Shown piece by piece: positions 1-64,000 of a DNA stretch of 64,000 bases. Position 1 is the stretch's first letter. The number at the start of each line of letters is the position of its first letter. Origin of the DNA: an uncultured Alphaproteobacteria bacterium (lineage in GTDB: Bacteria > Pseudomonadota > Alphaproteobacteria > Geminicoccales > Geminicoccaceae); assembly GCA_937926445.1 (NCBI GenBank), contig CALBAK010000028.1, positions 1-64,000 of the forward strand, written 5' to 3'. A program made the translations under genes and the position numbers. Under the pieces are notes generated by a model. That model did no database searches. It had not been told where the DNA came from and saw only the letters and a program-made list of their open reading frames with translations.

Positions 1-1022
1 TCGTGCGGATCGACCGCCTTGAAGGCCGCACAGGCTTCGGCGAGCGGCAGGTCGACGACGCGCCGGTTCTGCCATCCGACCACGCGGTCGAACCGCCGCT
101 GGGCCACGAGATCGACGGCGTGCACGCCGAACGCCGCGCCCAGGACCCGATCGAGCGCGACCGGGGAACCTCCCCGCTGTACGTGGCCCAGCACCGTGAC
201 CCGACTCTCCGCACCGGTGCGGCGAGCGATCGCCTCGGCGATCACCCGGCCGATGCCGCCGTAGCGCGACTGCCCGTGGGCATCGGTATAGGTCTGCACC
301 TCGCCATCGACCGCGCGCACCGATTCGGCCACCACGACGAGGCTGAAATTGCGGCCGCTCGCCCGCCGCGCCTCGATCTTGGCGCACACTTTCTCGATGT
401 CGTACGGGATCTCGGGGATCAGGATGACGTCGGCGCCCCCGGCGATGCCGGCGTGCAGCGCGATGTGCCCGGCATCGCGGCCCATCACCTCGAGCACCAT
501 GACCCGATTGTGGCTGGCGGCGGTGACGTGCAGCCGATCGACCGCCTCGGTGGCGATGTCGACCGCAGTGGAGAAGCCGACCGAGCGCTCCGTGTGGCCC
601 AGATCATTGTCGATCGTCTTCGGAATGCCCACGAGGTTCCAGCCACCCTTGCGGGCGAGCCGACGGAGGATGGCGAGGCTGCCGTCGCCCCCGACACCGA
701 TCAGGGCATCGAGGCCGAGCTCGTGATAGCCCGCGACGATCTCGTCGGATCGGTCGACCGGCACGCCGTCGGGCGAAGGGTAGGCGAACGGGTTCCCACG
801 GTTGGTGGTCCCGAGGATGGTGCCACCCAGATGGAGAATGCCCTTGACGCTGTCCGAGGTCAGACGCTCGGCGGCGACCGGCCGCTTGAGCAGGCCGTGG
901 GTCGCCTCCCGGATGCCCCAGACTTCGAAACCGTAGCCCAAGACCGCCCGCAGCGTGACGGCGCGGATGACCGCGTTGAGCCCGGCGCAATCCCCTCCGG
1001 AGGTCAGCAGACCGATCCGCAT
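1..1022 (-). CDS. pfkA: 6-phosphofructokinase, C-terminus cut by window edge
   Basis: Phosphofructokinase family protein (PF00365), which phosphorylates fructose 6-phosphate in glycolysis. The ATG at 1022 opens MRIGLLTSGGDCAGLNAVIR, the glycine-rich N-terminal phosphate-binding loop. GVGGDGS follows near residue 110 and PKTIDND near residue 132, with the catalytic aspartates in the latter. About 340 residues are visible and the frame is still open at base 1. The family distinguishes ATP from pyrophosphate users by the residue after GGD and by the residue before TIDND. Here GGDG looks ATP-type and PK looks PPi-type, so the phosphoryl donor cannot be assigned from sequence. It stands alone, divergent from the DUF465 gene. 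Confidence 0.92.
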   Translation of the reverse strand, partial: MRIGLLTSGGDCAGLNAVIRAVTLRAVLGYGFEVWGIREATHGLLKRPVAAERLTSDSVKGILHLGGTILGTTNRGNPFAYPSPDGVPVDRSDEIVAGYHELGLDALIGVGGDGSLAILRRLARKGGWNLVGIPKTIDNDLGHTERSVGFSTAVDIATEAVDRLHVTAASHNRVMVLEVMGRDAGHIALHAGIAGGADVILIPEIPYDIEKVCAKIEARRASGRNFSLVVVAESVRAVDGEVQTYTDAHGQSRYGGIGRVIAEAIARRTGAESRVTVLGHVQRGGSPVALDRVLGAAFGVHAVDLVAQRRFDRVVGWQNRRVVDLPLAEACAAFKAVDPH

Positions 1023-1124
1023 CGCGCGTCTCCATCGCCTCGGGCGCGCCCCGCTCGAGCCCGGGGCTGAAGCCCGACGGCAAACGTGGTAATATCGGCT
1101 TCGCTTCTATGGGATCGGGTGGGA

Positions 1125-1334
1125 ATGGGCGAGCACGGTACGGCGACCGACATCGACACGCGGCTCGCGACGCTCAAAGCAGCACATCGCGCACTCGACG
1201 ATCGGATCCGCCAGCTCACCGCCGAGGGCACCGGCGATGCGCTCGAGCTGCAGCGGTTGAAAAAGCAGAAGCTCGCGCTCAAGGATCGGATCGCGTTCCT
1301 GGAGCGCCAGCGTCTTCCCGACATCATCGCTTGA
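1125..1334 (+). CDS. DUF465 (YdcH-like) small helical protein
   Basis: A 69-residue, almost wholly helical, charged protein. It begins MGEHGTATDIDTRLATLKAA and carries the KKQKLALKDRIAFLER helix typical of DUF465/YdcH proteins, which are common in alphaproteobacteria and have no firm function. An in-frame GTG lies 39 bp upstream, but the ATG at 1125 has a purine-rich GGTGGGA just before it and fits family length. Its 3' end overlaps the convergent purK by 11 bp. Confidence 0.75.
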   Translation: MGEHGTATDIDTRLATLKAAHRALDDRIRQLTAEGTGDALELQRLKKQKLALKDRIAFLERQRLPDIIA

Positions 1335-2403
1335 GGCCCCCCTCGAGCGGAAGGAGGCGGGTCACGTGGCCCATCTTGCGACCCGGCTTGATCTCGCGCT
1401 TGCCATAGAGATGCACGCGCGCGCCGGGCTCGGCCAACAGGCGAGGCCAATCCCGCACCTCCTCGCCGAGGAGGTTGTCCATCACGGCCGCAGCGAAGGG
1501 AGTGGGATCACCGAGCGGTAGGCCGCAGACGGCCCGCACGAGCTGCTCGAACTGGCTCACCGGACAGGCATCGAGCGTCCAATGGCCCGAATTGTGCGGT
1601 CGCGGGGCGAGCTCGTTGATCAAGAGTCGGCCATCGCGGGTGACGAACATCTCGACGGCGAGGAGCCCGATCACGCCGAGCGCCCGGGCGACGGCTTCGG
1701 CCAGCGCCACGGCCTCGGCGGCCAGGCTCGGTGCAATCGACGCGGGCGCCAGCGTGGTGCGCAGGATGTGGCGCTCGTGGCGGTTTTCGACCGGTGGATA
1801 GCTCGCCTGCGCACCATCCGCACGGCGGGCCGTGACCACCGAAATCTCGCGTTCGAAGTCGACGAAAGCCTCCAGCACCTTGGGACCGATGCCGAGCGCC
1901 GCGAAGGCCTCCTCGGCTTCCCGCGGACTGCTCACGACACGCTGACCCCGGCCGTCGTAGCCAAAGCGGGTAGTCTTGAGCACGCCCCTTCCACCGATCG
2001 CGAGGAACGCCCGTCGCGCCTCTTCGGGGCTGGCCACCTCGAGATACGGAGAGACCGGGAAGTTGCGTTCGGCGAGGAACCGTTTCTCGGCCAGGCGATC
2101 CTGCGCGATCGCGAGAACCGCGGCATTTGGTCGCACCGGTACGTGCCGCGACAGGCGTTCGAGCGTCGTGGCGGGCACGTTCTCGAACTCGAGCGTCACG
2201 ACCGACACCGAGGCGGCGAATGCCTCGAGGGCCCGCTCGTCCTCGTAAGCGGCACAGGTCGCCCGGGCCACCGCGAAGGCCGGGCTGTCCGGCTCCGGTG
2301 CGAACACGTGGCAGGAATAACCGATGCGCGCCGCCGCGAGCGCGGTCATTCGGCCGAGCTGGCCCCCGCCCAGAATTCCGAGGGTCGCTCCGGGTGGGAT
2401 CAT
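1324..2403 (-). CDS. purK: N5-carboxyaminoimidazole ribonucleotide synthase
   Basis: ATP-grasp enzyme that carboxylates aminoimidazole ribonucleotide at N5, the step before PurE in purine synthesis. The 359-residue protein starts [20 protein letters not shown], the Rossmann-like GGGQLG motif of PurK. It continues with the ATP-grasp core, including [17 protein letters not shown], and the metal-binding ENRHERHI and [14 protein letters not shown] motifs. Its ATG overlaps the purE stop as ATGA, so the two are translationally coupled. Full family length, no defects. Confidence 0.96.
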
Positions 2404-2909
2404 TCCGGTTGCGAGGCTGGTTCTTCCGGGTGCTCGCCGACCGCTGCCGTCGTTCGCGCCCTTCGCGCGGCGAGCCGCTCGGCCAGGGCCGGGTCTCCCA
2501 ATGCCAGGATCGCGGCCGCAAGCAGCCCGGCATTGGTAGCCCCGGCTTCGCCGATCGCGAGTGTGCCCACGGGCACCCCGGCGGGCATCTGGACGATCGA
2601 GAGCAGACTGTCGAGGCCGTTCAATGCCCGGCTCGCCACCGGCACCCCGAGGACGGGGAGCGGCGTGAGCGCCGCGATCATTCCCGGCAGATGCGCGGCG
2701 CCGCCGGCGCCCGCGACGATCACCCGCAGGCCCGCGGCGGCCGCTCCGCGGGCGAAGGCGAAGAGGCGCTCCGGTGTGCGATGCGCGGAAACGATTCGCA
2801 CGAGGTGCGGAACTTCGAGCTCGTCGAGCACGGCGGCCGCGTGCCGCATCGTCGACCAGTCCGACCGGCTGCCCATGACCACCGCGACGAGCGGTGGACC
2901 GCCGCTCAC
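2400..2909 (-). CDS. purE: N5-carboxyaminoimidazole ribonucleotide mutase
   Basis: Class I PurE, 169 residues, which moves the carboxylate from N5 to C4 to give CAIR in purine biosynthesis. The start is a GTG at 2909 reading (V)[35 protein letters not shown] and [12 protein letters not shown] are the substrate-binding loops of the family. The GTG overlaps the csrA stop as GTGA and the 3' end overlaps purK as ATGA, so csrA, purE and purK form one tightly packed transcription unit. A short polar tail follows the core. Confidence 0.95.
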
Positions 2910-3154
2910 CTCGAGCCACCGGCCGGATCGCTCGGCGGATCGTCCCCGTCCCACCCGTCGAGCGCGGCCGCCGATCGCGAGGCGGCCTCGTTCGCGTCCC
3001 GAATCTGGAGGAAGAGCTCCTCGCGGAGCACCGACACCCCGGCCGGAAAAGTGATGCCGAGCTTCACGGACCGGCCGCGTAACTCGACTACTCGTATCGT
3101 GATCTCGTTGTCGATGATCACCGCCTCGCCCTGGCGCCGCGTGAGGTAGAGCAT
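2906..3154 (-). CDS. csrA: CsrA/RsmA RNA-binding translational regulator
   Basis: Small dimeric RNA-binding protein that represses or activates mRNAs by binding GGA motifs near ribosome sites. It often controls motility and carbon flow. The first 50 residues, [20 protein letters not shown] and onward through [18 protein letters not shown], are canonical. The 82-residue protein carries a polar C-terminal extension of about 25 residues beyond the usual core. It lies back to back with flgB, a common place for csrA, but here it also leads the purE–purK run with a GTGA overlap. Confidence 0.95.
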
Positions 3155-3218
3155 ACCGACCGACCCTCCACCGAACCTCCGCCCGAAGCGAGGGTAGGGC
3201 CGAAGTCGTTGAGGATTT

Positions 3219-3231
3219 GTTAACCGTTAAC
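3219..3231. promoter_or_regulatory. Tandem GTTAAC, candidate CtrA-type site
   Basis: GTTAAC occurs twice with a 7-bp period (3219–3224 and 3226–3231) in the 127-bp divergent gap between csrA and flgB. TTAACCGT resembles the alphaproteobacterial CtrA half-site TTAACCAT, and CtrA controls flagellar genes in many relatives. Spacing differs from the classical TTAA-N7-TTAA site. This is inference from motif similarity only. Confidence 0.35.
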
Positions 3232-3281
3232 GGCCTAGCTTGGCAACCGCCACGGCACGTGGCCAGACCCGGAGGTGTCCC

Positions 3282-3695
3282 TTGAGTCCGCCTGTCCATT
3301 CGCTTCTTTTCGCCCTGCTCTCGCGCCGGGCGGCTTGGCTGGGCGCCCGCCAGGCCGTCCTGGCGCAGAACCTCGCCAACGCCGACACGCCGGATTTTCG
3401 ACCGAGCGACCTCGTTCCTTTCGAGCGGACGCTGGCCAAGGCCAGGCCCCCTTCGTCTCCCTCGCTCGCGCGGACGTCCCCGGCCCATCTCGCCGGAGCC
3501 TGGCCGGCGCGGCCGAACGAGCCCCGTGGTCGTCCCGTGGGTTCGTGGGAGATCGCACCATCCGGCAACGCCGTCGTGCTCGAGGAGCAGATGGAAAAGC
3601 TCGCGCGTACGCATCTCGACCATCAGCTCGTCACGAGCCTCTATGGCAGGCACGTCGCAATGCTACGGACCGCTCTCGGCACGTCGACCAGCTGA
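3282..3695 (+). CDS. flgB: Flagellar basal-body rod protein FlgB
   Basis: Proximal rod protein of the flagellum, exported by the flagellar type III apparatus. The rod signature [10 protein letters not shown] is near residue 30, followed by PFERTLAKA. The C-terminal helix ends in [18 protein letters not shown] with the repeated hydrophobic pattern of rod proteins. I place the start at TTG 3282 because GGAGGTG sits 5 bp upstream; an upstream in-frame TTG at 3240 has no ribosome site. 137 residues, first of the flgB–flgC–fliE–fliQ–fliR–flhB run. Confidence 0.93.
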
Positions 3696-3730
3696 TGCGT
3701 TTCTCGTCATGAGAGGAGGTGAGAGCAGCC

Positions 3731-4138
3731 ATGGATCTGGACGTCGCGATGCGGGTGGCCAGTGCCGGTATGAAGTTACAGGCGGCGCGTCTGCGGGTGG
3801 TCTCCGAAAACCTGGCGAACGCCGAATCGACAGCCCGGTCTCCCGGCGGTGAACCCTACCGCCGCAAGATCCTCGAGGTCACCGGACGGCGCGACCGGGA
3901 AACGGGCGCCGTCCTCGCCACGGTGCGCCGCTACGGCGTGGCCCAGGGCGAGCTCCCCGTCCGCCATCTCCCGGGCCATCCCGCGGCCGATGCCGCCGGC
4001 AACGTCCGGTTCCCCAACGTCAACCCGCTGATCGAGCTCATGGACATGCGCGAGGCGCAGCGTTCCTACGAGGCCAACCTCAACGCCATGCAGTTGGCTC
4101 GGACCATGATCCAACGGACCCTGGACATCTTGCGGTGA
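3731..4138 (+). CDS. flgC: Flagellar basal-body rod protein FlgC
   Basis: Rod protein that stacks on FlgB. It has the N-terminal motif SENLANAEST near residue 25 and the conserved C-terminal helix MREAQRSYEANLNAMQLART, both typical of FlgC. The start is ATG 3731, with the strong GAGGAGGT ribosome site 10 bp before it, rather than the GTG at 3719 that overlaps that site. 135 residues, the usual size. Confidence 0.95.
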   Translation: MDLDVAMRVASAGMKLQAARLRVVSENLANAESTARSPGGEPYRRKILEVTGRRDRETGAVLATVRRYGVAQGELPVRHLPGHPAADAAGNVRFPNVNPLIELMDMREAQRSYEANLNAMQLARTMIQRTLDILR

Positions 4139-4169
4139 TCGAACCGTACGACCGCTCGGAGGTACATCG

Positions 4170-4484
4170 ATGAAAGGAACTCTCGGACAAGCGCTCGCCG
4201 CCTACATGGACGCGCTCACTCGCCACCGCCCCGATCCGGGGCCGGCCGAGGAGCCCCCGTCCAATGCACCGAACTTCGGTGCCCTGGTCCGCCGCGAGCT
4301 CTCTTCGGCCGTCGACTCCTTGGCACACGGGGAGGCCACCGCCGTGGCGGGCCTCGCGGGAAAAGCGAGCATCCAGGAGGTCGTTGAGGCGGTGAGTTCC
4401 GCCGAACTTTCGCTCCAGAAGGTGACCGCGGTGCGCGATCGGGTGATCGCCGCATACCAGGAAATCATGCGGATGCCGGTCTGA
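4170..4484 (+). CDS. fliE: Flagellar hook-basal body protein FliE
   Basis: FliE joins the MS ring to the rod. The 104-residue protein ends in the diagnostic region VVEAVSSAELSLQKVTAVRD followed by RVIAAYQEIMRMPV. It starts at ATG 4170 behind GGAGGTA. The stop abuts fliQ, so expression is likely coupled. Confidence 0.94.
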   Translation: MKGTLGQALAAYMDALTRHRPDPGPAEEPPSNAPNFGALVRRELSSAVDSLAHGEATAVAGLAGKASIQEVVEAVSSAELSLQKVTAVRDRVIAAYQEIMRMPV

Positions 4485-4496
4485 GTGGAGCCGGCT

Positions 4497-4772
4497 TTGA
4501 GCACCGAGCAAATTCTCGATATCGGACGTGAAACGATCTGGGTGGCGGCGCAGATCGGTGCGCCGAGCCTGGCCTCTGCTCTGGTTCTGGGGCTGGTCAT
4601 CGCGATCCTCCAGGCTTTGACCCAGATCCAGGAAGCGACCGTCGCATTCGTTCCGAAGCTCCTCGGCGTGGTACTCGCACTGGTCGTTGCCATGCCTTGG
4701 ACCCTGGAGGTGCTACGGAGCTTCACGATCGACCTTTTCGGCCGGATCGCTCAGGTCCCATCGGTGCCATGA
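4497..4772 (+). CDS. fliQ: Flagellar export apparatus protein FliQ
   Basis: Two-helix membrane component of the flagellar export gate. The start at TTG 4497 reads (L)STEQILDIGRETIWVAAQI, aligns with the usual FliQ N-terminus, and has GGAG 6 bp upstream. A GTG at 4485 directly after the fliE stop would add four residues. ILQALTQIQEATVAFVPK is the family signature. 91 residues, normal length. Confidence 0.93.
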   Translation: MSTEQILDIGRETIWVAAQIGAPSLASALVLGLVIAILQALTQIQEATVAFVPKLLGVVLALVVAMPWTLEVLRSFTIDLFGRIAQVPSVP

Positions 4773-4813
4773 AATCGCCAGGCATGTGAACGGCCACGGC
4801 GCGGGGTACGAGC

Positions 4814-5575
4814 GTGAACCTGAGCCATATTCTGGTCGGGGAGACCTTCGCAGTTCTGCTCGTGTTCGCCCGCCTGGGGACCGCACTGACGCTGCTGCCG
4901 GCCTTCGGGGAAAGCCATGTTCCGCCGCGGCTGCGCCTGTGGTTCGGTCTCTTCACGAGCGCTCTCGTCGCGACCGCACTCGGCGAGCGCTTGCCCGAGC
5001 CGCCGATCGATGCCGCGGCATTCGCGGCCCTCATCGGCACCGAAGTGTTGGTCGGCCTCGCGATCGGTTCGATCTTGCGGCTCACATTGGCCGCGCTCCA
5101 CTTCGCCGGCTCGCTCGTCGCCCTCCAGTCGGGCTTGGCCGCTGCCGCCTTCTTCGATCCTTCGGAAGCTACGGCCGGAACCGTGCCCGGCGCTCTTCTT
5201 TCGACACTTTTCCTCGTCGTCCTGTTCGCGAGCGACGGTCATCACCTTCTGCTCGAGCGGGTCTTCGCCGGATACGCGGCTGTTCCTCCCGGCCTTCTGC
5301 CCGACCCCGCCGATCTTCTGGATCTGGCTAGCCGAGTGGGTAGCGCGGCGCTCGCCGTCGGCTCGGGAATAGCGGCTCCGGTCGTGCTGGCCTCGTTTAT
5401 CGCCAATCTCGCGCTCGGCGTGCTCGCCCGTCTCGTGCCTGCGCTTCAGGTCCTGTTCGTAGCGTTACCCTTGCAGCTCCTCCTCACCTTGTCCGCAATG
5501 GCGCTCGGCCTCGGCGGGGGAATAGCGGCCGCTCTCGGCCTTCTCGACCGTAGCTCCACCTGGCTTCTGGACTGA
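4814..5575 (+). CDS. fliR: Flagellar export apparatus protein FliR
   Basis: Polytopic export-gate protein of 253 residues with about six hydrophobic segments. FARLGTALTLLPAFGESHVP near residue 20 is the conserved FliR N-terminal region. The GTG start at 4814 follows a GGGGTA stretch. It sits between fliQ and flhB, the standard order, with only 6 bp to flhB. Confidence 0.93.
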   Translation: MNLSHILVGETFAVLLVFARLGTALTLLPAFGESHVPPRLRLWFGLFTSALVATALGERLPEPPIDAAAFAALIGTEVLVGLAIGSILRLTLAALHFAGSLVALQSGLAAAAFFDPSEATAGTVPGALLSTLFLVVLFASDGHHLLLERVFAGYAAVPPGLLPDPADLLDLASRVGSAALAVGSGIAAPVVLASFIANLALGVLARLVPALQVLFVALPLQLLLTLSAMALGLGGGIAAALGLLDRSSTWLLD

Positions 5576-5581
5576 AGGAAC

Positions 5582-6676
5582 GTGGCCGAAGACCGCGACG
5601 ACGCCGATCGGACCGAAGAACCGACTCAACGACGTCTGGAGCAGGCACGCGAGCGCGGCCAGGTCGCGTTTTCGCGCGAGCCGGGACACGTCCTCCTGCT
5701 CGGCTGCGCTCTGATCCTGACCGTCTGGGCCGGGCCCTGGAGCGCCGAGCGCATGGCCGGGGCGCTGCGGACGATACTGACGGCCTCCGGTGCACCGCCG
5801 GGTTCAACGATACCGGGCTCGGCCGAAGTGTGGATGGCTGCCTCGGACGTCGCAATGGTCGTTCTGGTATGGCTCGGCGCCTTGTTCGTGGCCGGTCTCG
5901 CCGCACCGGTCCTTCAGGGCGCCGTCGTTTGGACTGCGCAGCCGCTCGCGCCGAAGCTCGAGAGGATTTCCCCGCTGGCCGGGGTGGGCCGCCTCTTCTC
6001 GATCGCGACCGTGCTCGAGCTGGTAAAGGGGTTTTTCAAGCTCACGATCGTCGTCGGCGCTGCCGTCCTCGTGCTGCGCCCGCTCCCGCTCGAGGTGGGC
6101 CGGCTCGTGGAGCTCGATGCCACGGAGCTCCTCGACCGAATGGTCGCGCTGAGCGGACGCCTACTCGCCACCGTTCTGGCGCTTCTGGTCGTGCTGGCCG
6201 CTGCAGACGTGGTGTGGCAACAGATCCATCGCCGCCGGCAGCTTCGGATGACGCGCCAGGAGGTCAAAGAGGAATTGCGGGAGAGCGAGGGCGACCCGTT
6301 CGTCAAGCAGAAGCTGCGGCAGATACGTCTGCAGCGGGCACGCCGTCGGATGATGGCCGAGGTACCGAAGGCCACTGTGGTCGTGACCAACCCGACCCAT
6401 TACGCGGTGGCGCTCCGTTACGACCCCGCGACAATGGTCGCGCCCAAGCTGGTCGCCAAGGGTGTCGACACTCTGGCGCTCGCGATCCGCGACCTCGCCC
6501 GTCGGCATGCCGTGCCCGTGGTCGAGAATCCGCCCCTGGCGCGTGCGCTTTACGCCGCCCTGGAGCCTGGCGACACCATAACCCCGGCGCACTATCAAGC
6601 GGTTGCCGAACTCATCGCCTATGTCTACCGCATTTCCAGGCCGGCGCCGGGCCCGAGCGCCGGCTCGACGCGCTGA
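5582..6676 (+). CDS. flhB: Flagellar export switch protein FlhB
   Basis: Export-gate protein that switches substrate class from rod/hook to filament by self-cleavage. The 364-residue protein has an N-terminal EEPTQRRLEQARERGQVAFS export motif, four membrane segments, and a cytoplasmic domain with the autocleavage sequence NPTH (in VVTNPTHYAVALRYD), so cleavage should work. Starts at GTG 5582 behind AAGGAA. Its last 52 bp overlap the 3' end of the oppositely oriented pssE-like gene. Confidence 0.96.
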   Translation: MAEDRDDADRTEEPTQRRLEQARERGQVAFSREPGHVLLLGCALILTVWAGPWSAERMAGALRTILTASGAPPGSTIPGSAEVWMAASDVAMVVLVWLGALFVAGLAAPVLQGAVVWTAQPLAPKLERISPLAGVGRLFSIATVLELVKGFFKLTIVVGAAVLVLRPLPLEVGRLVELDATELLDRMVALSGRLLATVLALLVVLAAADVVWQQIHRRRQLRMTRQEVKEELRESEGDPFVKQKLRQIRLQRARRRMMAEVPKATVVVTNPTHYAVALRYDPATMVAPKLVAKGVDTLALAIRDLARRHAVPVVENPPLARALYAALEPGDTITPAHYQAVAELIAYVYRISRPAPGPSAGSTR

Positions 6677-7164
6677 CGGCCGCCCAGAAAGCCGGCGACG
6701 ATGTCGGGTATGTCGCTGCCGAGTGCATAGGCGATCGTGGAAGGCCCCACGAGCGCTTTCTCGATTGCCGCACGCAGTTGTTCCGGGCGTTCACAGATCC
6801 CAATCGGATAGCGTTCGGCAAGGCGACGCAAAAGCGGCAGCTGGTCGCCCGCCGGATGGTCGAAGGTCGTGGGACCGCGGCGCGGCACGGCGACGATCGG
6901 CCGGCCGGCACGCATGGCATCCCCCAGGATGCCCACACCACCGTGGCAGACGACCACCCGGGCCACCGCGATGCGCACCCGCAGCTCGGACGAGGGAAGG
7001 AACCGAAGCCATTCGAGGCGGCGCGGCAGCACACGGGAACCGCCGATCTGAGCGAAGCCCCCGATATCGAGCGCTTCCGCTGCCGAATCGGCCGCCGCGA
7101 CGAGTTCGTCGAAGCCGTGGACGAAGGTGCCGACGGCAACCAGCAGCTCCGTTCCCTTAGTCAC
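6625..7164 (-). CDS. PssE-like glycosyltransferase subunit (Alg13-type)
   Basis: C-terminal half of a two-subunit GT28-type glycosyltransferase, the counterpart of Alg13/PssE, which adds a sugar to the undecaprenyl-linked exopolysaccharide repeat together with PssD. GTG 7164 opens (V)TKGTELLVAVGTFVHGFDEL, and ICHGG-type nucleotide-sugar binding is seen as VVVCHGGVGILGDAM with AGRPIVAVPRRG. 179 residues. The GTG overlaps the pssD stop (GTGA), so both subunits are co-translated. The 3' end runs 52 bp into flhB on the other strand. Confidence 0.85.
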   Translation of the reverse strand: MTKGTELLVAVGTFVHGFDELVAAADSAAEALDIGGFAQIGGSRVLPRRLEWLRFLPSSELRVRIAVARVVVCHGGVGILGDAMRAGRPIVAVPRRGPTTFDHPAGDQLPLLRRLAERYPIGICERPEQLRAAIEKALVGPSTIAYALGSDIPDIVAGFLGGRQRVEPALGPGAGLEMR

Positions 7165-7631
7165 AGCAGTGGTCCCTCCGCGAGAACCGCTCGTGGATAG
7201 ATCTTCAGCTGATCCGGCCACTGGACGATGAAGAGGTCGGCCACCGGATAGACGAGGCGCCCGGAGAGCGACCCGTCCAGAGCGGCCGCCGTCTCGATGT
7301 ACACGATCCGGGCCCCGACGAGCTTGCTCAACAGGACGATCGGCACGGCGACATCGGCGCCGGTCGAAACGACCAGCCGAGGCCATTCGCGGAAGAGAAT
7401 GAGGAGCGCTCCGATCGCATTGGCGATGGTCCGTAGGACAGATCGTCGCGGATGACAGAGCCGGTAGTGTCGATGCGTCGGCAAAGTCGAAGGACGCCCA
7501 GCTCCGTAAGTCACATGGAAGCAATCCGTGAAATCGATACCCTCTAGCGCCCGCTCGAGCTCGGCGAGATGCCCTCCCGGCGAATAGGCGAGGCAGGTAC
7601 GCCGGTGCTCGACATGGCGGAATGCTTTCAT
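7161..7631 (-). CDS. PssD-like glycosyltransferase subunit (Alg14-type)
   Basis: Membrane-anchoring, acceptor-binding half of the PssD/PssE enzyme. The 156-residue protein contains AYSPGGHLAELERAL near residue 20, the Alg14 signature. It continues with PRLVVSTGADVAVPIVLLSK and ARIVYIETAA, the conserved acceptor-side motifs. The ATG at 7631 shares one base with the stop of the upstream membrane protein (TGATG). This points to exopolysaccharide or capsule synthesis, in step with the polymerase gene nearby. Confidence 0.87.
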   Translation of the reverse strand: MKAFRHVEHRRTCLAYSPGGHLAELERALEGIDFTDCFHVTYGAGRPSTLPTHRHYRLCHPRRSVLRTIANAIGALLILFREWPRLVVSTGADVAVPIVLLSKLVGARIVYIETAAALDGSLSGRLVYPVADLFIVQWPDQLKIYPRAVLAEGPLL

Positions 7632-8299
7632 CAGAACCACACCAGCCGACGCCCGGCGAACCGCTCTGCGATCCGTCCGCGGCGATCCAGGATCACCAAC
7701 AGAGGCTCGTCTTGCCGAAACCGCTGGAGGGACGCTGGGGAATCGTAGCCGTAGAGGTCGAGCGGGATCAGGCTGAAGAGAGCTCGCGTACGTAGCGCGA
7801 GTAAAAGCAGGTTCACCCGCAACCAGCCCAGTAGGCCCGGGGGCGCGACTAGCCGGAGGTCGATGTCGGCTCGGTCGTGGCAAGCGACCGCTTCGGCCCC
7901 GCACGAGCCGATGCACACCGCCTCCTCGAGCCAGGTCAGCTCGCGAAGTCTCGCCGCGACGTCGGCAAGAAAGCCGTTCAGTGCCGCGGGCGAGCGATGC
8001 CAAAAGAGGCAGTAGCGCGCGCAGACCCAGAGCTGACCGTTCACCAAGAAGTTGAGGGTGTGCGCCGCGAGCAGGGCCGGGAGCGGCCCGAGGGCGGGTG
8101 CGAGGGACAACCATACGACCGCCTCGAGCAGCAGGCGGAAGGCGAGCTCGCCCCGGTCCATCCCGCGGATGCCCTGCGTGCACCAGTTGATCGCCAGGAT
8201 CACGGGACAGCTTTGCAGGGCGGCGGCCAGCCACGCCCGTGAAGGTGCGACCGGGAAGACCTTGGCCTTGGGCAGCGATCGCTCGAGCGGCCTCGACAC
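7631..8299 (-). CDS. Membrane protein with nucleotidyltransferase-like motif
   Basis: A 222-residue protein with hydrophobic segments in its first half (around residues 45–90) and a cytosolic-looking second half. IGSCGAEAVACHDRADIDLR (around residue 130) has the G-S-x(n)-D-x-D pattern of the minimal nucleotidyltransferase fold, here attached to a membrane region. A later hydrophobic stretch holds VNLLLLALRTRALFSLIPLD. It overlaps pssD by one base, so it belongs to the exopolysaccharide unit. Substrate and reaction are unknown. The start is a GTG at 8299 with a weak ribosome site, so the N-terminus is uncertain. Confidence 0.6.
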   Translation of the reverse strand: MSRPLERSLPKAKVFPVAPSRAWLAAALQSCPVILAINWCTQGIRGMDRGELAFRLLLEAVVWLSLAPALGPLPALLAAHTLNFLVNGQLWVCARYCLFWHRSPAALNGFLADVAARLRELTWLEEAVCIGSCGAEAVACHDRADIDLRLVAPPGLLGWLRVNLLLLALRTRALFSLIPLDLYGYDSPASLQRFRQDEPLLVILDRRGRIAERFAGRRLVWF

Positions 8300-8334
8300 G
8301 CGGAGATATCAACCATAAATTGAGGCGCCGTGCA

Positions 8335-9606
8335 ATGCCACGGGGTCGGATCCGCCCTGCCGTGCGGCTCCTGTTCGCATCCGTTTTCGTTTTCGCCTTC
8401 GTGTCCTCCGAGGCCTCGGTTCTGCTCCGGCTCGAGGGGGTTCGTATGATCGCCTTCGTGGCTGCTCTGGGTACACTGCTCGCGCTCGCCGTCGTTCGAG
8501 ATCCTCATCTGAGATCCCGCGACGCGACTAGCGTGGCCGTCCTCGCTCTGCTCCTTTCCCTGATTTTGGCCGCGGACGCGGCGAGTGGGTCCGTCGACGC
8601 GATCGATTACAAAGTGTCCCTTCTCCTTCTGCTCTTGCTGTTCGCTCCCAATCTCGCGCGTGCATGCGCCCGGCACGACCTCGCCGAGCTGGTCTGGCGC
8701 CTGTTGACCGTCTACGTCCTCGCTACGGCCCTCGTGGCCGTCACGGCTGTGCCGGAGTTCCTTCTACGCGGTCGCCCGGAACTCGCTCGTCTGGACTTCA
8801 CCGGCTCGCTCGTCGGTCATTCCGGTCTGTGCGTCGTCTACCTGTTGGCCACGCTGGCCAGAGCCGGGACTAAGAAATCCGCGCTCGGGCTCGCCATCCA
8901 TGGCGTGTTGGGCGCAACGGCCGCGACGATGATATTGCTCATGGCAACCCGCACGTCGCTTGTCACCATCGCGATCCACGTGGCGTTGGACATCCTCGCC
9001 GCGCGGACTCTGGAAGGAGCGATGTCGCGCGCGGCTTTGGCTGCCCTCTGCGTGTTCGCTACGCTGGCGTCGTACACGGTCCTCGTCAGCGACGACTTTC
9101 TCGAGCGGCTACTCGTCGGAAGCTCCGAAGACTGGTCGTCCGGCCGTGTCACGAGCCAGCTGCACTGGCTGGCGCTCGCCCTCGGCGAGCCACTGGGCCT
9201 GGGTTTCGGCGCGGTGCGCGAGCTGCTTCGCGACGGGCGTCCGGCGCTGGACGGGGGAAGCCTGCTCGAATGGCCACACAACGAGCCGCTCCGCTTTTTC
9301 GTCGAGGCCGGCCTGCCGGGCTTGCTTTTCGTCGTGCTGTTGATGGCTCGACTGACCCGGCTCGCGATCGTCGCTGCGCGGGACGAAGCACGACCGCTGC
9401 CGCGTGCCCTGATGCTCGCGATCGCTGCCGACATGCTCGCACAGAGCCTTTTCCAGAATTATTTCAACAGCATCTACCACGCGGTCGCTCTCCTGTCCGT
9501 GCTCTTGACCCTCGCGGCATCCGTCGAGCCCGTTCCCGAGGCGACCGCGCAGCGGTGCTCGCTCGACCCGCGGCCCGATCTTCCGGACCAGCCGGCGACG
9601 GCCTAG
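8335..9606 (+). CDS. O-antigen ligase/polymerase-like membrane protein
   Basis: A 423-residue polytopic protein with around ten hydrophobic segments and a large loop. In the loop lies GFGAVRELLRDGRPALDGG followed by EWPHNEPLRFFVEAGLPGLL, which is the Wzy_C (PF04932) pattern with its conserved His-Asn. Such proteins join polysaccharide repeat units or transfer them to an acceptor. The ATG at 8335 has TGAGG 9 bp upstream; the frame is open further up but lacks a better start. Divergent from the PssD/PssE unit, sharing a roughly 35-bp gap. Confidence 0.78.
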   Translation: MPRGRIRPAVRLLFASVFVFAFVSSEASVLLRLEGVRMIAFVAALGTLLALAVVRDPHLRSRDATSVAVLALLLSLILAADAASGSVDAIDYKVSLLLLLLLFAPNLARACARHDLAELVWRLLTVYVLATALVAVTAVPEFLLRGRPELARLDFTGSLVGHSGLCVVYLLATLARAGTKKSALGLAIHGVLGATAATMILLMATRTSLVTIAIHVALDILAARTLEGAMSRAALAALCVFATLASYTVLVSDDFLERLLVGSSEDWSSGRVTSQLHWLALALGEPLGLGFGAVRELLRDGRPALDGGSLLEWPHNEPLRFFVEAGLPGLLFVVLLMARLTRLAIVAARDEARPLPRALMLAIAADMLAQSLFQNYFNSIYHAVALLSVLLTLAASVEPVPEATAQRCSLDPRPDLPDQPATA

Positions 9607-9647
9607 AAGCGTAGCGGCAAGACGGTCCCGAACAGGGAGGGCAAGGG

Positions 9648-11285
9648 ATGGGGGAAAGCCGCGCTGCCAGCATTTTCGACGTGGCGCTGGATCGCACACC
9701 GGCCAATTTCAGGCCCCTCACTCCCAACGACTTCCTGATACGGGCCGGTTTCGTGTTCCGCGACAGGGTCGGGGTCGTCTACGGTAGCCGGCGTTGGACG
9801 TGGGGCGAGATCTCGGAGCGTTGTCGCCGCCTCGCTTCCGCTCTGGTGCGGCGCGGCATCGGACGCGGCGATACCGTGGCGGTGCTCTGCCCCAACATCC
9901 CGGCGATGCTCGAGACCCACTTCGCCGTTCCGATGGCCGGGGCCGTGCTCAACACCCTCAACACGCGCCTCGATCCGGCGACGATCGCGTTCATCCTGGA
10001 ACACGGCGAAGCGAAGATCCTCATGGTCGACGGCGAGTACGGGCCCCTCGCCAAGGCCGCCGTGGCTCGGCTGGCCCGACCACCGCAGCTCGTCGACATC
10101 GTGGATCCGACCGCCCCGGCAGAACCGACGGGTGGCGTCGACTACGAGGCCCTCGTGGCGGAGGGAGACCCGGGCTTCGTTCCGGTCGAGCCCATGGACG
10201 AGTGGGACGCGCTGTCGCTCTGCTACACGTCGGGAACGACCGGTAATCCGAAGGGTGTCGTTTACCATCATCGCGGTGCGTTCTTGAACGCGATCGGCAA
10301 CGCTCTTGTACTCGGACTGTCTCCAAGATCGGTTTATCTTTGGACTCTGCCGATGTTTCATTGCAACGGCTGGACCTATACGTGGGGAGTAACGGCCGCC
10401 GGAGGCACGCACGTCTGTCTGCGCAAGGTGGACCCGGGCGAGATTTTTCGCTTGGTAGCCGAGGAGGGTGTGAGCCACCTCTGCGCTGCCCCGGTGGTGC
10501 TGACCATGCTGATCCACAGTCCGGTCGAGGCACGCCGCCGTTTCCCGCAACGCGTCATCGTCGGCACGGGTGGCGCTTCACCTCCCTCCGCGGTGATCGA
10601 GGCCATGGCCGCGATGGGGTTCCATGTGGTTCATCTCTACGGCCTGACCGAGGTTTATGGGCCGGCCACGGTGTGCGTCGAGCAGCCCGCCTGGGACGTT
10701 CTCGAGCCGCGCGAGCGGGCGGCGCTGATCGCTCGCCAGGGCGTCCGTTACCCGACGATGGCGGAATTGATGGTCGCGGACCCGAACACGCTCGAGCCGG
10801 TGCCCGCGGACGCGACGACGATGGGCGAGCTGCTGCTGCGCGGCAACACGGTCATGAAGGGCTACCTCAAGAACCCGACTGCAACGGAGGAAGCGTTCCG
10901 CGGCGGCTGGTTCCACACGGGCGACCTCGCGGTGGTCCACCCGGACGGCTATGTCGAGGTGAAGGACAGGTCCAAGGACATCATCATCAGCGGCGGTGAG
11001 AACATCAGCTCGCTCGAGGTGGAGGAGGTGCTCTATCGCCACCCGGCGGTCATGGAGGCCGCTGTGGTTGCGAAGCCCGATCCGTTCTGGGGGGAGACGC
11101 CCTGCGCCTTCGTGGCTTTGAAGCCCGATGCGCCGGTGGTCGACGCCGCCGAGATCATTGCATGGTGCCGCGAGCATCTGGCCCATTTCAAGGCGCCCAA
11201 GACGGTCGTGTTCGGGCCGCTTCCGAAGACCTCGACCGGTAAGATCCAGAAGTTCGAGCTCCGGGAGCGCGCCCGCAAGCTTTAG
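9648..11285 (+). CDS. AMP-forming acyl-CoA synthetase
   Basis: ANL-superfamily ligase of 545 residues that activates a fatty or other carboxylic acid to its CoA thioester through an acyl-adenylate. The ATP loop YTSGTTGNPKG is near residue 190, HLYGLTEVYGP is the A5 motif, and GWFHTGDLAVVHPDGYVEVK and SGGENISSLEVEEVL are A7/A8. The catalytic lysine is in TSTGKIQKFELR at the C-terminus. It is closest in feel to medium/long-chain and DmdB-like ligases, but the substrate cannot be read from sequence. Start ATG 9648 behind GGGAGGG. Confidence 0.88.
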   Translation: MGESRAASIFDVALDRTPANFRPLTPNDFLIRAGFVFRDRVGVVYGSRRWTWGEISERCRRLASALVRRGIGRGDTVAVLCPNIPAMLETHFAVPMAGAVLNTLNTRLDPATIAFILEHGEAKILMVDGEYGPLAKAAVARLARPPQLVDIVDPTAPAEPTGGVDYEALVAEGDPGFVPVEPMDEWDALSLCYTSGTTGNPKGVVYHHRGAFLNAIGNALVLGLSPRSVYLWTLPMFHCNGWTYTWGVTAAGGTHVCLRKVDPGEIFRLVAEEGVSHLCAAPVVLTMLIHSPVEARRRFPQRVIVGTGGASPPSAVIEAMAAMGFHVVHLYGLTEVYGPATVCVEQPAWDVLEPRERAALIARQGVRYPTMAELMVADPNTLEPVPADATTMGELLLRGNTVMKGYLKNPTATEEAFRGGWFHTGDLAVVHPDGYVEVKDRSKDIIISGGENISSLEVEEVLYRHPAVMEAAVVAKPDPFWGETPCAFVALKPDAPVVDAAEIIAWCREHLAHFKAPKTVVFGPLPKTSTGKIQKFELRERARKL

Positions 11286-11297
11286 CCGTTGCCGGGT

Positions 11298-14187
11298 TCA
11301 GAAGCTGGACAGGTCGGTCGGCGGAACGGGCGGATCGGTACCGAGGACGGCGCGCAAAAGCCCGGTCACGATGCGCACACTGTTGTCGAACGAGCCGTCG
11401 GTCGCTGGTTTCGAGCTGGGTCCGGTGCTCGCCTCGGGCTCGCGCAGCACCTCGGGTGGCGGTCCGTCGGCCCAGAGCTCGAGCCAGCGCAGGCGGCCCG
11501 GATCATCGAGAGCGGCCGGCTCCCGTTCCGGAGCGACACTCGGGTCCCAGGACGCCTCGAGGCCGAGCAGTGGAGCGTGACGCCGGCACTCGAGAGCCCG
11601 GCTGACGAGATAAAGACTTGCCGTAGGGGCCGACCGTGTCGCGACGCTCGTTCCGGTCGCTCAGCACCCAGATCGCGAACCGTCGACGATCCAGGATCGC
11701 GCGTCTGCCTCGGCCGATCCCGGCGCCGTAGGTTCGAGCGGCGAACTCCATCGTGCAGGCCGGAGCGAGCAGATTGGTCGAGCCAACCGTTAGCCGCTTC
11801 TCGGCGAGCGGGACGAGCAAACGGCCGAGAAGGATGGAACCAGCCGAGTGGCACGCCAGATGGATCTCGAGGTCGGAAACGGCTGCCTGCAGCCGGCCGA
11901 GGGCTTCGGCTGCGAGCCCCAGAGCTGCGCCCGGCTCCGAGGCGGCCTCGGCATTCTCCTTCGTCTCGGACCACAGTGCACGAGCGATCCCGTGGGTCGC
12001 GAGGGATTCGATCGAGCGGTCGCGGATCTCGCCGAGCGTTTATTCGAAGCCCTCGAGCGCGGTTCGCCCCATCCGCAACCCGAGTCCTTCGAGAACGCGA
12101 CGGCCTAAGTCCTCGTTCTGTGCAAGCAGGGTCTCGCCGAAGCCCGACCACCAAGCCAAGAAGATCGGCCAGACCCCGTTGTAGAGCATCAAGGGACCGA
12201 GCAGCTGGGCCCGGCGGACCGCGGCTTCCTCGCTGTTCTGGCCACCATGCGCGTAGAGCAGGAGCTTTGCACTGGAGAGCTCCGCGAGCCCTTCCGCGGG
12301 AAGGCGACGGATGAGAAAATAGATTTCATCGGCGGCGCTCGCCGCGTCCGGCTGGCGACGCAGTGGCCGCCCGTCGTTGCCAATGACGAGGGTGTGCCTT
12401 CGTGCCCGAACCTCGTCCCAGCGCGGATCGTCGAGCGCGGGGCGTCGGCCCGAGAGGCCGGCGCGGAGTTGCACGGACCTACGGACGGCGACCGGTGCCG
12501 CCTCGACCGCATCGGGCAGCGCGATCGGCGCACCGGTGACCGCCACCCAGGCGTCCATCCCGTTGGCCAGCCAATCCTCGTAGCCGAGGATCGCGAAACC
12601 GCGATACCCCCAGCCCTCACCCCACGAGTTCTGGACGATGAAGCCGCGCCGCTGGTAGCCGACCAGCGCGAAAGCATGTCCTCCTTCGAGCCGCTGGCGG
12701 AACCAGGCGATCCGGGGGGCCTCCGAGTAACGTCCCAGCCGCCGACCGGAATGGACCATCGCCGAGAGGGAGACGGCCCCCACCTCGTGGATCGCTGCTT
12801 GCAGATCGCCGATCGTGCTGCGGTCGATGCGGTAGTGGGGCCCGAGCGGCCGCTCGGCCGCATCCACCGCCCAATCCGGGTCGGGCGGCCCGTCTCTGGG
12901 CTACAGCGCCTCGCCGCAGGCGCCGTGCTCGTGTCAGCCCTTCACGGCGCCGCGGCAGGACGAGCCTTCCTAGTCCTCGCCCGGCCACTCGTCGTACGGC
13001 CGGGCGAGTTCGTAGAGCATCTTGGGACTCGCGCGGGCGGGCTTCGCGCCTTCGCGACGTCCTGCCTGGACCCAGCGACGCCAGAGCAGGAAATTGATGC
13101 AGGCGGCGAGCCCGTAGCCGGTGCAGGCACCTTCGTGACCCTGGTCGAGGATCATGCCATCGGCACAGTAACTCTCGAGGTGCACAGAAATCTCCTCGGC
13201 GGGTGGCCAAAGGTCCGGCAACGGCACGAGAGGGGCGCGATAGGGCAGGTCGCGCAGGTCCACCCGATCGGGCGCCACGTCCAGGACCGGGAGAGCTGCG
13301 CCCTCTGGGACCAGGCCGGCCAGTCCCGTCTCGAGCGGCACGTACCCGCCACCATCGTCGAGCCCGACGATGCTCTGGGACCAGGCCGGCCAGTCCCGTC
13401 TCGAGCGGTGCCCTGCTCGCCAACGCGGCGAGACCACGCTCGAACAGCGCCGCTTCTTCCTCGCGCCGCTCCTGGAAGCCCGGGCTTTCGGGCCAAAGTC
13501 GCTTCATTTTCCGCAGCTCTTCGGGCACGAGCGCGAAGGCCCTGTCGGCCATGTGTCGCTTGATCGCCCGCATCTCGCTGTAACGTGGAGCACTGCTATC
13601 GAAGCCTGCGGCTCCTCGATTGAGCACCAAGGAGACGAAAGCTCCGAAGCAGTCGTCCGGAAGCGCGTCCGTGTTGGGTAAGGTACGCGCAGTTCTGGCG
13701 ACTTCTGCCGGCAACATCTCGGAATCGAAAACTTTCTCCGCACTCTCCCACGGAATGCGAATATCCGCCAAGCTACGGAGCAGCATTTTGAGGCGCGCTA
13801 TCTTGGCCTGTCGATCGGGCTCCTCGGCGCGCAGCCCGAGAGCAGCGGCGCGCCGATCCGTGACGCAGGCCCCAGGATCGGCAGCCATGCCTGCGCGAGT
13901 TCGGCACGAGTGTGGTAGCCGAGATCCCAACCGAACCCGATTGCGATGCCAGAAGCGAACCCCGGCCAGTGAGGCCGACTCTTCAGCTTGGTCTCATAGT
14001 GGGCCCGCCCGCCGCTTTTGTGGCGAAGTATCAGCTCACGGGCGGCCAGCGAGAGCTTGCGGATCCCGGGTCGAGCGTCCGTCGACAGCGCGAAGCCGGC
14101 CGGAGCCTCGGCCAGTCCGGTCGGACCCGCCGCGGATTTCGCGCGCTCTGGCGGTTCACGGTTACCGGTTCTGCTTGTCCCCGCCAT
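11298..14187 (-). pseudogene. Degraded lysozyme–papain–alpha/beta-hydrolase fusion
   Basis: One ancestral gene can be followed through several frames. The N-terminus (ATG 14187) has a phage-lysozyme-like domain (HWPGFASGIAIGFGWDLGYH, then AFVSLVLNRGAAGFDSS). A C1A papain-like peptidase follows, with Cys in DQGHEGACTGYGL, His in GGHAFALVGY and Asn in QNSWGEGWGYRG. A hydrolase-like domain ends it (LLLYAHGGQNSEE, LACHSAGSILLGRLL). Defects are a frameshift near 13,840, a 36-bp repeat at a 70-bp period causing a frameshift at 13,303–13,408, in-frame TAG 12,970, TGA 12,934 and TAG 12,901 (at positions that look like Tyr, Trp, Trp), TAA 12,040, and a frameshift near 11,606. The lysozyme Glu also appears to be Lys. 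Clearly inactive. Confidence 0.82.
13303..13408. repeat. 36-bp direct repeat, 70-bp period, frameshifting
   Basis: An identical 36-bp unit lies at 13303–13338 and 13373–13408. On the minus strand both copies encode PLETGLAGLVPE, but in different frames because the period of 70 is not a multiple of three. Removing one 70-bp period joins the lysozyme-like part to the papain-like part in frame. The repeat is therefore a tandem duplication that broke the reading frame. Confidence 0.9.
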
Positions 14188-14517
14188 GGGATCCTTCCCG
14201 CATTTTTTCGCCGAGGCGCACTGCCGCGATTTCGGTCGAGGGCGAGAGCGAGCGCCGCGTCCCGTGGGATCTTTACGAAAATGGTAAACTTTCGGGCGTC
14301 CTTCGCAACTCGGAATTGCTCGACTGCGTCCGTTCGGCCCCAGAAGACGGTGTCGCGGGTATGCCATGAACGAGGTTTCATCTTTTCGAAAGCCGGACAA
14401 AGGGTCGATCACGCAGATAGTTGACGGGAGCCGGGGCGGGCCTTGCGATCGCCGGCCATCGGCACATATCGTTCGAGCGTCGGGCACGGCCCGGCGCCTC
14501 GCGGAGGGACGAAAGCC
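14188..14517. other. Non-coding divergent gap
   Basis: 330 bp between the decayed hydrolase gene and the BI-1 gene. I see no convincing gene or hairpin terminator. It should carry the BI-1 promoter, and ends with the GGAGGGAC ribosome site at about 14502. Confidence 0.5.
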
Positions 14518-15237
14518 ATGGCGTTTCGGATGGACCCCAGGGTTGCGCAAGCCCGCGGTGTCGCGATCGAGCGCATCGACGAAGGCCTGCGCGCCTACAT
14601 GCTCGCTATCTACAACTACATGGGCCTGGGCCTCGCGATCACCGGGCTCACGGCGTTCGTGGTGGCGACCTCCCCGCCCCTGATGGCGGTGATCTTCGGG
14701 ACGCCGCTCAAGTGGGTCGTGATGCTGGCGCCGTTGGCCTTCGTGTTCTTCCTGAGCGCGCGTGTGCATCGCATGAGCGTGAGCGCGGCCCAGCTGACGT
14801 TCTGGGCTTTCGCCATCGTGATGGGTCTGTCGATGGCGAGCATCTTCCTCGTCTTCACAAGCACGAGCATCGCTCGCGTGTTCTTCATCACGGCAGCGAC
14901 GTTCGGTGCGGTGAGCTTGTACGGTTACACGACCAAGCGTGACCTCTCCCAGTTCGGCTCGTTCCTGGTCATGGGCCTGATCGGCATCGTGATCGCGAGC
15001 CTCGTCAATCTGTTCCTCGGCAGCTCCGCGCTGCAGTTCGCGATCAGCGTGATCGGCGTGCTCGTCTTCACCGGGCTCACGGCATGGGACACGCAGCGCC
15101 TCAAGGAAGAGTATGTCGAGAGCGCGGGCGGTGAGATCGTCGCGAAGCAGGCGATCATGGGTGCACTGAGCCTGTATCTCAACTTCATCAACCTGTTCGT
15201 GATGCTGCTGCAGCTGTTCGGCCAGAACCGCGAGTGA
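14518..15237 (+). CDS. Bax inhibitor-1 / YccA family membrane protein
   Basis: A 239-residue protein with seven hydrophobic segments and the UPF0005/BI-1 pattern. Typical pieces are SLYGYTTKRDLSQFGSFLVM in the middle, and GLTAWDTQRLKEEY followed by ALSLYLNFINLFVMLLQLFG at the C-terminus. Bacterial members such as YccA interact with FtsH or conduct calcium. The ATG at 14518 follows GGAGGG. A hairpin terminator lies directly after the stop. Confidence 0.9.
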   Translation: MAFRMDPRVAQARGVAIERIDEGLRAYMLAIYNYMGLGLAITGLTAFVVATSPPLMAVIFGTPLKWVVMLAPLAFVFFLSARVHRMSVSAAQLTFWAFAIVMGLSMASIFLVFTSTSIARVFFITAATFGAVSLYGYTTKRDLSQFGSFLVMGLIGIVIASLVNLFLGSSALQFAISVIGVLVFTGLTAWDTQRLKEEYVESAGGEIVAKQAIMGALSLYLNFINLFVMLLQLFGQNRE

Positions 15238-15261
15238 GTACATCTCTGTACGGTAGCCTCG

Positions 15262-15292
15262 GGGCCCGCCTCACGGCGGGCCCTTTCCGTTT
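15262..15292 (+). terminator. Rho-independent terminator after BI-1 gene
   Basis: A 9-bp GC-only stem, GGGCCCGCC (15262–15270) with GGCGGGCCC (15275–15283), a TCAC loop, then TTTCCGTTT. It begins 24 bp past the BI-1 stop. It argues against the upstream GTG at 15234 as the true start of the next gene. Confidence 0.75.
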
Positions 15293-16337
15293 GCGGCGAC
15301 GGCTGCTTGCGACGCTCGGCTGGCTCTCCGTGCTTTCGGCAATCCCTGCCTGTGCCGGGCCGACCGTGGAAGCGGGCCGTAGCCCGAGCGTTCGAGCGAG
15401 CCCCATCGATCCGGACGAGCTCGCCTCGGGCGCGAGAATGGGCCCCGGCACGGAGTTCGGTCCTTGCTGGCACCTGAAGGCGGAGGATCCGCGCTTCGGC
15501 GGCTTCTCCGGCCTCGTCGTCGAGCCGGAACGGCTACTGCTCTTGAGCGATCGGGGCTGGATCTGGTCGACCGACCGCGATCGTCCCGACGACGGCCTTG
15601 TCGGAAACAGATCCTGGCGGGTGCAGGCGTTGAGGTCGGCCGGGCGGCGACCCGACGCCGAGGAGCTCACACCTGCCGTCCCGGGACGATATTGGGTTTC
15701 CCTAGAGGGCAATCACGCGATCGCCGCCCTCGAGCTCGATCGGCAACGAAAGGACCTCGACCTCGAGCCGAGCCCCCTCCCCGAGCCGCTGGCCTCCGCG
15801 CCGCCCAATCTCGGCGTGGAAGCGCTAGCGGCGCTTCCGGAGGGGGCTGTCTTGGCGATCGCCGAGGCGGGGCGAGAAGAACGGCACCACGCCGTCCTGC
15901 TCGCCCGAGAAGGCCCGAGGCTGCTCACCTATCGCTCCGCGCCCGGGTTCGCGCCGACAGGTGCGGCTTGGAGCGACGGCTGGCTTTTTGTCGTGGAGCG
16001 GAGGCTATCCCCGCTGACCGGCTTCACGACCCGTCTCACGGCGACACCTGTCCCCAGTGCCGCCGACCTCACGGATGTCATCGAACCGGCGGTCGAACTC
16101 CTGAGGTTGAGCGGCCGGGGCTTCGGCTACAATATCGAAGCCGTTGCGGCCGAGAGAAACGTCCCTTACCGCCGAATTAGGCTCTGGCTCGTTTCGGACG
16201 ACAATTTCAACCCGCTGCAGGAGACCGTCCTGATCGCGCTCGACTGGACGCCTCAGGCATTCGCCCGAGCCTCGATCCGACGCTTCAGCCTGACCAGCTC
16301 GGCAGGGAGCTCGGCTTCGGAGACGGAGCGCAGATAG
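15291..16337 (+). CDS. Exported esterase-like (phytase-family) protein
   Basis: Matches the pattern of the esterase-like activity of phytase family (PF13449), a beta-propeller-like exported protein: [20 protein letters not shown] near the N-terminus, [20 protein letters not shown] in the middle, and [19 protein letters not shown] near the end. The frame also has a GTG at 15234 overlapping the BI-1 stop, but that would place the preceding terminator inside the gene. TTG 15291 begins a clean signal sequence with a lipobox-like AIPAC. The last 85 bp overlap rpmB on the other strand, so the original stop may have been lost. Confidence 0.68.
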
Positions 16338-16537
16338 CCGTCGATCCCCCCCCGCTTCTCGATCGTCCGAAGCGTGCTGGTAGCGATCCGCAGAGCCACC
16401 GTCTCACGGAGCACCTCGCTGTAGAGCCGGCGGTTCTGGAGGTTCGGCAGGAACCTGCGCTTGGTGCGGTTGTTCGCGTGGCTGACATTGTTGCCGGTCA
16501 GCACGCCCTTGCCGGAGAGCACGCAGCGCCTGGCCAT
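16253..16537 (-). CDS. rpmB: 50S ribosomal protein L28
   Basis: Large-subunit ribosomal protein. [20 protein letters not shown] and [20 protein letters not shown] are canonical L28 sequence. 94 residues, normal for alphaproteobacteria. Starts at ATG 16537. The 3' end overlaps the convergent esterase-like gene. Confidence 0.97.
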
Positions 16538-16557
16538 CGTAGGACCCTTTCGGCTGA

Positions 16558-16585
16558 CAACAAAAGGCGGGCCGTTCGGCCCGCC
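16558..16585 (-). terminator. Rho-independent terminator of the deo operon
   Basis: Read on the minus strand: stem GGCGGGCC / GGCCCGCC with a GAAC loop, followed by TTTTGTTG. It lies between the end of deoA and the start of rpmB, and would end transcription of the nucleoside operon. Confidence 0.8.
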
Positions 16586-16600
16586 CCGCGTCATCGGCCT

Positions 16601-17955
16601 TTACGGCACCGGCGACACCGACGTCAAGGCGGCCGCTCCAGCGGGAAACCGCTCGAGCACGACCGGCGGGCGGGTCGCCGCGACGTCGCCGATCTCGAAG
16701 GCGTCGCGGATGCCCGCTCGAACGGACGCGACGTCCTCGGTTCGGCGGGCGTGCACGATACAGAGCGGTCGATCCCCGCCGACGGGCTCGCCCCGGGGCC
16801 GCGACCGCGGAGAGCCCGACCGACGGGTCGATTGACGCTCCGGGACGCGTTCGCCCTCCTCCCAATCGGACGACGGCGAGGCCCACAGCACGAGCGTCGA
16901 TCGCCCGAACCGTCCCGGCTCGCCCGGGTGCGATCGGTTCGCGAAGCGGTGCAACCGGGAGCGGGTCCCGGGGTCGCTCGACCAGGTCGAAAGGCCCGTC
17001 CAGGGCCGCCACCATGCGCGCGAACCGCTCGGCGGCGCGCCCGCTCGAGAGGGCCTCCACGAGCAGCCCGTGCGCTTCCAGCGCATTCGAAGCCAGCCGG
17101 CCCACGAGCAGCAACTCCGAGCGCAAGGCGAGGGTGACCTCGAGCAGCGCGGGATCGGCCGGCTCGCCCCGAAGCACCGAGATCGCCTCGGCAATTTCGA
17201 GCGCGTCGCCGGCTGTGCGACCGAGGCAACGGCTCATATCGGTGAGTAGCGCCCGGCAGGCGAGCCCGGCTCCCTCCGCGACTTCCACGACAGAGCGGGC
17301 GAGATCACGGGCCGCATCGAGCTCGGGGAGAAATGCACCCGAGCCAACCTTCAAATCCATCGCTAGGACACGCAGCCCCGCCGCCAATTTCTTCGAAAGG
17401 ATCGAGGCGGTAATCAACGGGATCGATTCGACGGTCGCCGTGACGTCGCGCATCGCATAAAGGCGCCGGTCCGCCGGCGCGAGTTCGGCCGTCGGTCCGA
17501 CGATGGCGCAGCCGACCTCGAGTACGACCCTCCGCAAGCGATCCAGATCGACCTCTGCGCGATAGCCCGGGATGCTCTCGAGCTTTTCTAGCGTGCCGCC
17601 GGTGTGACCGAGGCCGCGGCCGGAGAGCATCGGCACAAACCCTCCGCTGGCGGCGACCAGGGGTGCGAGGATCAGGCTCACCTCGTCGCCGCTCCCGCCG
17701 GTCGAGTCCTTAGTCGAGTACAGGCCCCGGGACGCCGGGCCAGGAAAGAACACGGCCCGAGCCGATCACCGCTCTCGTCAGCGCGACGGTCTCGGCCCGG
17801 CTCATGCCGCGCAGGTACACGGCTATCGCGAACGCTCCGACCTGCGCATCGGGGACCCGACCGTCCACGAGCCCGGCGACGAACGCTTCGATTTCGCGCG
17901 GCACCAGCTCGAGACCGTCGCGTTTCTTTCGAATGATCTCTTGGGGAAGAAGCAT
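16601..17955 (-). pseudogene. deoA: Thymidine phosphorylase, frameshifted
   Basis: Splits thymidine or deoxyuridine into base and deoxyribose 1-phosphate. MLLPQEIIRKKRDGLELVPR opens the ancestral frame at 17955. An extra T makes TAA at 17710, and the frame resumes as [17 protein letters not shown]. The usual KHSTGG substrate loop has Asp in place of His. The middle ([20 protein letters not shown]) is well kept. An extra base in the G run (minus strand) at 16791–16794 shifts the tail [16 protein letters not shown] to a third frame. Last gene of the nucleoside operon, before the terminator. Confidence 0.9.
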
Positions 17956-18708
17956 CGAACCGGTCCTGGGTCGGCGGTGAGACGGTGGCGGCCCGAAGCA
18001 GATCGTCGAGCAAGGCCGACGCACCGAAGCGGAGCTGTTCGGGCGAGACCCAATCCGTGCCGAGAGTGGCGTCGACGAGCGCCAGAAAGGGCACGGCATC
18101 GGGCGAAGTGCGGAGACCGCCCGCGACCTTGAGGCCGACACGGCCGCCGGTCTCGTCGATTACCTGCAGCACGAGAGCTGCCGCTTCCAGGGTAGCACCT
18201 TCCGGCATCTTCCCCGTCGAGGTCTCGAGGAAGTCGACCCCTCCCATCACCGCAGCTCTGGCGGCAGCAGTAATCAGCGTCGGGTCCCGCAGGAGCCCGG
18301 TCTCGAGGATCAACTTCAACGTCACCGATGGTCCCACCGCCGAGCGGCACGCCTCGACGAGCTCGCTGGCGCTCGCCACGTCACCTTCTCGGAGTGCTGC
18401 CAGGGGTGCCACGATATCGAGCTCCTGGGCGCTTGCGGAGACGGCGGCTCTGGCCTCTTCGGCGGTCGCGGTAATGTCGTCGCCGCCCCCGGAGAACCCG
18501 CGACCGTGGCGAGCCGAACCGAGGAGCCCGCGAGAGCTCGACGCGCGGTACCGAGGTGACGCGGGAAGATGCAGACGCCGGCGACACCGTGGCGGACCGC
18601 CCGCGCGCACAAGGTCTCGATCTCGCGATCGCTTTCGTCCCCGCGAAGGCTCGTGAGGTCGAGGAGCGGGGGGATTCGCAGTGCAGCCGACCGCCGACGG
18701 GAACGCAC
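17956..18708 (-). pseudogene. deoC: Deoxyribose-phosphate aldolase, frameshifted, catalytic Lys lost
   Basis: Would cleave deoxyribose 5-phosphate to glyceraldehyde 3-phosphate and acetaldehyde. The ancestral GTG is at about 18708, with IPPLLDLTSLRGDESDREIE following. A missing base near 18495 shifts the frame between LATVAG and GGGDDITATAEEARAAV. The Schiff-base lysine of FxKTSTGK is replaced (VDFLETSTGKMPEG), while the second lysine in GLKVAGGLRTS remains. No stop is found before deoA, so the 3' boundary is approximate. Confidence 0.88.
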
Positions 18709-18739
18709 CGGGCCGCTTCGAGCATGCAACGCCAAAGGT

Positions 18740-19521
18740 TCAAAGGCATCGGACGGGCTCCGGAAGCGCGCTCTCCAGCAGGGTCGCGAGCCGGACCGTG
18801 GCCGCCGCGGCGTTCGTGAGTGTCTCGGCATGGCTCGGCGAGGTGGATGCGAGACCGGCGGCGAGGTTGGTCACGACCCCGAGACCGAGCACGCGCAACC
18901 CGCAGTTTCGGGCGGCGATCGCCTCCGGGACCATCGACATACCGACGAGGTCGACCCCGAGAAGCCGAAGCATGCGGATCTCCGCCGGGGTCTCGAAGCA
19001 CCGCCCCGTCCAGCCCGCGAGCCCAGCCTGCGCGAGCTCGATCCCGAGCCGGCGGCCGACGCGGCGAAGGACCGCGCGCAAGGCTGGGTCGTACAGGTCC
19101 ACGAGGTCGGGAAAGCGCGGGCCGATCCGCTCGTCGTTGGGCCCGATGAGCGGGTTGGTGTCATGAAAATTCAGATGATCCACGACGAGAGCGATGCTTC
19201 CCGGACCGATCTCCATCGCGAGCGAACCGACCGCGCTCGTCAGGATTACGGCCGAGGAGCCGAGCACGCTCGGCGAGTAGCCCTCGTAGAGATGGGGACG
19301 TCCCTGCAGGCATGCCACCGGAACACCGGCCAGTGTGCCGAGCCGCAGGCGGCCGCAGTGGCCCTCGACCGTCGGAACCGGAAAGCCCGGAAGCTCACGC
19401 GTATCGAGATCGACCAGAGGCTGGAGCCGCTCGGCGATGGCGCCGAGACCCGAGCCTAGTCGAGCCCGAAGACGGGGACGAAGCCCGGCGGGCGGGCGCG
19501 GACGAGGTCGATCGCCGGGGC
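18740..19521 (-). pseudogene. Purine nucleoside phosphorylase, frameshifted
   Basis: PunA/XapA-type enzyme that phosphorolyses inosine and guanosine. LGSGLGAIAERLQPLVDLDT and ELPGFPVPTVEGHCGRLRLG are clear. The N-terminal DLVRARPPGFVPVFGL lies in another frame and runs into TAG 19456, so a base has been lost there. After HLYEGYSPS about ten residues normally present are missing in frame. The NFTGTNPL substrate loop reads NFHDTNPL. The 5' boundary is approximate because the cytidine deaminase stop has also gone. Confidence 0.85.
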
Positions 19522-19542
19522 TCGAACGGGCGCCGGTCCGGA

Positions 19543-19922
19543 GTCCAGGCGAAACGCGACGGGCAGGAGCTCGCCCAGTGTCGTCGAGAGGAGGATCGCC
19601 CCGTCCGGTGCGGCGACGTGCACGGGAAGCGAGGCATCGACGAATTTCGCGAGCCGCCGAGGGCATACCCCGAAGGGCGTGCAGGGGGCGGACCTCCCGC
19701 CACGATCAACGCCTCGACGACCCGTCGCTCTCCCGCCGCGACGAGAGCCGCGAGTGCCGTCGCCTCGGCGCATTGGCCGAGCGGACAGGCCGCTTTCTCG
19801 ACATTGCAGCCGGCCACGATACGGCCGCTCGAGGCCCTCAACGCGGCCTCCACGGGAAAGCCGGAATAGGGCGCCCAGGCCCGCGTGCGGGCCGCCGACG
19901 CGGCGCCGAGGAGATCGTTCAT
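19543..19922 (-). pseudogene. cdd: Cytidine deaminase, frameshifted, zinc Cys lost
   Basis: Would deaminate cytidine and deoxycytidine. ATG 19922 overlaps the permease stop (ATGA) and reads MNDLLGAASAARTRAWAPYS. The first zinc motif, GQCAEATAL, is intact. An extra base in the C run (plus-strand G run 19684–19688) moves the second zinc motif out of frame, and there PCTPFGVCPRRLAKF has Phe where close relatives have a zinc-binding Cys. The stop after VAFRLD is missing, so the frame runs on into the phosphorylase remnant. The 3' boundary is approximate. Confidence 0.85.
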
Positions 19923-20893
19923 CGATCCCTCACATTGGGTCGACCGAGAGCCCTCGGGGCCACTGCGCGCCCGACGAACCCCGCGAGCAGAATCATCGTT
20001 AGAAGGTAAAGCACGGCTTGGATCGCCTGGGCCGGCATTGCGCCGACGAACGGCAGCGGCGTGCCTTAGAGGCGGACCTGCGACGCGTCCGCCGAGGCGA
20101 AGAGAAGGCACGCCAGGACCGCGGGAACTACGAGCCATTTGCCGAAGACGAGGGCTGCGAGCGCGAGGAACCCCTTGCCCGCGGTCATGTCTCGTATGAA
20201 GCCGGCATCCTGGGCGATCGAGAGACAGGCCCCGGCAAGGCCGCACAGGACGCCCGCCCCGAGGAGAGCACCGTAGCGGACCGCCTCGACCGATACGCCG
20301 GCGGTATCGACCGCTTCCTGGCTCTCGCCGACCGCGCGCAGGCGCAGGCCGAAGCGGGTTTTGACGACGACCCAGGCGATCGTCGGCACGGCGGCGACCG
20401 CAAGATAGGTCAGAAGATTATGGCCGCTCACGACCTCGGCATAAATCGGGCCGAGTACCGGCACGCCAGCGATGGACGCTACAGAGGGACGCTCGAGCGG
20501 CGCGAAGCGGGCGCTGCCGCTGGAGAGGGGTATCCGTCCCGCCTGCCCGAACCAGGCGTCGGCCAGAGTGGGTCCCAGGCCCGCCACGAAGATGTTGATC
20601 GCCAGCCCGCTCACGACCTGCTCACCCCGGTGGGTGATCGCAGCGAAGCCGTGGAGCACGGCGAGCACACAAGAAAAACCGATCCCCGCGATCAGTCCCA
20701 CCCAGGCGGAACCGCTCACCGCCGCGGCCGAGGCGGCGGCGAAAGCACCACCCAGCATCTTCCCTTCGAGGGCGATGTTCACGCCCCCGGCCCGCTCGGA
20801 AAGCAGCTTGGCGAGCGCGCAGAAGACGAGCGGCGTCGCCAGCCGTATCGTGCTGTCGGCCAGGAGCAGAGACTGCAGCCAGAGACCTTTCAT
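19919..20893 (-). pseudogene. Nucleoside ABC transporter permease 2, in-frame stop
   Basis: Second membrane subunit of a BMP-type (BmpABC/YufPQ-like) nucleoside importer. ATG 20893 begins MKGLWLQSLLLADSTIRLAT, followed by LSERAGGVNIALEGKMLGGA, a family hallmark. A TAA at 20066 interrupts SQVRL/GTPLPFVGAMPAQ, after which the frame continues to the natural TGA at 19919, which overlaps cdd. The lost tail is about 49 residues containing the last membrane segment. Confidence 0.87.
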
Positions 20894-21995
20894 CTCGGTG
20901 CCCGGCCGCCGGGCGAGCGAACAAGGTCTCGAGCGGCGTCCGGAACATGTTTTCGAGGACCCCGGCGAAAAGGATGAAGAGACCTTGAATGACCACGACC
21001 ATGTCACGAATGATCTTCGGCATGTCGAATCCGAGCTCGGAAACTCCTCGGTATAGGGCACCGAACAGGAGTGCCGCCAATACGATCCCGACCGGATGGT
21101 TGCGTCCCATGAGCGCCACAGCGATGCCGACGAAGCCGTATACACCCGTGAAGCCGAGAACGAGGCGATGCTGGCTGCCCAGGATCTCGTTGACGGCCAA
21201 CAGGCCGGCGAGTGCGCCCGAGAGGGTCATTGCGAGCATCGTCACTCTCGCGGGCGCGATGCCGGCGTAGATGGCGGCAGGCTCGCTGCGACCGACCACA
21301 CGGAGTTCGTAGCCCGGCCTGTTCTGCCAGACGAAAATCGCGAACCCGACACAGCAGGCGATTGCCAAAAGGAGCGAGAGGTTGACCGGTGAGCGGCCGA
21401 GGTCGATGACTAAAGGAGCGAGCAACGGGGTGAGCGGGGGTAACCAGTAGCTTTCGGCGAAGATATCGGTTTCCGGAATTTGTTGGCCGGGCTTGATGAG
21501 AACATTGACCACGAGGTAGGTCATGAGGGCAGAAGCAAGAAAATTCATCATAATGGTGGTGATGACGACATGGCTGCCGCGGCGGGCGAACAGCCATCCC
21601 GGGACCAGTGCCCATGCGCCAGCGAAAAGTGCGGCACCGGCCACGCCGGGCAAAACCGCGACCGGGCCGGGTAGATCGCCGAGGTTCAGTGCCACGAGCG
21701 TGAGGCCCAGGCCGCCGAGACAAGCTTGCCCCTCTCCCCCGATGTTGAAATGACCGGCATGGAAGGCGATCGCGACGGCGAGGCCCGTGAACACGAAGTT
21801 CGTGGCTTAGAAGAGCGTGTAACCGATCGCCTCGCCGTCACAGAATGCGCCGTAGACTAGAAGTGCCACGGCGGCGATCGGATCCTCGCCGATCAGCACC
21901 ACGACGAGCCCTGCGACCAGAAGTGCCGAGAGCAGATTGAAACCCGGCAACAGAGCGAGCTAGACCCACAGCAGAACGCCGCGTACGGTCCGCAT
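20890..21995 (-). pseudogene. Nucleoside ABC transporter permease 1, two stops and frameshift
   Basis: First permease of the BMP-type importer. The ancestral ATG is at 21995 (MRTVRGVLLWV). In-frame TAG at 21960 and TAA at 21807 (in a position suiting Tyr) interrupt the first membrane segments. Downstream FHAGHFNIGGEGQACLGGLG and GVYGFVGIAVALMGRNHPVG are well preserved. A base change in count near 20910 throws the last few codons out of frame before the original TGA that overlapped the next permease. Confidence 0.86.
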
Positions 21996-23544
21996 CAGGC
22001 CGCCTCCGCCGTGATTCCGGCCATCAAGAGGTCGATCCTTTGCGCTCGTGAGCCTCCTCGGCCGTCACCTCACCCACGATCCTGCCGTCGAACATGACAA
22101 GGATCCGGTCGGCGAGCGCCAGGATCTCGTCGAGCTCGACGGAGACCAGCAACAGGGCCTTGCCGTCGTCGCGCAAGGCCACGAGCCGCGAGTGGATGAA
22201 TTCGATAGCGCCGATGTCGACACCCCGGGTCGGCTGGCCGACGAGCAAGAGGTCCGGGTCGTGCTCGAGCTCGCGCGCGACCACGAGCTTCTGCTGGTTG
22301 CCGCCGGGGAAGGCGAACGCCGGCAGGGTCGGCACTCGCGGCCGGATGTCGTAACGCTCCAACCAGTCCGCACAAATAGCGTGGACATGCCGGCGCCGGA
22401 GCAGAAGGCGCCCACTGTAGGCCGGGCGGCGATGGTATCCGAGGATCGCATTCTCGGCCGCGGGCATGGCCGAGACCAATCCCATGCGAAGCCGGTCTTC
22501 GGGGACGTGCCCGAGCCCTGCGGGCCGCCCGTCGACCGACCGCTGCGACGCGCGCCCCGCGAGCCGAACTTCTCCGCGAGTTGGTGTTCAGATGCCGGCG
22601 ATCGCTTCGAGCAGCGCGCTCTGGCCGTTGCCGGCGACACCGGCGATACCGACGATCTCACCGGCCCGCACCTCGAAGGACACGGCTTTCACCCGCGGCA
22701 CGCCGCGGTCGTCCGTCACCTTCACCTCAAGATCACGCACCTCGAGGACGGTGCGTCCCGGCCGCGCCGCGCGTTTGTCGGGACGGAGTTGGACCCTTCG
22801 ACCGACCATGAGCTCGGCGAGTTCCTCGCGGCTCGTCTCCGCCGTCGCTCGCTGCGCCACCATTCGACCGCCGCGCATCACGCTGACCCGATCCGTCACC
22901 GCCATGATCTCGCGGAGCTTGTGGGTTATCAGGACGATCGTTCGCCCCTACGCCCGAAGGACCCGCAACATGCGGAAGAGCTCCTCGGCCTCCTGCGGGG
23001 TCAGCACGCCCGTAGGCGCGTCGAGAATCAGTATCCGCGCGCCCCGGCAGAGAACCTTGATGATCTCGACACGCTTCTGGAACCCGACGGGAAGATCTTC
23101 GATCCGAGCGTCGGCATCGACCTCGAGGCCTTACTCTCGCGCCAGTCGTCCGAGCTCCGCCCTCATCCGGCAGAGACCGCCGCGGAGTATTAGGCCGCCC
23201 TCGGCCCCCAACAAGACATTCTCCACCACCGTGAACGGGCCGACCAACACGAAATGTTGGTGGACCATGCCTATCCCGGTTCGTATCGCATCGACTGGCC
23301 GGGCGACGGAACAGGGCCACCCTTCGACCAGGACGGTACCGTCGTCCGCCTCGTAGTAGCCGTAAACGATGTTGATCAACGTGGTGTTGCTGGCACCGTT
23401 CTCGCCCAGGATGCCGTGGATCATGCCGGCTTCGACCACGAGATCGACCCGGTTGTTGGCGACGACGGGGTTGAACCGCTTCGAGATCCCGCGCAGTTCG
23501 ATGGCCGGTTCAGGCAAGAGGCGAGCCTGTCCGCGTGCACTCAC
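21995..23544 (-). pseudogene. Nucleoside ABC transporter ATPase, three stops
   Basis: Double-domain ATPase of the sugar/nucleoside importer type. GTG 23544 overlaps the binding-protein stop (GTGA). In-frame TAA 23131, TAG 22948 and TGA 22588 divide it, all in one frame, and a missing base near 22032 displaces the tail LLMAGITAEAA. Domain 1 has lost its catalytic residues: Walker A reads GENGASNTTL (Lys to Asn) and Walker B reads LILDAPTG (Glu to Ala). Domain 2 signature is FPGGNQQK instead of FSGGNQQK. This cannot be an active ATPase. Confidence 0.9.
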
Positions 23545-24524
23545 CTCTGAGTAGAATAATAATCTTTGACGACGAGACGCCCGGCGATGATTTCGGGGCG
23601 GGCGGCCTCGAGCTTCGCTACGATGTCGGGTTTCAGGACGCCCCGGTTGTGCCCGTCGAGGGCGTAGCCGACCCCGTCCTCCTTCAAGCCCAGATCCAAC
23701 CGCCCGGGCTTCCAGGACCCGGCACGCGCATCGCGGAAGGCGTTGTAGACGGCGACGTCGACCCGTTTGAGCATCGAGGTCAAATCGTTGCCGGGGTGGA
23801 GATAGTTCTGGTTGCTGTCGACGCCGATCGAGAGTTTGCCCTTGTCCTTGGCGGCCTGGAGGACGCCGATGCCTGTACCACCGGCGGCGGCATATACGAC
23901 ATCGGCACCACGATCGAACTGGCTGATGGCGAGCTCCGCGCTCTTTGCCGGGCGTTCCTAGCGGCCGGCGTCGTTCCAGTCATGTTGATGAAGAGCTCGG
24001 CCTTTGGATTGACGTACATGATGCCCTGCTCGTAGCCGAAGGCGAAGTTGCGAATGAGCGGAATGTCCATGCCACCGACGAACCCGACCTTTCCGGTCTT
24101 GCTCGCGATAGCGGCCGCCATGCCGACCAGGAAGCTCCCTTCGTACTCCTTGAAGATCACCGATTGAAAGTTCGGCAGATCGACGACGGCGTCGATGATC
24201 GTGCACTTGCTGTTCGGGTACTCGGCCGCGACCTTCTTGAGTGGCGTGCCGTTCTGGAAGCCGAGCACGACGATGATGTTGGCGCCACGCCGGGCCATCT
24301 GCTGCATGGCCTGCTCGCGCTGGGCCTCCTGTGTAACCTCGAACTCGAGATACTCGATGCCGGTCTCCTTCTTGAACCGCTTTGCGCCGTTGTAGGCGGC
24401 CTCGTTGAACGATTTGTCGAACTCGCCTTCCATGTCGAAGATGACCGCGGGTTGGCACCCTGCGCCGCGACCGATACGGCCGTAGCGAACAGCGCGAGGA
24501 CGAGTCCCCAAAGAACCGGATCAT
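23541..24524 (-). pseudogene. BMP-family nucleoside-binding protein, frameshifted
   Basis: Periplasmic binding protein of the importer. ATG 24524, behind GGAGGTCGG, starts MIRFFG. The signal peptide LVLALFATAVSVAAQGANP continues in the next frame (base missing in the run at 24506–24509). A second missing base at 24449–24451 restores AVIFDMEGEFDKSFNEAAYN in a third frame, and a third at about 23950 shifts ELAISQFDRGADVVYAAAGG. The mature ending VVKDYYSTQR is in frame at 23541. First gene of the operon. Confidence 0.88.
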
Positions 24525-24600
24525 CCCGACCTCCCTTCGGGTCGCACCCCGTTTCCTAAGACAGGGGCATCGAAGAGCAAGCCGACGCCGTCGCCACGGT

Positions 24601-26151
24601 TCACGGTGTGAAGTCGGAGGCGGCTTCGAAGCTCATCGGGCCGCGACGCCAACCCGGTACCGGTGGTCGGGCGGCCACGGGCGGCAGCCGGACCGGCTCG
24701 GCGAGCAGACAGCTGGCCACGGCGTCGAGACCGTCGTCGCGGCAGCGGCGTCCGGGACGCCATTCGCGCATCTCGTCGAGGAACGGGGAAAGGAGTACCT
24801 TCCTGTGAACGTGCAGCCTCCGGGCGGCGAGCAACGGATCGAACGCTTCGAGGATACGGCGTTCCTTGGAGAGGGAGCTCGCTCGCGAGAGCACGGTGCA
24901 CCCGACGCCGGACCGTTGCAGTTCCCGGCGAAGCAGGGTCGGTAGGAAGCCGCCGATGCCATTGGTCTCGACCGAGATGCACGGCAGGTGGTTGCGTGCG
25001 AGGAAGCGCACGACGGCGCGGCAGAGCCTCGTCGCGTCGTCTAATTCCGGGTCGGCGCCTTGACGTAGCACGAGATACTCGATCGCGTGCAGCCAGTAAT
25101 GACCCTGCGCGTCGACGAAAACGGCTGCGACGACGCTCGAGTCGCCGCGTTCCGGACGCCCGTAGGCCGGGTCCCATGCCGCGGCGGCAGAGATCATCCG
25201 CCTGTCGCCGATCCAAAGTTCCTCCCGCCCTTGAACAGAGACGACCGAGGCATCGAGGTCGTAGGGCAGTAGTCGATCGGGCTCGAGCCGCACGTCCTCC
25301 GGCCGGGTGGGAAGAAGTTGCATCTGGCTGCGAAATCTGGCTGGCCCTGCCTCGCTCAACAGCCGATCGACCGCCGCTGAAGGAAATCGCTCCTTCCAGC
25401 GCTGTTCCCCCGAGCGGCGAACGAGAGGCAAGGTGAGACGCGTAAATCCGGCCAGGAAAGGCTCGGACTCGTTGAGCTCTGGGCGCGGCGTCTCTGCGTA
25501 GATCGAGTGATAGCTGTGCGGCGTACCGATGTAGATCTGCAGACCTTCCGGTACCAGAACGAAATTGAGCTCACGCAGCCGGTCGCGCAGGAGCCGCCGC
25601 TTTTCTTCGGTACCGGCGGTGTTCGGCACCTCGACGTCGTCGCAGACCACGACATCGGCGCGGCAACCGGTGATGTTGCCGAGGATACCGCGCGCGAGCA
25701 GCGACGGATCGCGCGACACCCGACGACGCCGAACCGTGAGCCGATCGGCGGCCCAGTTTTCCGACCGCGGATCGAGCAAGCATGTGGTGAGGGGATGATG
25801 TTCCAGGATCCCGCGCACATTGCGCGTCATCTTGGTGGCGAGTGCTTGCTCGGCCGACAGCACGAGAATCCGGAGGTCCGGGTCACCGTACAACAGCCAC
25901 GCGCAATAGAGAGCTGCCAGAGTCGACTTCCCCGAGTCTCGGAACACGAGAAGAAGCAGACGACGATCGTTCGCTCGCCAACACTCGTCCAACCACTGAC
26001 ATATCTGGAGGTGAAGGAGCGGTGTCGAGCGCCCTTGGCTTCGGTTCCACATAAAGACGAACCGGGTGAAGTTGATATCTGGCAGTCCAGGAACCGCCGT
26101 ACCCGTGCTTCTCTGTTGGTGTTTGCGCAACGAATCTCGATCGGCGGCCAT
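24601..26151 (-). CDS. Phage terminase large subunit
   Basis: DNA-packaging motor of 516 residues. Walker A is LVFRDSGKST near residue 70, Walker B is ADVVVCDDVEV, and the nuclease domain shows its acidic triad in AAWDPAYGRPERGDSS, ISVETNGIGGF and CRDDGLDAVA. The start at ATG 26151 sits two bases after the preceding stop. No small terminase subunit was recognised in the cassette. Distal gene of the minus-strand structural operon, 76 bp from the decayed nucleoside operon. Open and undamaged. Confidence 0.9.
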   Translation of the reverse strand: MAADRDSLRKHQQRSTGTAVPGLPDINFTRFVFMWNRSQGRSTPLLHLQICQWLDECWRANDRRLLLLVFRDSGKSTLAALYCAWLLYGDPDLRILVLSAEQALATKMTRNVRGILEHHPLTTCLLDPRSENWAADRLTVRRRRVSRDPSLLARGILGNITGCRADVVVCDDVEVPNTAGTEEKRRLLRDRLRELNFVLVPEGLQIYIGTPHSYHSIYAETPRPELNESEPFLAGFTRLTLPLVRRSGEQRWKERFPSAAVDRLLSEAGPARFRSQMQLLPTRPEDVRLEPDRLLPYDLDASVVSVQGREELWIGDRRMISAAAAWDPAYGRPERGDSSVVAAVFVDAQGHYWLHAIEYLVLRQGADPELDDATRLCRAVVRFLARNHLPCISVETNGIGGFLPTLLRRELQRSGVGCTVLSRASSLSKERRILEAFDPLLAARRLHVHRKVLLSPFLDEMREWRPGRRCRDDGLDAVASCLLAEPVRLPPVAARPPVPGWRRGPMSFEAASDFTP

Positions 26152-26152
26152 T

Positions 26153-26590
26153 TCAGTCGAGCAGGCTGCGCCGGGAAGTGCCGAAGCCACGCAGCGCCCT
26201 CGAACCGAGCTCGGCCCACTGACCAGCACCGTCGAGGAGGCTGCGCCGGGTTCGAGCTTCGTAACGATCGCGGGTGGCAGCGATCCGCGCCCCGGTCTCT
26301 CGGCCCCGAGCCTCCTGCAGTGCCCGGCTCTCCTCCTCGAGGCCGCGCAGCACCGCATCGATCGACCCGCCGGAGCCGGAGATCCCCATGGCTCCCGCCC
26401 TGGCCCGCTCCTGGGCGAGCCTGCGCGCGAGGGCCGCCTGCTGGCGACGTTGCTCCTCCGCGTCGGCGAGCCGGATGCGGCGGATCTCCTGCCGACGCTG
26501 CTCGTCGAGCCGATCCTTCTCCTCCTCGCGCGCCTTCTGCGCGAGGGCGAGTTCGAGACCGAGTGTGGCGAGACTGCTAAGCGCACCCAT
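26153..26590 (-). CDS. Coiled-coil phage virion protein (internal protein-like)
   Basis: 145 residues. A hydrophobic N-terminus MGALSSLATLGLELALAQKA is followed by a long, highly charged coiled coil and a GAMGISGSGGSIDAVLRGL linker. The ending repeats RRSLLDGAGQ and RRSLLD. Position after the tail-tube gene resembles the small internal virion proteins of T7-like phages, but there is no specific motif. ATG 26590 overlaps the preceding stop (TGATG). Confidence 0.6.
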   Translation of the reverse strand: MGALSSLATLGLELALAQKAREEEKDRLDEQRRQEIRRIRLADAEEQRRQQAALARRLAQERARAGAMGISGSGGSIDAVLRGLEEESRALQEARGRETGARIAATRDRYEARTRRSLLDGAGQWAELGSRALRGFGTSRRSLLD

Positions 26591-28545
26591 CAGTCGTTCA
26601 CCTTCAGTTCGGTTTGTGCAGCGAGAAGGGAGAAAGGCGCGGCGGCATCGTCGCGAATGCGCCAGAGGAAGGCGTCGTAGCCCCGTCGCCAGCCGGTGGC
26701 GCGCACAGCATGGTCCCCGGAGAAGGTCGGCCCGTCCGGATTTGCAAGCGGCATGATCCGCTCGCCGTTGCCGGTGTCGAGAACGACCCGCCGACTGTCC
26801 GCCAGCCGAAGCGTCACTCGGATCGGACGATGCACCGCATCGAGAGCCACGCCCCTGGAGGCCACCGCACACGGCGCGGGCTCGATCTCGTGGGAATAGG
26901 GCACGCCCACCGCCAAGCGGGAAGCGGGTGCGGCGAGCTGCACCGTCTCCGTCGCAAGAGTTCCGCGAAACACCTCGCGGCCATCGGCCAGGGCCACGAC
27001 CGCGGCGCCGACGTGGCGAGCGAACCCGGCCCAGGTCGTCGTCGGAGAAGAGGCCTCCGCCTCCTCGACGTGATCGAGCCAGCAACCGTCGCTCAGCGTC
27101 TCAAGGAGGGTTCGGCCGCGCCATCGCACGAGCAGCAAGAGCCGGTCGCGGAGCGTGGCGATCGAAAGCGCCTCACCGGCGAACTCCTGGAGGCTCCAGG
27201 CGGCGACGTTCGCATTGCGATCTATGGTCACGGTCGCGACGCGCCCGTCCGCGCGGACGATCCACAAGATCCGCCGCATGCCGTCGAAGACCGCCTCGAT
27301 CGGATCGACTAGGAGGTGGCGAGACAAAGTGGCGATGTCGGCCGCCTGGTAGGCCTGCTCGACCTCGGTGTAGAGGAACTCGCGGAGCTCACGCCCGTTC
27401 GCCGAAACGAACAGCGTCGCTCCGTCCACGTCCACGGGGCGGACCCGCGGCGCGATCCTCGAGCCGATCCGCGTCTGTCGCTCGACCTGGGTGCCGCTCG
27501 GTGTTACCGGGAAGCCCTTGACGATCCATTCCCCGGCGGAGGTGAAGATCTGCAGGTTGCGGCCGGGCACGAGCCCGGTGACGACATGGCTGGTCTCGTC
27601 CGACAGCCTGAAGGCGATGGCCTCGTCGTCAAGACCGGTTCCCGGGTCGAAGTTCATCGGCTTTCCGGTGCGCGACATCCAGACCCAGTCCGGGAGGTCG
27701 CGCGAGCCTCCGATCACCATACGGTCCTGGTGAAAGCTGATCGAACGCGGCCAGCCGTGGACCGGATTGAAGGCCTCCTCCTGCCATCGAAGCGTCCAGG
27801 CGCTGTTCGGGAAATCGTCGTAGGTCTTGGCCAGCACCCGGTCGGGCGCTACGTAGTTGATGATTCGAACGTGCCGGCCGCCGATCCGCAACCAGACGCC
27901 GTAGTGGCCGGGCTCGAAAACCCTGTTCGCGGAGGCGCCCTCCGAGTGCCGGGCGTCGACGATCACGAAGTCGCCTGCGGAAGCCCCGGGTGGCGGATTC
28001 GTGCCGTCGCGACGAACCCGCAAGGCCGTGTCCGGCGGCGCGATCTTGGCGAAGGGCGCGAGCGGCCGGACCACTCCCGGCTCGACCTCGACCGTCTCGA
28101 ACTGCCAGAAGCGCAGTTCCCATCGGTCGCCGGTCGCGTCCGCCCCGCGCCGTCGCACGATCTCGACGCCCCGAACCTCGGGATGGACAAGGTACAGGCG
28201 ATCGCGGTATCGGGCCCAATCGAGTCCGCGCAGATGTGCGGCCGACCAAGGCGCCTCCAGATCCGCGACGATGGCGTCGTCGCGCAGTACGACGACACGG
28301 AAAGGTGCGAGGACAAGAAGGAAAGCGGCGTCGATGTCGTCGAAGGGCACGAGCCGCACGGCATCGGGCACCTCGGCGAGGATCCGCGTTCCCGGCCGAC
28401 GCCACACGCCGCCACCTGCCTGGACGAAGACGTTGCGCAGCCGGCGAGCGCCGTCCTCCTGCGCCCGCAGGTCGATCCGCCCGAGCATTAGAGGATCGAG
28501 CTCGCCCGTGGTGAAGCTGGTCTTGAGTAGCAGCTGGCGGGTCAT
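26590..28545 (-). CDS. Podovirus tail tubular protein B-like
   Basis: Large beta-rich protein of 651 residues resembling T7 gp12-type tail-tube/nozzle proteins. The N-terminus is typical (TSFTTGELDPLMLGRIDLRA then VQAGGGVWRRPGTRILAEV). The centre has GWPRSISFHQDRMVIGGSRD and VWMSRTGKPMNFDPGT, which recur in this family. It overlaps the gp11-like gene (ATGA) and the coiled-coil gene (TGATG). Intact over its whole length. Confidence 0.85.
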   Translation of the reverse strand: MTRQLLLKTSFTTGELDPLMLGRIDLRAQEDGARRLRNVFVQAGGGVWRRPGTRILAEVPDAVRLVPFDDIDAAFLLVLAPFRVVVLRDDAIVADLEAPWSAAHLRGLDWARYRDRLYLVHPEVRGVEIVRRRGADATGDRWELRFWQFETVEVEPGVVRPLAPFAKIAPPDTALRVRRDGTNPPPGASAGDFVIVDARHSEGASANRVFEPGHYGVWLRIGGRHVRIINYVAPDRVLAKTYDDFPNSAWTLRWQEEAFNPVHGWPRSISFHQDRMVIGGSRDLPDWVWMSRTGKPMNFDPGTGLDDEAIAFRLSDETSHVVTGLVPGRNLQIFTSAGEWIVKGFPVTPSGTQVERQTRIGSRIAPRVRPVDVDGATLFVSANGRELREFLYTEVEQAYQAADIATLSRHLLVDPIEAVFDGMRRILWIVRADGRVATVTIDRNANVAAWSLQEFAGEALSIATLRDRLLLLVRWRGRTLLETLSDGCWLDHVEEAEASSPTTTWAGFARHVGAAVVALADGREVFRGTLATETVQLAAPASRLAVGVPYSHEIEPAPCAVASRGVALDAVHRPIRVTLRLADSRRVVLDTGNGERIMPLANPDGPTFSGDHAVRATGWRRGYDAFLWRIRDDAAAPFSLLAAQTELKVND

Positions 28546-29114
28546 GCGAGGCGAGCCTGAAGCAGCGTGAAGTCTTCGACCCGCTGCGGGGTCGCCTGTT
28601 GGCTGTCGATCAGTTTCGCGAGCTTGAGCTCGCTCGCGGCGAGCCGCGACAAGACCTCGGCGCGTGCGGCGTTTTCGGTGAGCGGCAGGCAGAACTCGGC
28701 CGCGAGCCTCGCAACCAGCACAGGAACGAAGTACGGGGGGAATTCGGCCTCCGGCGGACGCCGCTGGTACGTCAACAGCACGCTGTCGGCGTCGGTGTGC
28801 AGCCGGCCGCCGAACACGCGATAGACGAGGCCGCGCCCGGTTCCGCCGCTTCCCGCCGAGATCGTGCGCAGGATGTCCGTCGGGAGCCGGAACGCGAACG
28901 CGAAGTCGCCCGCCGGCGGTTCCGGGTCCTTGTCGAGACGGGCATGGGCGAGGGTGAACGACCAGGGATGCGCCATCAGCGTCGCATCCCGAACGACCGG
29001 ATAGAGGCGCGCCGCGGTTTCCGCCTCGGCCGTCGGCTGGTCGAAGGAGGCGATCGGCCGCGCACCGAGCTTGGCGAGCGCCGCCGCGCAAAGGCTCACG
29101 TCGGTATGAGGCAT
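28542..29114 (-). CDS. Podovirus tail tubular protein A-like (gatekeeper)
   Basis: 190-residue protein of the T7 gp11 type that forms the adaptor below the portal. Clues are VSLCAAALAKLGARPIASFD at the N-terminus, HPWSFTLAHARLDKDP and FRLPTDILRTI in the middle, and the position directly upstream of a gp12-like gene. It overlaps that gene by four bases. Confidence 0.83.
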   Translation of the reverse strand: MPHTDVSLCAAALAKLGARPIASFDQPTAEAETAARLYPVVRDATLMAHPWSFTLAHARLDKDPEPPAGDFAFAFRLPTDILRTISAGSGGTGRGLVYRVFGGRLHTDADSVLLTYQRRPPEAEFPPYFVPVLVARLAAEFCLPLTENAARAEVLSRLAASELKLAKLIDSQQATPQRVEDFTLLQARLA

Positions 29115-29142
29115 GGCTTGCTCCGTTCGGCAGGGACGCGGC

Positions 29143-29508
29143 TCAGATCGCCGGTCCCAGTGCCTCGCGCAGACGACGCCAGAGGAATGCCCGGTCGGCC
29201 TCGTAGGCGCCGACGACGCAGCCTCGGCGGGTGAGAGTGACGAGCAGCGGATGCCCGTCGCGGGAGAAGATCGTGGCGCCGTCGGGGTTCAACCTGGCGG
29301 CCATCGCCGGGTCGACCGGCCAGAGCCCGACGAGCGGCGATAGGAAGCCGTCGGCCACCGCGAACCGCTTCGCCTCCGGCAAGCGCTCGGCCAGGTTTTC
29401 GAGCTCTACACCTTCACAAGTCGACGTCTCGTTCGCCAGAACGGGCGAGACGAGTGTCGCGACGAGGGCGGCCACCGCGAATACGCGGTGTCTCGAGAAC
29501 CGTCGCAA
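29143..29508 (-). CDS. Small exported protein in phage cassette
   Basis: 121 residues from TTG 29508, which has GGAGG upstream; a GTG at 29553 would add 15 residues. RVFAVAALVATLVSPVLANE is a clear signal peptide, and two cysteines (STCEGV, RRGCVVGAY) could form a disulfide. I recognise no family. Its place between capsid and tail genes suggests a virion- or envelope-associated role. Confidence 0.55.
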   Translation of the reverse strand: MRRFSRHRVFAVAALVATLVSPVLANETSTCEGVELENLAERLPEAKRFAVADGFLSPLVGLWPVDPAMAARLNPDGATIFSRDGHPLLVTLTRRGCVVGAYEADRAFLWRRLREALGPAI

Positions 29509-29606
29509 AGCAGGAGCCTCCGGCTCGGGGGAACCGGCACGGCCGTGTCGCACAGTGGTGCGAGGCGACCGTGCCGTTCCTAAGAGGAGATCGCGATCGC
29601 GCGGCC

Positions 29607-29882
29607 TCAGGCCGCGTTGGTGGCGCCGACCGGCGTCACGTCGGAGAGATCGACGACGCCGTTCGCATTGCCGCGCACGACGAGCAGGCCGTGCGTCGGC
29701 ACCACTCCGATCCCGGCATTCGCGATGACGAAGTCACCGACGCGAAGCATCGAAGCGGCCGGGTTGAAGTACCCGGTCACGCTCACGTCGGCCATCGTGT
29801 CGCTGGTCCGGTAGTGCCAGAGCGTGAAGCCGTTGGCGTAGGCTAGCGCGCTCAAGTTCCGCGTATCACAGGCCATGATCAC
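29607..29882 (-). CDS. Small phage protein downstream of capsid
   Basis: 91 residues, MACDTRNLSALAYANGFTLW and YFNPAASMLRVGDFVIANAG, with a compact beta-rich look. Small proteins of this kind follow the capsid gene in alphaproteobacterial phages and may decorate the head, but this is inference. ATG 29882 overlaps the capsid stop (ATGA); a second ATG lies at 29876. Confidence 0.6.
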   Translation of the reverse strand: MIMACDTRNLSALAYANGFTLWHYRTSDTMADVSVTGYFNPAASMLRVGDFVIANAGIGVVPTHGLLVVRGNANGVVDLSDVTPVGATNAA

Positions 29883-30697
29883 GCCTCCAGGCAGGGAATC
29901 TTGACGACGCCGTACTCGTCGATGAGGACGGCGCCCTGTGACATCGAGTTGGCGACGAAATGGGCGGCCCGGTCACCGTGCCAGGTGATGTCGGTCACGA
30001 CCTCCTGGCCGACGGCGTGCCCGACGGCGCTGCGGTGGTACCAGAAGCAGGTGCGCACACCGCTGTCGATGGGCAGACCCGAATGGGCGATCCACAGCGT
30101 GCCGAGCCACATTTTGGCTTGCGACCCTCGCCAAGGGAGCTGATCGTCGCCGACGAACTGGGCGCTCGCGAACTCCGGAAGGACGAGGAGCTCCGACCAC
30201 TGCTTCCAGCCGACGACCGCGAAGCGCTGACCGTCGTCGGGGACGTCGTGTGCGCCCAGCAGCTCGAAGGCGGCGAGGACCTTCTGCTTGGTCAGCCCTT
30301 CGCTCGGCGAGCCGACGGTATGGGGGCTCTGGGCGAGGGCCTTGATGATCAGCTCGTCGGTCTTCCGGCCGAGCGCGAAGGCGCCCGCATTGGCGAGGAC
30401 CTGCCGCTCGTCGATGTTGGTCTTGAGCTCGTCGAGCCGATCGACCCACTCACCGGCGTAGTAGTCGATCAGGACCGCTTCGACGTTGGTGAACTCGACG
30501 CTCATCACGGGAACCATGCCGTGACGCGCCTTGGTGGCCGCTGTGCCCTTGCCGACCTTCTGGAAGACGGTCGTGCTGCCACGGACGTTGGTCTTGGTTC
30601 GAACGGTCGGTCGAAGCTTGGAGCCCTGCCGCTGGTAGGCGGCGTGGACCTCCCGCTCGAACTGCTTGATGAACGCTTGGTCGATGTTCGTCGACAT
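29879..30697 (-). CDS. Phage major capsid protein
   Basis: 272 residues from ATG 30697 (GAGG 6 bp upstream), beginning MSTNIDQAFIKQFEREVHAA. VEAVLIDYYAGEWVDRLDEL and the ending FVANSMSQGAVLIDEYGVVK are typical of podovirus capsids with the HK97-type fold. It follows the scaffold gene with a 121-bp non-coding gap, which may hold extra expression signals for this abundant protein. Frame intact. Confidence 0.82.
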   Translation of the reverse strand: MSTNIDQAFIKQFEREVHAAYQRQGSKLRPTVRTKTNVRGSTTVFQKVGKGTAATKARHGMVPVMSVEFTNVEAVLIDYYAGEWVDRLDELKTNIDERQVLANAGAFALGRKTDELIIKALAQSPHTVGSPSEGLTKQKVLAAFELLGAHDVPDDGQRFAVVGWKQWSELLVLPEFASAQFVGDDQLPWRGSQAKMWLGTLWIAHSGLPIDSGVRTCFWYHRSAVGHAVGQEVVTDITWHGDRAAHFVANSMSQGAVLIDEYGVVKIPCLEA

Positions 30698-30818
30698 CGG
30701 CATCCTCATGCTTGGTGTCGGACCGATCCGGGGCGCAGCGGTTGTCCGGGAGGGGGCCGAACGCACCCGGGAAGCTCGCCGGCACGGGCCCCTTCGGTTG
30801 TCCGTCCGGCGGAGCGCA

Positions 30819-31580
30819 TCATTCGCCGTACAGGCGTTTGAAGCCCTCGGTGACTCGCGCGATGAAACTCGGGTCACGATCACGCCAGTAGCGGGGATCG
30901 CGAACCATTCGATCGAGCGCCTGCTCGTCGAGACGCGCGGCGGCGTCGTCGGCGCGGCCGAACAATTCGGGCTCGCTGCTCCGCATCATCCGATGCAGCG
31001 TCAGAACGCCCTGATAGCTGCTCGAGAGTGCCGCGAAGACTTCGGGCTCCAGGTGCGCCTCGCCCCAAGTCTTGATCTCGCGGGCCACCTCCCGCCAGCG
31101 ATCGTGGCCACCGAAGTGACTCGCTAGACGCTCGACCTGGCGGGCGACCTCGGCTTCCTCGGCCAAGCGCTGGACCATCGGCATCAGCCGCTCGGCCGCG
31201 AGGTCGTACACCAACTGGACCTGGCTCTGGGTGAAGCCGGCGCCGTGCAGCCTCGCGTTGATCTCGGGATCGGGTCGAACGAGGTCGCTTTTGCTCGCGA
31301 TCTCGTATTGATCCGGGGCAGCCGGGCGACCGAGGGCGTTGAAGAGGCGCTCGCGTGCCGCGTGATCGTCGGGCCCCTCGGGCTGCGGCAGGCTCCGACC
31401 GAGCTTGCGCTCGAGCTCCAGATAGGAACGCAGGAGGGCGTCCACCCGGATCGCGCCGGTTTCGGGGTCCCAGAATTTTTCCGGAACATCGAGCGGTCGC
31501 GACGGATTCGTCGGCTGCGGGTCCGGCACGATCGGGCCGGCCCCCTCGGTATCCGACCGATCTTCGATCTCGCTGTTCAC
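30819..31580 (-). CDS. Phage scaffolding (capsid assembly) protein
   Basis: 253-residue acidic, helical protein, located between portal and capsid as in T7-like phages. VPEKFWDPETGAIRVDALLR and SYLELERKLGRSLPQPEG near residue 40 are the N-terminal motif of podovirus scaffold proteins. GTG 31580 has AAGGAAG upstream and overlaps the preceding stop (GTGA). Confidence 0.8.
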   Translation of the reverse strand: MNSEIEDRSDTEGAGPIVPDPQPTNPSRPLDVPEKFWDPETGAIRVDALLRSYLELERKLGRSLPQPEGPDDHAARERLFNALGRPAAPDQYEIASKSDLVRPDPEINARLHGAGFTQSQVQLVYDLAAERLMPMVQRLAEEAEVARQVERLASHFGGHDRWREVAREIKTWGEAHLEPEVFAALSSSYQGVLTLHRMMRSSEPELFGRADDAAARLDEQALDRMVRDPRYWRDRDPSFIARVTEGFKRLYGE

Positions 31581-31876
31581 AGCATCTTCCTTCGTTCGTT
31601 CGTCGTCCTTCCGGCCCCTCGTCTGCCTCGCTCGATTAGAGCCAGGACGTGGGCCACTACGGATCGCTGACCTTCGACGTGACGGAGTTCCGCGTCGCTG
31701 GCATTGGGTCCTAGTCGGCGGTCGAGGAAACATCTCCTCAGATACTCGAGCACCATCGCCCCGGCCGCATCGCGAAAGCAGTGAGCGAAGGCGAGGGCCA
31801 GCTCGTCCTCGTGTTCGACCGGCGGCGGGTGCTCGCCGAGAGCTTCCCAGCCCGCCTCGAGGAGTGGGTCAGGCAT
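31577..31876 (-). CDS. Bbp19-like phage protein
   Basis: 99 residues. FAHCFRDAAGAMVLEYLRRC is the core pattern of the Bbp19-like domain found next to portal genes in podoviruses; its function is unknown. ATG 31876 overlaps the portal gene by 8 bp, and the stop overlaps the scaffold GTG. Confidence 0.68.
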   Translation of the reverse strand: MPDPLLEAGWEALGEHPPPVEHEDELALAFAHCFRDAAGAMVLEYLRRCFLDRRLGPNASDAELRHVEGQRSVVAHVLALIERGRRGAGRTTNERRKML

Positions 31877-33398
31877 CGGAATTCTCCGGCGCGCGGCCGT
31901 ACAAAGGGCCGACGCCCGCCACACCCATCGGCGGAGCGTCTTCCCGTACTAGCTCGCCCGCCACACCCAGCGCCCGCGCGAGCCAGATCGCTGCCGCCCG
32001 CGCATCGATCACCGCCTGGGCCTCGGGTCCCAACCGCCCTGCCGCCTCGAGCCACATCAAGGTGTTCTGGACGTCGACACGGGCCTGGGCGCGCGCGAGC
32101 GGCGAGCGGTAGTCGATCTCCACAGTGCGACCGTCGATGGAGAGCACGGGCACCTCGCCGCGACGACGCAGGATCGCCAGCCCGCGTTGCACGAGCGGCA
32201 CCAGGAGCTCGGCCTGCAGGCGGCCGAACACGGCGCCCAGGAGCCTCGAGGTCTCGGCGGCGCGCTCGAGGATCTCGGTGGCGGTCATCTTCGGCCCTCG
32301 GGTGGGCCCGAGGCGGTCGACCAAGAGAGTGTGCCGGATGCGTGCACGCAGGTCCTCGAGAACGAGCTGGGAAACGTCGAAGCGTCCGGGCGCCTGGAGC
32401 GGGGTCAGGCCGGCCGAGCCGACTGCTTTGGGGATGATGCTGCCCGGCTGCAGGCGGATGTTCGCCGGGTTGAGGACACCGTCGTCCTCGACGAGCCAGA
32501 TTCCCGTAACTGCGATCGAGGCGTTCTTCAGAACGAGTTCTACGACCTTGTTGGCCGTCTTGATGTCCGGGAGGGCCGCCATCACGGGCGAGCGACCGTA
32601 GAGCTCTCCGGCTCCCTTGACCCACCGGAAGCAGTGGAACGGGGAGGTTTCGAAATACCCCTCGGCCAGGATCGCGCCACTTTCCGCACCGGCGGTTCCG
32701 GGCGGCACGAAGCGGACGAAGCGTAGACCGCGTCCCGGCTCGGGCTCGACCGCCTCGACGATCTCGATCGGCCGCTCGGGATCGTCGCCGACCCGATCGG
32801 CAAGCGATGCCGGCAGAAGTGCGGCCGGAACCCGATCCAAAAGGCTCTGCAACGTATGCGTGGTGACCCTGTAGAAACGAGTAATCTCGCCGCCGCGGTC
32901 GCCGTCTAGAAACATCTCGGCGACCGGCACCGCCGTGAAGCGGAACGCTGAGCTGGTACCAGGCGGCGCCTCCTCGAAGAGAAGATGCGCAGTTCCGCAG
33001 GTAACCAGATCGAGAAAGCATTGGTGCATTTCGACGGCGAAGTTCGAGCGATCGAAATGCCCTTGCAGACGTCTCCCGATCGATTCAAGGAACTCTGCCA
33101 TCGCGCCACACTCTTCGGGCGGCACGTCGATGCCAGGGCGAAGCCCGAACCACTCCGACCAAGGAGGAACGAGTTCCGCCATGAGGCTCGCCGCCAGCTG
33201 TTCGACGGCATCGATCGCCGTGCCGTCGAAGAGCTTGTCGGCGAAGCGCACGGAAGCCGCCTGGTCACCGGCGAAGCCACCGGCGCGTTGAGGCAGTGCG
33301 AAGCTGTAGCATTCGCGCCAGAGCGGTTCCCAGGCGGCGCGGCGCGCCTTGGCCCGGCACACGCGCGCATGGAGCAATTCGAGGGATTCCGCCGCCAT
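31869..33398 (-). CDS. Phage portal (head–tail connector) protein
   Basis: 509-residue T7-gp8-like portal. MAELVPPWSEWFGLRPGIDV, ELYGRSPVMAALPDIKTANK and DRLGPTRGPKMTATEILERA are characteristic. ATG 33398 follows GAAGGTG; a GTG at 33422 is in frame but lacks a ribosome site. First large gene of the minus-strand structural operon, fed from the promoter region at about 33.9 kb. Confidence 0.9.
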   Translation of the reverse strand: MAAESLELLHARVCRAKARRAAWEPLWRECYSFALPQRAGGFAGDQAASVRFADKLFDGTAIDAVEQLAASLMAELVPPWSEWFGLRPGIDVPPEECGAMAEFLESIGRRLQGHFDRSNFAVEMHQCFLDLVTCGTAHLLFEEAPPGTSSAFRFTAVPVAEMFLDGDRGGEITRFYRVTTHTLQSLLDRVPAALLPASLADRVGDDPERPIEIVEAVEPEPGRGLRFVRFVPPGTAGAESGAILAEGYFETSPFHCFRWVKGAGELYGRSPVMAALPDIKTANKVVELVLKNASIAVTGIWLVEDDGVLNPANIRLQPGSIIPKAVGSAGLTPLQAPGRFDVSQLVLEDLRARIRHTLLVDRLGPTRGPKMTATEILERAAETSRLLGAVFGRLQAELLVPLVQRGLAILRRRGEVPVLSIDGRTVEIDYRSPLARAQARVDVQNTLMWLEAAGRLGPEAQAVIDARAAAIWLARALGVAGELVREDAPPMGVAGVGPLYGRAPENSDA

Positions 33399-33452
33399 GA
33401 TGCACCTTCGGCTATCAGACACGAAGGATAGTATACCGCTTTAGGAATCATG

Positions 33453-33647
33453 TCAACCCCTGCCTCCGCAGCTACCGGTCGGGGCGACGAAGCCGAGTCG
33501 ATGCAGTGCACGATAAAGCTGATACGGTGTCCACACACCAGGCGCGCGCAGACCCAGGATGCGCTTGACGACCTCGACACAGGTGAGCGGACGAAGAAGA
33601 CCGAGTCCAGGATTGCAATCTACGGTGTTCCCAACGAGAGCGATCAT
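33453..33647 (-). CDS. Hypothetical 64-residue protein at head of structural operon
   Basis: Short frame with VVKRILGLRAPGVWTPYQLY followed by RALHRLGF, a helical, basic segment. It is the first possible gene after the promoter region and in the direction of the portal gene. No family recognised; it could be a small DNA-binding or packaging protein. The ribosome site is weak, so it may not be translated. Confidence 0.4.
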   Translation of the reverse strand: MIALVGNTVDCNPGLGLLRPLTCVEVVKRILGLRAPGVWTPYQLYRALHRLGFVAPTGSCGGRG

Positions 33648-33915
33648 CTCAAGCCGCCTATAGTGATTGAGTATATCTATCTCATTGTAACACGATATTA
33701 CCTCTAGAGTGAGGCTTGATTTGAGGGGATCACACACGATCCAGCCGACAGGGCGGTGGACGAGGCAGAAACAATGGCGGAAGCCCGAGCGCAGCCAGCG
33801 CAGACACGGCACGGTCGCCCGGTCTTCGAAAACGACGATGGCTCTCGAGACGCTGGCAGGCGAAATTCGAGGAGTCCCGAAATGCGGAGTTCCGGCGACC
33901 TTTTTCATGTATTTA

Positions 33916-33944
33916 TACCTACTGACAGGAAGCATTCCTGTCAA
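33916..33944 (-). promoter_or_regulatory. Putative leftward promoter of structural operon
   Basis: On the minus strand TTGACA (33944–33939) is followed after 17 bp by TAGGTA (33921–33916), immediately overlapping TATAAA. The –35 box is part of the inverted-repeat operator, so a bound repressor would block it. Confidence 0.45.
33923..33943. promoter_or_regulatory. Perfect inverted repeat, likely repressor operator
   Basis: Arms TGACAGGAA and TTCCTGTCA are exact reverse complements around a GCA centre. The repeat lies 55 bp before the regulator start and over the –35 box of the leftward promoter. The half-site TGACAG recurs at the rightward promoter at 34,723. Binding by the adjacent HTH protein is inference. 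Confidence 0.6.
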
Positions 33945-33997
33945 GAGAATAGGCGGGCGAACAGTCAGAGACTCCCTTGTGCCGGAGCGCCATCCTA

Positions 33998-34639
33998 ATG
34001 CTGACCCACAAGCAGGTCTGGGACGGAATCGATCGGCTCGCTGCGCGGAACAAGCTTTCCGCGTCGGGCCTGGCGAAACGCGCCGGGCTGGACCCGACGA
34101 CATTCAACAAGAGCAAACGCATCACCAAGCAGGGTAAGCCGCGCTGGCCCAGCACCGAGAGCGTCGCGAAGGTGCTCGATGCCACGAACACGTCGATGCG
34201 GGATTTCGTCGAGCTCATGCAGGGCGGAACGCCGGGCAGTCCGGTCGGACGCGGTTTCAGACTGCGCTGCACGGGCCTCGGCGAGGTCGAGCGCGGAACC
34301 TGCCTAGACGCAGCGGGCTTCCCCAACCCTACCGGCTGGGAAGAGATCGAGTATCCGGCGATCGACGACGAACACGCCTACGCGATCGAACTGGATCGGG
34401 ACGTGGCCCCACCCGTCTATCGAACCGGGGACATCGTCGTCATCTCGCCCGGCAGCAGCATTCGCAGAGGCGATCGCGCGATCGCGCGGCTCCGCTCCGG
34501 CCAGGTCCTCTTCGGCGTCGTGGTCCGGCGCACGGCGCAACGCGTGGTGATGAACGTTTTCGGCTCAGAGCAGACCGAAGAGGTCATCGAGGCCGACCGC
34601 CTGGCCTGGCTCGCACGCATCCTCTGGATCAGCCAGTAG
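33998..34639 (+). CDS. cI-like HTH regulator with S24-like domain lacking dyad
   Basis: 213 residues from ATG 33998 (MLTHKQVWDGIDRLAARNKL). The N-terminal HTH is SASGLAKRAGLDPTTFNKSK. The C-terminal half follows the S24/LexA-like fold (YRTGDIVVISPGSSIRRGDR). In self-cleaving relatives a Ser sits in a GDSMEP-like motif and a Lys in a VMAKVL-like motif. Here those places read DRDVAPP and VLFGVV, so both catalytic residues seem absent. It may be an uncleavable repressor, switched by something other than RecA. It separates the leftward structural genes from the rightward tailspike genes. Confidence 0.75.
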   Translation: MLTHKQVWDGIDRLAARNKLSASGLAKRAGLDPTTFNKSKRITKQGKPRWPSTESVAKVLDATNTSMRDFVELMQGGTPGSPVGRGFRLRCTGLGEVERGTCLDAAGFPNPTGWEEIEYPAIDDEHAYAIELDRDVAPPVYRTGDIVVISPGSSIRRGDRAIARLRSGQVLFGVVVRRTAQRVVMNVFGSEQTEEVIEADRLAWLARILWISQ

Positions 34640-34721
34640 GTGTGCCGTCCGACCACGACGGCGCGCGCTTGCCGAGACGGACGGAGGGGCCGGGCCAATC
34701 TTGGGTATAAAGACTACCTTC

Positions 34722-34750
34722 TTGACAGAAGTCCTATGATGCCTTAGGCT
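34722..34750 (+). promoter_or_regulatory. Putative rightward promoter with half-operator
   Basis: TTGACA (34722–34727), 17-bp spacer, TAGGCT (34745–34750), 52 bp before the first rightward gene. TGACAG inside it matches the operator half-site at 33,923, and upstream GTATAAAGACTAC resembles the sequence flanking that operator. Same TTGACA-N17-TAGG layout as the leftward promoter. Confidence 0.5.
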
Positions 34751-34802
34751 GCGTCCGCGATCGTCGCCCGGCGGCCTGCCGGGTCCGCTCGGAGACGCAG
34801 CC

Positions 34803-35129
34803 ATGAGTTTGCTCCTCCCCCTCGACGACAACGGGAACCCGATCGGGATCCTCGGGTTCGACTACCGCGGCACCCAGAAGCTCGCCGTCGGCCCGAGCTC
34901 GATCCGGAACCCAGTTCCGATCCCGAGCGACATCGAGATCGTGACCATCTACGCGACCGGTCCCTGCCGGTTCGAGCTCGGTGACGAGAGCGTCACCGCG
35001 GATCCCGCCTCGAGTCCGTTCCTGGCACCCGGGCATTATCTCGACATCCCGCTGCGACGCGGTGAACGCTACGTCGCCTTCGTCGCCGAGGCCGACCCCT
35101 GCGACGCCTACGTGATCGGCCGTATCTGA
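34803..35129 (+). CDS. Small phage protein, tailspike operon
   Basis: 108 residues: MSLLLPLDDNGNPIGILGFD then RGTQKLAVGPSSIRNPVPIP, beta-rich. It resembles small proteins encoded before tail-fibre genes in alphaproteobacterial podoviruses, with no known role. The start follows GGAGACGC. A small hairpin (CCCGGC / GCCGGG) lies just upstream at about 34768. Confidence 0.6.
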   Translation: MSLLLPLDDNGNPIGILGFDYRGTQKLAVGPSSIRNPVPIPSDIEIVTIYATGPCRFELGDESVTADPASSPFLAPGHYLDIPLRRGERYVAFVAEADPCDAYVIGRI

Positions 35130-35130
35130 C

Positions 35131-35301
35131 ATGCCGCTCTGCCTCGCGCCGACGGCGACGGGGCTGCGCATCACGAGCCGCGATCGGAGCGCCGTGGCGC
35201 CGGCTCCCTCGCCCCTCGACCCTCCCGTCCTCGCAACCGAATCCGGCAAGCCTCTCGTCACCGAGCTCGGCGAGCGGCTGGCCGTGGAGCGCGAACCATG
35301 A
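35131..35301 (+). CDS. Short linker ORF before tailspike
   Basis: 56 residues: MPLCLAPTATGLRITSRDRS, proline- and alanine-rich. It begins one base after the previous stop and overlaps the tailspike ATG (ATGA), which suggests real translation and coupling. No family recognised. Confidence 0.5.
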   Translation: MPLCLAPTATGLRITSRDRSAVAPAPSPLDPPVLATESGKPLVTELGERLAVEREP

Positions 35302-37661
35302 GCACAAAGCAGATCCACGAGCTCCCGGCCACCCCCGTCGCGGAACCGAACGACCAGCTCGTCCTCTCGACGGCGGCGGGCAATCTGACCCGCCGTGCCT
35401 CGGTGGAGGCGCTGTCCTGGCGGCTGTCGGGCACGAGCCCGAGACGCCTGTTGCGGGACAAGCTCGCCGAGCGCGTCTCGGTGCGCGACTTCGGGGCCGC
35501 AGGTGACGGGCTCACCGACGACGCGCCCGCCTTCCAGGCTGCCGTGGATGTGGCCCTCGAGGTCCACGTGCCGGCAGGCCGGTACCGACTGGCGAGCGTG
35601 GTGCAGGTCAAGCCCCGGCGGCGAATCGTGGGTGCGGGGCGCGACATCACCGTGCTCGAGGCCCAGGGCGAGCGCGCCTTCGTCTTCCACCGCAACGAGG
35701 GCCTTTACACGGTCGATGCGGGCGGCACCACGGATTGGACACGGTCATCGATCGAAGACCTTTCGATCCGGATGAGCGTGTCTGGCATCCTCGCCCGCGG
35801 CCACGAGTTCATCGCCCAGAAGCTGCGCTTCGCCGGTGGTTCTCCGACCGGCTGGTGCCTGGAGCTCGAGAACGCCAACGAGTGCTGCATCCGCGAGATC
35901 TCTGCAGGCCCTGGCGGCGGCGACCACGATCTGCTGGCGAACGGCATCCGGCTCTACGCCAACGAGGCGGGTGCCGGCGTCAATTACGGGGACGGGCTGA
36001 TCGAGGAGGTCTCGATCAAGCTCAAGGGGGCCGGCACGACCGGCATCCGGATCGAGCATCTGGGCTCGCCGGTCGCCGGCAAGCTCTACGTCATGAACAA
36101 CCTCCTGCTCAATCGCGTGCAGGTCAACAGCGCGGGCGCGCCTCCGGGCAGCACCGGCATCTGGCTCCGCCGGGTGATGCGTTCCGCCCTGGTCAATTGC
36201 GACGTCGAGTTCGTCGAGACGGCGTTTCGTGTCGAGGGCGCGGCCGGTGGCGGCAACGCCGGCAGCACCCGCCATGTCAGTTTCGTCAACTGTTACGTTC
36301 TCAATTGCACGGCCCCGTGGGTCGACAGCAACGCTTCCCTGCCGGGCTCGGTGATGCGTTGCTTCTTCGCCAACTGCAATGGCTTCGGCCAGGTCAATCC
36401 GGTCGGGGTCGCGAGCGACGATCCCCATGCCCGCGCAGGCGAGGGGGATGTTTTCCTCCCCTCGGCACTCTGGCTCAACGAGCCGAGCCAAGGGGGTGCG
36501 GCGATCCAGGTGCGCGCACCCAATGTCGGCCAGCTCCTTCTGACCGGCGACTTCCACGACGGCACGAGCACGATCCGGGACAGCAACGTCAAGAACTTGA
36601 GCCCCCGCCAGGCTCTCGGCGTCGATATCACGTCGTTCAACGTGACGAGACTGTATCGGCCGAGGGGTTATACACCGGGCCAGGAGAGTCGGATCGCGAT
36701 CGGCAACGGCGAGGATCACCCATCCGGTTCGCTGCATCGCGTGGAGATCGCCGATCCGCTCTATCTTCCGCCGCGTACCGCCGAGCCGAGCCAACCCCGC
36801 AACGGCTTTGTCGTTTATTGCGAATCATCCGCGGCGCTCCCGTCGGGAACTCCGTGGGCGGGGCCGGGCTGGTATTCGCGACTGGCGAACGGATGGAGCC
36901 CGGGTGTCAACCTACCGGGTCGTGTGCCCGAGCGCGAACGCAACACCAGCTTCAACCTCTCCCCGCTCGATTTCGGCCGTATCCATCGCATCAACAACGC
37001 GAGCCCGATCACCATCACGGTCGCCTCGACCTACACGGTAGGCGACACGACGCTGCCGTTGCTCACCGCCGGCGACCCCGCGGCCCTGCTCTGGCTCATT
37101 CGACAGGGGACCGGGAGCGTCACGATCCAGGCCGGCGACGCGAACGTCGAGATCAGGAACCCGGCCGGTGGAACGACCCTGACGATCCGCCGCCAACACC
37201 AGCTCGTTGCAATCGTGCTCCGGCACAACGCCACGTCCGGAAAGATCGAGGTCTACGGGACGACGGTACCGGACGGCGAATTCACGTACGAGGAGAGCGT
37301 CGGCTGGACCAACGCCAGCCAGGGGCTCAACTCGGATACGACCCCCTACGTGGTCGCCGCGAACCGGGCCGGCCAGCTACTGCGGATCAGCTCGTCCGAT
37401 CCGGTGAGCTATGTGGCGTTCGAGGCGGCGAGCATGCCGGCGGGCCTGAGTGCGGCGATGTTCCGGCTGGTGAGCGTCAACAATCCCATCCGCATCATGG
37501 TCCGCCCCTCGAGCTCGCCGCAGCTCACGCTCCGACGGAGCAACGTTGTGAGCCCGGGCGGCTTCCCCTGCTTCGAGGTCGGTGAACTCGGTCGCGTGGT
37601 CACGGTGCATCTCGTGACCAACGACAGCACTCAGGCCAACTCCATCTACATCGAAGGATGA
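35298..37661 (+). CDS. Tailspike with pectate-lyase-like beta-helix
   Basis: 787-residue adhesin/depolymerase. The N-terminal STKQIHELPATPVAEPNDQL is a particle-attachment segment common to podovirus tailspikes. SVRDFGAAGDGLTDDAPAFQ (about residue 60) is the entry motif of the Pectate_lyase_3 beta-helix, which runs to about residue 450, followed by beta-rich trimerisation or carbohydrate-binding modules. It probably binds or degrades the surface polysaccharide of the target cell. The frame is fully open. Confidence 0.85.
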   Translation: MSTKQIHELPATPVAEPNDQLVLSTAAGNLTRRASVEALSWRLSGTSPRRLLRDKLAERVSVRDFGAAGDGLTDDAPAFQAAVDVALEVHVPAGRYRLASVVQVKPRRRIVGAGRDITVLEAQGERAFVFHRNEGLYTVDAGGTTDWTRSSIEDLSIRMSVSGILARGHEFIAQKLRFAGGSPTGWCLELENANECCIREISAGPGGGDHDLLANGIRLYANEAGAGVNYGDGLIEEVSIKLKGAGTTGIRIEHLGSPVAGKLYVMNNLLLNRVQVNSAGAPPGSTGIWLRRVMRSALVNCDVEFVETAFRVEGAAGGGNAGSTRHVSFVNCYVLNCTAPWVDSNASLPGSVMRCFFANCNGFGQVNPVGVASDDPHARAGEGDVFLPSALWLNEPSQGGAAIQVRAPNVGQLLLTGDFHDGTSTIRDSNVKNLSPRQALGVDITSFNVTRLYRPRGYTPGQESRIAIGNGEDHPSGSLHRVEIADPLYLPPRTAEPSQPRNGFVVYCESSAALPSGTPWAGPGWYSRLANGWSPGVNLPGRVPERERNTSFNLSPLDFGRIHRINNASPITITVASTYTVGDTTLPLLTAGDPAALLWLIRQGTGSVTIQAGDANVEIRNPAGGTTLTIRRQHQLVAIVLRHNATSGKIEVYGTTVPDGEFTYEESVGWTNASQGLNSDTTPYVVAANRAGQLLRISSSDPVSYVAFEAASMPAGLSAAMFRLVSVNNPIRIMVRPSSSPQLTLRRSNVVSPGGFPCFEVGELGRVVTVHLVTNDSTQANSIYIEG

Positions 37662-37666
37662 GCACG

Positions 37667-37867
37667 ATGTCGACCTTCTCGCTCGAACGCGTGTGGCGAG
37701 TCCTCGTCGATTGGCTGTGGCTCGCCGTGATCCGTGCCGCCCTCGCGGCGGTCCAAACAGCAGTGGATGCGCTCGGTCTGGACGTCGACGGCCGCCGGGC
37801 GGTGTTGAACCAGCTCGGTGACATGATCCTTCCCTCCTCCTCGCCCCGAGAGGCACACTTCGCCTGA
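37667..37867 (+). CDS. Small protein after tailspike
   Basis: 66 residues from ATG 37667 (GAAGG 9 bp upstream; an ATG at 37658 overlaps the tailspike stop but has no room for a ribosome site). It has an amphipathic or hydrophobic helix, RVLVDWLWLAVIRAALAAVQ. A holin-like or accessory role is possible but unsupported. Last gene of the rightward arm. Confidence 0.5.
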   Translation: MSTFSLERVWRVLVDWLWLAVIRAALAAVQTAVDALGLDVDGRRAVLNQLGDMILPSSSPREAHFA

Positions 37868-37945
37868 ACGGGAAGATCGGGCCGTTCGCCCTGGTCCGCC
37901 CCTGCGCGAGGCGCTAAGCTTGATTCGCTCTCGGCGGAGCGGGCG

Positions 37946-39244
37946 ATGGCCGACCCCAAGCTTCTGCGATTCGACACGCTGGCACTGCACGCCGGGCAGG
38001 TCCCGGACTCGACCACCGGCGCGCGCGCCGTGCCGATCTATCAGACCACGTCCTACGTTTTCCGGGATACCGACCACGCGGCAGGGCTGTTCAACCTGGA
38101 GCGCGCGGGCCACATCTATACGCGTATCTCGAACCCGACCGTCGCCGTCCTCGAGGAACGAATCGCCGCCCTCGAGGGCGGCGTCGCCGCGGTCGCCACG
38201 GCGAGCGGTCAGGCAGCCCTCCATCTGCTCGTTGCTACCCTGATGGGAGCGGGCGGGCATATCGTGGCCGCCCGCAACCTCTACGGCGGTAGCATCAACC
38301 TCCTCCGACTGACCCTGCCCCGGTTCGGGATCGAGACCACCTTCGTCGATCCGCGGGACCTCGACGGCTTCGCAGCCGCGATCCGGCCGAAAACCCGCCT
38401 GGTCTTCGGCGAGACGATCGGTAACCCCGGGTTAGAGGTGCTCGACATCCCTCGGCTCGCCGAGCTCGCGCATGCGCACGGCCTGCCGCTGGCGATCGAC
38501 AACACGTTCGCTACACCCTATTTGGCGCGTCCCATCGAGTTGGGCGCCGACCTCGTCATCCATTCCCTTACCAAGTGGCTCGGCGGCCATGGCGTAGCAA
38601 TCGGAGGGATCCTCGTCGACGGCGGTCGGTTCGACTGGACGGCGAGCGACAAGTTCCCGACGTTGAGCCGACCCTACGAAGGGTATCTCGGGGTAACCTA
38701 CGCCGAGACGTTCGGGCCCGCGGCTTTTGCCGCGCGCGCCCGCACGGAAGGCCTCCGCGACTTCGGCGCGTGCCTCAGTCCACACAACGCCTTCTACATC
38801 CTTCAAGGCGTCGAGACGTTGCCGCTGCGTATGGCGCGGCACGTCGCCAACACCGAGCGAGTCCTGCGCTTCCTGACTGCCCACCCCGCCGTCGGTTACG
38901 TCATTCATCCGAGCCTACCCGACCATCCGGACCACGACCTCTCGCGACGGCTCCTTCCGAAGGGTGCCGGCTCGATCGTGAGCTTCGGCGTCAAAGGCGG
39001 GAGGGCAGCCGGGGCCCGGCTGATCGAGCATTGTCGGCTCGCTTCTCATTTGGCGAATGTGGGCGATGCCAAGACATTGATCATTCACCCAGCCTCGACC
39101 ACGCATCTCCAGCTCGGAGAGGAACAGCTGGCGGCGGTAGGCCTGCGCGACGACATGATCCGCCTTTCCGTGGGCCTCGAGGACCCCGACGACATCATCG
39201 CCGACCTCGATCGAGCCCTGCGTGCCTCGCAGCGGTCGAGCTGA
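37946..39244 (+). CDS. O-acetylhomoserine sulfhydrylase-type PLP enzyme
   Basis: Cys/Met-metabolism PLP enzyme of 432 residues that makes homocysteine or methionine precursors from O-acyl-homoserine and sulfide. IYQTTSYVFRDTDHAAGLFN, the PLP-binding TASGQAALHLL, and the Schiff-base lysine in IHSLTKWLGGHG are clear. Length and N-terminus match MetY (O-acetylhomoserine aminocarboxypropyltransferase). The first gene after the phage cassette, 78 bp from its end, no sign of damage. Confidence 0.92.
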   Translation: MADPKLLRFDTLALHAGQVPDSTTGARAVPIYQTTSYVFRDTDHAAGLFNLERAGHIYTRISNPTVAVLEERIAALEGGVAAVATASGQAALHLLVATLMGAGGHIVAARNLYGGSINLLRLTLPRFGIETTFVDPRDLDGFAAAIRPKTRLVFGETIGNPGLEVLDIPRLAELAHAHGLPLAIDNTFATPYLARPIELGADLVIHSLTKWLGGHGVAIGGILVDGGRFDWTASDKFPTLSRPYEGYLGVTYAETFGPAAFAARARTEGLRDFGACLSPHNAFYILQGVETLPLRMARHVANTERVLRFLTAHPAVGYVIHPSLPDHPDHDLSRRLLPKGAGSIVSFGVKGGRAAGARLIEHCRLASHLANVGDAKTLIIHPASTTHLQLGEEQLAAVGLRDDMIRLSVGLEDPDDIIADLDRALRASQRSS

Positions 39245-39245
39245 G

Positions 39246-40043
39246 ATGAGCGGCAGCTCCGCGCCTGCGGCTTCGATCGCGATCTCGACTTATGGCCGAG
39301 CCGTGGTCCGCGGTGCACGTACAGCGGTGCTCGTGCACGGCGCCGGCATGGACCAGAGCGTATGGACCCTTCAAGGGCGGTATCTCGCGTTCCACGGCTG
39401 GAATGCGGTGGCCGTCGATCTGCCCGGCCATGGCCGAGCCCGTGGGCAGCCACCGCTCGGCTCGATCGGCGAAATCGCGGAATGGCTAGCCGGCTTGATC
39501 GAGGCGATCGGTGCCGAGCGGGCAGCCGTCATCGGCCACTCGATGGGTGCCCTCGCCGCCATGGAGCTCGCGGCTCGATACCCGACCCGCGTGTCGCAGC
39601 TCGCGCTCCTGGGCGCGGCAGCGCGGATGCCCGTCCATCCCGAGCTGCTCGAACTCGCCGGCCGACACGATCGCAAAGCCGTCGAGCTCATCTGCGATTG
39701 GTCGTTCGGGACGCGTGGTCACTTGGGTGGCAGCGCGCTGCCCGGCGGCTGGTTGATGGGGACGGCTCGAGAGCTCCTCCTACGCGGCGATCCGGCCGTC
39801 CTGGCGATCGATCTCGCCGCTTGTGACGAGTACCAGGACGGTGATCGGACCGCCGCATCCGTTCGTTGTCCGACACTTGTGTTGATCGGCGCCGAGGACC
39901 GCATGGCGCCGCCCCGGGCCGGGCGTGCCCTGGCGGAGCGGATAGCAGGAGCCGGCTGCGTCGAGATCGCGGAAGCCGGGCACATGATGATGGTGGAGCA
40001 GCCGGAAGCCACCTTGAGCGAGCTCCGCAGGTTCATGGGGTGA
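39246..40043 (+). CDS. Alpha/beta-hydrolase
   Basis: 265-residue hydrolase. Oxyanion region LVHGAGMDQSVWTLQGRYLA, nucleophile elbow VIGHSMGALAAMELA (Ser), acid in LVLIGAEDRMAPPRA, and His in IAEAGHMMMVEQPE. ATG 39246 starts 1 bp after the upstream stop, so it shares the transcript of the sulfhydrylase gene. Substrate unknown. Confidence 0.85.
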   Translation: MSGSSAPAASIAISTYGRAVVRGARTAVLVHGAGMDQSVWTLQGRYLAFHGWNAVAVDLPGHGRARGQPPLGSIGEIAEWLAGLIEAIGAERAAVIGHSMGALAAMELAARYPTRVSQLALLGAAARMPVHPELLELAGRHDRKAVELICDWSFGTRGHLGGSALPGGWLMGTARELLLRGDPAVLAIDLAACDEYQDGDRTAASVRCPTLVLIGAEDRMAPPRAGRALAERIAGAGCVEIAEAGHMMMVEQPEATLSELRRFMG

Positions 40044-40190
40044 CGCGGGGCGTGTCCTGCACGCTCCGCATTCTGCACCGACAGGCGGACCGGTTGGGTC
40101 CCCTCGACGGCGATCTGGATTGTTCTTCGCCCGCTTGACCCGCCTCGCCGCGCTCTGCTTCATCGCCGCTCACCGACGGGGAGGAAAGCG

Positions 40191-40946
40191 ATGCGTCTGC
40201 ACGACAAGGTCGCCGTGGTGACCGGGGCCGGGCGAGGCTTCGGCGAGGGGATCGCGACCCTGTTCGCCGCCGAAGGAGCCGCCGTTGTCGTCGCCGACAT
40301 CGACGAGGGTTCCGCGCGTCGCGTCGCGGATCTGATCACCCAGCGGGGTGGGCGCGCCGCAGCCGTCGGTTGCGACGTCAGCCGCGACGCCGACACTGCC
40401 CGCATGATCGGCAGAGCGCTCGAGCGGTTCGGGCGGCTCGACATTCTCGTCAACAATGCGGGTGTGACCCACGTGAACCAGCCCTGCACCGAGGTCAGCG
40501 AGGCAGATTTCGATCGGGTGATGGCGGTGAACGTGAAGGCACTCTTCTGGGCGGTGAAGCACGCGGTTCCACCGATGCGCCGTCAGGGCGGTGGGGTCAT
40601 TGTGAACACGGCGTCCACTGCCGGCATTCGGCCTCGCCCCGGTCTCGTCTGGTACAATGCGTCGAAAGGGGCCTGCATCACTGCGACCAAGGCTCTCGCC
40701 ATCGAGCTCGCGCCCGACCGCATTCGTGTCAATTGCGTGTGTCCTGTGGCAGGAGAGACACCGTTGCTCCCGGCCTTCATGGGTGGCGATTCACCGGAGC
40801 TGCGGGAGCGATTCCGAGCGTCCGTCCCACTCGGCCGGCTCTCCACCTCCCTGGACGTGGCCCGTGCGACGCTTTTCCTCGCATCGGACGAGGCGGAGTT
40901 CCTGACGGGGGTGGCCCTCGAGGTCGACGGTGGTCGCTGCATTTGA
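40191..40946 (+). CDS. Short-chain dehydrogenase/reductase
   Basis: 251-residue classical SDR. The cofactor loop TGAGRGFGEG, an acidic residue after beta-2 (VADIDEG) favouring NAD(H), NNAG, and catalytic Tyr/Lys in WYNASKGA. Ends LEVDGGRCI. The start follows GGGGAGGAAAG. Substrate not assignable. Confidence 0.9.
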   Translation: MRLHDKVAVVTGAGRGFGEGIATLFAAEGAAVVVADIDEGSARRVADLITQRGGRAAAVGCDVSRDADTARMIGRALERFGRLDILVNNAGVTHVNQPCTEVSEADFDRVMAVNVKALFWAVKHAVPPMRRQGGGVIVNTASTAGIRPRPGLVWYNASKGACITATKALAIELAPDRIRVNCVCPVAGETPLLPAFMGGDSPELRERFRASVPLGRLSTSLDVARATLFLASDEAEFLTGVALEVDGGRCI

Positions 40947-40986
40947 AGCCGACACATCGTCTCCGGCGCCCGACGGGAGATACGCG

Positions 40987-41607
40987 ATGATCAAGGTCTG
41001 GGGCAGGACCAATTCTATCAACGTCCAGAAAGTGATGTGGACGATCGGCGAACTCGGTCTCGATTTCGAGCGGATCGACGCCGGCGGCCAGTTCGGTGGG
41101 TTGGATACTCCCGAGTTCGGCCGAATGAACCCGAATCGTAAGATCCCCACCATCCTGGACGGTAACACGGTGGTTTGGGAATCGAACAGCTGCGTTCGGT
41201 ATCTGGCGGCCAAGTACGGGGCCGGAACACTCTGGCCGGAAGATCCGGGCCTGCGATCCGAGTCCGATCGCTGGATGGACTGGATGCTGACGACCTTGAT
41301 GCCCGACATGACCATCGTCTTCTGGCAGACGATCCGAACGCCGCCCGAGCGTCGGGACGCGAATGCGGTCCGCGCGGCCGCCGAGCGGCTCGGTCCGATC
41401 TGGAGCCTCCTCGACGGCCATCTCGCCGAACGTCCCTTCGTCGGTGGAGCCTCCTTCACCATGGGAGACATCCCAGTCGGTTGCGCCTGGTGGCGCTATC
41501 GCAATCTGAAGATCGAGCGGCCACCGCAGCCGCGGATCGAAGCGTGGTTCGAACGGCTGGCGAGCCGCTCCGCTTATCGCACGCACGTGATGCTGCCGGT
41601 GACCTGA
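40987..41607 (+). CDS. Glutathione S-transferase family protein
   Basis: 206 residues. The N-terminal thioredoxin-like domain (MIKVWGRTNSINVQKVMWTI, NPNRKIPTILDGNTVVWESN) carries the cis-Pro and the E-S glutathione-binding pair. The helical C-terminal domain has FTMGDIPVGCAWWRY. Forty bp after the SDR, likely one unit. Confidence 0.9.
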   Translation: MIKVWGRTNSINVQKVMWTIGELGLDFERIDAGGQFGGLDTPEFGRMNPNRKIPTILDGNTVVWESNSCVRYLAAKYGAGTLWPEDPGLRSESDRWMDWMLTTLMPDMTIVFWQTIRTPPERRDANAVRAAAERLGPIWSLLDGHLAERPFVGGASFTMGDIPVGCAWWRYRNLKIERPPQPRIEAWFERLASRSAYRTHVMLPVT

Positions 41608-41776
41608 GCCGCGCCGTGTCTTCGAGCCGACCGCCGGCCCGGATAGGACGGATAGCCTCGATCTGGTCCACCCTCGGGTAGGATGGAGGCGTACGGGCAC
41701 TTGGCGAAGCGCACCCGCTCCTATAGTCGGCCTGCGGACAGCATTCGGAGCCGGGCATGGGCTGAAAGCGGCAATT

Positions 41777-43338
41777 TTGGGGCTGGCGTTCTCGATATCC
41801 TTTTTGGCGTATTCCGAGGCCAATGGTGCGAACGAGGCGATGGGGCGGAATCCGTCGACCGGGCCGGCGTCTCGGGACGCGGCGTTGCGCGCGCTCTACT
41901 CGAACGACAACGCGCTCTGGTGGTCGGGAAATCCGAAGGCGGAGGTCCGGCGGACCGCTCTGCTTCACCTCCTCGAGCGCGAGCGCAAACTCGATCCCTC
42001 GATCACGTCGGAAAGTCCGCCTTTCGATGCACGCTTCGAGTTCGTGGACAGAGCGAGTGTCGTCCGTGCCGATCGATGGCTGACCCCAGTTTGGCTCGGC
42101 TACCTTTCCCGACGTCGGGGCTTCGACGATTCGGTCCCTTTCGAGGCGGCCCTCCGCGCGATTGCCCTCCTCGAGCAAGCCGAGTCCGCAAACGAGTTGC
42201 GGCTCGCCGCGCTCGAGTTCGTGATTGTTCAGACGGTCGGCGGATGGCTTCCCGTCGGGGCCACCCTGGAGTCGCTGCCGGAACCGACGTTACTCGAGGC
42301 ATCCGAGATCACCCGGAACAGGCCGCAGCGAGACGGCGCCTGGTCGTCGATCAGGCCCGGCTTCAGCGCCGCTTGGTCCAATCGATGGATCTGCCGGCCA
42401 GGTACCTCGATATCACACCGCCTGGTGCCTTGCTGACGCAGGCCGTCCAGCGCTTTCAGCGGCGCCATGGTTTGGCGGCCGATGGCGTCGTCGGGGCATG
42501 GACCCTGGCCGCGCTGCACGAGCCCGTCGCGGAGCAATTAGCGCGGATACAGTCGAACCGGGCTCGAGCGGGAGTTCTCGAATCGCGCTCCGCACTCCGC
42601 CAGTACGTCGAGGTCAACATTCCAGCCTTCGAACTTCGTTTCGTGCAGGATGGCAGATTTCTGTTTCGTTCTCGTGTCATCGTCGGTGACGACAAGACTC
42701 CCACGCCAATCTTCGACGACGTCATACGCTACATCGACCTTGACCCGACCTGGTACGTACCGCCGAGCATTGTGAAGCAGATTCTCGATCGCGAACAACA
42801 AGAGGCAGGCTATTTGGAACGTGCCGGATTCGTTTTGCGAACCTCCGAGAGGGGTCGACCACGTCTCCTCCAGCGCCCCGGTCCGGAGAATGCGCTGGGC
42901 CGTTTCAAGTTCGTGTTCCCCAACCACCATGCGGTGTATCTGCACGACACCGCGAAGCGAGGATTGTTCGGCCGCGTGGACCGGGCCCTCAGCCACGGTT
43001 GCGTGCGGGGAGAGCGGCCCGCCGAGCTCGCCTTGGCCCTTCTCGCCGAGCAGGGCTGGGACGCCGCCCGTCTCGAACAGGCGCTCGCGACGCGCCGCAC
43101 ACGACGCATCGAATTGACCGAGCCGGTTCCGGTGTTCCTCGACTACCGCACCGTCGATCTCGATGCCGATGGCCGATTGCTCTTACTCCAAGACCTCTAC
43201 GGGCTCGACAACCCTGCGCGAGCGACTGCGGAAATGCAGTCCTCGGTCAGGCGATGGTCTGTGCGCCCCGGCCCCGCCGACCACAGGGAAGCCGATCGCC
43301 GGGTCGCTTCGAACCCGGCCCCGGCGAGCCTCGACTGA
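41777..43338 (+). pseudogene. L,D-transpeptidase, frameshifted
   Basis: YcbB-like enzyme that would form 3-3 peptidoglycan cross-links. The N-terminal signal region (GLAFSISFLAYSEANGANEA) and helical domain are in one frame up to LLEASEIT. A missing C in the run at 42312–42314 moves the remainder (PEQAAARRRLVVDQARLQRR) to the next. Downstream there is a peptidoglycan-binding stretch FQRRHGLAADGVVGAWTLAA and the YkuD motif with SHGCVRGERP, both intact. The start is unclear: TTG 41777, or a former ATG near 41758 that is now out of frame. Confidence 0.75.
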
Positions 43339-43358
43339 GCTCCGCCGGGTGGCTCGGC

Positions 43359-43841
43359 TCATCGGTCGTTTCGGGTCTTCGCGATCGGCTGCGCGTACCG
43401 AGGTTCGGTGTCCCACGGAAACAATATCCACGTATCCTGGCTCACCTCGGTGACGAAGGTATCGACGATCGGTCGACCCGCCGGCTTCGCATAGACGGTA
43501 GCGAAGTGTGCCTTAGGTAGCATTTCGCGTAGGATTCGCCCGGTCGTCCCGGTGTCGACCAGATCGTCGACGATCAGGCAGCCGCGGCCGTCACCTTCCA
43601 CGGGTTTGAGCACGACCGCCTCACGCTGCGTCGTCTCGTCGTAGCAGCTGATGCAGATCGTATCGATGACGCGGATGTCGAGCTCGCGCGCGATGATTTG
43701 CGCGGGCACCAGGCCGCCTCGCGTCACGGCGATGATCCGCTCGAACGTCCCCATATCGGCCAAGCGCCAAGCCAAGGCCTTGGCGTCTCGGTGCAGCTGC
43801 TCCCAGGAAACCGGAAAGTATCGGACCGCTCGATCCGGCAT
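43359..43841 (-). CDS. gpt: Xanthine-guanine phosphoribosyltransferase
   Basis: Purine salvage enzyme of 160 residues. [20 protein letters not shown] is diagnostic, and the PRPP-binding loop is [18 protein letters not shown] prefer ATG 43841; a GTG at 43862 would add seven residues. Convergent with the transpeptidase remnant. Confidence 0.93.
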
Positions 43842-43969
43842 CGCGACGCCATTCCATCGCACATGGACCGACCTCGCAGGCCTCCGGCGGTCTTGTCAAG
43901 CTCGCTGCCATCCGGCTTGATCGCGCCTCGAAGCCTGAGCGCAGGAGCTCCGATCGAGAGGGGAACTCC

Positions 43970-44170
43970 GTGGACGACGAGGAGGCTCGGCCGCGGCAGA
44001 CGACCGGTCTGTCCCGGCCGCTTGAGCCGCTGTCCGTAGCCGACCTCGAGGCCTATCGCGCCGCTCTCGAGGAGGAAATTCGAAGGGTCGATGCGGAGTT
44101 GGCCCTTCGCAGATCTCTTCGCGGAGCCGCCGAGGCGCTGTTCAAGCGGCCCCCCGACGAAACGCGGTGA
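43970..44170 (+). CDS. DUF1192 family protein
   Basis: 66-residue helical protein. LEPLSVADLEAYRAALEEEI then RRVDAELALR is the DUF1192 pattern, widespread and uncharacterised in alphaproteobacteria. GTG 43970 follows GAGGGGAA. Confidence 0.78.
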   Translation: MDDEEARPRQTTGLSRPLEPLSVADLEAYRAALEEEIRRVDAELALRRSLRGAAEALFKRPPDETR

Positions 44171-44179
44171 GCGGGCCTG

Positions 44180-44713
44180 ATGCGTTTCTGTACGAGCTGC
44201 GGCGCCGATTTAAAACTGGCCCGCCCCGAAGGCGACGACCGGGAGCGGCACGTCTGCAGTGCCTGCGGCCTGGTCCATTACCGTAATCCGAAGATCGTGG
44301 TCGGCGCGGTGTGCCGATGGGGCTATCGCATTCTCCTCTGCCGACGGGCGATCGAGCCGCGCGCTGGCTATTGGACGATCCCGGCGGGATATCTCGAGTT
44401 CGGAGAGTCGGCAGAGGAAGGGGCCCGTCGGGAGGCCTGGGAAGAAGCTCGGGCCGAAATCGAGATCGACGGGTTGCTCGCCGTTTACAGCGTCGCCGAA
44501 ATGGGGCAGATCCAGCTCCTCTTCCGAGCTAGATTGTTGAATCCGAACGTTTCTCCGGGCATCGAAAGTCTTGATGTCCGCTTGGTCGACTGGGCGGATG
44601 TACCGTGGAACGATCTCGCTTTTCCGACGGTCGAGTGGGTCCTTCGGCGAAGCCTGGAGACGCACGGAACATCCGGACCGCTGGTTCCGGTGTTCAACTC
44701 GGCGAACCGATGA
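44180..44713 (+). CDS. Nudix hydrolase with zinc ribbon
   Basis: 177 residues. An N-terminal zinc ribbon (CTSCGADLK…[12 protein letters not shown]) precedes a Nudix box, [20 protein letters not shown]. It resembles NudC-like or ADP-ribose-type hydrolases that clear nucleotide derivatives. Ten bp after the DUF1192 gene. Confidence 0.88.
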
Positions 44714-44924
44714 GCGTACCCGGCCAGGGGGAAGCTCGACAGCACGGCCGGTGGTGATAGGGGCGGAGCGTCATGCTGCGGGGTCAGGCATGTGCCGGGT
44801 TGGCGCGCGATCGACGACATCGGTCGTCCTCGAAACACTCGCGCCGCTGAACGCCTGACCCCGACAGGGTCGGCTCCTCGGGCGATGCGGTATTGTCGAC
44901 GACAGGCCCCGGGACCCGGAATCC

Positions 44925-45491
44925 ATGCTTCATCTTCGGCAAGAACGTTACAGTGATGCTTCGGCAGTCGAGTCCTTGCTGGACTCTGTCTTCGGGACGG
45001 ACCGCCTCAGAAAAATCTCCTACCTTTATCGCGTGGGAATTGCCCGCGTCGACAGCTTGTGTCTGATAGCCGAGGAAGCCGGGCGCCTCGTTGGGACCAT
45101 TCGCTATTGGCCGGTTCGTGTCGGCGAGGAGCCCGCGCTCCTTCTCGGTCCCGTCGCTACCGATCCGAGCCGAAGAGCTGTCGGCATCGGGCGTGCATTG
45201 ATCTTCGAGACCCTTTCGCGAGCGAGCGATCTCGGCTGGCGGCTCGTCTTCCTCGTGGGCGACAGAGACTATTACCGACGGTTCGGGTTCGCCGCTGTAC
45301 CCGCTTCGATCGTCATGCCCGGAGAGGACCCCGCTCGTCTCCAATGGCGCGGCCTCGGAGGCGGTGACCTGCCCGCCTCGGGTGGAGAGATCCTGCGTGC
45401 CGATGGCACCCCCATCCGGCCCGTGCGACAAGGGTCGCGAGAACGGCGCGAGCCTCTCGCTGGCGGCGATGGGGTCGCGCTCCCCATGTGA
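44925..45491 (+). CDS. GNAT N-acetyltransferase
   Basis: 188 residues. The acetyl-CoA loop region is LGPVATDPSRRAVGIGRALI, followed by FLVGDRDYYRRFGFAAVP, typical of YhbS-like GNAT enzymes. Start ATG 44925. The tail beyond about residue 155 is low-complexity. Substrate unknown. Confidence 0.85.
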   Translation: MLHLRQERYSDASAVESLLDSVFGTDRLRKISYLYRVGIARVDSLCLIAEEAGRLVGTIRYWPVRVGEEPALLLGPVATDPSRRAVGIGRALIFETLSRASDLGWRLVFLVGDRDYYRRFGFAAVPASIVMPGEDPARLQWRGLGGGDLPASGGEILRADGTPIRPVRQGSRERREPLAGGDGVALPM

Positions 45492-45746
45492 AAGTGAGCA
45501 GGGATGTGGGGCCGGGCAGTCCTGCTTTCGTGGAACGCCGGCCGTTCGAAGGCGACATGAGCGGTCTCTTCGTTCGCCGACATTCGGACCGTGGCGATGA
45601 GATCGGCAAGTCGTCGGCGGAGGCGTACGGGATGACGCGACGCCGGGCAGGACGCCGGTGGGGCGTCGGTGAACCGCGCACGAGGTCGTTGCAGCTTCCG
45701 CAAATGCGTTGCCGCCGCGACACCGATGGCCTAGACAGGCGGCCGG

Positions 45747-45823
45747 CGGGGCGTAGCTCAGCCTGGTAGAGCGCCAGCTTTGGGAGCTGGGTGTCGCGTG
45801 TTCAAATCACGCCGCCCCGACCA
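45747..45823 (+). tRNA. tRNA-Pro (TGG)
   Basis: A full cloverleaf can be drawn: acceptor CGGGGCG/CGCCCCG, D stem GCTC/GAGC, anticodon stem CCAGC/GCTGG with loop TTTGGGA (anticodon TGG), T stem GCGTG/CACGC with TTCAAAT, encoded CCA at 45821–45823. The livF remnant begins immediately after the CCA. Confidence 0.95.
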
Positions 45824-45824
45824 A

Positions 45825-46538
45825 ACTTTCGAGCCTCTCCTCGGGCTTCGTTCAGTTTCGGCCGGCTATCCGACCGCTCGGGTCCTTCACGAGGTCGACC
45901 TCGTCGTTGGCACCGGTGAGGTCGTCGGCCTGCTCGGCCGGAACGGTATGGGCAAGACCACCACGCTCATGACCATCATGGGGCGGGTACGCCCGCGAGC
46001 GGGGTGCATCTTCTTCGACCGCCAACTGGTCGACGGCCTACCGCCGTTTCGGATCGCGCGCCTCGGTATCGGCCTCGTTCCGGAGGGCGGGCAGGTCTTA
46101 CGGAATCTGACGGTGCGCGAGAACCTCGTCGCCACCGCCCGACCGCCAATCGGCGGTCGGACCGGTTGGACCTTGGATGCGGTGTTCGATCTTTTCCCGC
46201 GGGTCTGCGAACGAGCCGACCGGTTCGCCGACCGATTTTCCGGTGGCGAACAGCAGATGCTCGCCATCGGGCGAGCCCTCATGACGAACCCTCGGCTCCT
46301 CGTGCTCGACGAAGCTACGGAGGGGCTGGCTCCCTTCGTTCGTCGCGATATTTGGCGGGTTCTGGCAGAGCTCAAATCACGCGGCCACTCGCTCCTCGTC
46401 GTCGACAAGAACGTCGCCTCTCTCGGATCGTTAGCCGACCGGTTCTACGTTCTGGAGAAGGGCCGTGTGTTTTGGCAGGGATCACCTGCTATCCTTCTTG
46501 CCGACCCCGTAACGCTCCACCGCCACTTGGGAATTTAA
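45825..46538 (+). pseudogene. livF: LivF-like ABC ATPase without a start codon
   Basis: Branched-chain amino acid transporter ATPase. Walker A LLGRNGMGKTTTL, signature RFSGGEQQMLAIGRAL and Walker B LLVLDEATEGLAP are intact and the frame is open. However, the reading frame from the tRNA CCA to Walker A contains no ATG, GTG or TTG; the only in-frame start lies inside the tRNA. The usual N-terminus is recognisable as FEPLLGLRSVSAGYPTARVL. I conclude that the start codon has been lost. It is separated from livKHMG by the CoA-transferase gene. Confidence 0.65.
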
Positions 46539-47746
46539 CGCCGCCTGGTGCGGGGAAGTGCACCCGCTTCTTCCGCGCGTTGCCGAAGCTCCGGCGCGAT
46601 CCGCTCACTCTCGAGGATGGCTTCGGTATGCTCCGCGTAGCGCGGGGGAACACCGCGCAGCTTCCAACCGCTCCGCCCCGGCTTGATGGGCGTCGCCACC
46701 GCTCGGTAAGCGCCGACTTCGACGACCATGCCACGGTGCGCGGTGTGCGGGTGCGTGGTGGCTGCGCGAAGGCCGAAGATCGGGCCCGCCGGAACCCCGG
46801 CGTCGATGAGAGTGCGCCAGAGCTCCGCACCGTCGTGGCGGGCCAAGGCGCGCTCGAGTTCCGCCTTGAGGGCCGTGCGGTTGATCACCCGATCGGCGTT
46901 CGAAGCGAAACGAGGATCTTCGACGAGCTCCGGTGCACCGATGATCTCGCAAAGCCGGCGGAAAGCGCGCTCGTTTCCGACAGCCAAGAAGACGGGCACC
47001 GTTCCCGTCCGGAAAATGTCGTAAGGACTGATGTTGGGATGAGCGCTTCCCGTCAACTCGGGCTCTTTGCCCGACAGGAAAAAGTTGGCAGCATGCGGAT
47101 GCATCATGGCGAGGCCACAGTCGAAAAGACTGATGTCGAGATGTTGCCCTCGTCCGGACGTCTGACGTTCCAGGAGTGCCATCAAGATCGCGACCGCAGC
47201 GTAAAGTCCGGTTCCGATGTCGACGAGCGGGATGCCGATCCGAACCGGACCCGATTCCGGCGACCCATTGACAGAAAACATTCCCGTGATGCCTTGAATC
47301 ACCGCATCGTAACCAGGACGACCGCCCAAGGGGCCGTCGGGCCCGAAACCGGTGATGCTGCAGTGGATCAGCCTCGGATAACGCTCCGCCAGCACGGTTC
47401 GGCCGATACCCCAGCCTTCGAGGGTTCCCGGCTTCAAGTTCTCGACCAGGACGTCCGCGCCTTCGAGCAGAGCCAGGAGGACGTCGCGACCCGCGGGCTT
47501 ACCGAGATCGAGGGCGATCGATCGCTTGTTCCGATTGATGCCCACGAAATAGGAGGCATCCCCGTCGAGAAACGGCGGCCCCCAGTCTCGAACCTCGTCA
47601 CCCTGTGGTGGCTCGACCTTGATCACGTCGGCGCCGTGGTCGCCCAGAATTTGCGTGCAGAAAGGCCCACCGAGCACACGAGTCAGATCGACCACCTTGA
47701 TTCCGGACAGCATGCCTGCGGCCGAGCCACTTCGACCGTGCGTCAT
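46535..47746 (-). CDS. Class III (CaiB/BaiF) CoA-transferase
   Basis: 403-residue enzyme moving CoA between carboxylic acids. IKVVDLTRVLGGPFCTQILG, HGADVIKVEPPQGDEVRDWG and LVENLKPGTLEGWG are the family motifs; the catalytic Asp is expected in the LVDIGTGLYAAVAIL region. ATG 47746 follows GAAGGG. Intact, although it lies between pieces of a decayed transporter. Overlaps livF by four bases at the 3' ends. Confidence 0.9.
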   Translation of the reverse strand: MTHGRSGSAAGMLSGIKVVDLTRVLGGPFCTQILGDHGADVIKVEPPQGDEVRDWGPPFLDGDASYFVGINRNKRSIALDLGKPAGRDVLLALLEGADVLVENLKPGTLEGWGIGRTVLAERYPRLIHCSITGFGPDGPLGGRPGYDAVIQGITGMFSVNGSPESGPVRIGIPLVDIGTGLYAAVAILMALLERQTSGRGQHLDISLFDCGLAMMHPHAANFFLSGKEPELTGSAHPNISPYDIFRTGTVPVFLAVGNERAFRRLCEIIGAPELVEDPRFASNADRVINRTALKAELERALARHDGAELWRTLIDAGVPAGPIFGLRAATTHPHTAHRGMVVEVGAYRAVATPIKPGRSGWKLRGVPPRYAEHTEAILESERIAPELRQRAEEAGALPRTRRR

Positions 47747-47897
47747 GAGGAACCCTTCCTTCGCGAGCGCGGCGGCAACGCCTCGCCCTCGTTTAGGCCG
47801 GAAACGCTGCAGATGCCAAGCAGAGCACTGGAGAGCCCAGCTCGCCGGTCTGGCAAGCTGCATCCGCGGACGGAGTGACGCAGGGGAGGAAGAGCGG

Positions 47898-49063
47898 ACC
47901 ACGCGCGGCGTAGGTGCTTCGATCCTCGCATTGGCTCTATCCATTCCGCTCGCCGGAGCCGAGGAACTGCGGATCGGCTTCATGGCGACTTTCACAGTTG
48001 CCGGCGCGAACAGCGGCCAGCATCTCCGTGACGGCTCTCTCCGCGGGGTCGAGCACGCTGGGGGCAACTTGGGAGGCCTGGATACGCGTAGGACCATTGC
48101 CGATGATCAACTGAAGCCGGACATCGCTCGCCAGGAAGTCGACAAGCTACTGACCAGAGACAAGATGCATTTTGTCACTGGCGCGGTCTTCTCGAACGTA
48201 TTGCTGGCGATCTACAAGCCCGTGATCGGGTCCGGAGCATTTTTGATTTCGGCCAATGCCGGCCCCTCCCAGATCGCGGGACCGCTGTGCTCCGAGCGGT
48301 TCTTCTCGACGTCCTGGCAGAACGACCGGACCCATTCGGCCGTCGGGAAATATGCGCAGGACAACGGTTTTAAGCGCGTTTTGCTCCTCGCCCCCAATTA
48401 CCAAGCCGGTAAGGACGGACTCAACGGCTTCAAGTGATACTACAAAGGTACCATCGTCGACGAAATATACACGCCTCTCGGCTCCGTCGATTTCTCTGCC
48501 GAGATCGCCAAGATCCAAGCGCTGAAGCCCGAGGCGGTCTACGCCTTCATGCCCGGTGGCTCCAGTATCGCCCTCATCAAGCAATACGCCCAGGCAGGTC
48601 TCAACCGACAGATGCCGTTCCTATCCGCGTTCACCGTCGACGATACCTCGCTCCCGGCGCTCGGAGACGTGGCGGACGGAATGGTCTCGGCATCGCAGTG
48701 GGCGGCCGATCTCGACAACCCGGCGAACCGTCGCTTCGCATCGGCCTTCCACGCACAATTCGGCTGTGTCCCTTCCTACTTCGCAGCTCAAGCCTACGAT
48801 GCGGCCCGGCTCATCGACGCAGTCGTGAGGGGACCGGTGGGCGACTCGACGACAAAGCGGCTCTTCGCGACTCGCTGAGGAAAGCCGACCTCCCCTCAGT
48901 CAAGGGGAAGTGGAAAATCAACAGCAACCAATTTCCGATCAGCTACTTCTAACTCGTAACGCCGGGTACGCTCGCCGAAGGCACTTGTGCGATGGTTCAT
49001 AAGCAGCTCATCTTCCCTGACTACGCGGATGAGAACGCAAGAGAGTGTGGAATGCACTGGTGA
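47898..49063 (+). pseudogene. livK: Branched-chain amino acid binding protein, disrupted
   Basis: Periplasmic binding protein (Peripla_BP_6). The signal region VGASILALALSIPLAGAEEL has no start codon behind the GGGGAGGA site. TGA at 48435 interrupts NGFK/YYKGTIVDEIYTPLGS, a frameshift near 48835 displaces KAALRDSLRKADLPSVKGKW, and TAA 48950 interrupts FPISYF/LVTPGTLAEG. The ancestral end is TGA 49061. At least four independent lesions. Confidence 0.85.
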
Positions 49064-49084
49064 ACTCTGCCATACGAGACCACC

Positions 49085-50014
49085 GTGGAAGTGTCGCTCC
49101 TGCTTGTTCAAATCGTGAACGGTCTTCAGGTCGACATCTTGCTTTTTCTGGTTGCCTCTGACCTCACACTTGTTTTCACAATCCTGGATGTCATCAATCT
49201 TGCACACGGCGCCCTCTTCATGGGTGGCGCCTATGTCGGTGCTGTCACCATGGTCGGAACGGGCTCGCTGGTCCTGAGTCTTATCGCCGCACCTATCGGC
49301 GCGTTCCTCGTCGGCATCGTGCTCGACCGCCTCGTTCTCCGGTGGGTTTACGCGCGGGACCATTTGGATCAGGTCCTCGTGACGTTCGGTGTTTCGTTGC
49401 TTCTCAACGAGAGCTGCCGAGGGATCTTCGGGTCGGCCGCATACCCTCACCCGGTCCCGCGCTATCTCGACTGGAGCCTGGTCTTGCCGGGCGGCATGGC
49501 CTATCCGGCTTGGCGTCTTGCGATCATCGTCGCGGGATCGGTCGTAGCGATCGCACTGGCGGTCACCTTGAAAGGCACCCGCTTCGGAATGCTGGTCCGT
49601 AGCGCCGCCACGAACGCGCTGATGCTCGAGATGCTGATTGTGGACGTGCGTCGTCTTTTCCTGTGGACCTTCGCATCGGGCGCAGCGCTCGCCAGCTTCG
49701 CGTGTGCGATGGCCGGTCCGATCATCGCCATTCAACCCGGCATGGGCGACGCGATCCTCATCATGGCCTTTGGCGTGATCGTGACGGCGGGTACCGGTTC
49801 GGTACGAGGTGGTCTCGCCGGATCGAATGTCTTGGGCCTGGCCGATACGCTCGGGCGCTCCTTTCTGACGGATTTGGCTTGGCTGGCTTTGCCCCCGGCA
49901 GCTGCGGCCGAGTTAGGCCCGGGGATGTCGTCGATGCTCGTTTACATTTTGATGGTAGCGGTTCTCCTGCTGAGGCCCTAGGGCCTGCTGCCGTTCGGGC
50001 GCTGCGCCGCTTGA
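49085..50014 (+). pseudogene. livH: LivH-type permease with premature TAG
   Basis: Membrane subunit of the branched-chain amino acid importer. DLTLVFTILDVINLAHGALF is the family N-terminal motif. TAG 49979 replaces the Gln codon of the usual LRPQGLLPFG ending and removes only about ten residues before the ancestral TGA at 50012, which overlaps the livM start (TTGA). The protein might still fold, but its partners are destroyed. Confidence 0.72.
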
Positions 50015-50985
50015 GCCTCCGCTCCCACCTCGGCCGATCGCTGATTTCCCTTGTGCCGTCTGGGCCGGCAACGGCTCTTTTCATCGGTCTAGCTGTGGTG
50101 CTGTTCCTCTCCGAGTGGGCCGAGAACTCGTTCTACGTGAAGCTCTTAAACCGTGCCCTGATTCTCGGATTGGCTGCTCTCGCGCTCGATCTGATCGTTG
50201 GCGGGGCCGGCCTCGTCAGCTTGGGCCATGCGGCCTTTCTGGGCGTGGGCGCTTATGCGGTCGCCATTCTCGCGGAGCACGGAATTCACAACGGCCTCGT
50301 GCAGTGATCGGTGGGCATTGGAACGAGCGCCGCGCTTGCCCTCGTTATCGGCACCTTGAGCCTAAGGACCCGCGGTGTTCATTTCATTACGATCACCCTG
50401 GCACTTGCCCAAATGCTCTATTTCTTCGCAAACTCAGTCAGTCGTTACGGTGGCAATGATGGTCTCACGATCTGGGTCTCGACCTATTTTCCCGGTTTCA
50501 GGTCACTAGGCAGTCACCATGAACTGGCCTGGGTTTGCCATGCCCTCCTTTTCATTGCGTATTTGGCTTTCCTTCGCGTCCGCGACCCTCGCTTCGGCCG
50601 CGTGCTTCGGGCTGCGAAGGAGAACGGGCGGCGCATGCTCGCCCTCGGGTTCGCTGTGCACCGCCACCGGCTTGCTGCGTTCGTAATGTCCGGTGCTTCG
50701 ACCGGACTGGCTGGCGTCCTCCTCGCGACGATGACCGAGTTCGTCGCACCTGCCTACATGTCATGGCTTCGCTCCGGCGAGCTTCTCGCGATGGTCGTGC
50801 TCGGTGGGTTGGAGACCCTCCACGGGGCTGTCGCCGGCGCGCTTCTCTTCGTCTTCCTTGAGGAGTTGTCGTCGGCCGTTACCACCCATTGGGGACTGCC
50901 CTTCGGTCTGTTTCTCGTCCTGGCGGTTCTCACTGGCCGAGGGAAACTCCTACTCGCGACGCTCCGCAAGGCGGCGGTTCGATGA
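50011..50985 (+). pseudogene. livM: LivM-type permease with in-frame TGA
   Basis: Second permease of the importer. The ancestral start is TTG 50011. LDLIVGGAGLVSLGHAAFLG and the transporter signature AAKENGRRMLALGF are clear. TGA 50305 lies where relatives have Trp and splits the protein after about 98 residues; the same frame continues to 50985, overlapping livG (ATGA). Confidence 0.82.
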
Positions 50986-51736
50986 GCTCTTTCCTCGAGG
51001 CTCGAGGTCTCTGGAAGCGCTTCGGCGCGGTCGAAGCAGCAGCCGATTTGTATGTAAACGTTCGCTCCGGCGAAATCCACGCGGTAATAGGTCCCAATGG
51101 CGCCGGAAAGACGACGCTCCTGCGCCTGCTTTCGGGTGAATTGCGACCGGATTCCGGCCGTATTTTTCTCGAGGGCTGCGACGTGTCCAGCCCCCCGACC
51201 TACAAGCGCGCTCGGCTCGGGCTCGGACGCACATTCCAGATTTCGAGCCTGTTCTCCACTTTCACGGTCCTTGAGAATGTGCCCATCATGTGCCCATCGC
51301 GATCCAGGCTTGCGCTCCAGCAGGTCTTGCGCTCCGGCGCCACGCGGCGACCGACGAGGCGCTGAACGAAGCCGCAGCGCGTGTCCTCGACCGCGTATCG
51401 CTCTCGGATCTCGCCGATCGGCTGGCCTCGGTGCTCGCTCACGGAGAGCGACGGCTTCTCGAACTCGCAATCGCTCTCGCGCTTCATCCTCGGATACTCC
51501 TTCTCGACGAGCCACTCGCCGGGGTGGCTCCCGGCGACGCATCACGACTCCCCACGATTCTGCACGCGATGCGACAAGAGGCCGGGATCCTCCTCGTGGA
51601 ACACGATATAGACGCGGTCTTTCGTATTTCCGACCGAGTCACGGTCCTGGTGAACGGTAGGGTGATTGCGAGCGGCCCCGCCGAGATGGTTCACTTCGAC
51701 CCTGACGTCCGTACCGCCTATCTCGGCGATCTTTAG
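50982..51736 (+). pseudogene. livG: LivG-type ABC ATPase, frameshifted by duplication
   Basis: ATPase of the importer. ATG 50982, Walker [18 protein letters not shown]-loop region [20 protein letters not shown]. An 11-bp tandem duplication at 51277–51298 shifts the frame. The second half (HGERRLLELAIALALHPRIL, LLLDEPLAGVAPG, ILLVEHDIDAVFRIS) is in the next frame to 51736. Removing one 11-bp copy restores a single frame. Confidence 0.85.
51277..51298. repeat. 11-bp tandem duplication in livG
   Basis: ATGTGCCCATC occurs twice in direct succession (51277–51287, 51288–51298). Eleven is not divisible by three, so the copy breaks livG. Confidence 0.93.
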
Positions 51737-52319
51737 ACGGCCTCAATAAAACTGTTGCCGTTCAAGGCCCGCGCCTCCTCCTGCCCGCTAGGCTGAGAAA
51801 TATCGTGAACCGCCTCAATCACCACCCGGTTGTCACGGGCGCGCCTTCTTCCTGTCGGTGCCGAAAGGACTTCGTAGCCAGCGGCAAGGCCAGGCGCGTG
51901 CCGCTGCCCCCGCTGGACCGAGCCGCTCAAAGAGCAAGGGGTTCCCCTCGGGCCCGGATCAGTCCCGAGCTTCCCGCCTTGCCGCCGAAAGAGCCGCGCT
52001 TCGACGGCGGCCCCTTTAACGACATCGGGATCCCATCTGCCGTTCGGCTTCACCAGTCCTCCTCGCACGACGCCCCTCCTTCTTGTGCGATGGGCACGAC
52101 AACAGTTGTGTGTATCCTCGCGAAATACCCCCTCCCCAAGGCACCGTAGTTCACATGTCGTATTTTCGACGCAAACTCGTCTACTGCTATTCGCGATCGG
52201 TATCTCATCGCACGGCCTTTTTTTCGCTGCCATGACGCCTTGCCCTGCAGGCCAGATCCTTCCCTAACGCGTAAGAGGATTTTGCGATTGCTGCCCCTAT
52301 CGAGCCAGACATCTTCCTC
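51737..52319. other. Non-coding stretch
   Basis: 583 bp between the decayed livG and the convergent HlyD-type gene. A minus-strand frame at 51733–52233 is open but has low-complexity composition and no recognisable domain, so I do not call it. No clear terminator was found. Confidence 0.45.
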
Positions 52320-53678
52320 TCATCGCTCTCGCAGAGCGCGGTCTTTCGCTTTTATCAATGGCTTCAGCAAGTACTGGAGAACCGTTTTTCGCCCCGTAAG
52401 AACGTCGATTTCGGCGGTCATACCGGGCATAATGACCAAAGGCTGATCGTCCGTGCCCAAGTGGTTCCGGTGCGTCCGCACCCGAACACGGTAGAAGCTT
52501 TCGCCACGTTCATTGGTTATCGTATCCGCGCTTATATCTTCGACGACGCCCTTGAGATTGCCGTAGATAGAATAGTCGTATGCCGTAATTTTGACCGTTG
52601 CATTCAAACCGGGACGCAGAAAGGCAATGTCCGACGGCCTGATATGCACCTCCAAAAGCAGTGTATCCTCTAAAGGGACGATCTCCAGTATATCTTGGCC
52701 AGGCTGCACGACGCCCCCGATTGTATTGATCTTTATCTGTTTAATGGTACCCCGGAGCGGTGCTCGCACCTCCGTCCGCCGCACGCGGTCGGCTCCTGCC
52801 AACACGATTTCACGGATCCCCGCGAGCTCCGCGGCCTTTTGGGTCAACTCCTCCTGAGCCTGCGAGCGAAAGCCCGAGTACGCACGCTCGACCTTCTGGT
52901 TGGCTTCCCGCACCGCAGCCCGCACGCGCACGATCGATGCCCGTGTTGCCTCCACCGCGCCACGGAGATCGTTCACCTCGCGTTGAAGCTTGATGAAGAC
53001 GGATTGGGACATGTCACCCCTTCGTGCTGCCGGTTCTGCCAATCGCAGCTCTTCCCGCGCGAGCTCGAGTGACCGCTCGTATTGACCCAACTTGCTTTCG
53101 AGCTCCTTGAGCTCGTGCTCTCTCTGCTGGACCTGGCTTCTGAGTATCTCGACCTCCTTATTTAAATTTTCCTGGCGGCTCGCGAACAGCATCAACTCCT
53201 TTTCTGCGACCTCGCGCGCTTCGGCGAGGACCTCGGCCGGAAACACTAGCTTCGTGTCTTCAATTTCCGCTTGCAATCTCGCGATTGCCGCCATCAGCGC
53301 CAAGTAACGTGCCCGCTTTTCCCGGTAATCGCTTTCGGCACGTACGTTGTCGATCCGCAGTAACACCTGCCCCTCGTCGACGATCTGTCCTTCTCGCACG
53401 AAAAGATCGGCAAGAATACCGCCTTCGAGATTCTGAATAACCTGGATCTGTCGCGATGGAATGACTTTACCATCGCCCCGTGTGACCTCGTCTAGTTCAG
53501 CCCACGCAGCCCAGACCACAAATATGCCGAAGAACGTCACGATGGTGAGAAGAAGAACATGGCTCGACATTGCCGGCCTCAGGCGCTCCGCTCCGGCAGC
53601 TCCTGCCAACAAATCGGCGAGCTCGGCGTCGGGAGTGATGTGACGTATGCTGCGCCTTGTTGGGAGGACCGCACTCAT
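52320..53678 (-). CDS. Type I secretion membrane fusion protein (HlyD family)
   Basis: 452 residues. One N-terminal membrane segment (HVLLLTIVTFFGIFVVWAAW) is followed by WAELDEVTRGDGKVIPSRQI, a lipoyl-like half-motif, a long periplasmic coiled coil (about 120–290), and RRTEVRAPLRGTIKQIKINT plus GGVVQPGQDILEIVP, the second half-motif. It links the inner-membrane ABC exporter to TolC. It begins one base after the ABC gene ends. Confidence 0.93.
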   Translation of the reverse strand: MSAVLPTRRSIRHITPDAELADLLAGAAGAERLRPAMSSHVLLLTIVTFFGIFVVWAAWAELDEVTRGDGKVIPSRQIQVIQNLEGGILADLFVREGQIVDEGQVLLRIDNVRAESDYREKRARYLALMAAIARLQAEIEDTKLVFPAEVLAEAREVAEKELMLFASRQENLNKEVEILRSQVQQREHELKELESKLGQYERSLELAREELRLAEPAARRGDMSQSVFIKLQREVNDLRGAVEATRASIVRVRAAVREANQKVERAYSGFRSQAQEELTQKAAELAGIREIVLAGADRVRRTEVRAPLRGTIKQIKINTIGGVVQPGQDILEIVPLEDTLLLEVHIRPSDIAFLRPGLNATVKITAYDYSIYGNLKGVVEDISADTITNERGESFYRVRVRTHRNHLGTDDQPLVIMPGMTAEIDVLTGRKTVLQYLLKPLIKAKDRALRER

Positions 53679-53679
53679 C

Positions 53680-55938
53680 TCAGCTCTCTCCTCGGATCTG
53701 CCCGGCCGCTAGAGCCTTCAGAACTTTCTCTTTCGGCCCGTCGGCAACAATGCGACCACCGTCCATCACGATGAGCCTCTCGACCAGCACGAGCAGGGAG
53801 GCCCGATGTGTGACCAATAAAAGCGTACGCCCAGCCAGCTCGCGCGCTAGTCTCTGAATGAACCTGCTCTCAGCTCCATTGTCCATCGCACTCGTCGGCT
53901 CGTCGAGGACGAGAACTGGCGGATCCAACAGCAACGCGCGAGCAATCGCCACAGCTTGTCGCTGCCCGCCAGAGAGCATTTCTCCACGTTCTCCTACGTT
54001 CAGATCGTATCCAGACGGGTGTCGGCTGACGAAATCTTCCACGCCGGAGACGGCCGCGGCACGCAAGACGGCCGCGTCATCGACGAAAGGCGCTCCCAGG
54101 GTGATATTCTCCCGGATCGAGCCCTGGAACAACACGATGTCTTGAGGTACGCAGCCTATATTGCGTCGGAGGTCGGCGGGATCCAGCTGCCGGACGTCGA
54201 TGCCATCGATCAGCACAGCCCCAGTATCTGGTTCGTACAACCCGAGGACGAGCTTTTCGATCGTCGACTTGCCCGACCCGATGCGACCTATGAGACCGAC
54301 CCGTTCGCCGGGGGCGATCCGGAAGGAAACATCGGTGAGTGCCGGCAACTTTTGTCCTGGGTAACTGAAGGAGACGTTCTTCAACTCGATCGCACCCTTG
54401 ACTGCGGGCCTGTGAACAAAAGTCTTATTCGCAGGCCGCTCGCTCGGCAGCTGCATGATGCTGTTGAGTGTTTCGAGCGCCGTTCGGGCCTGGTTATATC
54501 GCGTGAGGACAGCTGCGACTTGTCCCAGCGGAGCCATAGCGCGGCCGGCGAGAATACTACATGCGATCAAACCCCCTGTCGTCAATCGACCGGCTGCAAT
54601 TTCGTAGACCCCGACGACGATTACGCCCACGTAAACAGCGTTGCCGACGAGATTCGCAAAATTCACCATGATTGCCGAAATTAGTCGGCTCTGGTTAGCC
54701 GAATCGGCTGTGGCACTTACGAGCCCCTCCCAGGCTCGCTGCAAGCGACCTTCGGCGCCGACACTCTTGATTGTCTCCAGCCCGTTGATCGCTTCGACGA
54801 GCAGCCCGTGTTTTTGTGACGCCTCGCGGAACGTCCGACGGACGATCCTGTTCAGGGGGTGCTGGAGGAGGAGCCCCACACCGATCACGAGGGGAATCCC
54901 CATCATCGGTACGATTGCGACAATTCCACCGAGGGCCCAGATAATTAATATAAATAACAATAGAAAAGGCAGATCCACCAAACTCGTCAACGTCGCTGAC
55001 GTAAAGAAATCACGCAGCGTTTCGAAATCGCGAAGATTACTTGCAAAAGCGCCAGCCGATTTAGGCCGCGCAGCCATCCTGATACCAAGAACGTGCTCAA
55101 AAACCCTCCCTGCCAATTGAATATCGGCGATTTTGCCGGCCACGTCCACGAGATATCCTCTGAGGATCTTCAGGGTGAAATCGAAAGCGAGAACGATTCC
55201 CATACCGATGGTGAGTACCCAAAGCGTCTCGATTGCATTGTTCGGAACAACACGATCGTACACATTCATAGCAAAGAGCGAGGTCGCAATCGCAAAAAAA
55301 TTGATCAGGATTGCAGCTAACAGAACCTCCCCGTAGATCGGCCATTGGCGGAGGATGGTGGACCAAAACCAATGCCCGGGTCGCGCCGCCACCGGCTGTG
55401 GATCGCGGTGCACCGGCCTGATCTTGGGTTTCGCGAAGAATGCGTAGCCGAGGTACCGCGCCTGGAGTTCGTCGCGATCCAGAGTGACCGAACCGCTCCC
55501 TGCCTCCGGCAGAAGAATTTCGAATCGACCGGCTGTTTCGCGCCTGACGAGAACAGCCGCTCGCCGGTCACGCAGAAGCAAGACGCAAGGGAGTGCGAGC
55601 TCGTCGATCGCCTCGAGCGACCGCCGAAGAAGCTTGGCACTGAGCCCGGCACGTTCAGCCGCACGCGGGAACAGGTCCGGCGTCAGGATTCCATTGACGA
55701 GCGGCAATCCCGCAGTGAGCGCTTGAGGTGATGCCGGACGTTCGAGAAGGTGCGCGAGCACGACCAAGCACCCCAGAAGGGGATCGTCCACTGCCGAGTC
55801 CGGGCGACGGATCAGCCACTCGCCTCTGGCAGCCGTTGGAGAGTTCGCCGCCTCCTCGGTCGCCCCCGGTTGCGGAGCCACGCCTTGGTCGCGTTGAAAC
55901 CGCGACGACGCTGCTTGGGTCGGAGCGAAGTCCGTCAT
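53680..55938 (-). CDS. Type I secretion ABC exporter with C39-like domain
   Basis: 752 residues from ATG 55938 (AAAGGTG upstream). The N-terminal 160 residues form a C39-peptidase-like domain without the catalytic Cys, used for substrate docking. Six membrane segments (about 170–440) precede an ATPase with Walker A LIGRIGSGKSTIEKL, signature EMLSGGQRQAVAIARAL and Walker B VLVLDEPTSAMD. This is the LapB/HlyB-like type that exports RTX or adhesin substrates. No RTX substrate gene is visible in the window. Confidence 0.93.
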   Translation of the reverse strand: MTDFAPTQAASSRFQRDQGVAPQPGATEEAANSPTAARGEWLIRRPDSAVDDPLLGCLVVLAHLLERPASPQALTAGLPLVNGILTPDLFPRAAERAGLSAKLLRRSLEAIDELALPCVLLLRDRRAAVLVRRETAGRFEILLPEAGSGSVTLDRDELQARYLGYAFFAKPKIRPVHRDPQPVAARPGHWFWSTILRQWPIYGEVLLAAILINFFAIATSLFAMNVYDRVVPNNAIETLWVLTIGMGIVLAFDFTLKILRGYLVDVAGKIADIQLAGRVFEHVLGIRMAARPKSAGAFASNLRDFETLRDFFTSATLTSLVDLPFLLLFILIIWALGGIVAIVPMMGIPLVIGVGLLLQHPLNRIVRRTFREASQKHGLLVEAINGLETIKSVGAEGRLQRAWEGLVSATADSANQSRLISAIMVNFANLVGNAVYVGVIVVGVYEIAAGRLTTGGLIACSILAGRAMAPLGQVAAVLTRYNQARTALETLNSIMQLPSERPANKTFVHRPAVKGAIELKNVSFSYPGQKLPALTDVSFRIAPGERVGLIGRIGSGKSTIEKLVLGLYEPDTGAVLIDGIDVRQLDPADLRRNIGCVPQDIVLFQGSIRENITLGAPFVDDAAVLRAAAVSGVEDFVSRHPSGYDLNVGERGEMLSGGQRQAVAIARALLLDPPVLVLDEPTSAMDNGAESRFIQRLARELAGRTLLLVTHRASLLVLVERLIVMDGGRIVADGPKEKVLKALAAGQIRGES

Positions 55939-56244
55939 CAGGCACCTTTCCGCAGAATTCGGCAGTTCGCCCTTGCGCGACCGGGGGACGGTATGTGGTT
56001 TTGTGGGCACAGCCCACGCCCACGAGGATGCCGCTCGCTGCCGCGCGCGCTCAGGGCCCTACCGGGTCGATCGGGCTTCGACGATGGCACAACAACTTGC
56101 GCGGTCGCCGATGCCAGCGCCGCCAGGAACGACAGCATCGCCCACTCCGTTGACGCGTCCACGGGCCCGGACTATCAGGCCCAAAGGTTAACGTAGTTTG
56201 TACAAAGGCTTCTGCGCGACCTCAAGGATCTGGAAAGAAGAACG
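55939..56244. other. Divergent promoter gap, T1SS operon/tolC
   Basis: 306 bp between the oppositely oriented ABC exporter and outer-membrane channel genes. No gene is evident; it should hold both promoters. An AT-richer patch with GTTAACGTAG lies at about 56187–56196. Confidence 0.5.
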
Positions 56245-57771
56245 ATGCGCCTGCTGCCACACGCTACGCGCCCGGGTCGCTCCACGCTCGCCACGCTGCT
56301 GGCCTCGGCCGCGCTGGTTGTGGCAAACAGCCCCGCCTTCGCGGCATCGATCGGCGATACGGTGCGAGCTGCCTTGTCATCGAACCCGGAAATCGCCGTG
56401 GTCAAGGCCGATCGACGCGCCGTAGATCAGGAGCTCCGCCAAGCAAGGGCCGGCTACCTTCCCTCCCTGGATCTCCGCGGCGGTATCGGGGGGGAAATTG
56501 CGAGTACGCCTGCGACCCGACGACGTGGCCCCGGCAGCACCGACGGCACTCAACAGACGCGGTTCGAGGTCCAACTTAAACTCTCGCAGATGCTCTTCGA
56601 TGGCTTTGCCACCCAATCGGAGGTGGAGCGCCAACTCTCGAGAGTGGATAGCGCTGCGTACCGCGTTCAAGAAGCCGCGGAGTTCGTTGCTGTCGACGCG
56701 ATCGAGGCGCATCTCGACGTTCTTCGCAACCAGCAGATCCTGGCGCTCAACCGCGAGAACGTGGCGGCGCACGAGCGCATCCTCCGCCAAGTGCGAAGCC
56801 TCGAGCGAGCCGGACGGGCAGACGTTGCGGACGTACAGCAGACAGAGGCGCGGCTCGCCAATGCCCAGGCTTCTCTCGCCCAGGCCACCGGCGCGCTCGC
56901 CGACGCCATCGCCTTGTACCAGCGTGTTGTCGGCCGCGAGCCCGAGGCGCTCTCGCTCGACGCGCCCCCGGTGGCGGCTCTGCCCAAAGATCGCGAGACC
57001 GCGGCCGCACTCGCGTCGGTTCAGAGCCCGACCGTCTTGATCGCCGCAGCGGACGTCGACGTGGCGGCTGCGGAGCTGCGCGGATCGAGAGCCGGTTACT
57101 ACCCGCGTCTGGATGCGGAGCTTACTGCGCAGACGTTCCGCAACGTCGACGGTGCAGAGGGCCCCGACAGCTCCGCATCTGCGATGGTGGTCCTCCGGTA
57201 CAACGTGTTCCGCGGGGGCGCGGATGTAGCAAGGGAGCGCGAGGCCTTCCACCGCTTGAACGAAGCCCGCGCCAGCCTGGTGAAGCAGCGCCTCAAGGCA
57301 GAGGAGCAGGCGCGACAATCCGTCAACGCCTACGAGACGGCAAAAGCACGGGTCGTTGCGCAACGTGCGCGTGTCGAAGCCCAACGGCGTACGCGTGACG
57401 CTTACGCGTCACAGTTCGAGCTCGGACAGCGGGATCTCCTCGATGTTCTCGACGCCGAAAACGAGTTGTTTCTGGCTCGGGTGCAGCTCGTGACGGCAGA
57501 GTTCACCGAACGATTTGCGGTGTACAAAGTTTTGGGTGTAACTGGTACGCTGCTCGACACGTTACAGATTGCACGGCCGCGAGAACACATCAATGTCTAT
57601 CGCTCGGCGAGTCGGCAACAGACGCCCCTGGACATCAAGGAGAAATCGGAGCCACTGGCCGATCCCCGCGCCGAGCCGCGCCCTGTTCGTGGCGCCCATG
57701 CCGGCGAGCCGCCGCCTTCGGCTATAGATGCATCTCAATCGATCAACCGCTCTTCGAGCTTGGGACGGTGA
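56245..57771 (+). CDS. TolC-family outer-membrane efflux protein
   Basis: 508 residues with a signal peptide (TLLASAALVVANSPAFAASI). It has the repeated TolC helices: ALSSNPEIAVVKADRRAVDQ, LSQMLFDGFATQSEVER, and in the second repeat LRYNVFRGGADVARER and FELGQRDLLDVLDAENELFL. The outer-membrane partner of the divergent exporter. The last 60 residues are polar and low-complexity. Confidence 0.92.
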   Translation: MRLLPHATRPGRSTLATLLASAALVVANSPAFAASIGDTVRAALSSNPEIAVVKADRRAVDQELRQARAGYLPSLDLRGGIGGEIASTPATRRRGPGSTDGTQQTRFEVQLKLSQMLFDGFATQSEVERQLSRVDSAAYRVQEAAEFVAVDAIEAHLDVLRNQQILALNRENVAAHERILRQVRSLERAGRADVADVQQTEARLANAQASLAQATGALADAIALYQRVVGREPEALSLDAPPVAALPKDRETAAALASVQSPTVLIAAADVDVAAAELRGSRAGYYPRLDAELTAQTFRNVDGAEGPDSSASAMVVLRYNVFRGGADVAREREAFHRLNEARASLVKQRLKAEEQARQSVNAYETAKARVVAQRARVEAQRRTRDAYASQFELGQRDLLDVLDAENELFLARVQLVTAEFTERFAVYKVLGVTGTLLDTLQIARPREHINVYRSASRQQTPLDIKEKSEPLADPRAEPRPVRGAHAGEPPPSAIDASQSINRSSSLGR

Positions 57772-58051
57772 CCTCCGAATAGAGCGATATGCAAATCGCC
57801 CTGAGCTTTTGATGCGCTGGCGGGCGGACAACGTACGGTTTTTTGTCTAGGCGGCGCTGATCGGGGGCGGCCTACGATCGGGTCAACGCGCCAGGTGCGG
57901 GTCTGTGTAACAAAAGTCGGCCGCTCGGATCGCGAGCAACGGGGCCGCACCTAGGTACACTTAGTAGTGGGTTCGTCCGCCCGTTTCGGCTTTTGGCAAG
58001 CAAGCTGTGCGACAGCGTCCGCGTAGCTAGCAGAGCCCGAGCGAGGCAGTC

Positions 58052-58450
58052 ATGGATAGCGTGTCCGACTCTTCGGGGAGCCACGGTGGGCCGCTCGTGG
58101 CAAATACCGGTGCGGCCTCGGAGCGTCTGGTGCTCGACGGTCTCTCGCGAGATGTCTCCTGCAACGTTCCAAAGGAAAGGTTCGCCCCGAGGTACCCCGA
58201 CGGGGTCGTGCTCCGCCTCGAAGATTTGGTCACAGACGAAAGGGGGAACGTCTTCGTCAGTGTCGGCAATGGTCTGCACACTGTCATCCTCGAGACCGAT
58301 GCGCGCGTGATCAGCCGCGGAATAGTCGCGTCGACAGATGCGCAGCTTGACGGCCGGGCCGGGGAATTCACCTATCTGAGCTTCGACGTAGGCATGACGG
58401 TGTACATTCCCGCCGACCTCGACATCTTGCTCAGCGCGCCGAAAGATTGA
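58052..58450 (+). CDS. Hypothetical protein next to type I secretion genes
   Basis: 132 residues: VLDGLSRDVSCNVPKERFAP, then VVLRLEDLVTDERGNVFVSV and a beta-rich end. ATG 58052 follows GAGG. No signal peptide, no glycine-rich RTX repeats. I recognise no family. Nearness to tolC makes an accessory or substrate role conceivable. Confidence 0.5.
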   Translation: MDSVSDSSGSHGGPLVANTGAASERLVLDGLSRDVSCNVPKERFAPRYPDGVVLRLEDLVTDERGNVFVSVGNGLHTVILETDARVISRGIVASTDAQLDGRAGEFTYLSFDVGMTVYIPADLDILLSAPKD

Positions 58451-58673
58451 ATTTGCACATAGACATGCGTGATGAGTGCTCAAGTATGGCGCCGGCCTTC
58501 GGGCCGATAGATCTGCCCGGTGCGTCCACAGTCCTTCCGGCTTCCGAGGCGCCGCTCGGGCTTGCGGCTACGCGACCAAACGAGTAAGCAAATTTTAATC
58601 ATTTGGTATCAGGACGTGGTCAAGCCGCTGAAAAGCCAGGTGTACCGGTGGATCCCGGGGGAGTGTTACGGCC

Positions 58674-60212
58674 TTGAACAGGAATTCATGCCTCCGCCGA
58701 CCCGTCGTTCTCGTCGTCCTAGACGGCTTCGGGTGGCGAGAGGAGCGCGAAGACAACGCTGTTGCTCTCGCAGACAAGCCTGTCTTCAACGAGCTGTGGG
58801 CAAGTTGTCCGCGGTGCCTGCTCCGAACCGATGGGCCGGAAGTCGGTCTTCCCGAGGGACAGTTCGGCAATTCGGAGGTCGGGCATCTCAATTTGGGTGC
58901 TGGGCGTATCGTGATGCAGGACCTGCCAAGGATCGACGAAGCGATCCGAAGCGGGAGCCTCGCACGAAATTCCCTAATCGCCGAAGCCGCCCGCCTCGCC
59001 AAGGAGGCCGGCCGCACGGTTCATATCCTGGGGCTGGTGTCCACGGGTGGGGTGCATTCCCATCAATCTCACATCGCCGCGCTCGCCGAGGCTTTCGCGT
59101 CGCGGGACTGCGAGGTGGCGATCCATGCTTTTCTCGACGGGCGAGACACGCCCCCTAGCTCTGCTGAATTATTTTTGACAACGTTGGAACGACGCCTCGC
59201 TGATTTCGGAAATTCCCGGATCGTCTCGCTGTCAGGTCGTTATTGGGCGATGGACCGTGATCGGCGGTGGGAGCGGACCGCGAAAGCAGCGGCCGCTATC
59301 GTCGACGCATCGGCGCCGAGATGGCCAAGCTGGCGAGAAGCACTGGCCCATTACTACAGTGAAGGTCAGACCGACGAGTTTGTAGAGCCTTGCGTCATTG
59401 GATCATATTCGGGGATGAAGGATGGTGACATTTTGATCTGTGCTAATTTCCGTGCTGATCGCGTTCGCCAGATTCTGTCGGCGATTCTCGAACCCGGTTC
59501 CGCACATCGATGCCCTTCGCGATCGGTCAGGCTCTCGCGCGCAATAGGCATGACGAAATACTCGGACGAACTCGACGATCGGATCAGCACACTTTTTCCT
59601 CCTGAGCCAATGAACAATATTCTCGGGGAGGTCCTCTCCAATCATGAACTCAAGCAACTGCGAATGGCAGAGACAGAAAAATATCCGCACGTCACGTATT
59701 TCTTCAATGGCGGAAGGGAGACTACTTTTCCGGGAGAAATGCGAATTCTCGTTCCCTCACCGCAGGTGGCAACATACGACCTGAAGCCGGAGATGTCGGC
59801 GGGCCCGCTGACGGAGCGATTCGAAGCGGCGTTCTCCAGCGATACGTTCACGTTCAGTCTTATCAATTTCGCGAACCCGGATATGGTCGGCCACACGGGC
59901 AATCTGCACGCCGCGATTCGGTGTGTGGAATTTGTCGATCGTTGTCTGGGATCGGTCCTCTCCACCGTGAGGAGAGCGAATGGTATACTTTTGGTGACCG
60001 CCGACCACGGAAATTGCGAAGCGATGTGGGATCCTGAAACTGGCCAACCCCACACCGCTCATACCACGAACCCTGTTCCCTGCATCCTAGTGAACGGCCC
60101 CCCCTGCGCAACGCTTCGGGACGGACGCTTGGCCGACGTCGCACCGACGATCTTGGAGCTGCTGCGTGTTGCGCAGCCTGCCGAGATGACTGGGTCTTCG
60201 CTTCTACGATGA
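58674..60212 (+). CDS. gpmI: 2,3-bisphosphoglycerate-independent phosphoglycerate mutase
   Basis: Manganese-dependent enzyme interconverting 3- and 2-phosphoglycerate. 512 residues. VVLVVLDGFGWREEREDNAV, the phosphoserine site GQFGNSEVGHLNLGAGR, HSHQSHIAAL, FANPDMVGHTGN and VTADHGNCEAMWD are all present. The only reasonable start is TTG 58674, with GGGGGA 11 bp upstream. The stop overlaps the next gene (ATGA). Confidence 0.95.
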   Translation: MNRNSCLRRPVVLVVLDGFGWREEREDNAVALADKPVFNELWASCPRCLLRTDGPEVGLPEGQFGNSEVGHLNLGAGRIVMQDLPRIDEAIRSGSLARNSLIAEAARLAKEAGRTVHILGLVSTGGVHSHQSHIAALAEAFASRDCEVAIHAFLDGRDTPPSSAELFLTTLERRLADFGNSRIVSLSGRYWAMDRDRRWERTAKAAAAIVDASAPRWPSWREALAHYYSEGQTDEFVEPCVIGSYSGMKDGDILICANFRADRVRQILSAILEPGSAHRCPSRSVRLSRAIGMTKYSDELDDRISTLFPPEPMNNILGEVLSNHELKQLRMAETEKYPHVTYFFNGGRETTFPGEMRILVPSPQVATYDLKPEMSAGPLTERFEAAFSSDTFTFSLINFANPDMVGHTGNLHAAIRCVEFVDRCLGSVLSTVRRANGILLVTADHGNCEAMWDPETGQPHTAHTTNPVPCILVNGPPCATLRDGRLADVAPTILELLRVAQPAEMTGSSLLR

Positions 60213-61348
60213 ATAGCAAAAGTCTCGTCGCTTCACTCTTCTTTATCGCCGCGGCCTCGGCGTGGGTCGAGCCCGGCCGGGCTAGGGAAAGCGTGAAGCC
60301 GGCGCGAGCCCGTTCTCCCCAGCTCGAACGGATCGCTTTCAGCGGGGCGGCGCTCCTTGCTCGCGTGCTGTCCGAACGTCTTTCGGGAGGGGCATTCGAG
60401 TACGAGTGCCCGGCGGCGGAGCTCGGAAGGAGAGGCGACCTTTCCGCACACCTATCGGTGAACGGAGGGACGGTGCAACGAGAGATCACCGGTGCGGCGC
60501 TACGAGATTCGGCTGCCCGGCAAGCGGTCGTGGGCGCTGCTATTCTCTATGGCATCCGTCGGGAGCGGAGGACGTCCTCCCCGCGCGGTGCTCCGGCGAC
60601 TCGTGCCGCTTCGTTGACGTCGGCCGTCGAGGAGCGGTGGGTCCTGGAGGGCGACCCTGGCATCTTCCACGCCGGCTTAGCGCCGTCGGAGCTCCGGGTG
60701 TCAACGAATTTGGCTACGGTTGACCCGTTGGGCTCACGATTGAACATCGTCGAAGCTTCGTCTGCGCGCGCAGGGAACGAACGAGGCCAAGCGGCAGCCG
60801 AACCACTGGCGGACCCGAACTTCTTTCCGAGCGCACGGGTCACTGTCGATCGACCGGAGAACCACTTCGAGTCCGCGAGAAACAGGATCACAATTGGATG
60901 TGCACCCGGAAACGGGCGCGGCAGAGGTTGCGGAGACGAAATCGAGCGGTCTCACACGGCTCGATTTCGCCTCCCGGTTCGTGCGTCGATCGTGCGACGC
61001 TTCGGCGAGCGAGAAGGCGATCAGCGGCTCCGAGGTTTGGTTCTCTCCACGGATCATGCCCAACCGATCCTCGCTCCGGGCGACGGCGTGGTCGCCTACG
61101 CGGGCCCCTTCCGGACTATGGGCTCGCTCTTGATCATCGAGCATCGAGATGCCTATCATTCCTTGGTGATCGGGGCTTCGAGGCTTGAGGTTCGGGCAGG
61201 CGACGTGGTGACCGAAGGGCAGGCCATCGGTTGGTTGGCTCGGGGGCCGTCGGGTCATTCCGATCTCTATGTTGAACTGCGCCGCGCCGGCGAGCCCGTC
61301 GATCCGATTTCGCTTCTGTCCGCACTAGAGGGCGAGGTTCGAGGCTGA
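60209..61348 (+). CDS. EnvC-like M23/LytM-domain protein
   Basis: 379 residues with a signal peptide. The C-terminal LytM domain is of the EnvC type: LRGLVLSTDHAQPILAPGDG, VAYAGPFRTMGSLLIIEHRD and VELRRAGEPVDPISLLSAL. The zinc ligands of active M23 enzymes are missing, as in EnvC, which activates amidases instead of cutting. The N-terminal half is arginine-rich and does not look like the usual coiled coil, so part of it may be altered. Position between gpmI and ctpA matches the alphaproteobacterial order. Confidence 0.75.
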   Translation: MNSKSLVASLFFIAAASAWVEPGRARESVKPARARSPQLERIAFSGAALLARVLSERLSGGAFEYECPAAELGRRGDLSAHLSVNGGTVQREITGAALRDSAARQAVVGAAILYGIRRERRTSSPRGAPATRAASLTSAVEERWVLEGDPGIFHAGLAPSELRVSTNLATVDPLGSRLNIVEASSARAGNERGQAAAEPLADPNFFPSARVTVDRPENHFESARNRITIGCAPGNGRGRGCGDEIERSHTARFRLPVRASIVRRFGEREGDQRLRGLVLSTDHAQPILAPGDGVVAYAGPFRTMGSLLIIEHRDAYHSLVIGASRLEVRAGDVVTEGQAIGWLARGPSGHSDLYVELRRAGEPVDPISLLSALEGEVRG

Positions 61349-62655
61349 TGCGGTACGCCATCGTCAAGTTGGGTGCTGCGGCACTGCTCGGGAGTGCAGT
61401 GGCCTTCGTCCTGACGCCGGCCGCATTGATCGGAGCGCCGACCTCGTCGAGCGAAACGTTTCGCGCGCTCAAGCTTTTTGGAGACATCTTCGAGCGCGTG
61501 CGTGCCGAATATGTCGAAGAGGTGAGCGATCAGGCTCTCATCGAGTCCGCGATCAACGGTATGCTGGCAGCGCTCGACCCTCATTCGGGCTACCTCGATG
61601 CCAACCGTTATCGTGACATGCAGGTTCAGACCCGGGGCGAGTTCGGTGGGCTCGGCATCGAGGTCACGATGGAGAACGGCCTCGTCAAAGTCGTGTCGCC
61701 CATCGACGATACGCCCGCTCATAAGGCAGGCGTTCAGGCCGGTGATCTCATCAGTCACATCGATGGCGAGCCCGTCAGCGGCCTCAGTCTCGGGGAAGCC
61801 GTGGAACGGATGCGGGGACCGGTGGATACGAAAATCCACCTTCGTCTCCTTCGCCGTGGGCGCGACGAACCGATCGACGTCACCCTCACCCGGGCAGTCA
61901 TCAAAATCTCGCCTGTTCGAGCGCGACTCGAAGGAGATATCGGGTACGTGCGGCTCACCACGTTCAACGAACATACCGCTACCGCGATGCGGGAGAAGAT
62001 CGAGGATCTCAAGCGCCAGGCGGCCGGCAAGCTTCGGGGATACGTCCTCGATTTGCGGAACAATCCAGGGGGTCTGCTGGACCAAGCCGTGGCCGTGGCG
62101 GATGCCTTTCTGGATCGTGGGGAGATCGTCTCGACGCGGGGTCGCCGCCCCGACAGCATCCAGCGTTTCAATGCTCGTCCCGGAGATGTTGCTGAAGGTC
62201 TACCGATCGTCGTCTTGATCAACGGAGGGTCCGCTTCGGCTTCGGAAATCGTGGCCGGTGCCCTCCAGGATCAGCGCCGCGCCATCGTTATGGGCACACC
62301 GTCATTCGGCAAGGGGTCGGTCCAAACCATTATGCCGATTGCGGGCCAAGGAGCGATCCGGTTGACGACGGCTCGTTATTATACGCCGTCCGGGGCGTCT
62401 ATACAGGCGAAAGGGATCGTACCGGACATCGAAGTGCACGAGGCCAATGTCGAGCTCATCGACGATACTTCTGGTCGCCGAGAGGCGGATCTTCGGGGCC
62501 GGCTGAGCAACGACAAGGAACCGTCCTCCAAGGGGGGTGCGTACCAGGGAAAGTCGTCCGGCACGTTGGACACAAGAGACTACCAGCTGGCCCGGGCGAT
62601 CGATCTACTGCGCGGAATTGCGCTCTACGAGGGAAGGAACACCGCGCAGCGTTGA
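61348..62655 (+). CDS. ctpA: S41 family C-terminal processing protease
   Basis: Periplasmic serine protease of 435 residues. Signal region at the N-terminus; DPHSGYLDANRYRDMQVQTR, a PDZ domain (about residues 85–170), then GYVLDLRNNPGGLLDQAVAV, nucleophile Ser in INGGSASASEIVAGAL and Lys in SFGKGSVQTIMP. It starts on the last base of the EnvC-like gene's stop codon region, so the two are coupled. The Lys/Ser-rich C-terminal tail is variable. Confidence 0.94.
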   Translation: MRYAIVKLGAAALLGSAVAFVLTPAALIGAPTSSSETFRALKLFGDIFERVRAEYVEEVSDQALIESAINGMLAALDPHSGYLDANRYRDMQVQTRGEFGGLGIEVTMENGLVKVVSPIDDTPAHKAGVQAGDLISHIDGEPVSGLSLGEAVERMRGPVDTKIHLRLLRRGRDEPIDVTLTRAVIKISPVRARLEGDIGYVRLTTFNEHTATAMREKIEDLKRQAAGKLRGYVLDLRNNPGGLLDQAVAVADAFLDRGEIVSTRGRRPDSIQRFNARPGDVAEGLPIVVLINGGSASASEIVAGALQDQRRAIVMGTPSFGKGSVQTIMPIAGQGAIRLTTARYYTPSGASIQAKGIVPDIEVHEANVELIDDTSGRREADLRGRLSNDKEPSSKGGAYQGKSSGTLDTRDYQLARAIDLLRGIALYEGRNTAQR

Positions 62656-63517
62656 CATTTTCGGCCCGTGGCGAGCATGCCGAGAGAGGAGTCCCTCAAG
62701 ACTTTTGCATGCCGCATCTCTTGGCGTTGGGCCCATGGTTTCGCCTCAATGCCTCAAGGGGTGATCTTGCCTAATCCTTTTTGTAACCAGTCGCTGCCGG
62801 TTCCCAAAATTTGTGAAGGAACCGAAGCGCCATCGCAATCGGGAGTGTTGCAAGCCCTGCAGAAGTGCGCTGTCCCGGCCTCGTCGGAGGCAATGGGGTA
62901 AACTCGCATCTCTATCGCCAATCTCGGGTTCGGCTCCTGATGCCGCGGCTCGAGCCGAAGATCGTTTTCGCATGACACGACTATTTCAGCTTCCAGTTGC
63001 CAAAAACCATTAATAACTAGCTCGGCGTACCGCAGTTAAGGCTTGAGCTCGCGATCCTCACAACACGTCAGCCGCGCGCGGCTTACCACATTGCATCGCA
63101 CCTCGACACTTCAAAGGTCGAAATTCCGGTCTCGATATATTTCCGTACTTGCGAGCGCGGCTCCCCGTCATAGCAACTGACATCTCTGACGCGTTCGTGG
63201 GTCGGGATCGGCGTGCGCCCAGCGTGGGAACCGACCGACAGAGACTGGTTCGGGCATCTCTCGATTCGCCGCCCGAGAGATCGCGATCCGTCCTTGAATG
63301 TTTGGATGTCCGCGCTGTTCGGACCCGTCGGTCCTTGCACTGCCTCGTGATGAAGGTACGATGATCGTTTGATGAAGCGGCCGACGACGGGGACGGAGTC
63401 ATTGGCGCCCGCCGCCGCTGCCTTCTGCGGCACATCTCGCGGCCACGGACAGACCTCCCAACTCGTGCGAGGTGGCGTTATCTCTTGCGTTGACGTACCG
63501 GGACAGGGGCGGTGAAT
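62656..63517. other. Gap where a divergent polysaccharide deacetylase is usual
   Basis: 862 bp without a convincing gene on either strand. In many alphaproteobacteria a divergent polysaccharide deacetylase gene lies between ctpA and rppH. I could not recognise any remnant of it. The composition is lower in GC than its neighbours, in line with non-coding sequence. Confidence 0.5.
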
Positions 63518-64000
63518 GTGACCGAGAGAGACGGCTACCACGAATCCTTGGAACCGAAGCCGGGTTATCGGCCGTGCGTCGGCATTTTTCTGATCGGACC
63601 GAACCAAACCGTGTTCGTCGGCCAGCGTCGCGACAAGCGCGAGCCGGCGTGGCAGATGCCCCAGGGAGGCATCGACGCCGGCGAGACACCCCTCCAAGCC
63701 GCGATTCGGGAACTCAACGAAGAGATCGGTACCGATCACGCTTTGTTCCTGGCAGAGAGTAAGATTTGGAGGTCGTACGATCTCCCGGTAGCCATTGCGA
63801 AACGGATGTGGCAGGGGCGGTACCGCGGGCAAACGCAGAAGTGGATGGCTTTTCGGTTTCTGGGTCGGGACTCTGATATTTTTCTCGACACGCCGCATCC
63901 GGAGTTCTCGACGTGGCGCTGGGCGTCGCCCGACGAGCTGATCGACCTGGTCGTACCCTTCAAGCGTTGCGTTTACTTCAGTGTCGTCGGCGAGTTCCGG
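63518..64000 (+). CDS. rppH: RNA pyrophosphohydrolase, C-terminus cut by window edge
   Basis: Nudix enzyme that removes pyrophosphate from mRNA 5' ends and triggers decay. GYRPCVGIFLIGPNQTVFVG, WQMPQGGIDAGETPLQAAIR and ELNEEIG form the RppH Nudix region; QKWMAFRFLG and FSTWRWASPDELIDLVVPFK are also typical. I place the start at GTG 63518, 8 bp after AGGGG; a GTG at 63512 is an alternative. 161 codons visible, frame open at the edge. Confidence 0.93.
   Translation, partial: MTERDGYHESLEPKPGYRPCVGIFLIGPNQTVFVGQRRDKREPAWQMPQGGIDAGETPLQAAIRELNEEIGTDHALFLAESKIWRSYDLPVAIAKRMWQGRYRGQTQKWMAFRFLGRDSDIFLDTPHPEFSTWRWASPDELIDLVVPFKRCVYFSVVGEFR

Follow-up and report, generated by a model that had tools for sequence, protein, structure and literature searches.

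RcGTA, a gene transfer agent (GTA), descends from an ancestor of siphovirus type. RcGTA and CcGTA are specified by a vertically inherited, selected head-tail cluster with several loci and without replication genes (PMC9662315, PMC6209664). BaGTA (type II) has an alphaproteobacterial core cluster of ~14 kb and a terminase large subunit (TerL) that groups with that of Sulfitobacter phage pCB2047-C (PMC9662315). FpGTA of Faecalibacterium, published in January 2026, is considered by its authors most likely podovirus-like, with structural proteins and packaged DNA having been observed (PMC12946183). How to recognize new GTAs in sequence data is acknowledged to be a difficulty (PMC11841831).

Here we consider a block at positions 24601-37867 of a 64,000-nucleotide stretch of DNA (the window) from an uncultured member of the Geminicoccaceae. 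In our judgement it is probably a domesticated short-tailed phage module, now a host trait, that most likely works as a GTA, its packaging, release and transfer being inferred. Like RcGTA and CcGTA, the cassette is inherited with its host, is under selection, is dispersed in some genomes and shows no replication genes among the open frames scanned at the locus; unlike RcGTA with its GTA_TIM tail protein, its head and tail proteins are T7/HTVC010P-like. It resembles the BaGTA core cluster in size and in being found in Alphaproteobacteria, but BaGTA is tied to a phage-derived replication origin and secretion-system genes. With FpGTA it shares a compact operon that encodes portal, scaffold, capsid and TerL, FpGTA having a second operon elsewhere, and it differs in that FpGTA belongs to a Gram-positive host and comes with a candidate TerS as well as a holin/endolysin locus (PMC12946183). 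The first-pass annotation regarded any GTA of podovirus type as new, a statement that therefore needs tempering, since FpGTA has been judged most likely podovirus-like (PMC12946183).

Gene content

The block is real and intact, a head-and-short-tail module of ~13 kb of T7/HTVC010P type, with a regulator and a tailspike facing the opposite way:

24601..26151, minus strand: terminase large subunit (TerL, T7/phrog_38 type), phrog_38 at 9e-77
26153..26590, minus strand: coiled-coil protein, probably a gp14-like internal virion protein, T7_gp14 only at E 0.14
26590..28545, minus strand: tail tube gp12-like protein, phrog_376 at 6e-101
28542..29114, minus strand: tail tube gp11-like protein, phrog_394 at 2e-41
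29143..29553, minus strand: accessory protein whose N-terminus resembles a signal peptide, poorly conserved and mostly confined to the genus, dN/dS 0.52
29607..29882, minus strand: small protein phrog_18004 at 8e-21, after the capsid gene in most loci
29879..30697, minus strand: major capsid protein, Phage_capsid_2, PF19821 at 7.5e-78
30819..31580, minus strand: scaffold or capsid assembly protein, PF05396 (T7 capsid assembly protein) at 6e-17
31577..31924, minus strand: Bbp19-like protein, PF25181 at 9.8e-15
31869..33398, minus strand: portal (head-tail connector), PF12236 at 3e-124
33453..33905, minus strand: HC, predicted to be a cysteine hydrolase of the permuted NlpC/P60 (papain-fold) kind and a candidate muralytic enzyme
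33923..33943, strandless: inverted repeat TGACAGGAAGCATTCCTGTCA of 21 nt, situated upstream of the regulator and a putative operator
33998..34639, plus strand: regulator with HTH and degenerate S24, assigned to the RogA family, divergent from the cassette
34803..35129, plus strand: small conserved protein, mainly genus-level, dN/dS 0.11
35298..37661, plus strand: tailspike with pectate-lyase-like domain, PF12708 at 3e-11 and tail PHROGs

Every gene listed at first pass is there as an open frame on its stated strand; no NCBIfam names were obtained for ten cassette proteins. The TerL frame extends open far upstream, yet homology begins only near 26151, and its Walker A GKS, DDxE and the acidic D329/E397/D474 (ATPase and nuclease residues) are present in 100% of 142 aligned rows. 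The counterpart of the coiled-coil protein in another family matches the internal virion protein phrog_418 at 5.6e-6.

That earlier inventory was incomplete in one respect, having overlooked the conserved gene HC, which lies between regulator and portal. A pattern search found HC in 88 of 88 loci having both neighbours, with the reservation that some genomes are represented more than once among these and that the pattern was composed after examples had been seen. H44 and C109 are invariant. The predicted structure (pLDDT 88.6) ranked by VIA Z closest to TseH (7.5), then YiiX (6.3) and the Bacillus cereus cysteine peptidase 3kw0 (5.0), the next being at 4.8. Foldseek with this model gave no match at E <0.1, the protein found nothing meaningful in PHROG or Pfam, and its profile retrieved nothing in a PDB sequence search. 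HC is put forward as a predicted cysteine hydrolase of the permuted NlpC/P60 (papain-fold) type, in which the His strand would come before the Cys helix, and as a candidate muralytic enzyme whose activity is inferred.

Complete phages have comparable modules. Hodr (OQ414635) has the order portal-Bbp19-scaffold-capsid-small protein-gp11-gp12, like the cassette, and in comparison with Hodr and HTVC010P-like pelagiphages the capsid is 49-50% and the portal 36-37% identical; Hodr, however, is a complete 34-kb phage with ~60 annotated genes, the remainder of which the cassette does not have. Vibrio phages such as 1.254.O (MG592620) have TerL-HC-x-portal-x-scaffold-capsid-gp11-gp12, the HC gene included, but at 32.7 kb 1.254.O also has, unlike the cassette, three large proteins past the tail tubes and, apart from these, one with a Zn-peptidase domain.

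Absent functions and neighbouring genes

The absence of an integrase and of att repeats, already remarked upon, is borne out among the block proteins scanned and for direct repeats of at least 18 nt bounding the block. No genes for autonomous replication or integration were found in the open frames scanned at the locus, no small terminase was seen in the window, and no canonical holin or lysozyme at the locus. Large internal core proteins of the ancestral type are also missing there, which leaves DNA ejection unexplained. An unlinked GH24 lysozyme was entertained as a common lysis gene and dropped: of 31 cassette-bearing genomes searched 23, including the window's own, gave no match, and three of the eight matches are weak.

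What of the transport operon alongside, said to have a lesion in every gene while the block had none? Its first gene does shift frame and its second has an in-frame stop. Relative to the related genome G005, however, frame breaks also occur in other host genes of the window (~11301-14214, 16791-18225, 18746-20513 and 41759-43329), so decay or assembly error reaches beyond the operon and the contrast is weaker than it seemed.

Inheritance and selection

In the listed part of a side-by-side comparison, the five genomes of the genus that could be so aligned have the cassette at one chromosomal place bordered by collinear host genes; no larger prophage surrounds it, and no att-like repeats were found. 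The capsid gene is present in 27 of 31 sampled genomes of the family, including the window's own, and was not found in the other four; similar gene order recurs in many other alphaproteobacterial families, with carriers in the cultivated genera Azospirillum, Niveispirillum, Skermanella, Roseomonas and Geminicoccus. There is nearly always a single close copy per genome. For 30 genomes the cassette and rpoB trees have 16 of 27 splits in common (2000 label permutations gave a mean of 0.23 and a maximum of 4), with no conflicts among splits with SH-aLRT >=95, and the patristic Spearman correlation of 0.83 was reached in none of 2000 permutations. Apparently the module has been retained in an alphaproteobacterial lineage since before its present families split. 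Family-wide presence, genus synteny and the rpoB-congruent tree run against a recent and sporadic arrival, one of the outcomes set in advance as refuting.

Median dN/dS is 0.11-0.24 in 11 of the 12 genes tested, a set excluding HC and Bbp19, the exception being 29143-29553 at 0.52; a ratio near 1, which would also have counted as refutation, is far from what was found. Given synteny, rpoB congruence and dN/dS, phage-derived structural and packaging genes are under purifying selection as host genes. Could they nevertheless be a decaying prophage remnant surviving by chance in a lineage with little deletion? Frame breaks in nearby host genes, broken genes in a few carriers and the four family genomes without a detected capsid are what that would lead one to expect. 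The dN/dS values, which disfavour decay at the genus level, the lack of internal stops in all but two of 64 capsid genes (62 intact), retention of the cassette even in genomes of 0.9-1.3 Mb and the fixed catalytic residues of TerL are not, and we reject it as the least probable of the readings considered.

Division over separate loci

Searching 50 genomes that have the capsid gene turned up a portal in 49, with nothing matching it in G209. In 34 of the 49 it is within 20 kb of the capsid gene, in 6 on the same contig at 70 kb to 1.94 Mb and in 9 on separate contigs, some of the latter perhaps an effect of draft assembly. Five genomes have both genes open at 134 kb to 1.94 Mb apart. Among the distant same-contig cases, the G077 portal is in two pieces ~17 kb apart and that of G200 is only 39% identical; the G152 portal has a stop. 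The regulator is within ~3 kb of the distant portal in 11 of the 15 distant or separate-contig cases. The module is divided over unlinked loci in some lineages, a trait that GTAs may have.

Such division also bears on whether the cassettes are prophages of some widely distributed family of temperate or satellite phages that seem minimal only through missed parts. IMG/VR does list many related viral contigs (judged on the best 80 of at least 600 matches), and homologous modules occur in Hodr and in HTVC010P-like and Vibrio phages. Yet halves lying far apart, the identical locus across the genus, congruence with rpoB, the nearly invariable single close copy, the failure to find att-like repeats and an EAL/GGDEF gene sitting between scaffold and capsid in Azospirillum fit it poorly; it is strongly disfavoured and we deem it very improbable. 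A recent temperate prophage, which would call for an integrase with att sites, sporadic occurrence and transferability, does not fit what the scanned proteins, repeats and trees show, and it is rejected, as is a satellite.

A RogA-family regulator

The regulator of the window has 213 aa from its ATG and has lost the S24 Ser and Lys sites; its HTH and S24 Pfam matches are both below curated cut-offs. A homologue of exactly 213 aa from ATG, with GDEL replacing GDSM, comes from a genome with 100% identity to PDB 7ye1, which we take to be Caulobacter, over the N-terminus of RpoB; from genus, length and position this ORF is inferred to be CCNA_00080. Taking 213 aa with an HTH and an S24-like part without catalytic residues as the criterion, the window regulator is by its sequence a member of the family of RogA, the Caulobacter GTA repressor. 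RogA is part of CcGTA control (PMC9632790).

The RogA-type site looked for was the inverted repeat GGAA-N4-TTCC. After removal of near-duplicates (88 to 72), the remaining regions still being related to each other, it occurs at >=7/8 bases in 33 of 72 regions upstream of the regulator against 5.3 expected from shuffles. In the same one-mismatch test N5 spacing gave 5 against 5.0 and N3 16 against 5.3, and the unrelated patterns GAAC/GTTC and TGTC/GACA gave 6 against 3.2 and 5 against 2.9, GAAC-N4-GTTC also having 5 exact matches against 0.3. Within the 400 bp that precede the regulator, exact GGAA-N3-5-TTCC occurs in 7 of 89 cases against 1.4 expected. RogA-type sites thus appear enriched beside the regulator, a signal that is statistical only, with binding inferred. 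The window's own inverted repeat has a spacer of 3 nt, not N4. The sole exact RogA-type site in the window, 33166-33177 inside the portal gene, is at chance level (0.94 expected) and was set aside.

What the cassette may do

GTA_TIM (PF13547) is absent from the window's own genome and from all 64 capsid-bearing genomes of the class, and by this marker the cassette is not of the RcGTA type (type I). Among 387 class genomes the cassette capsid is in 64 and GTA_TIM in 40, with both in none where 6.6 would be expected. The co-occurrence tests carry no phylogenetic correction; beforehand, four weak matches to the regulator (G107, G252, G279, G301) were left out and matches to the HTH half only retained. 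Non-prophage behaviour, host-like inheritance, selection, split loci, the RogA link and this lack of co-occurrence lead us to label the cassette a candidate domesticated, multilocus, RogA-linked, podovirus-derived GTA. The suggestion with which the work began, a domesticated particle or GTA, is in this sense supported: three of its four refuting outcomes were examined and none occurred, GTA function remaining an inference.

Probably the block builds virus-like particles carrying host DNA, though particles, packaged DNA and transfer are all inferred. A T7/HTVC010P-like phage would have been the ancestor, of which the head, packaging and tail module was retained. In most cells the regulator would keep the cassette repressed; once this repression is lifted, heads built by portal, scaffold, capsid and TerL would package host DNA, the gp11, gp12, coiled-coil and tailspike set would close and aim the particle, and HC, as a predicted cysteine hydrolase, or some other host enzyme might open the wall. 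Weighing against this picture are the holin, lysozyme and large internal core proteins not seen at the locus, the small terminase not seen in the window, and the carriers that look damaged, with broken or unmatched portals.

Selection and vertical inheritance do not by themselves reveal cargo, and a head-tail module could have been selected for another role, as a phage-derived weapon, in interference with infecting phages or with other cargo. The tailspike or fibre varies between lineages, as such a role would allow, and the large internal core proteins are absent relative to the Vibrio phage. Against it, the cassette keeps what DNA packaging requires, namely portal, scaffold, capsid and a TerL whose catalytic residues are in place, the regulator is of a GTA-repressor family and a scan of five accessory proteins with PADLOC models gave no match. 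Another role is unlikely, if the most serious of the alternatives to a GTA.

For a broader proposal we could argue either side with equal conviction: that this is a third, independently domesticated alphaproteobacterial GTA type, short-tailed and T7-like, and that in a large part of the class it replaces RcGTA with its siphovirus-like build, the types being mutually exclusive yet sharing one repressor family. RogA may then have started as the divergent repressor of this podoviral element, to be taken over afterwards for the control of RcGTA-type clusters in the Caulobacterales and their relatives. If true, a new GTA type is common to many Alphaproteobacteria, GTA capacity extends to lineages that lack the RcGTA marker, including some with genomes of only ~0.9 Mb, the class has had at least one further GTA origin, from a different virus type, and a single repressor family connects two unrelated GTA types; many 12-13-kb 'viral' contigs of the cassette kind, among the best 80 of at least 600 IMG/VR matches, would also be accounted for.

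Azospirillum strains

The cultivated genera offer a directly testable case of a podovirus-type cassette that is multilocus and passed down vertically. Particles of A. lipoferum 4B have been reported to contain random host DNA of ~10 kb, which favours the GTA reading in that the cassette capsid cluster is present in another A. lipoferum strain (L038); the authors of that report, however, propose a different, RcGTA-like-ordered region for the particles (PMC3899980). Also on the contrary side, the cassette is in A. brasilense strains L040, L050 and L053, yet the same report records no mitomycin lysis for A. brasilense CBG497 and phages of 62-65 kb for other A. brasilense (PMC3899980).

Composition of the cassette

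There is very little doubt in our minds that the short-tailed-phage structural genes at 24601-37867 are a domesticated, selected, multilocus element of podoviral derivation, and gene transfer, an inferred function, is its best explanation and a likely one. Family scans of open frames make the block a complete head-packaging-tail module. The genes listed in the first-pass annotation are all present (portal, Bbp19, scaffold, capsid, gp11, gp12, coiled coil, TerL, regulator, tailspike); where that inventory fell short was in lacking a predicted cysteine hydrolase gene, HC.

Features of the block
Minus strand, in downstream order: HC, portal, Bbp19, scaffold, capsid, small phrog_18004 protein, accessory gene, gp11, gp12, coiled coil, TerL
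Plus strand: regulator, small protein, tailspike
33453-33905, minus strand: HC, 150 aa, between regulator and portal
33923-33943: 21-nt inverted repeat with N3 core, the window's own candidate regulator site

The scaffold matches T7 capsid assembly proteins, the portal podoviral head-tail connectors and the capsid Phage_capsid_2. Among the nearest complete relatives in phage records is the 34-kb pelagiphage Hodr (OQ414635; capsid 50%, portal 36% identical); portals of HTVC010P-like pelagiphages are about 32% identical, as are capsids of Vibrio phages of about 32 kb, and the nearest TerL relatives there are those of Yersinia YeP phages (31%). In TerL, GKS, DDxE and the acidic nuclease residues are conserved across 142 aligned rows. 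Many other families also have a tail fibre or tailspike before TerL (a sub-threshold T7-fibre start in locus L098, a pectate-lyase domain in L096), and a small protein just upstream of TerL, possibly the small terminase subunit, matched phrog_31793 in all three loci scanned. The window's pre-TerL stretch has neither a fibre or tailspike nor a phrog_31793-type small protein, its tailspike being placed behind the regulator.

Genes of related loci
L098:16472-16774, L089:17033-17311 and L068:14460-14864: phrog_31793 proteins, just upstream of TerL
L037:7382-9724: EAL/GGDEF sensor gene (Pfam for this locus only); similar ORF at L067:6915-9263
L096:9217-9621, other strand: gene with sub-threshold PilZ match, between scaffold and capsid

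The EAL/GGDEF sensor gene of Azospirillum-type cassettes sits between their scaffold and capsid genes and, with the PilZ-like gene, hints at a c-di-GMP link.

HC is present in all 88 loci with both regulator and portal, a set that counts repeat fetches of some genomes, and has no meaningful match among Pfam and PHROG families. Relatives occur in 50 Vibrio phage records (27-32% identity among the matches listed), adjoining TerL in Vibrio phage 1.254.O (MG592620). All 67 aligned rows share residues G41, H44, C109, V110 and L130. Because His precedes Cys, a permuted papain/NlpC-P60 fold was expected ahead of the fold search. The structure model is confident (pLDDT 88.6) and its top three VIA matches, TseH (Z 7.5), YiiX (Z 6.3) and a B. 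cereus cysteine peptidase (Z 5.0), are presumably all permuted NlpC/P60 proteins, with other folds following from Z 4.8; a VIA Z below 8 may signify no more than an arrangement that is common, and Foldseek by itself had no significant hit. That HC cuts walls is an inference. The regulator-portal interval of locus L076 holds two more genes, recurrent outside the window's family: X (AEEAWFW...RPCEP, ~139 aa) and Z (C-terminus TS.RGVL...RK.LLGE), the Z-like protein of L209 matching phrog_831 at 3e-4.

Distribution, descent and selection

The capsid gene is single copy in the window's own genome, and a search of relatives found it in 32 of 60 genomes and, own genome counted, in 27 of 31 of the same family. 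The block had been read earlier as a candidate domesticated particle, and the syntenic loci of the genus agree with this: in the portions listed, the flanking host genes keep the same order in the five genomes that could be compared (G000, G001, G002, G003, G005), G004 being covered only partly, and G001 and G003 differ at the locus only by the missing part of the neighbouring transport operon nearest the block. The family's other genera keep the cassette at different chromosomal places. Scanning one genome per species, 84,980 in all, gave 423 relatives; gene order is similar in the best 80 of the 423, which by their record titles (a few uninformative) are from Geminicoccaceae, Azospirillum, Niveispirillum, Skermanella, Roseomonas, Defluviicoccus, Micavibrio and other alphaproteobacteria. 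Most of another 40 loci are likewise similar in order; L216, L221, L225-L227 and L231 are among those whose cassettes are rearranged or partial. Across 387 genomes of the class there are capsid matches in 96, at 55% identity or more in 64, and in 62 of these 64 the capsid has no internal stop. Four reduced genomes of one genus (about 0.9 Mb; G093, G192, G337, G397) all keep the capsid, and each has short regulator-HTH matches at three places.

A tree of six concatenated cassette proteins from 30 genomes shares 16 of 27 splits with that of rpoB (2000 label permutations: mean 0.23, maximum 4). These are quick trees without bootstrap; splits with SH-aLRT of at least 95 number 16 and 15 in the two, with zero mutual conflicts, and the Spearman correlation between their patristic distances is 0.83, a value reached in 0 of 2000 permutations. 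In a tree built from the concatenated portal, capsid and gp11 of 26 cassettes, the chromosomal cassettes group in a single clade that excludes Hodr and Vibrio 1.254.O (support 96, both phages being long branches). The selection suspected earlier is borne out by pairwise Nei-Gojobori dN/dS within the genus (15 pairs a gene; HC and Bbp19 not among the 12 genes), medians being 0.114-0.239 in 11 of 12 genes and 0.52 in the accessory gene.

The transport genes adjoining the block (18746-24511), the first of which we take to encode a BMP-type binding protein, are shifted in frame or interrupted by in-frame stops when compared with G005. As host genes outside this set also change frame (11301-14214, 16791-18225, 41759-43329), the contig as a whole may suffer from real decay or from assembly errors.

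Split cassettes

A search of 50 genomes with the capsid gave a portal in 49, all except G209. The portal is less than 20 kb from the capsid in 34, 70 kb to 1.94 Mb away on one contig in six, and on a different contig in nine, some of which may be draft breaks. Five of the same-contig six have open portals, 134 kb to 1.94 Mb from the capsid; G077 has its portal in two pieces about 17 kb apart, and the distant portal of G200 is open and only 39% identical. Distant portals are assigned to the cassette in 11 of 15 genomes (G077, G221, G289, G353, G389, G125, G243, G261, G110, G334, G087) because a regulator lies within about 3 kb; G200, G103 and G046 showed no convincing regulator, and G008 was outside the regulator search. 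Since a phage could hardly propagate so split, two distant loci are compatible with a host trait rather than a phage.

The regulator and RogA

The window's regulator, a 213-aa HTH plus S24-like protein, is transcribed away from the cassette. In alignment the LexA-type Ser and Lys are lost in regulators of the window's family; most other rows keep GDSM and the following Lys. Homologues occur in 129 of the 387 class genomes (four weak, some the HTH half only). Among 119 Caulobacteraceae genomes, 53 have one, each as a single match. Genome G512 has an RpoB N-terminus 100% identical to PDB 7ye1, which we take to be Caulobacter. Its homologue lies at 85 kb on a single contig of 4.14 Mb, measures exactly 213 aa counted from the ATG, has lost both catalytic residues and is 38.5% identical to the window's regulator and 50.7% to that of Skermanella. 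RogA of C. crescentus (CCNA_00080) is reported to be a 213-aa LexA-like protein that lacks the cleavage residues; its targets are the GTA activators gafYZ, which it represses at a promoter carrying GGAA-N4-TTCC inverted repeats (PMC9632790). From sequence we infer that the G512 homologue is RogA.

GGAA-N4-TTCC, at 7 or 8 of 8 bases, was sought in 72 regions upstream of cassette regulators and compared with dinucleotide shuffles; it occurs in 33 (5.3 expected). Among controls, the N5 spacer gave 5 regions (5.0 expected), N3 16 (5.3), TGTC-N4-GACA 5 (2.9) and GAAC-N4-GTTC 6 (3.2), yet the last had 5 exact against 0.3. As the upstream regions are related to each other, this is support and not proof for putative RogA-type sites.

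Relation to gene transfer agents

The cassette has the genomic features of a GTA. It is not type I, since GTA_TIM (PF13547), the RcGTA marker tail protein, is absent from all 64 class genomes with the cassette capsid. In a control search of 14 named genomes GTA_TIM matched in Caulobacter vibrioides only. Of the 387 class genomes 64 have the cassette capsid and 40 have GTA_TIM; the two never coincide, where 6.6 genomes with both would be expected (Fisher p 0.001, uncorrected for phylogeny). A regulator of this family occurs in 56 of the 64, 23 of the 40 and 46 of the 283 with neither.

No published description of the cassette was recognised in a literature search that mostly did not cover subscription journals. 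One paper describes phages with about 10 kb DNA from A. lipoferum strains, 4B included, and Azospirillum sp. B510, with random host fragments as the DNA in 4B, and judges them rather to be GTAs, the responsible genes being only suggested (PMC3899980). Both A. lipoferum Sp59b (L038) and Azospirillum sp. B506 (L043) carry cassette capsid clusters. A. brasilense loci likewise have the cassette, yet strain CBG497 showed no mitomycin lysis (PMC3899980), which speaks against a simple link to these particles.

MT838907.1 (L318), a 5-kb scaffold from human faeces that is filed as 'Bacteriophage sp.' without annotation, is a cassette fragment running from portal to gp12. Placed inside the cassette clade beside G179, a 1.6-Mb alphaproteobacterial genome, it could derive from the cassette of an alphaproteobacterium living in the gut, whether as packaged DNA or as simple contamination.
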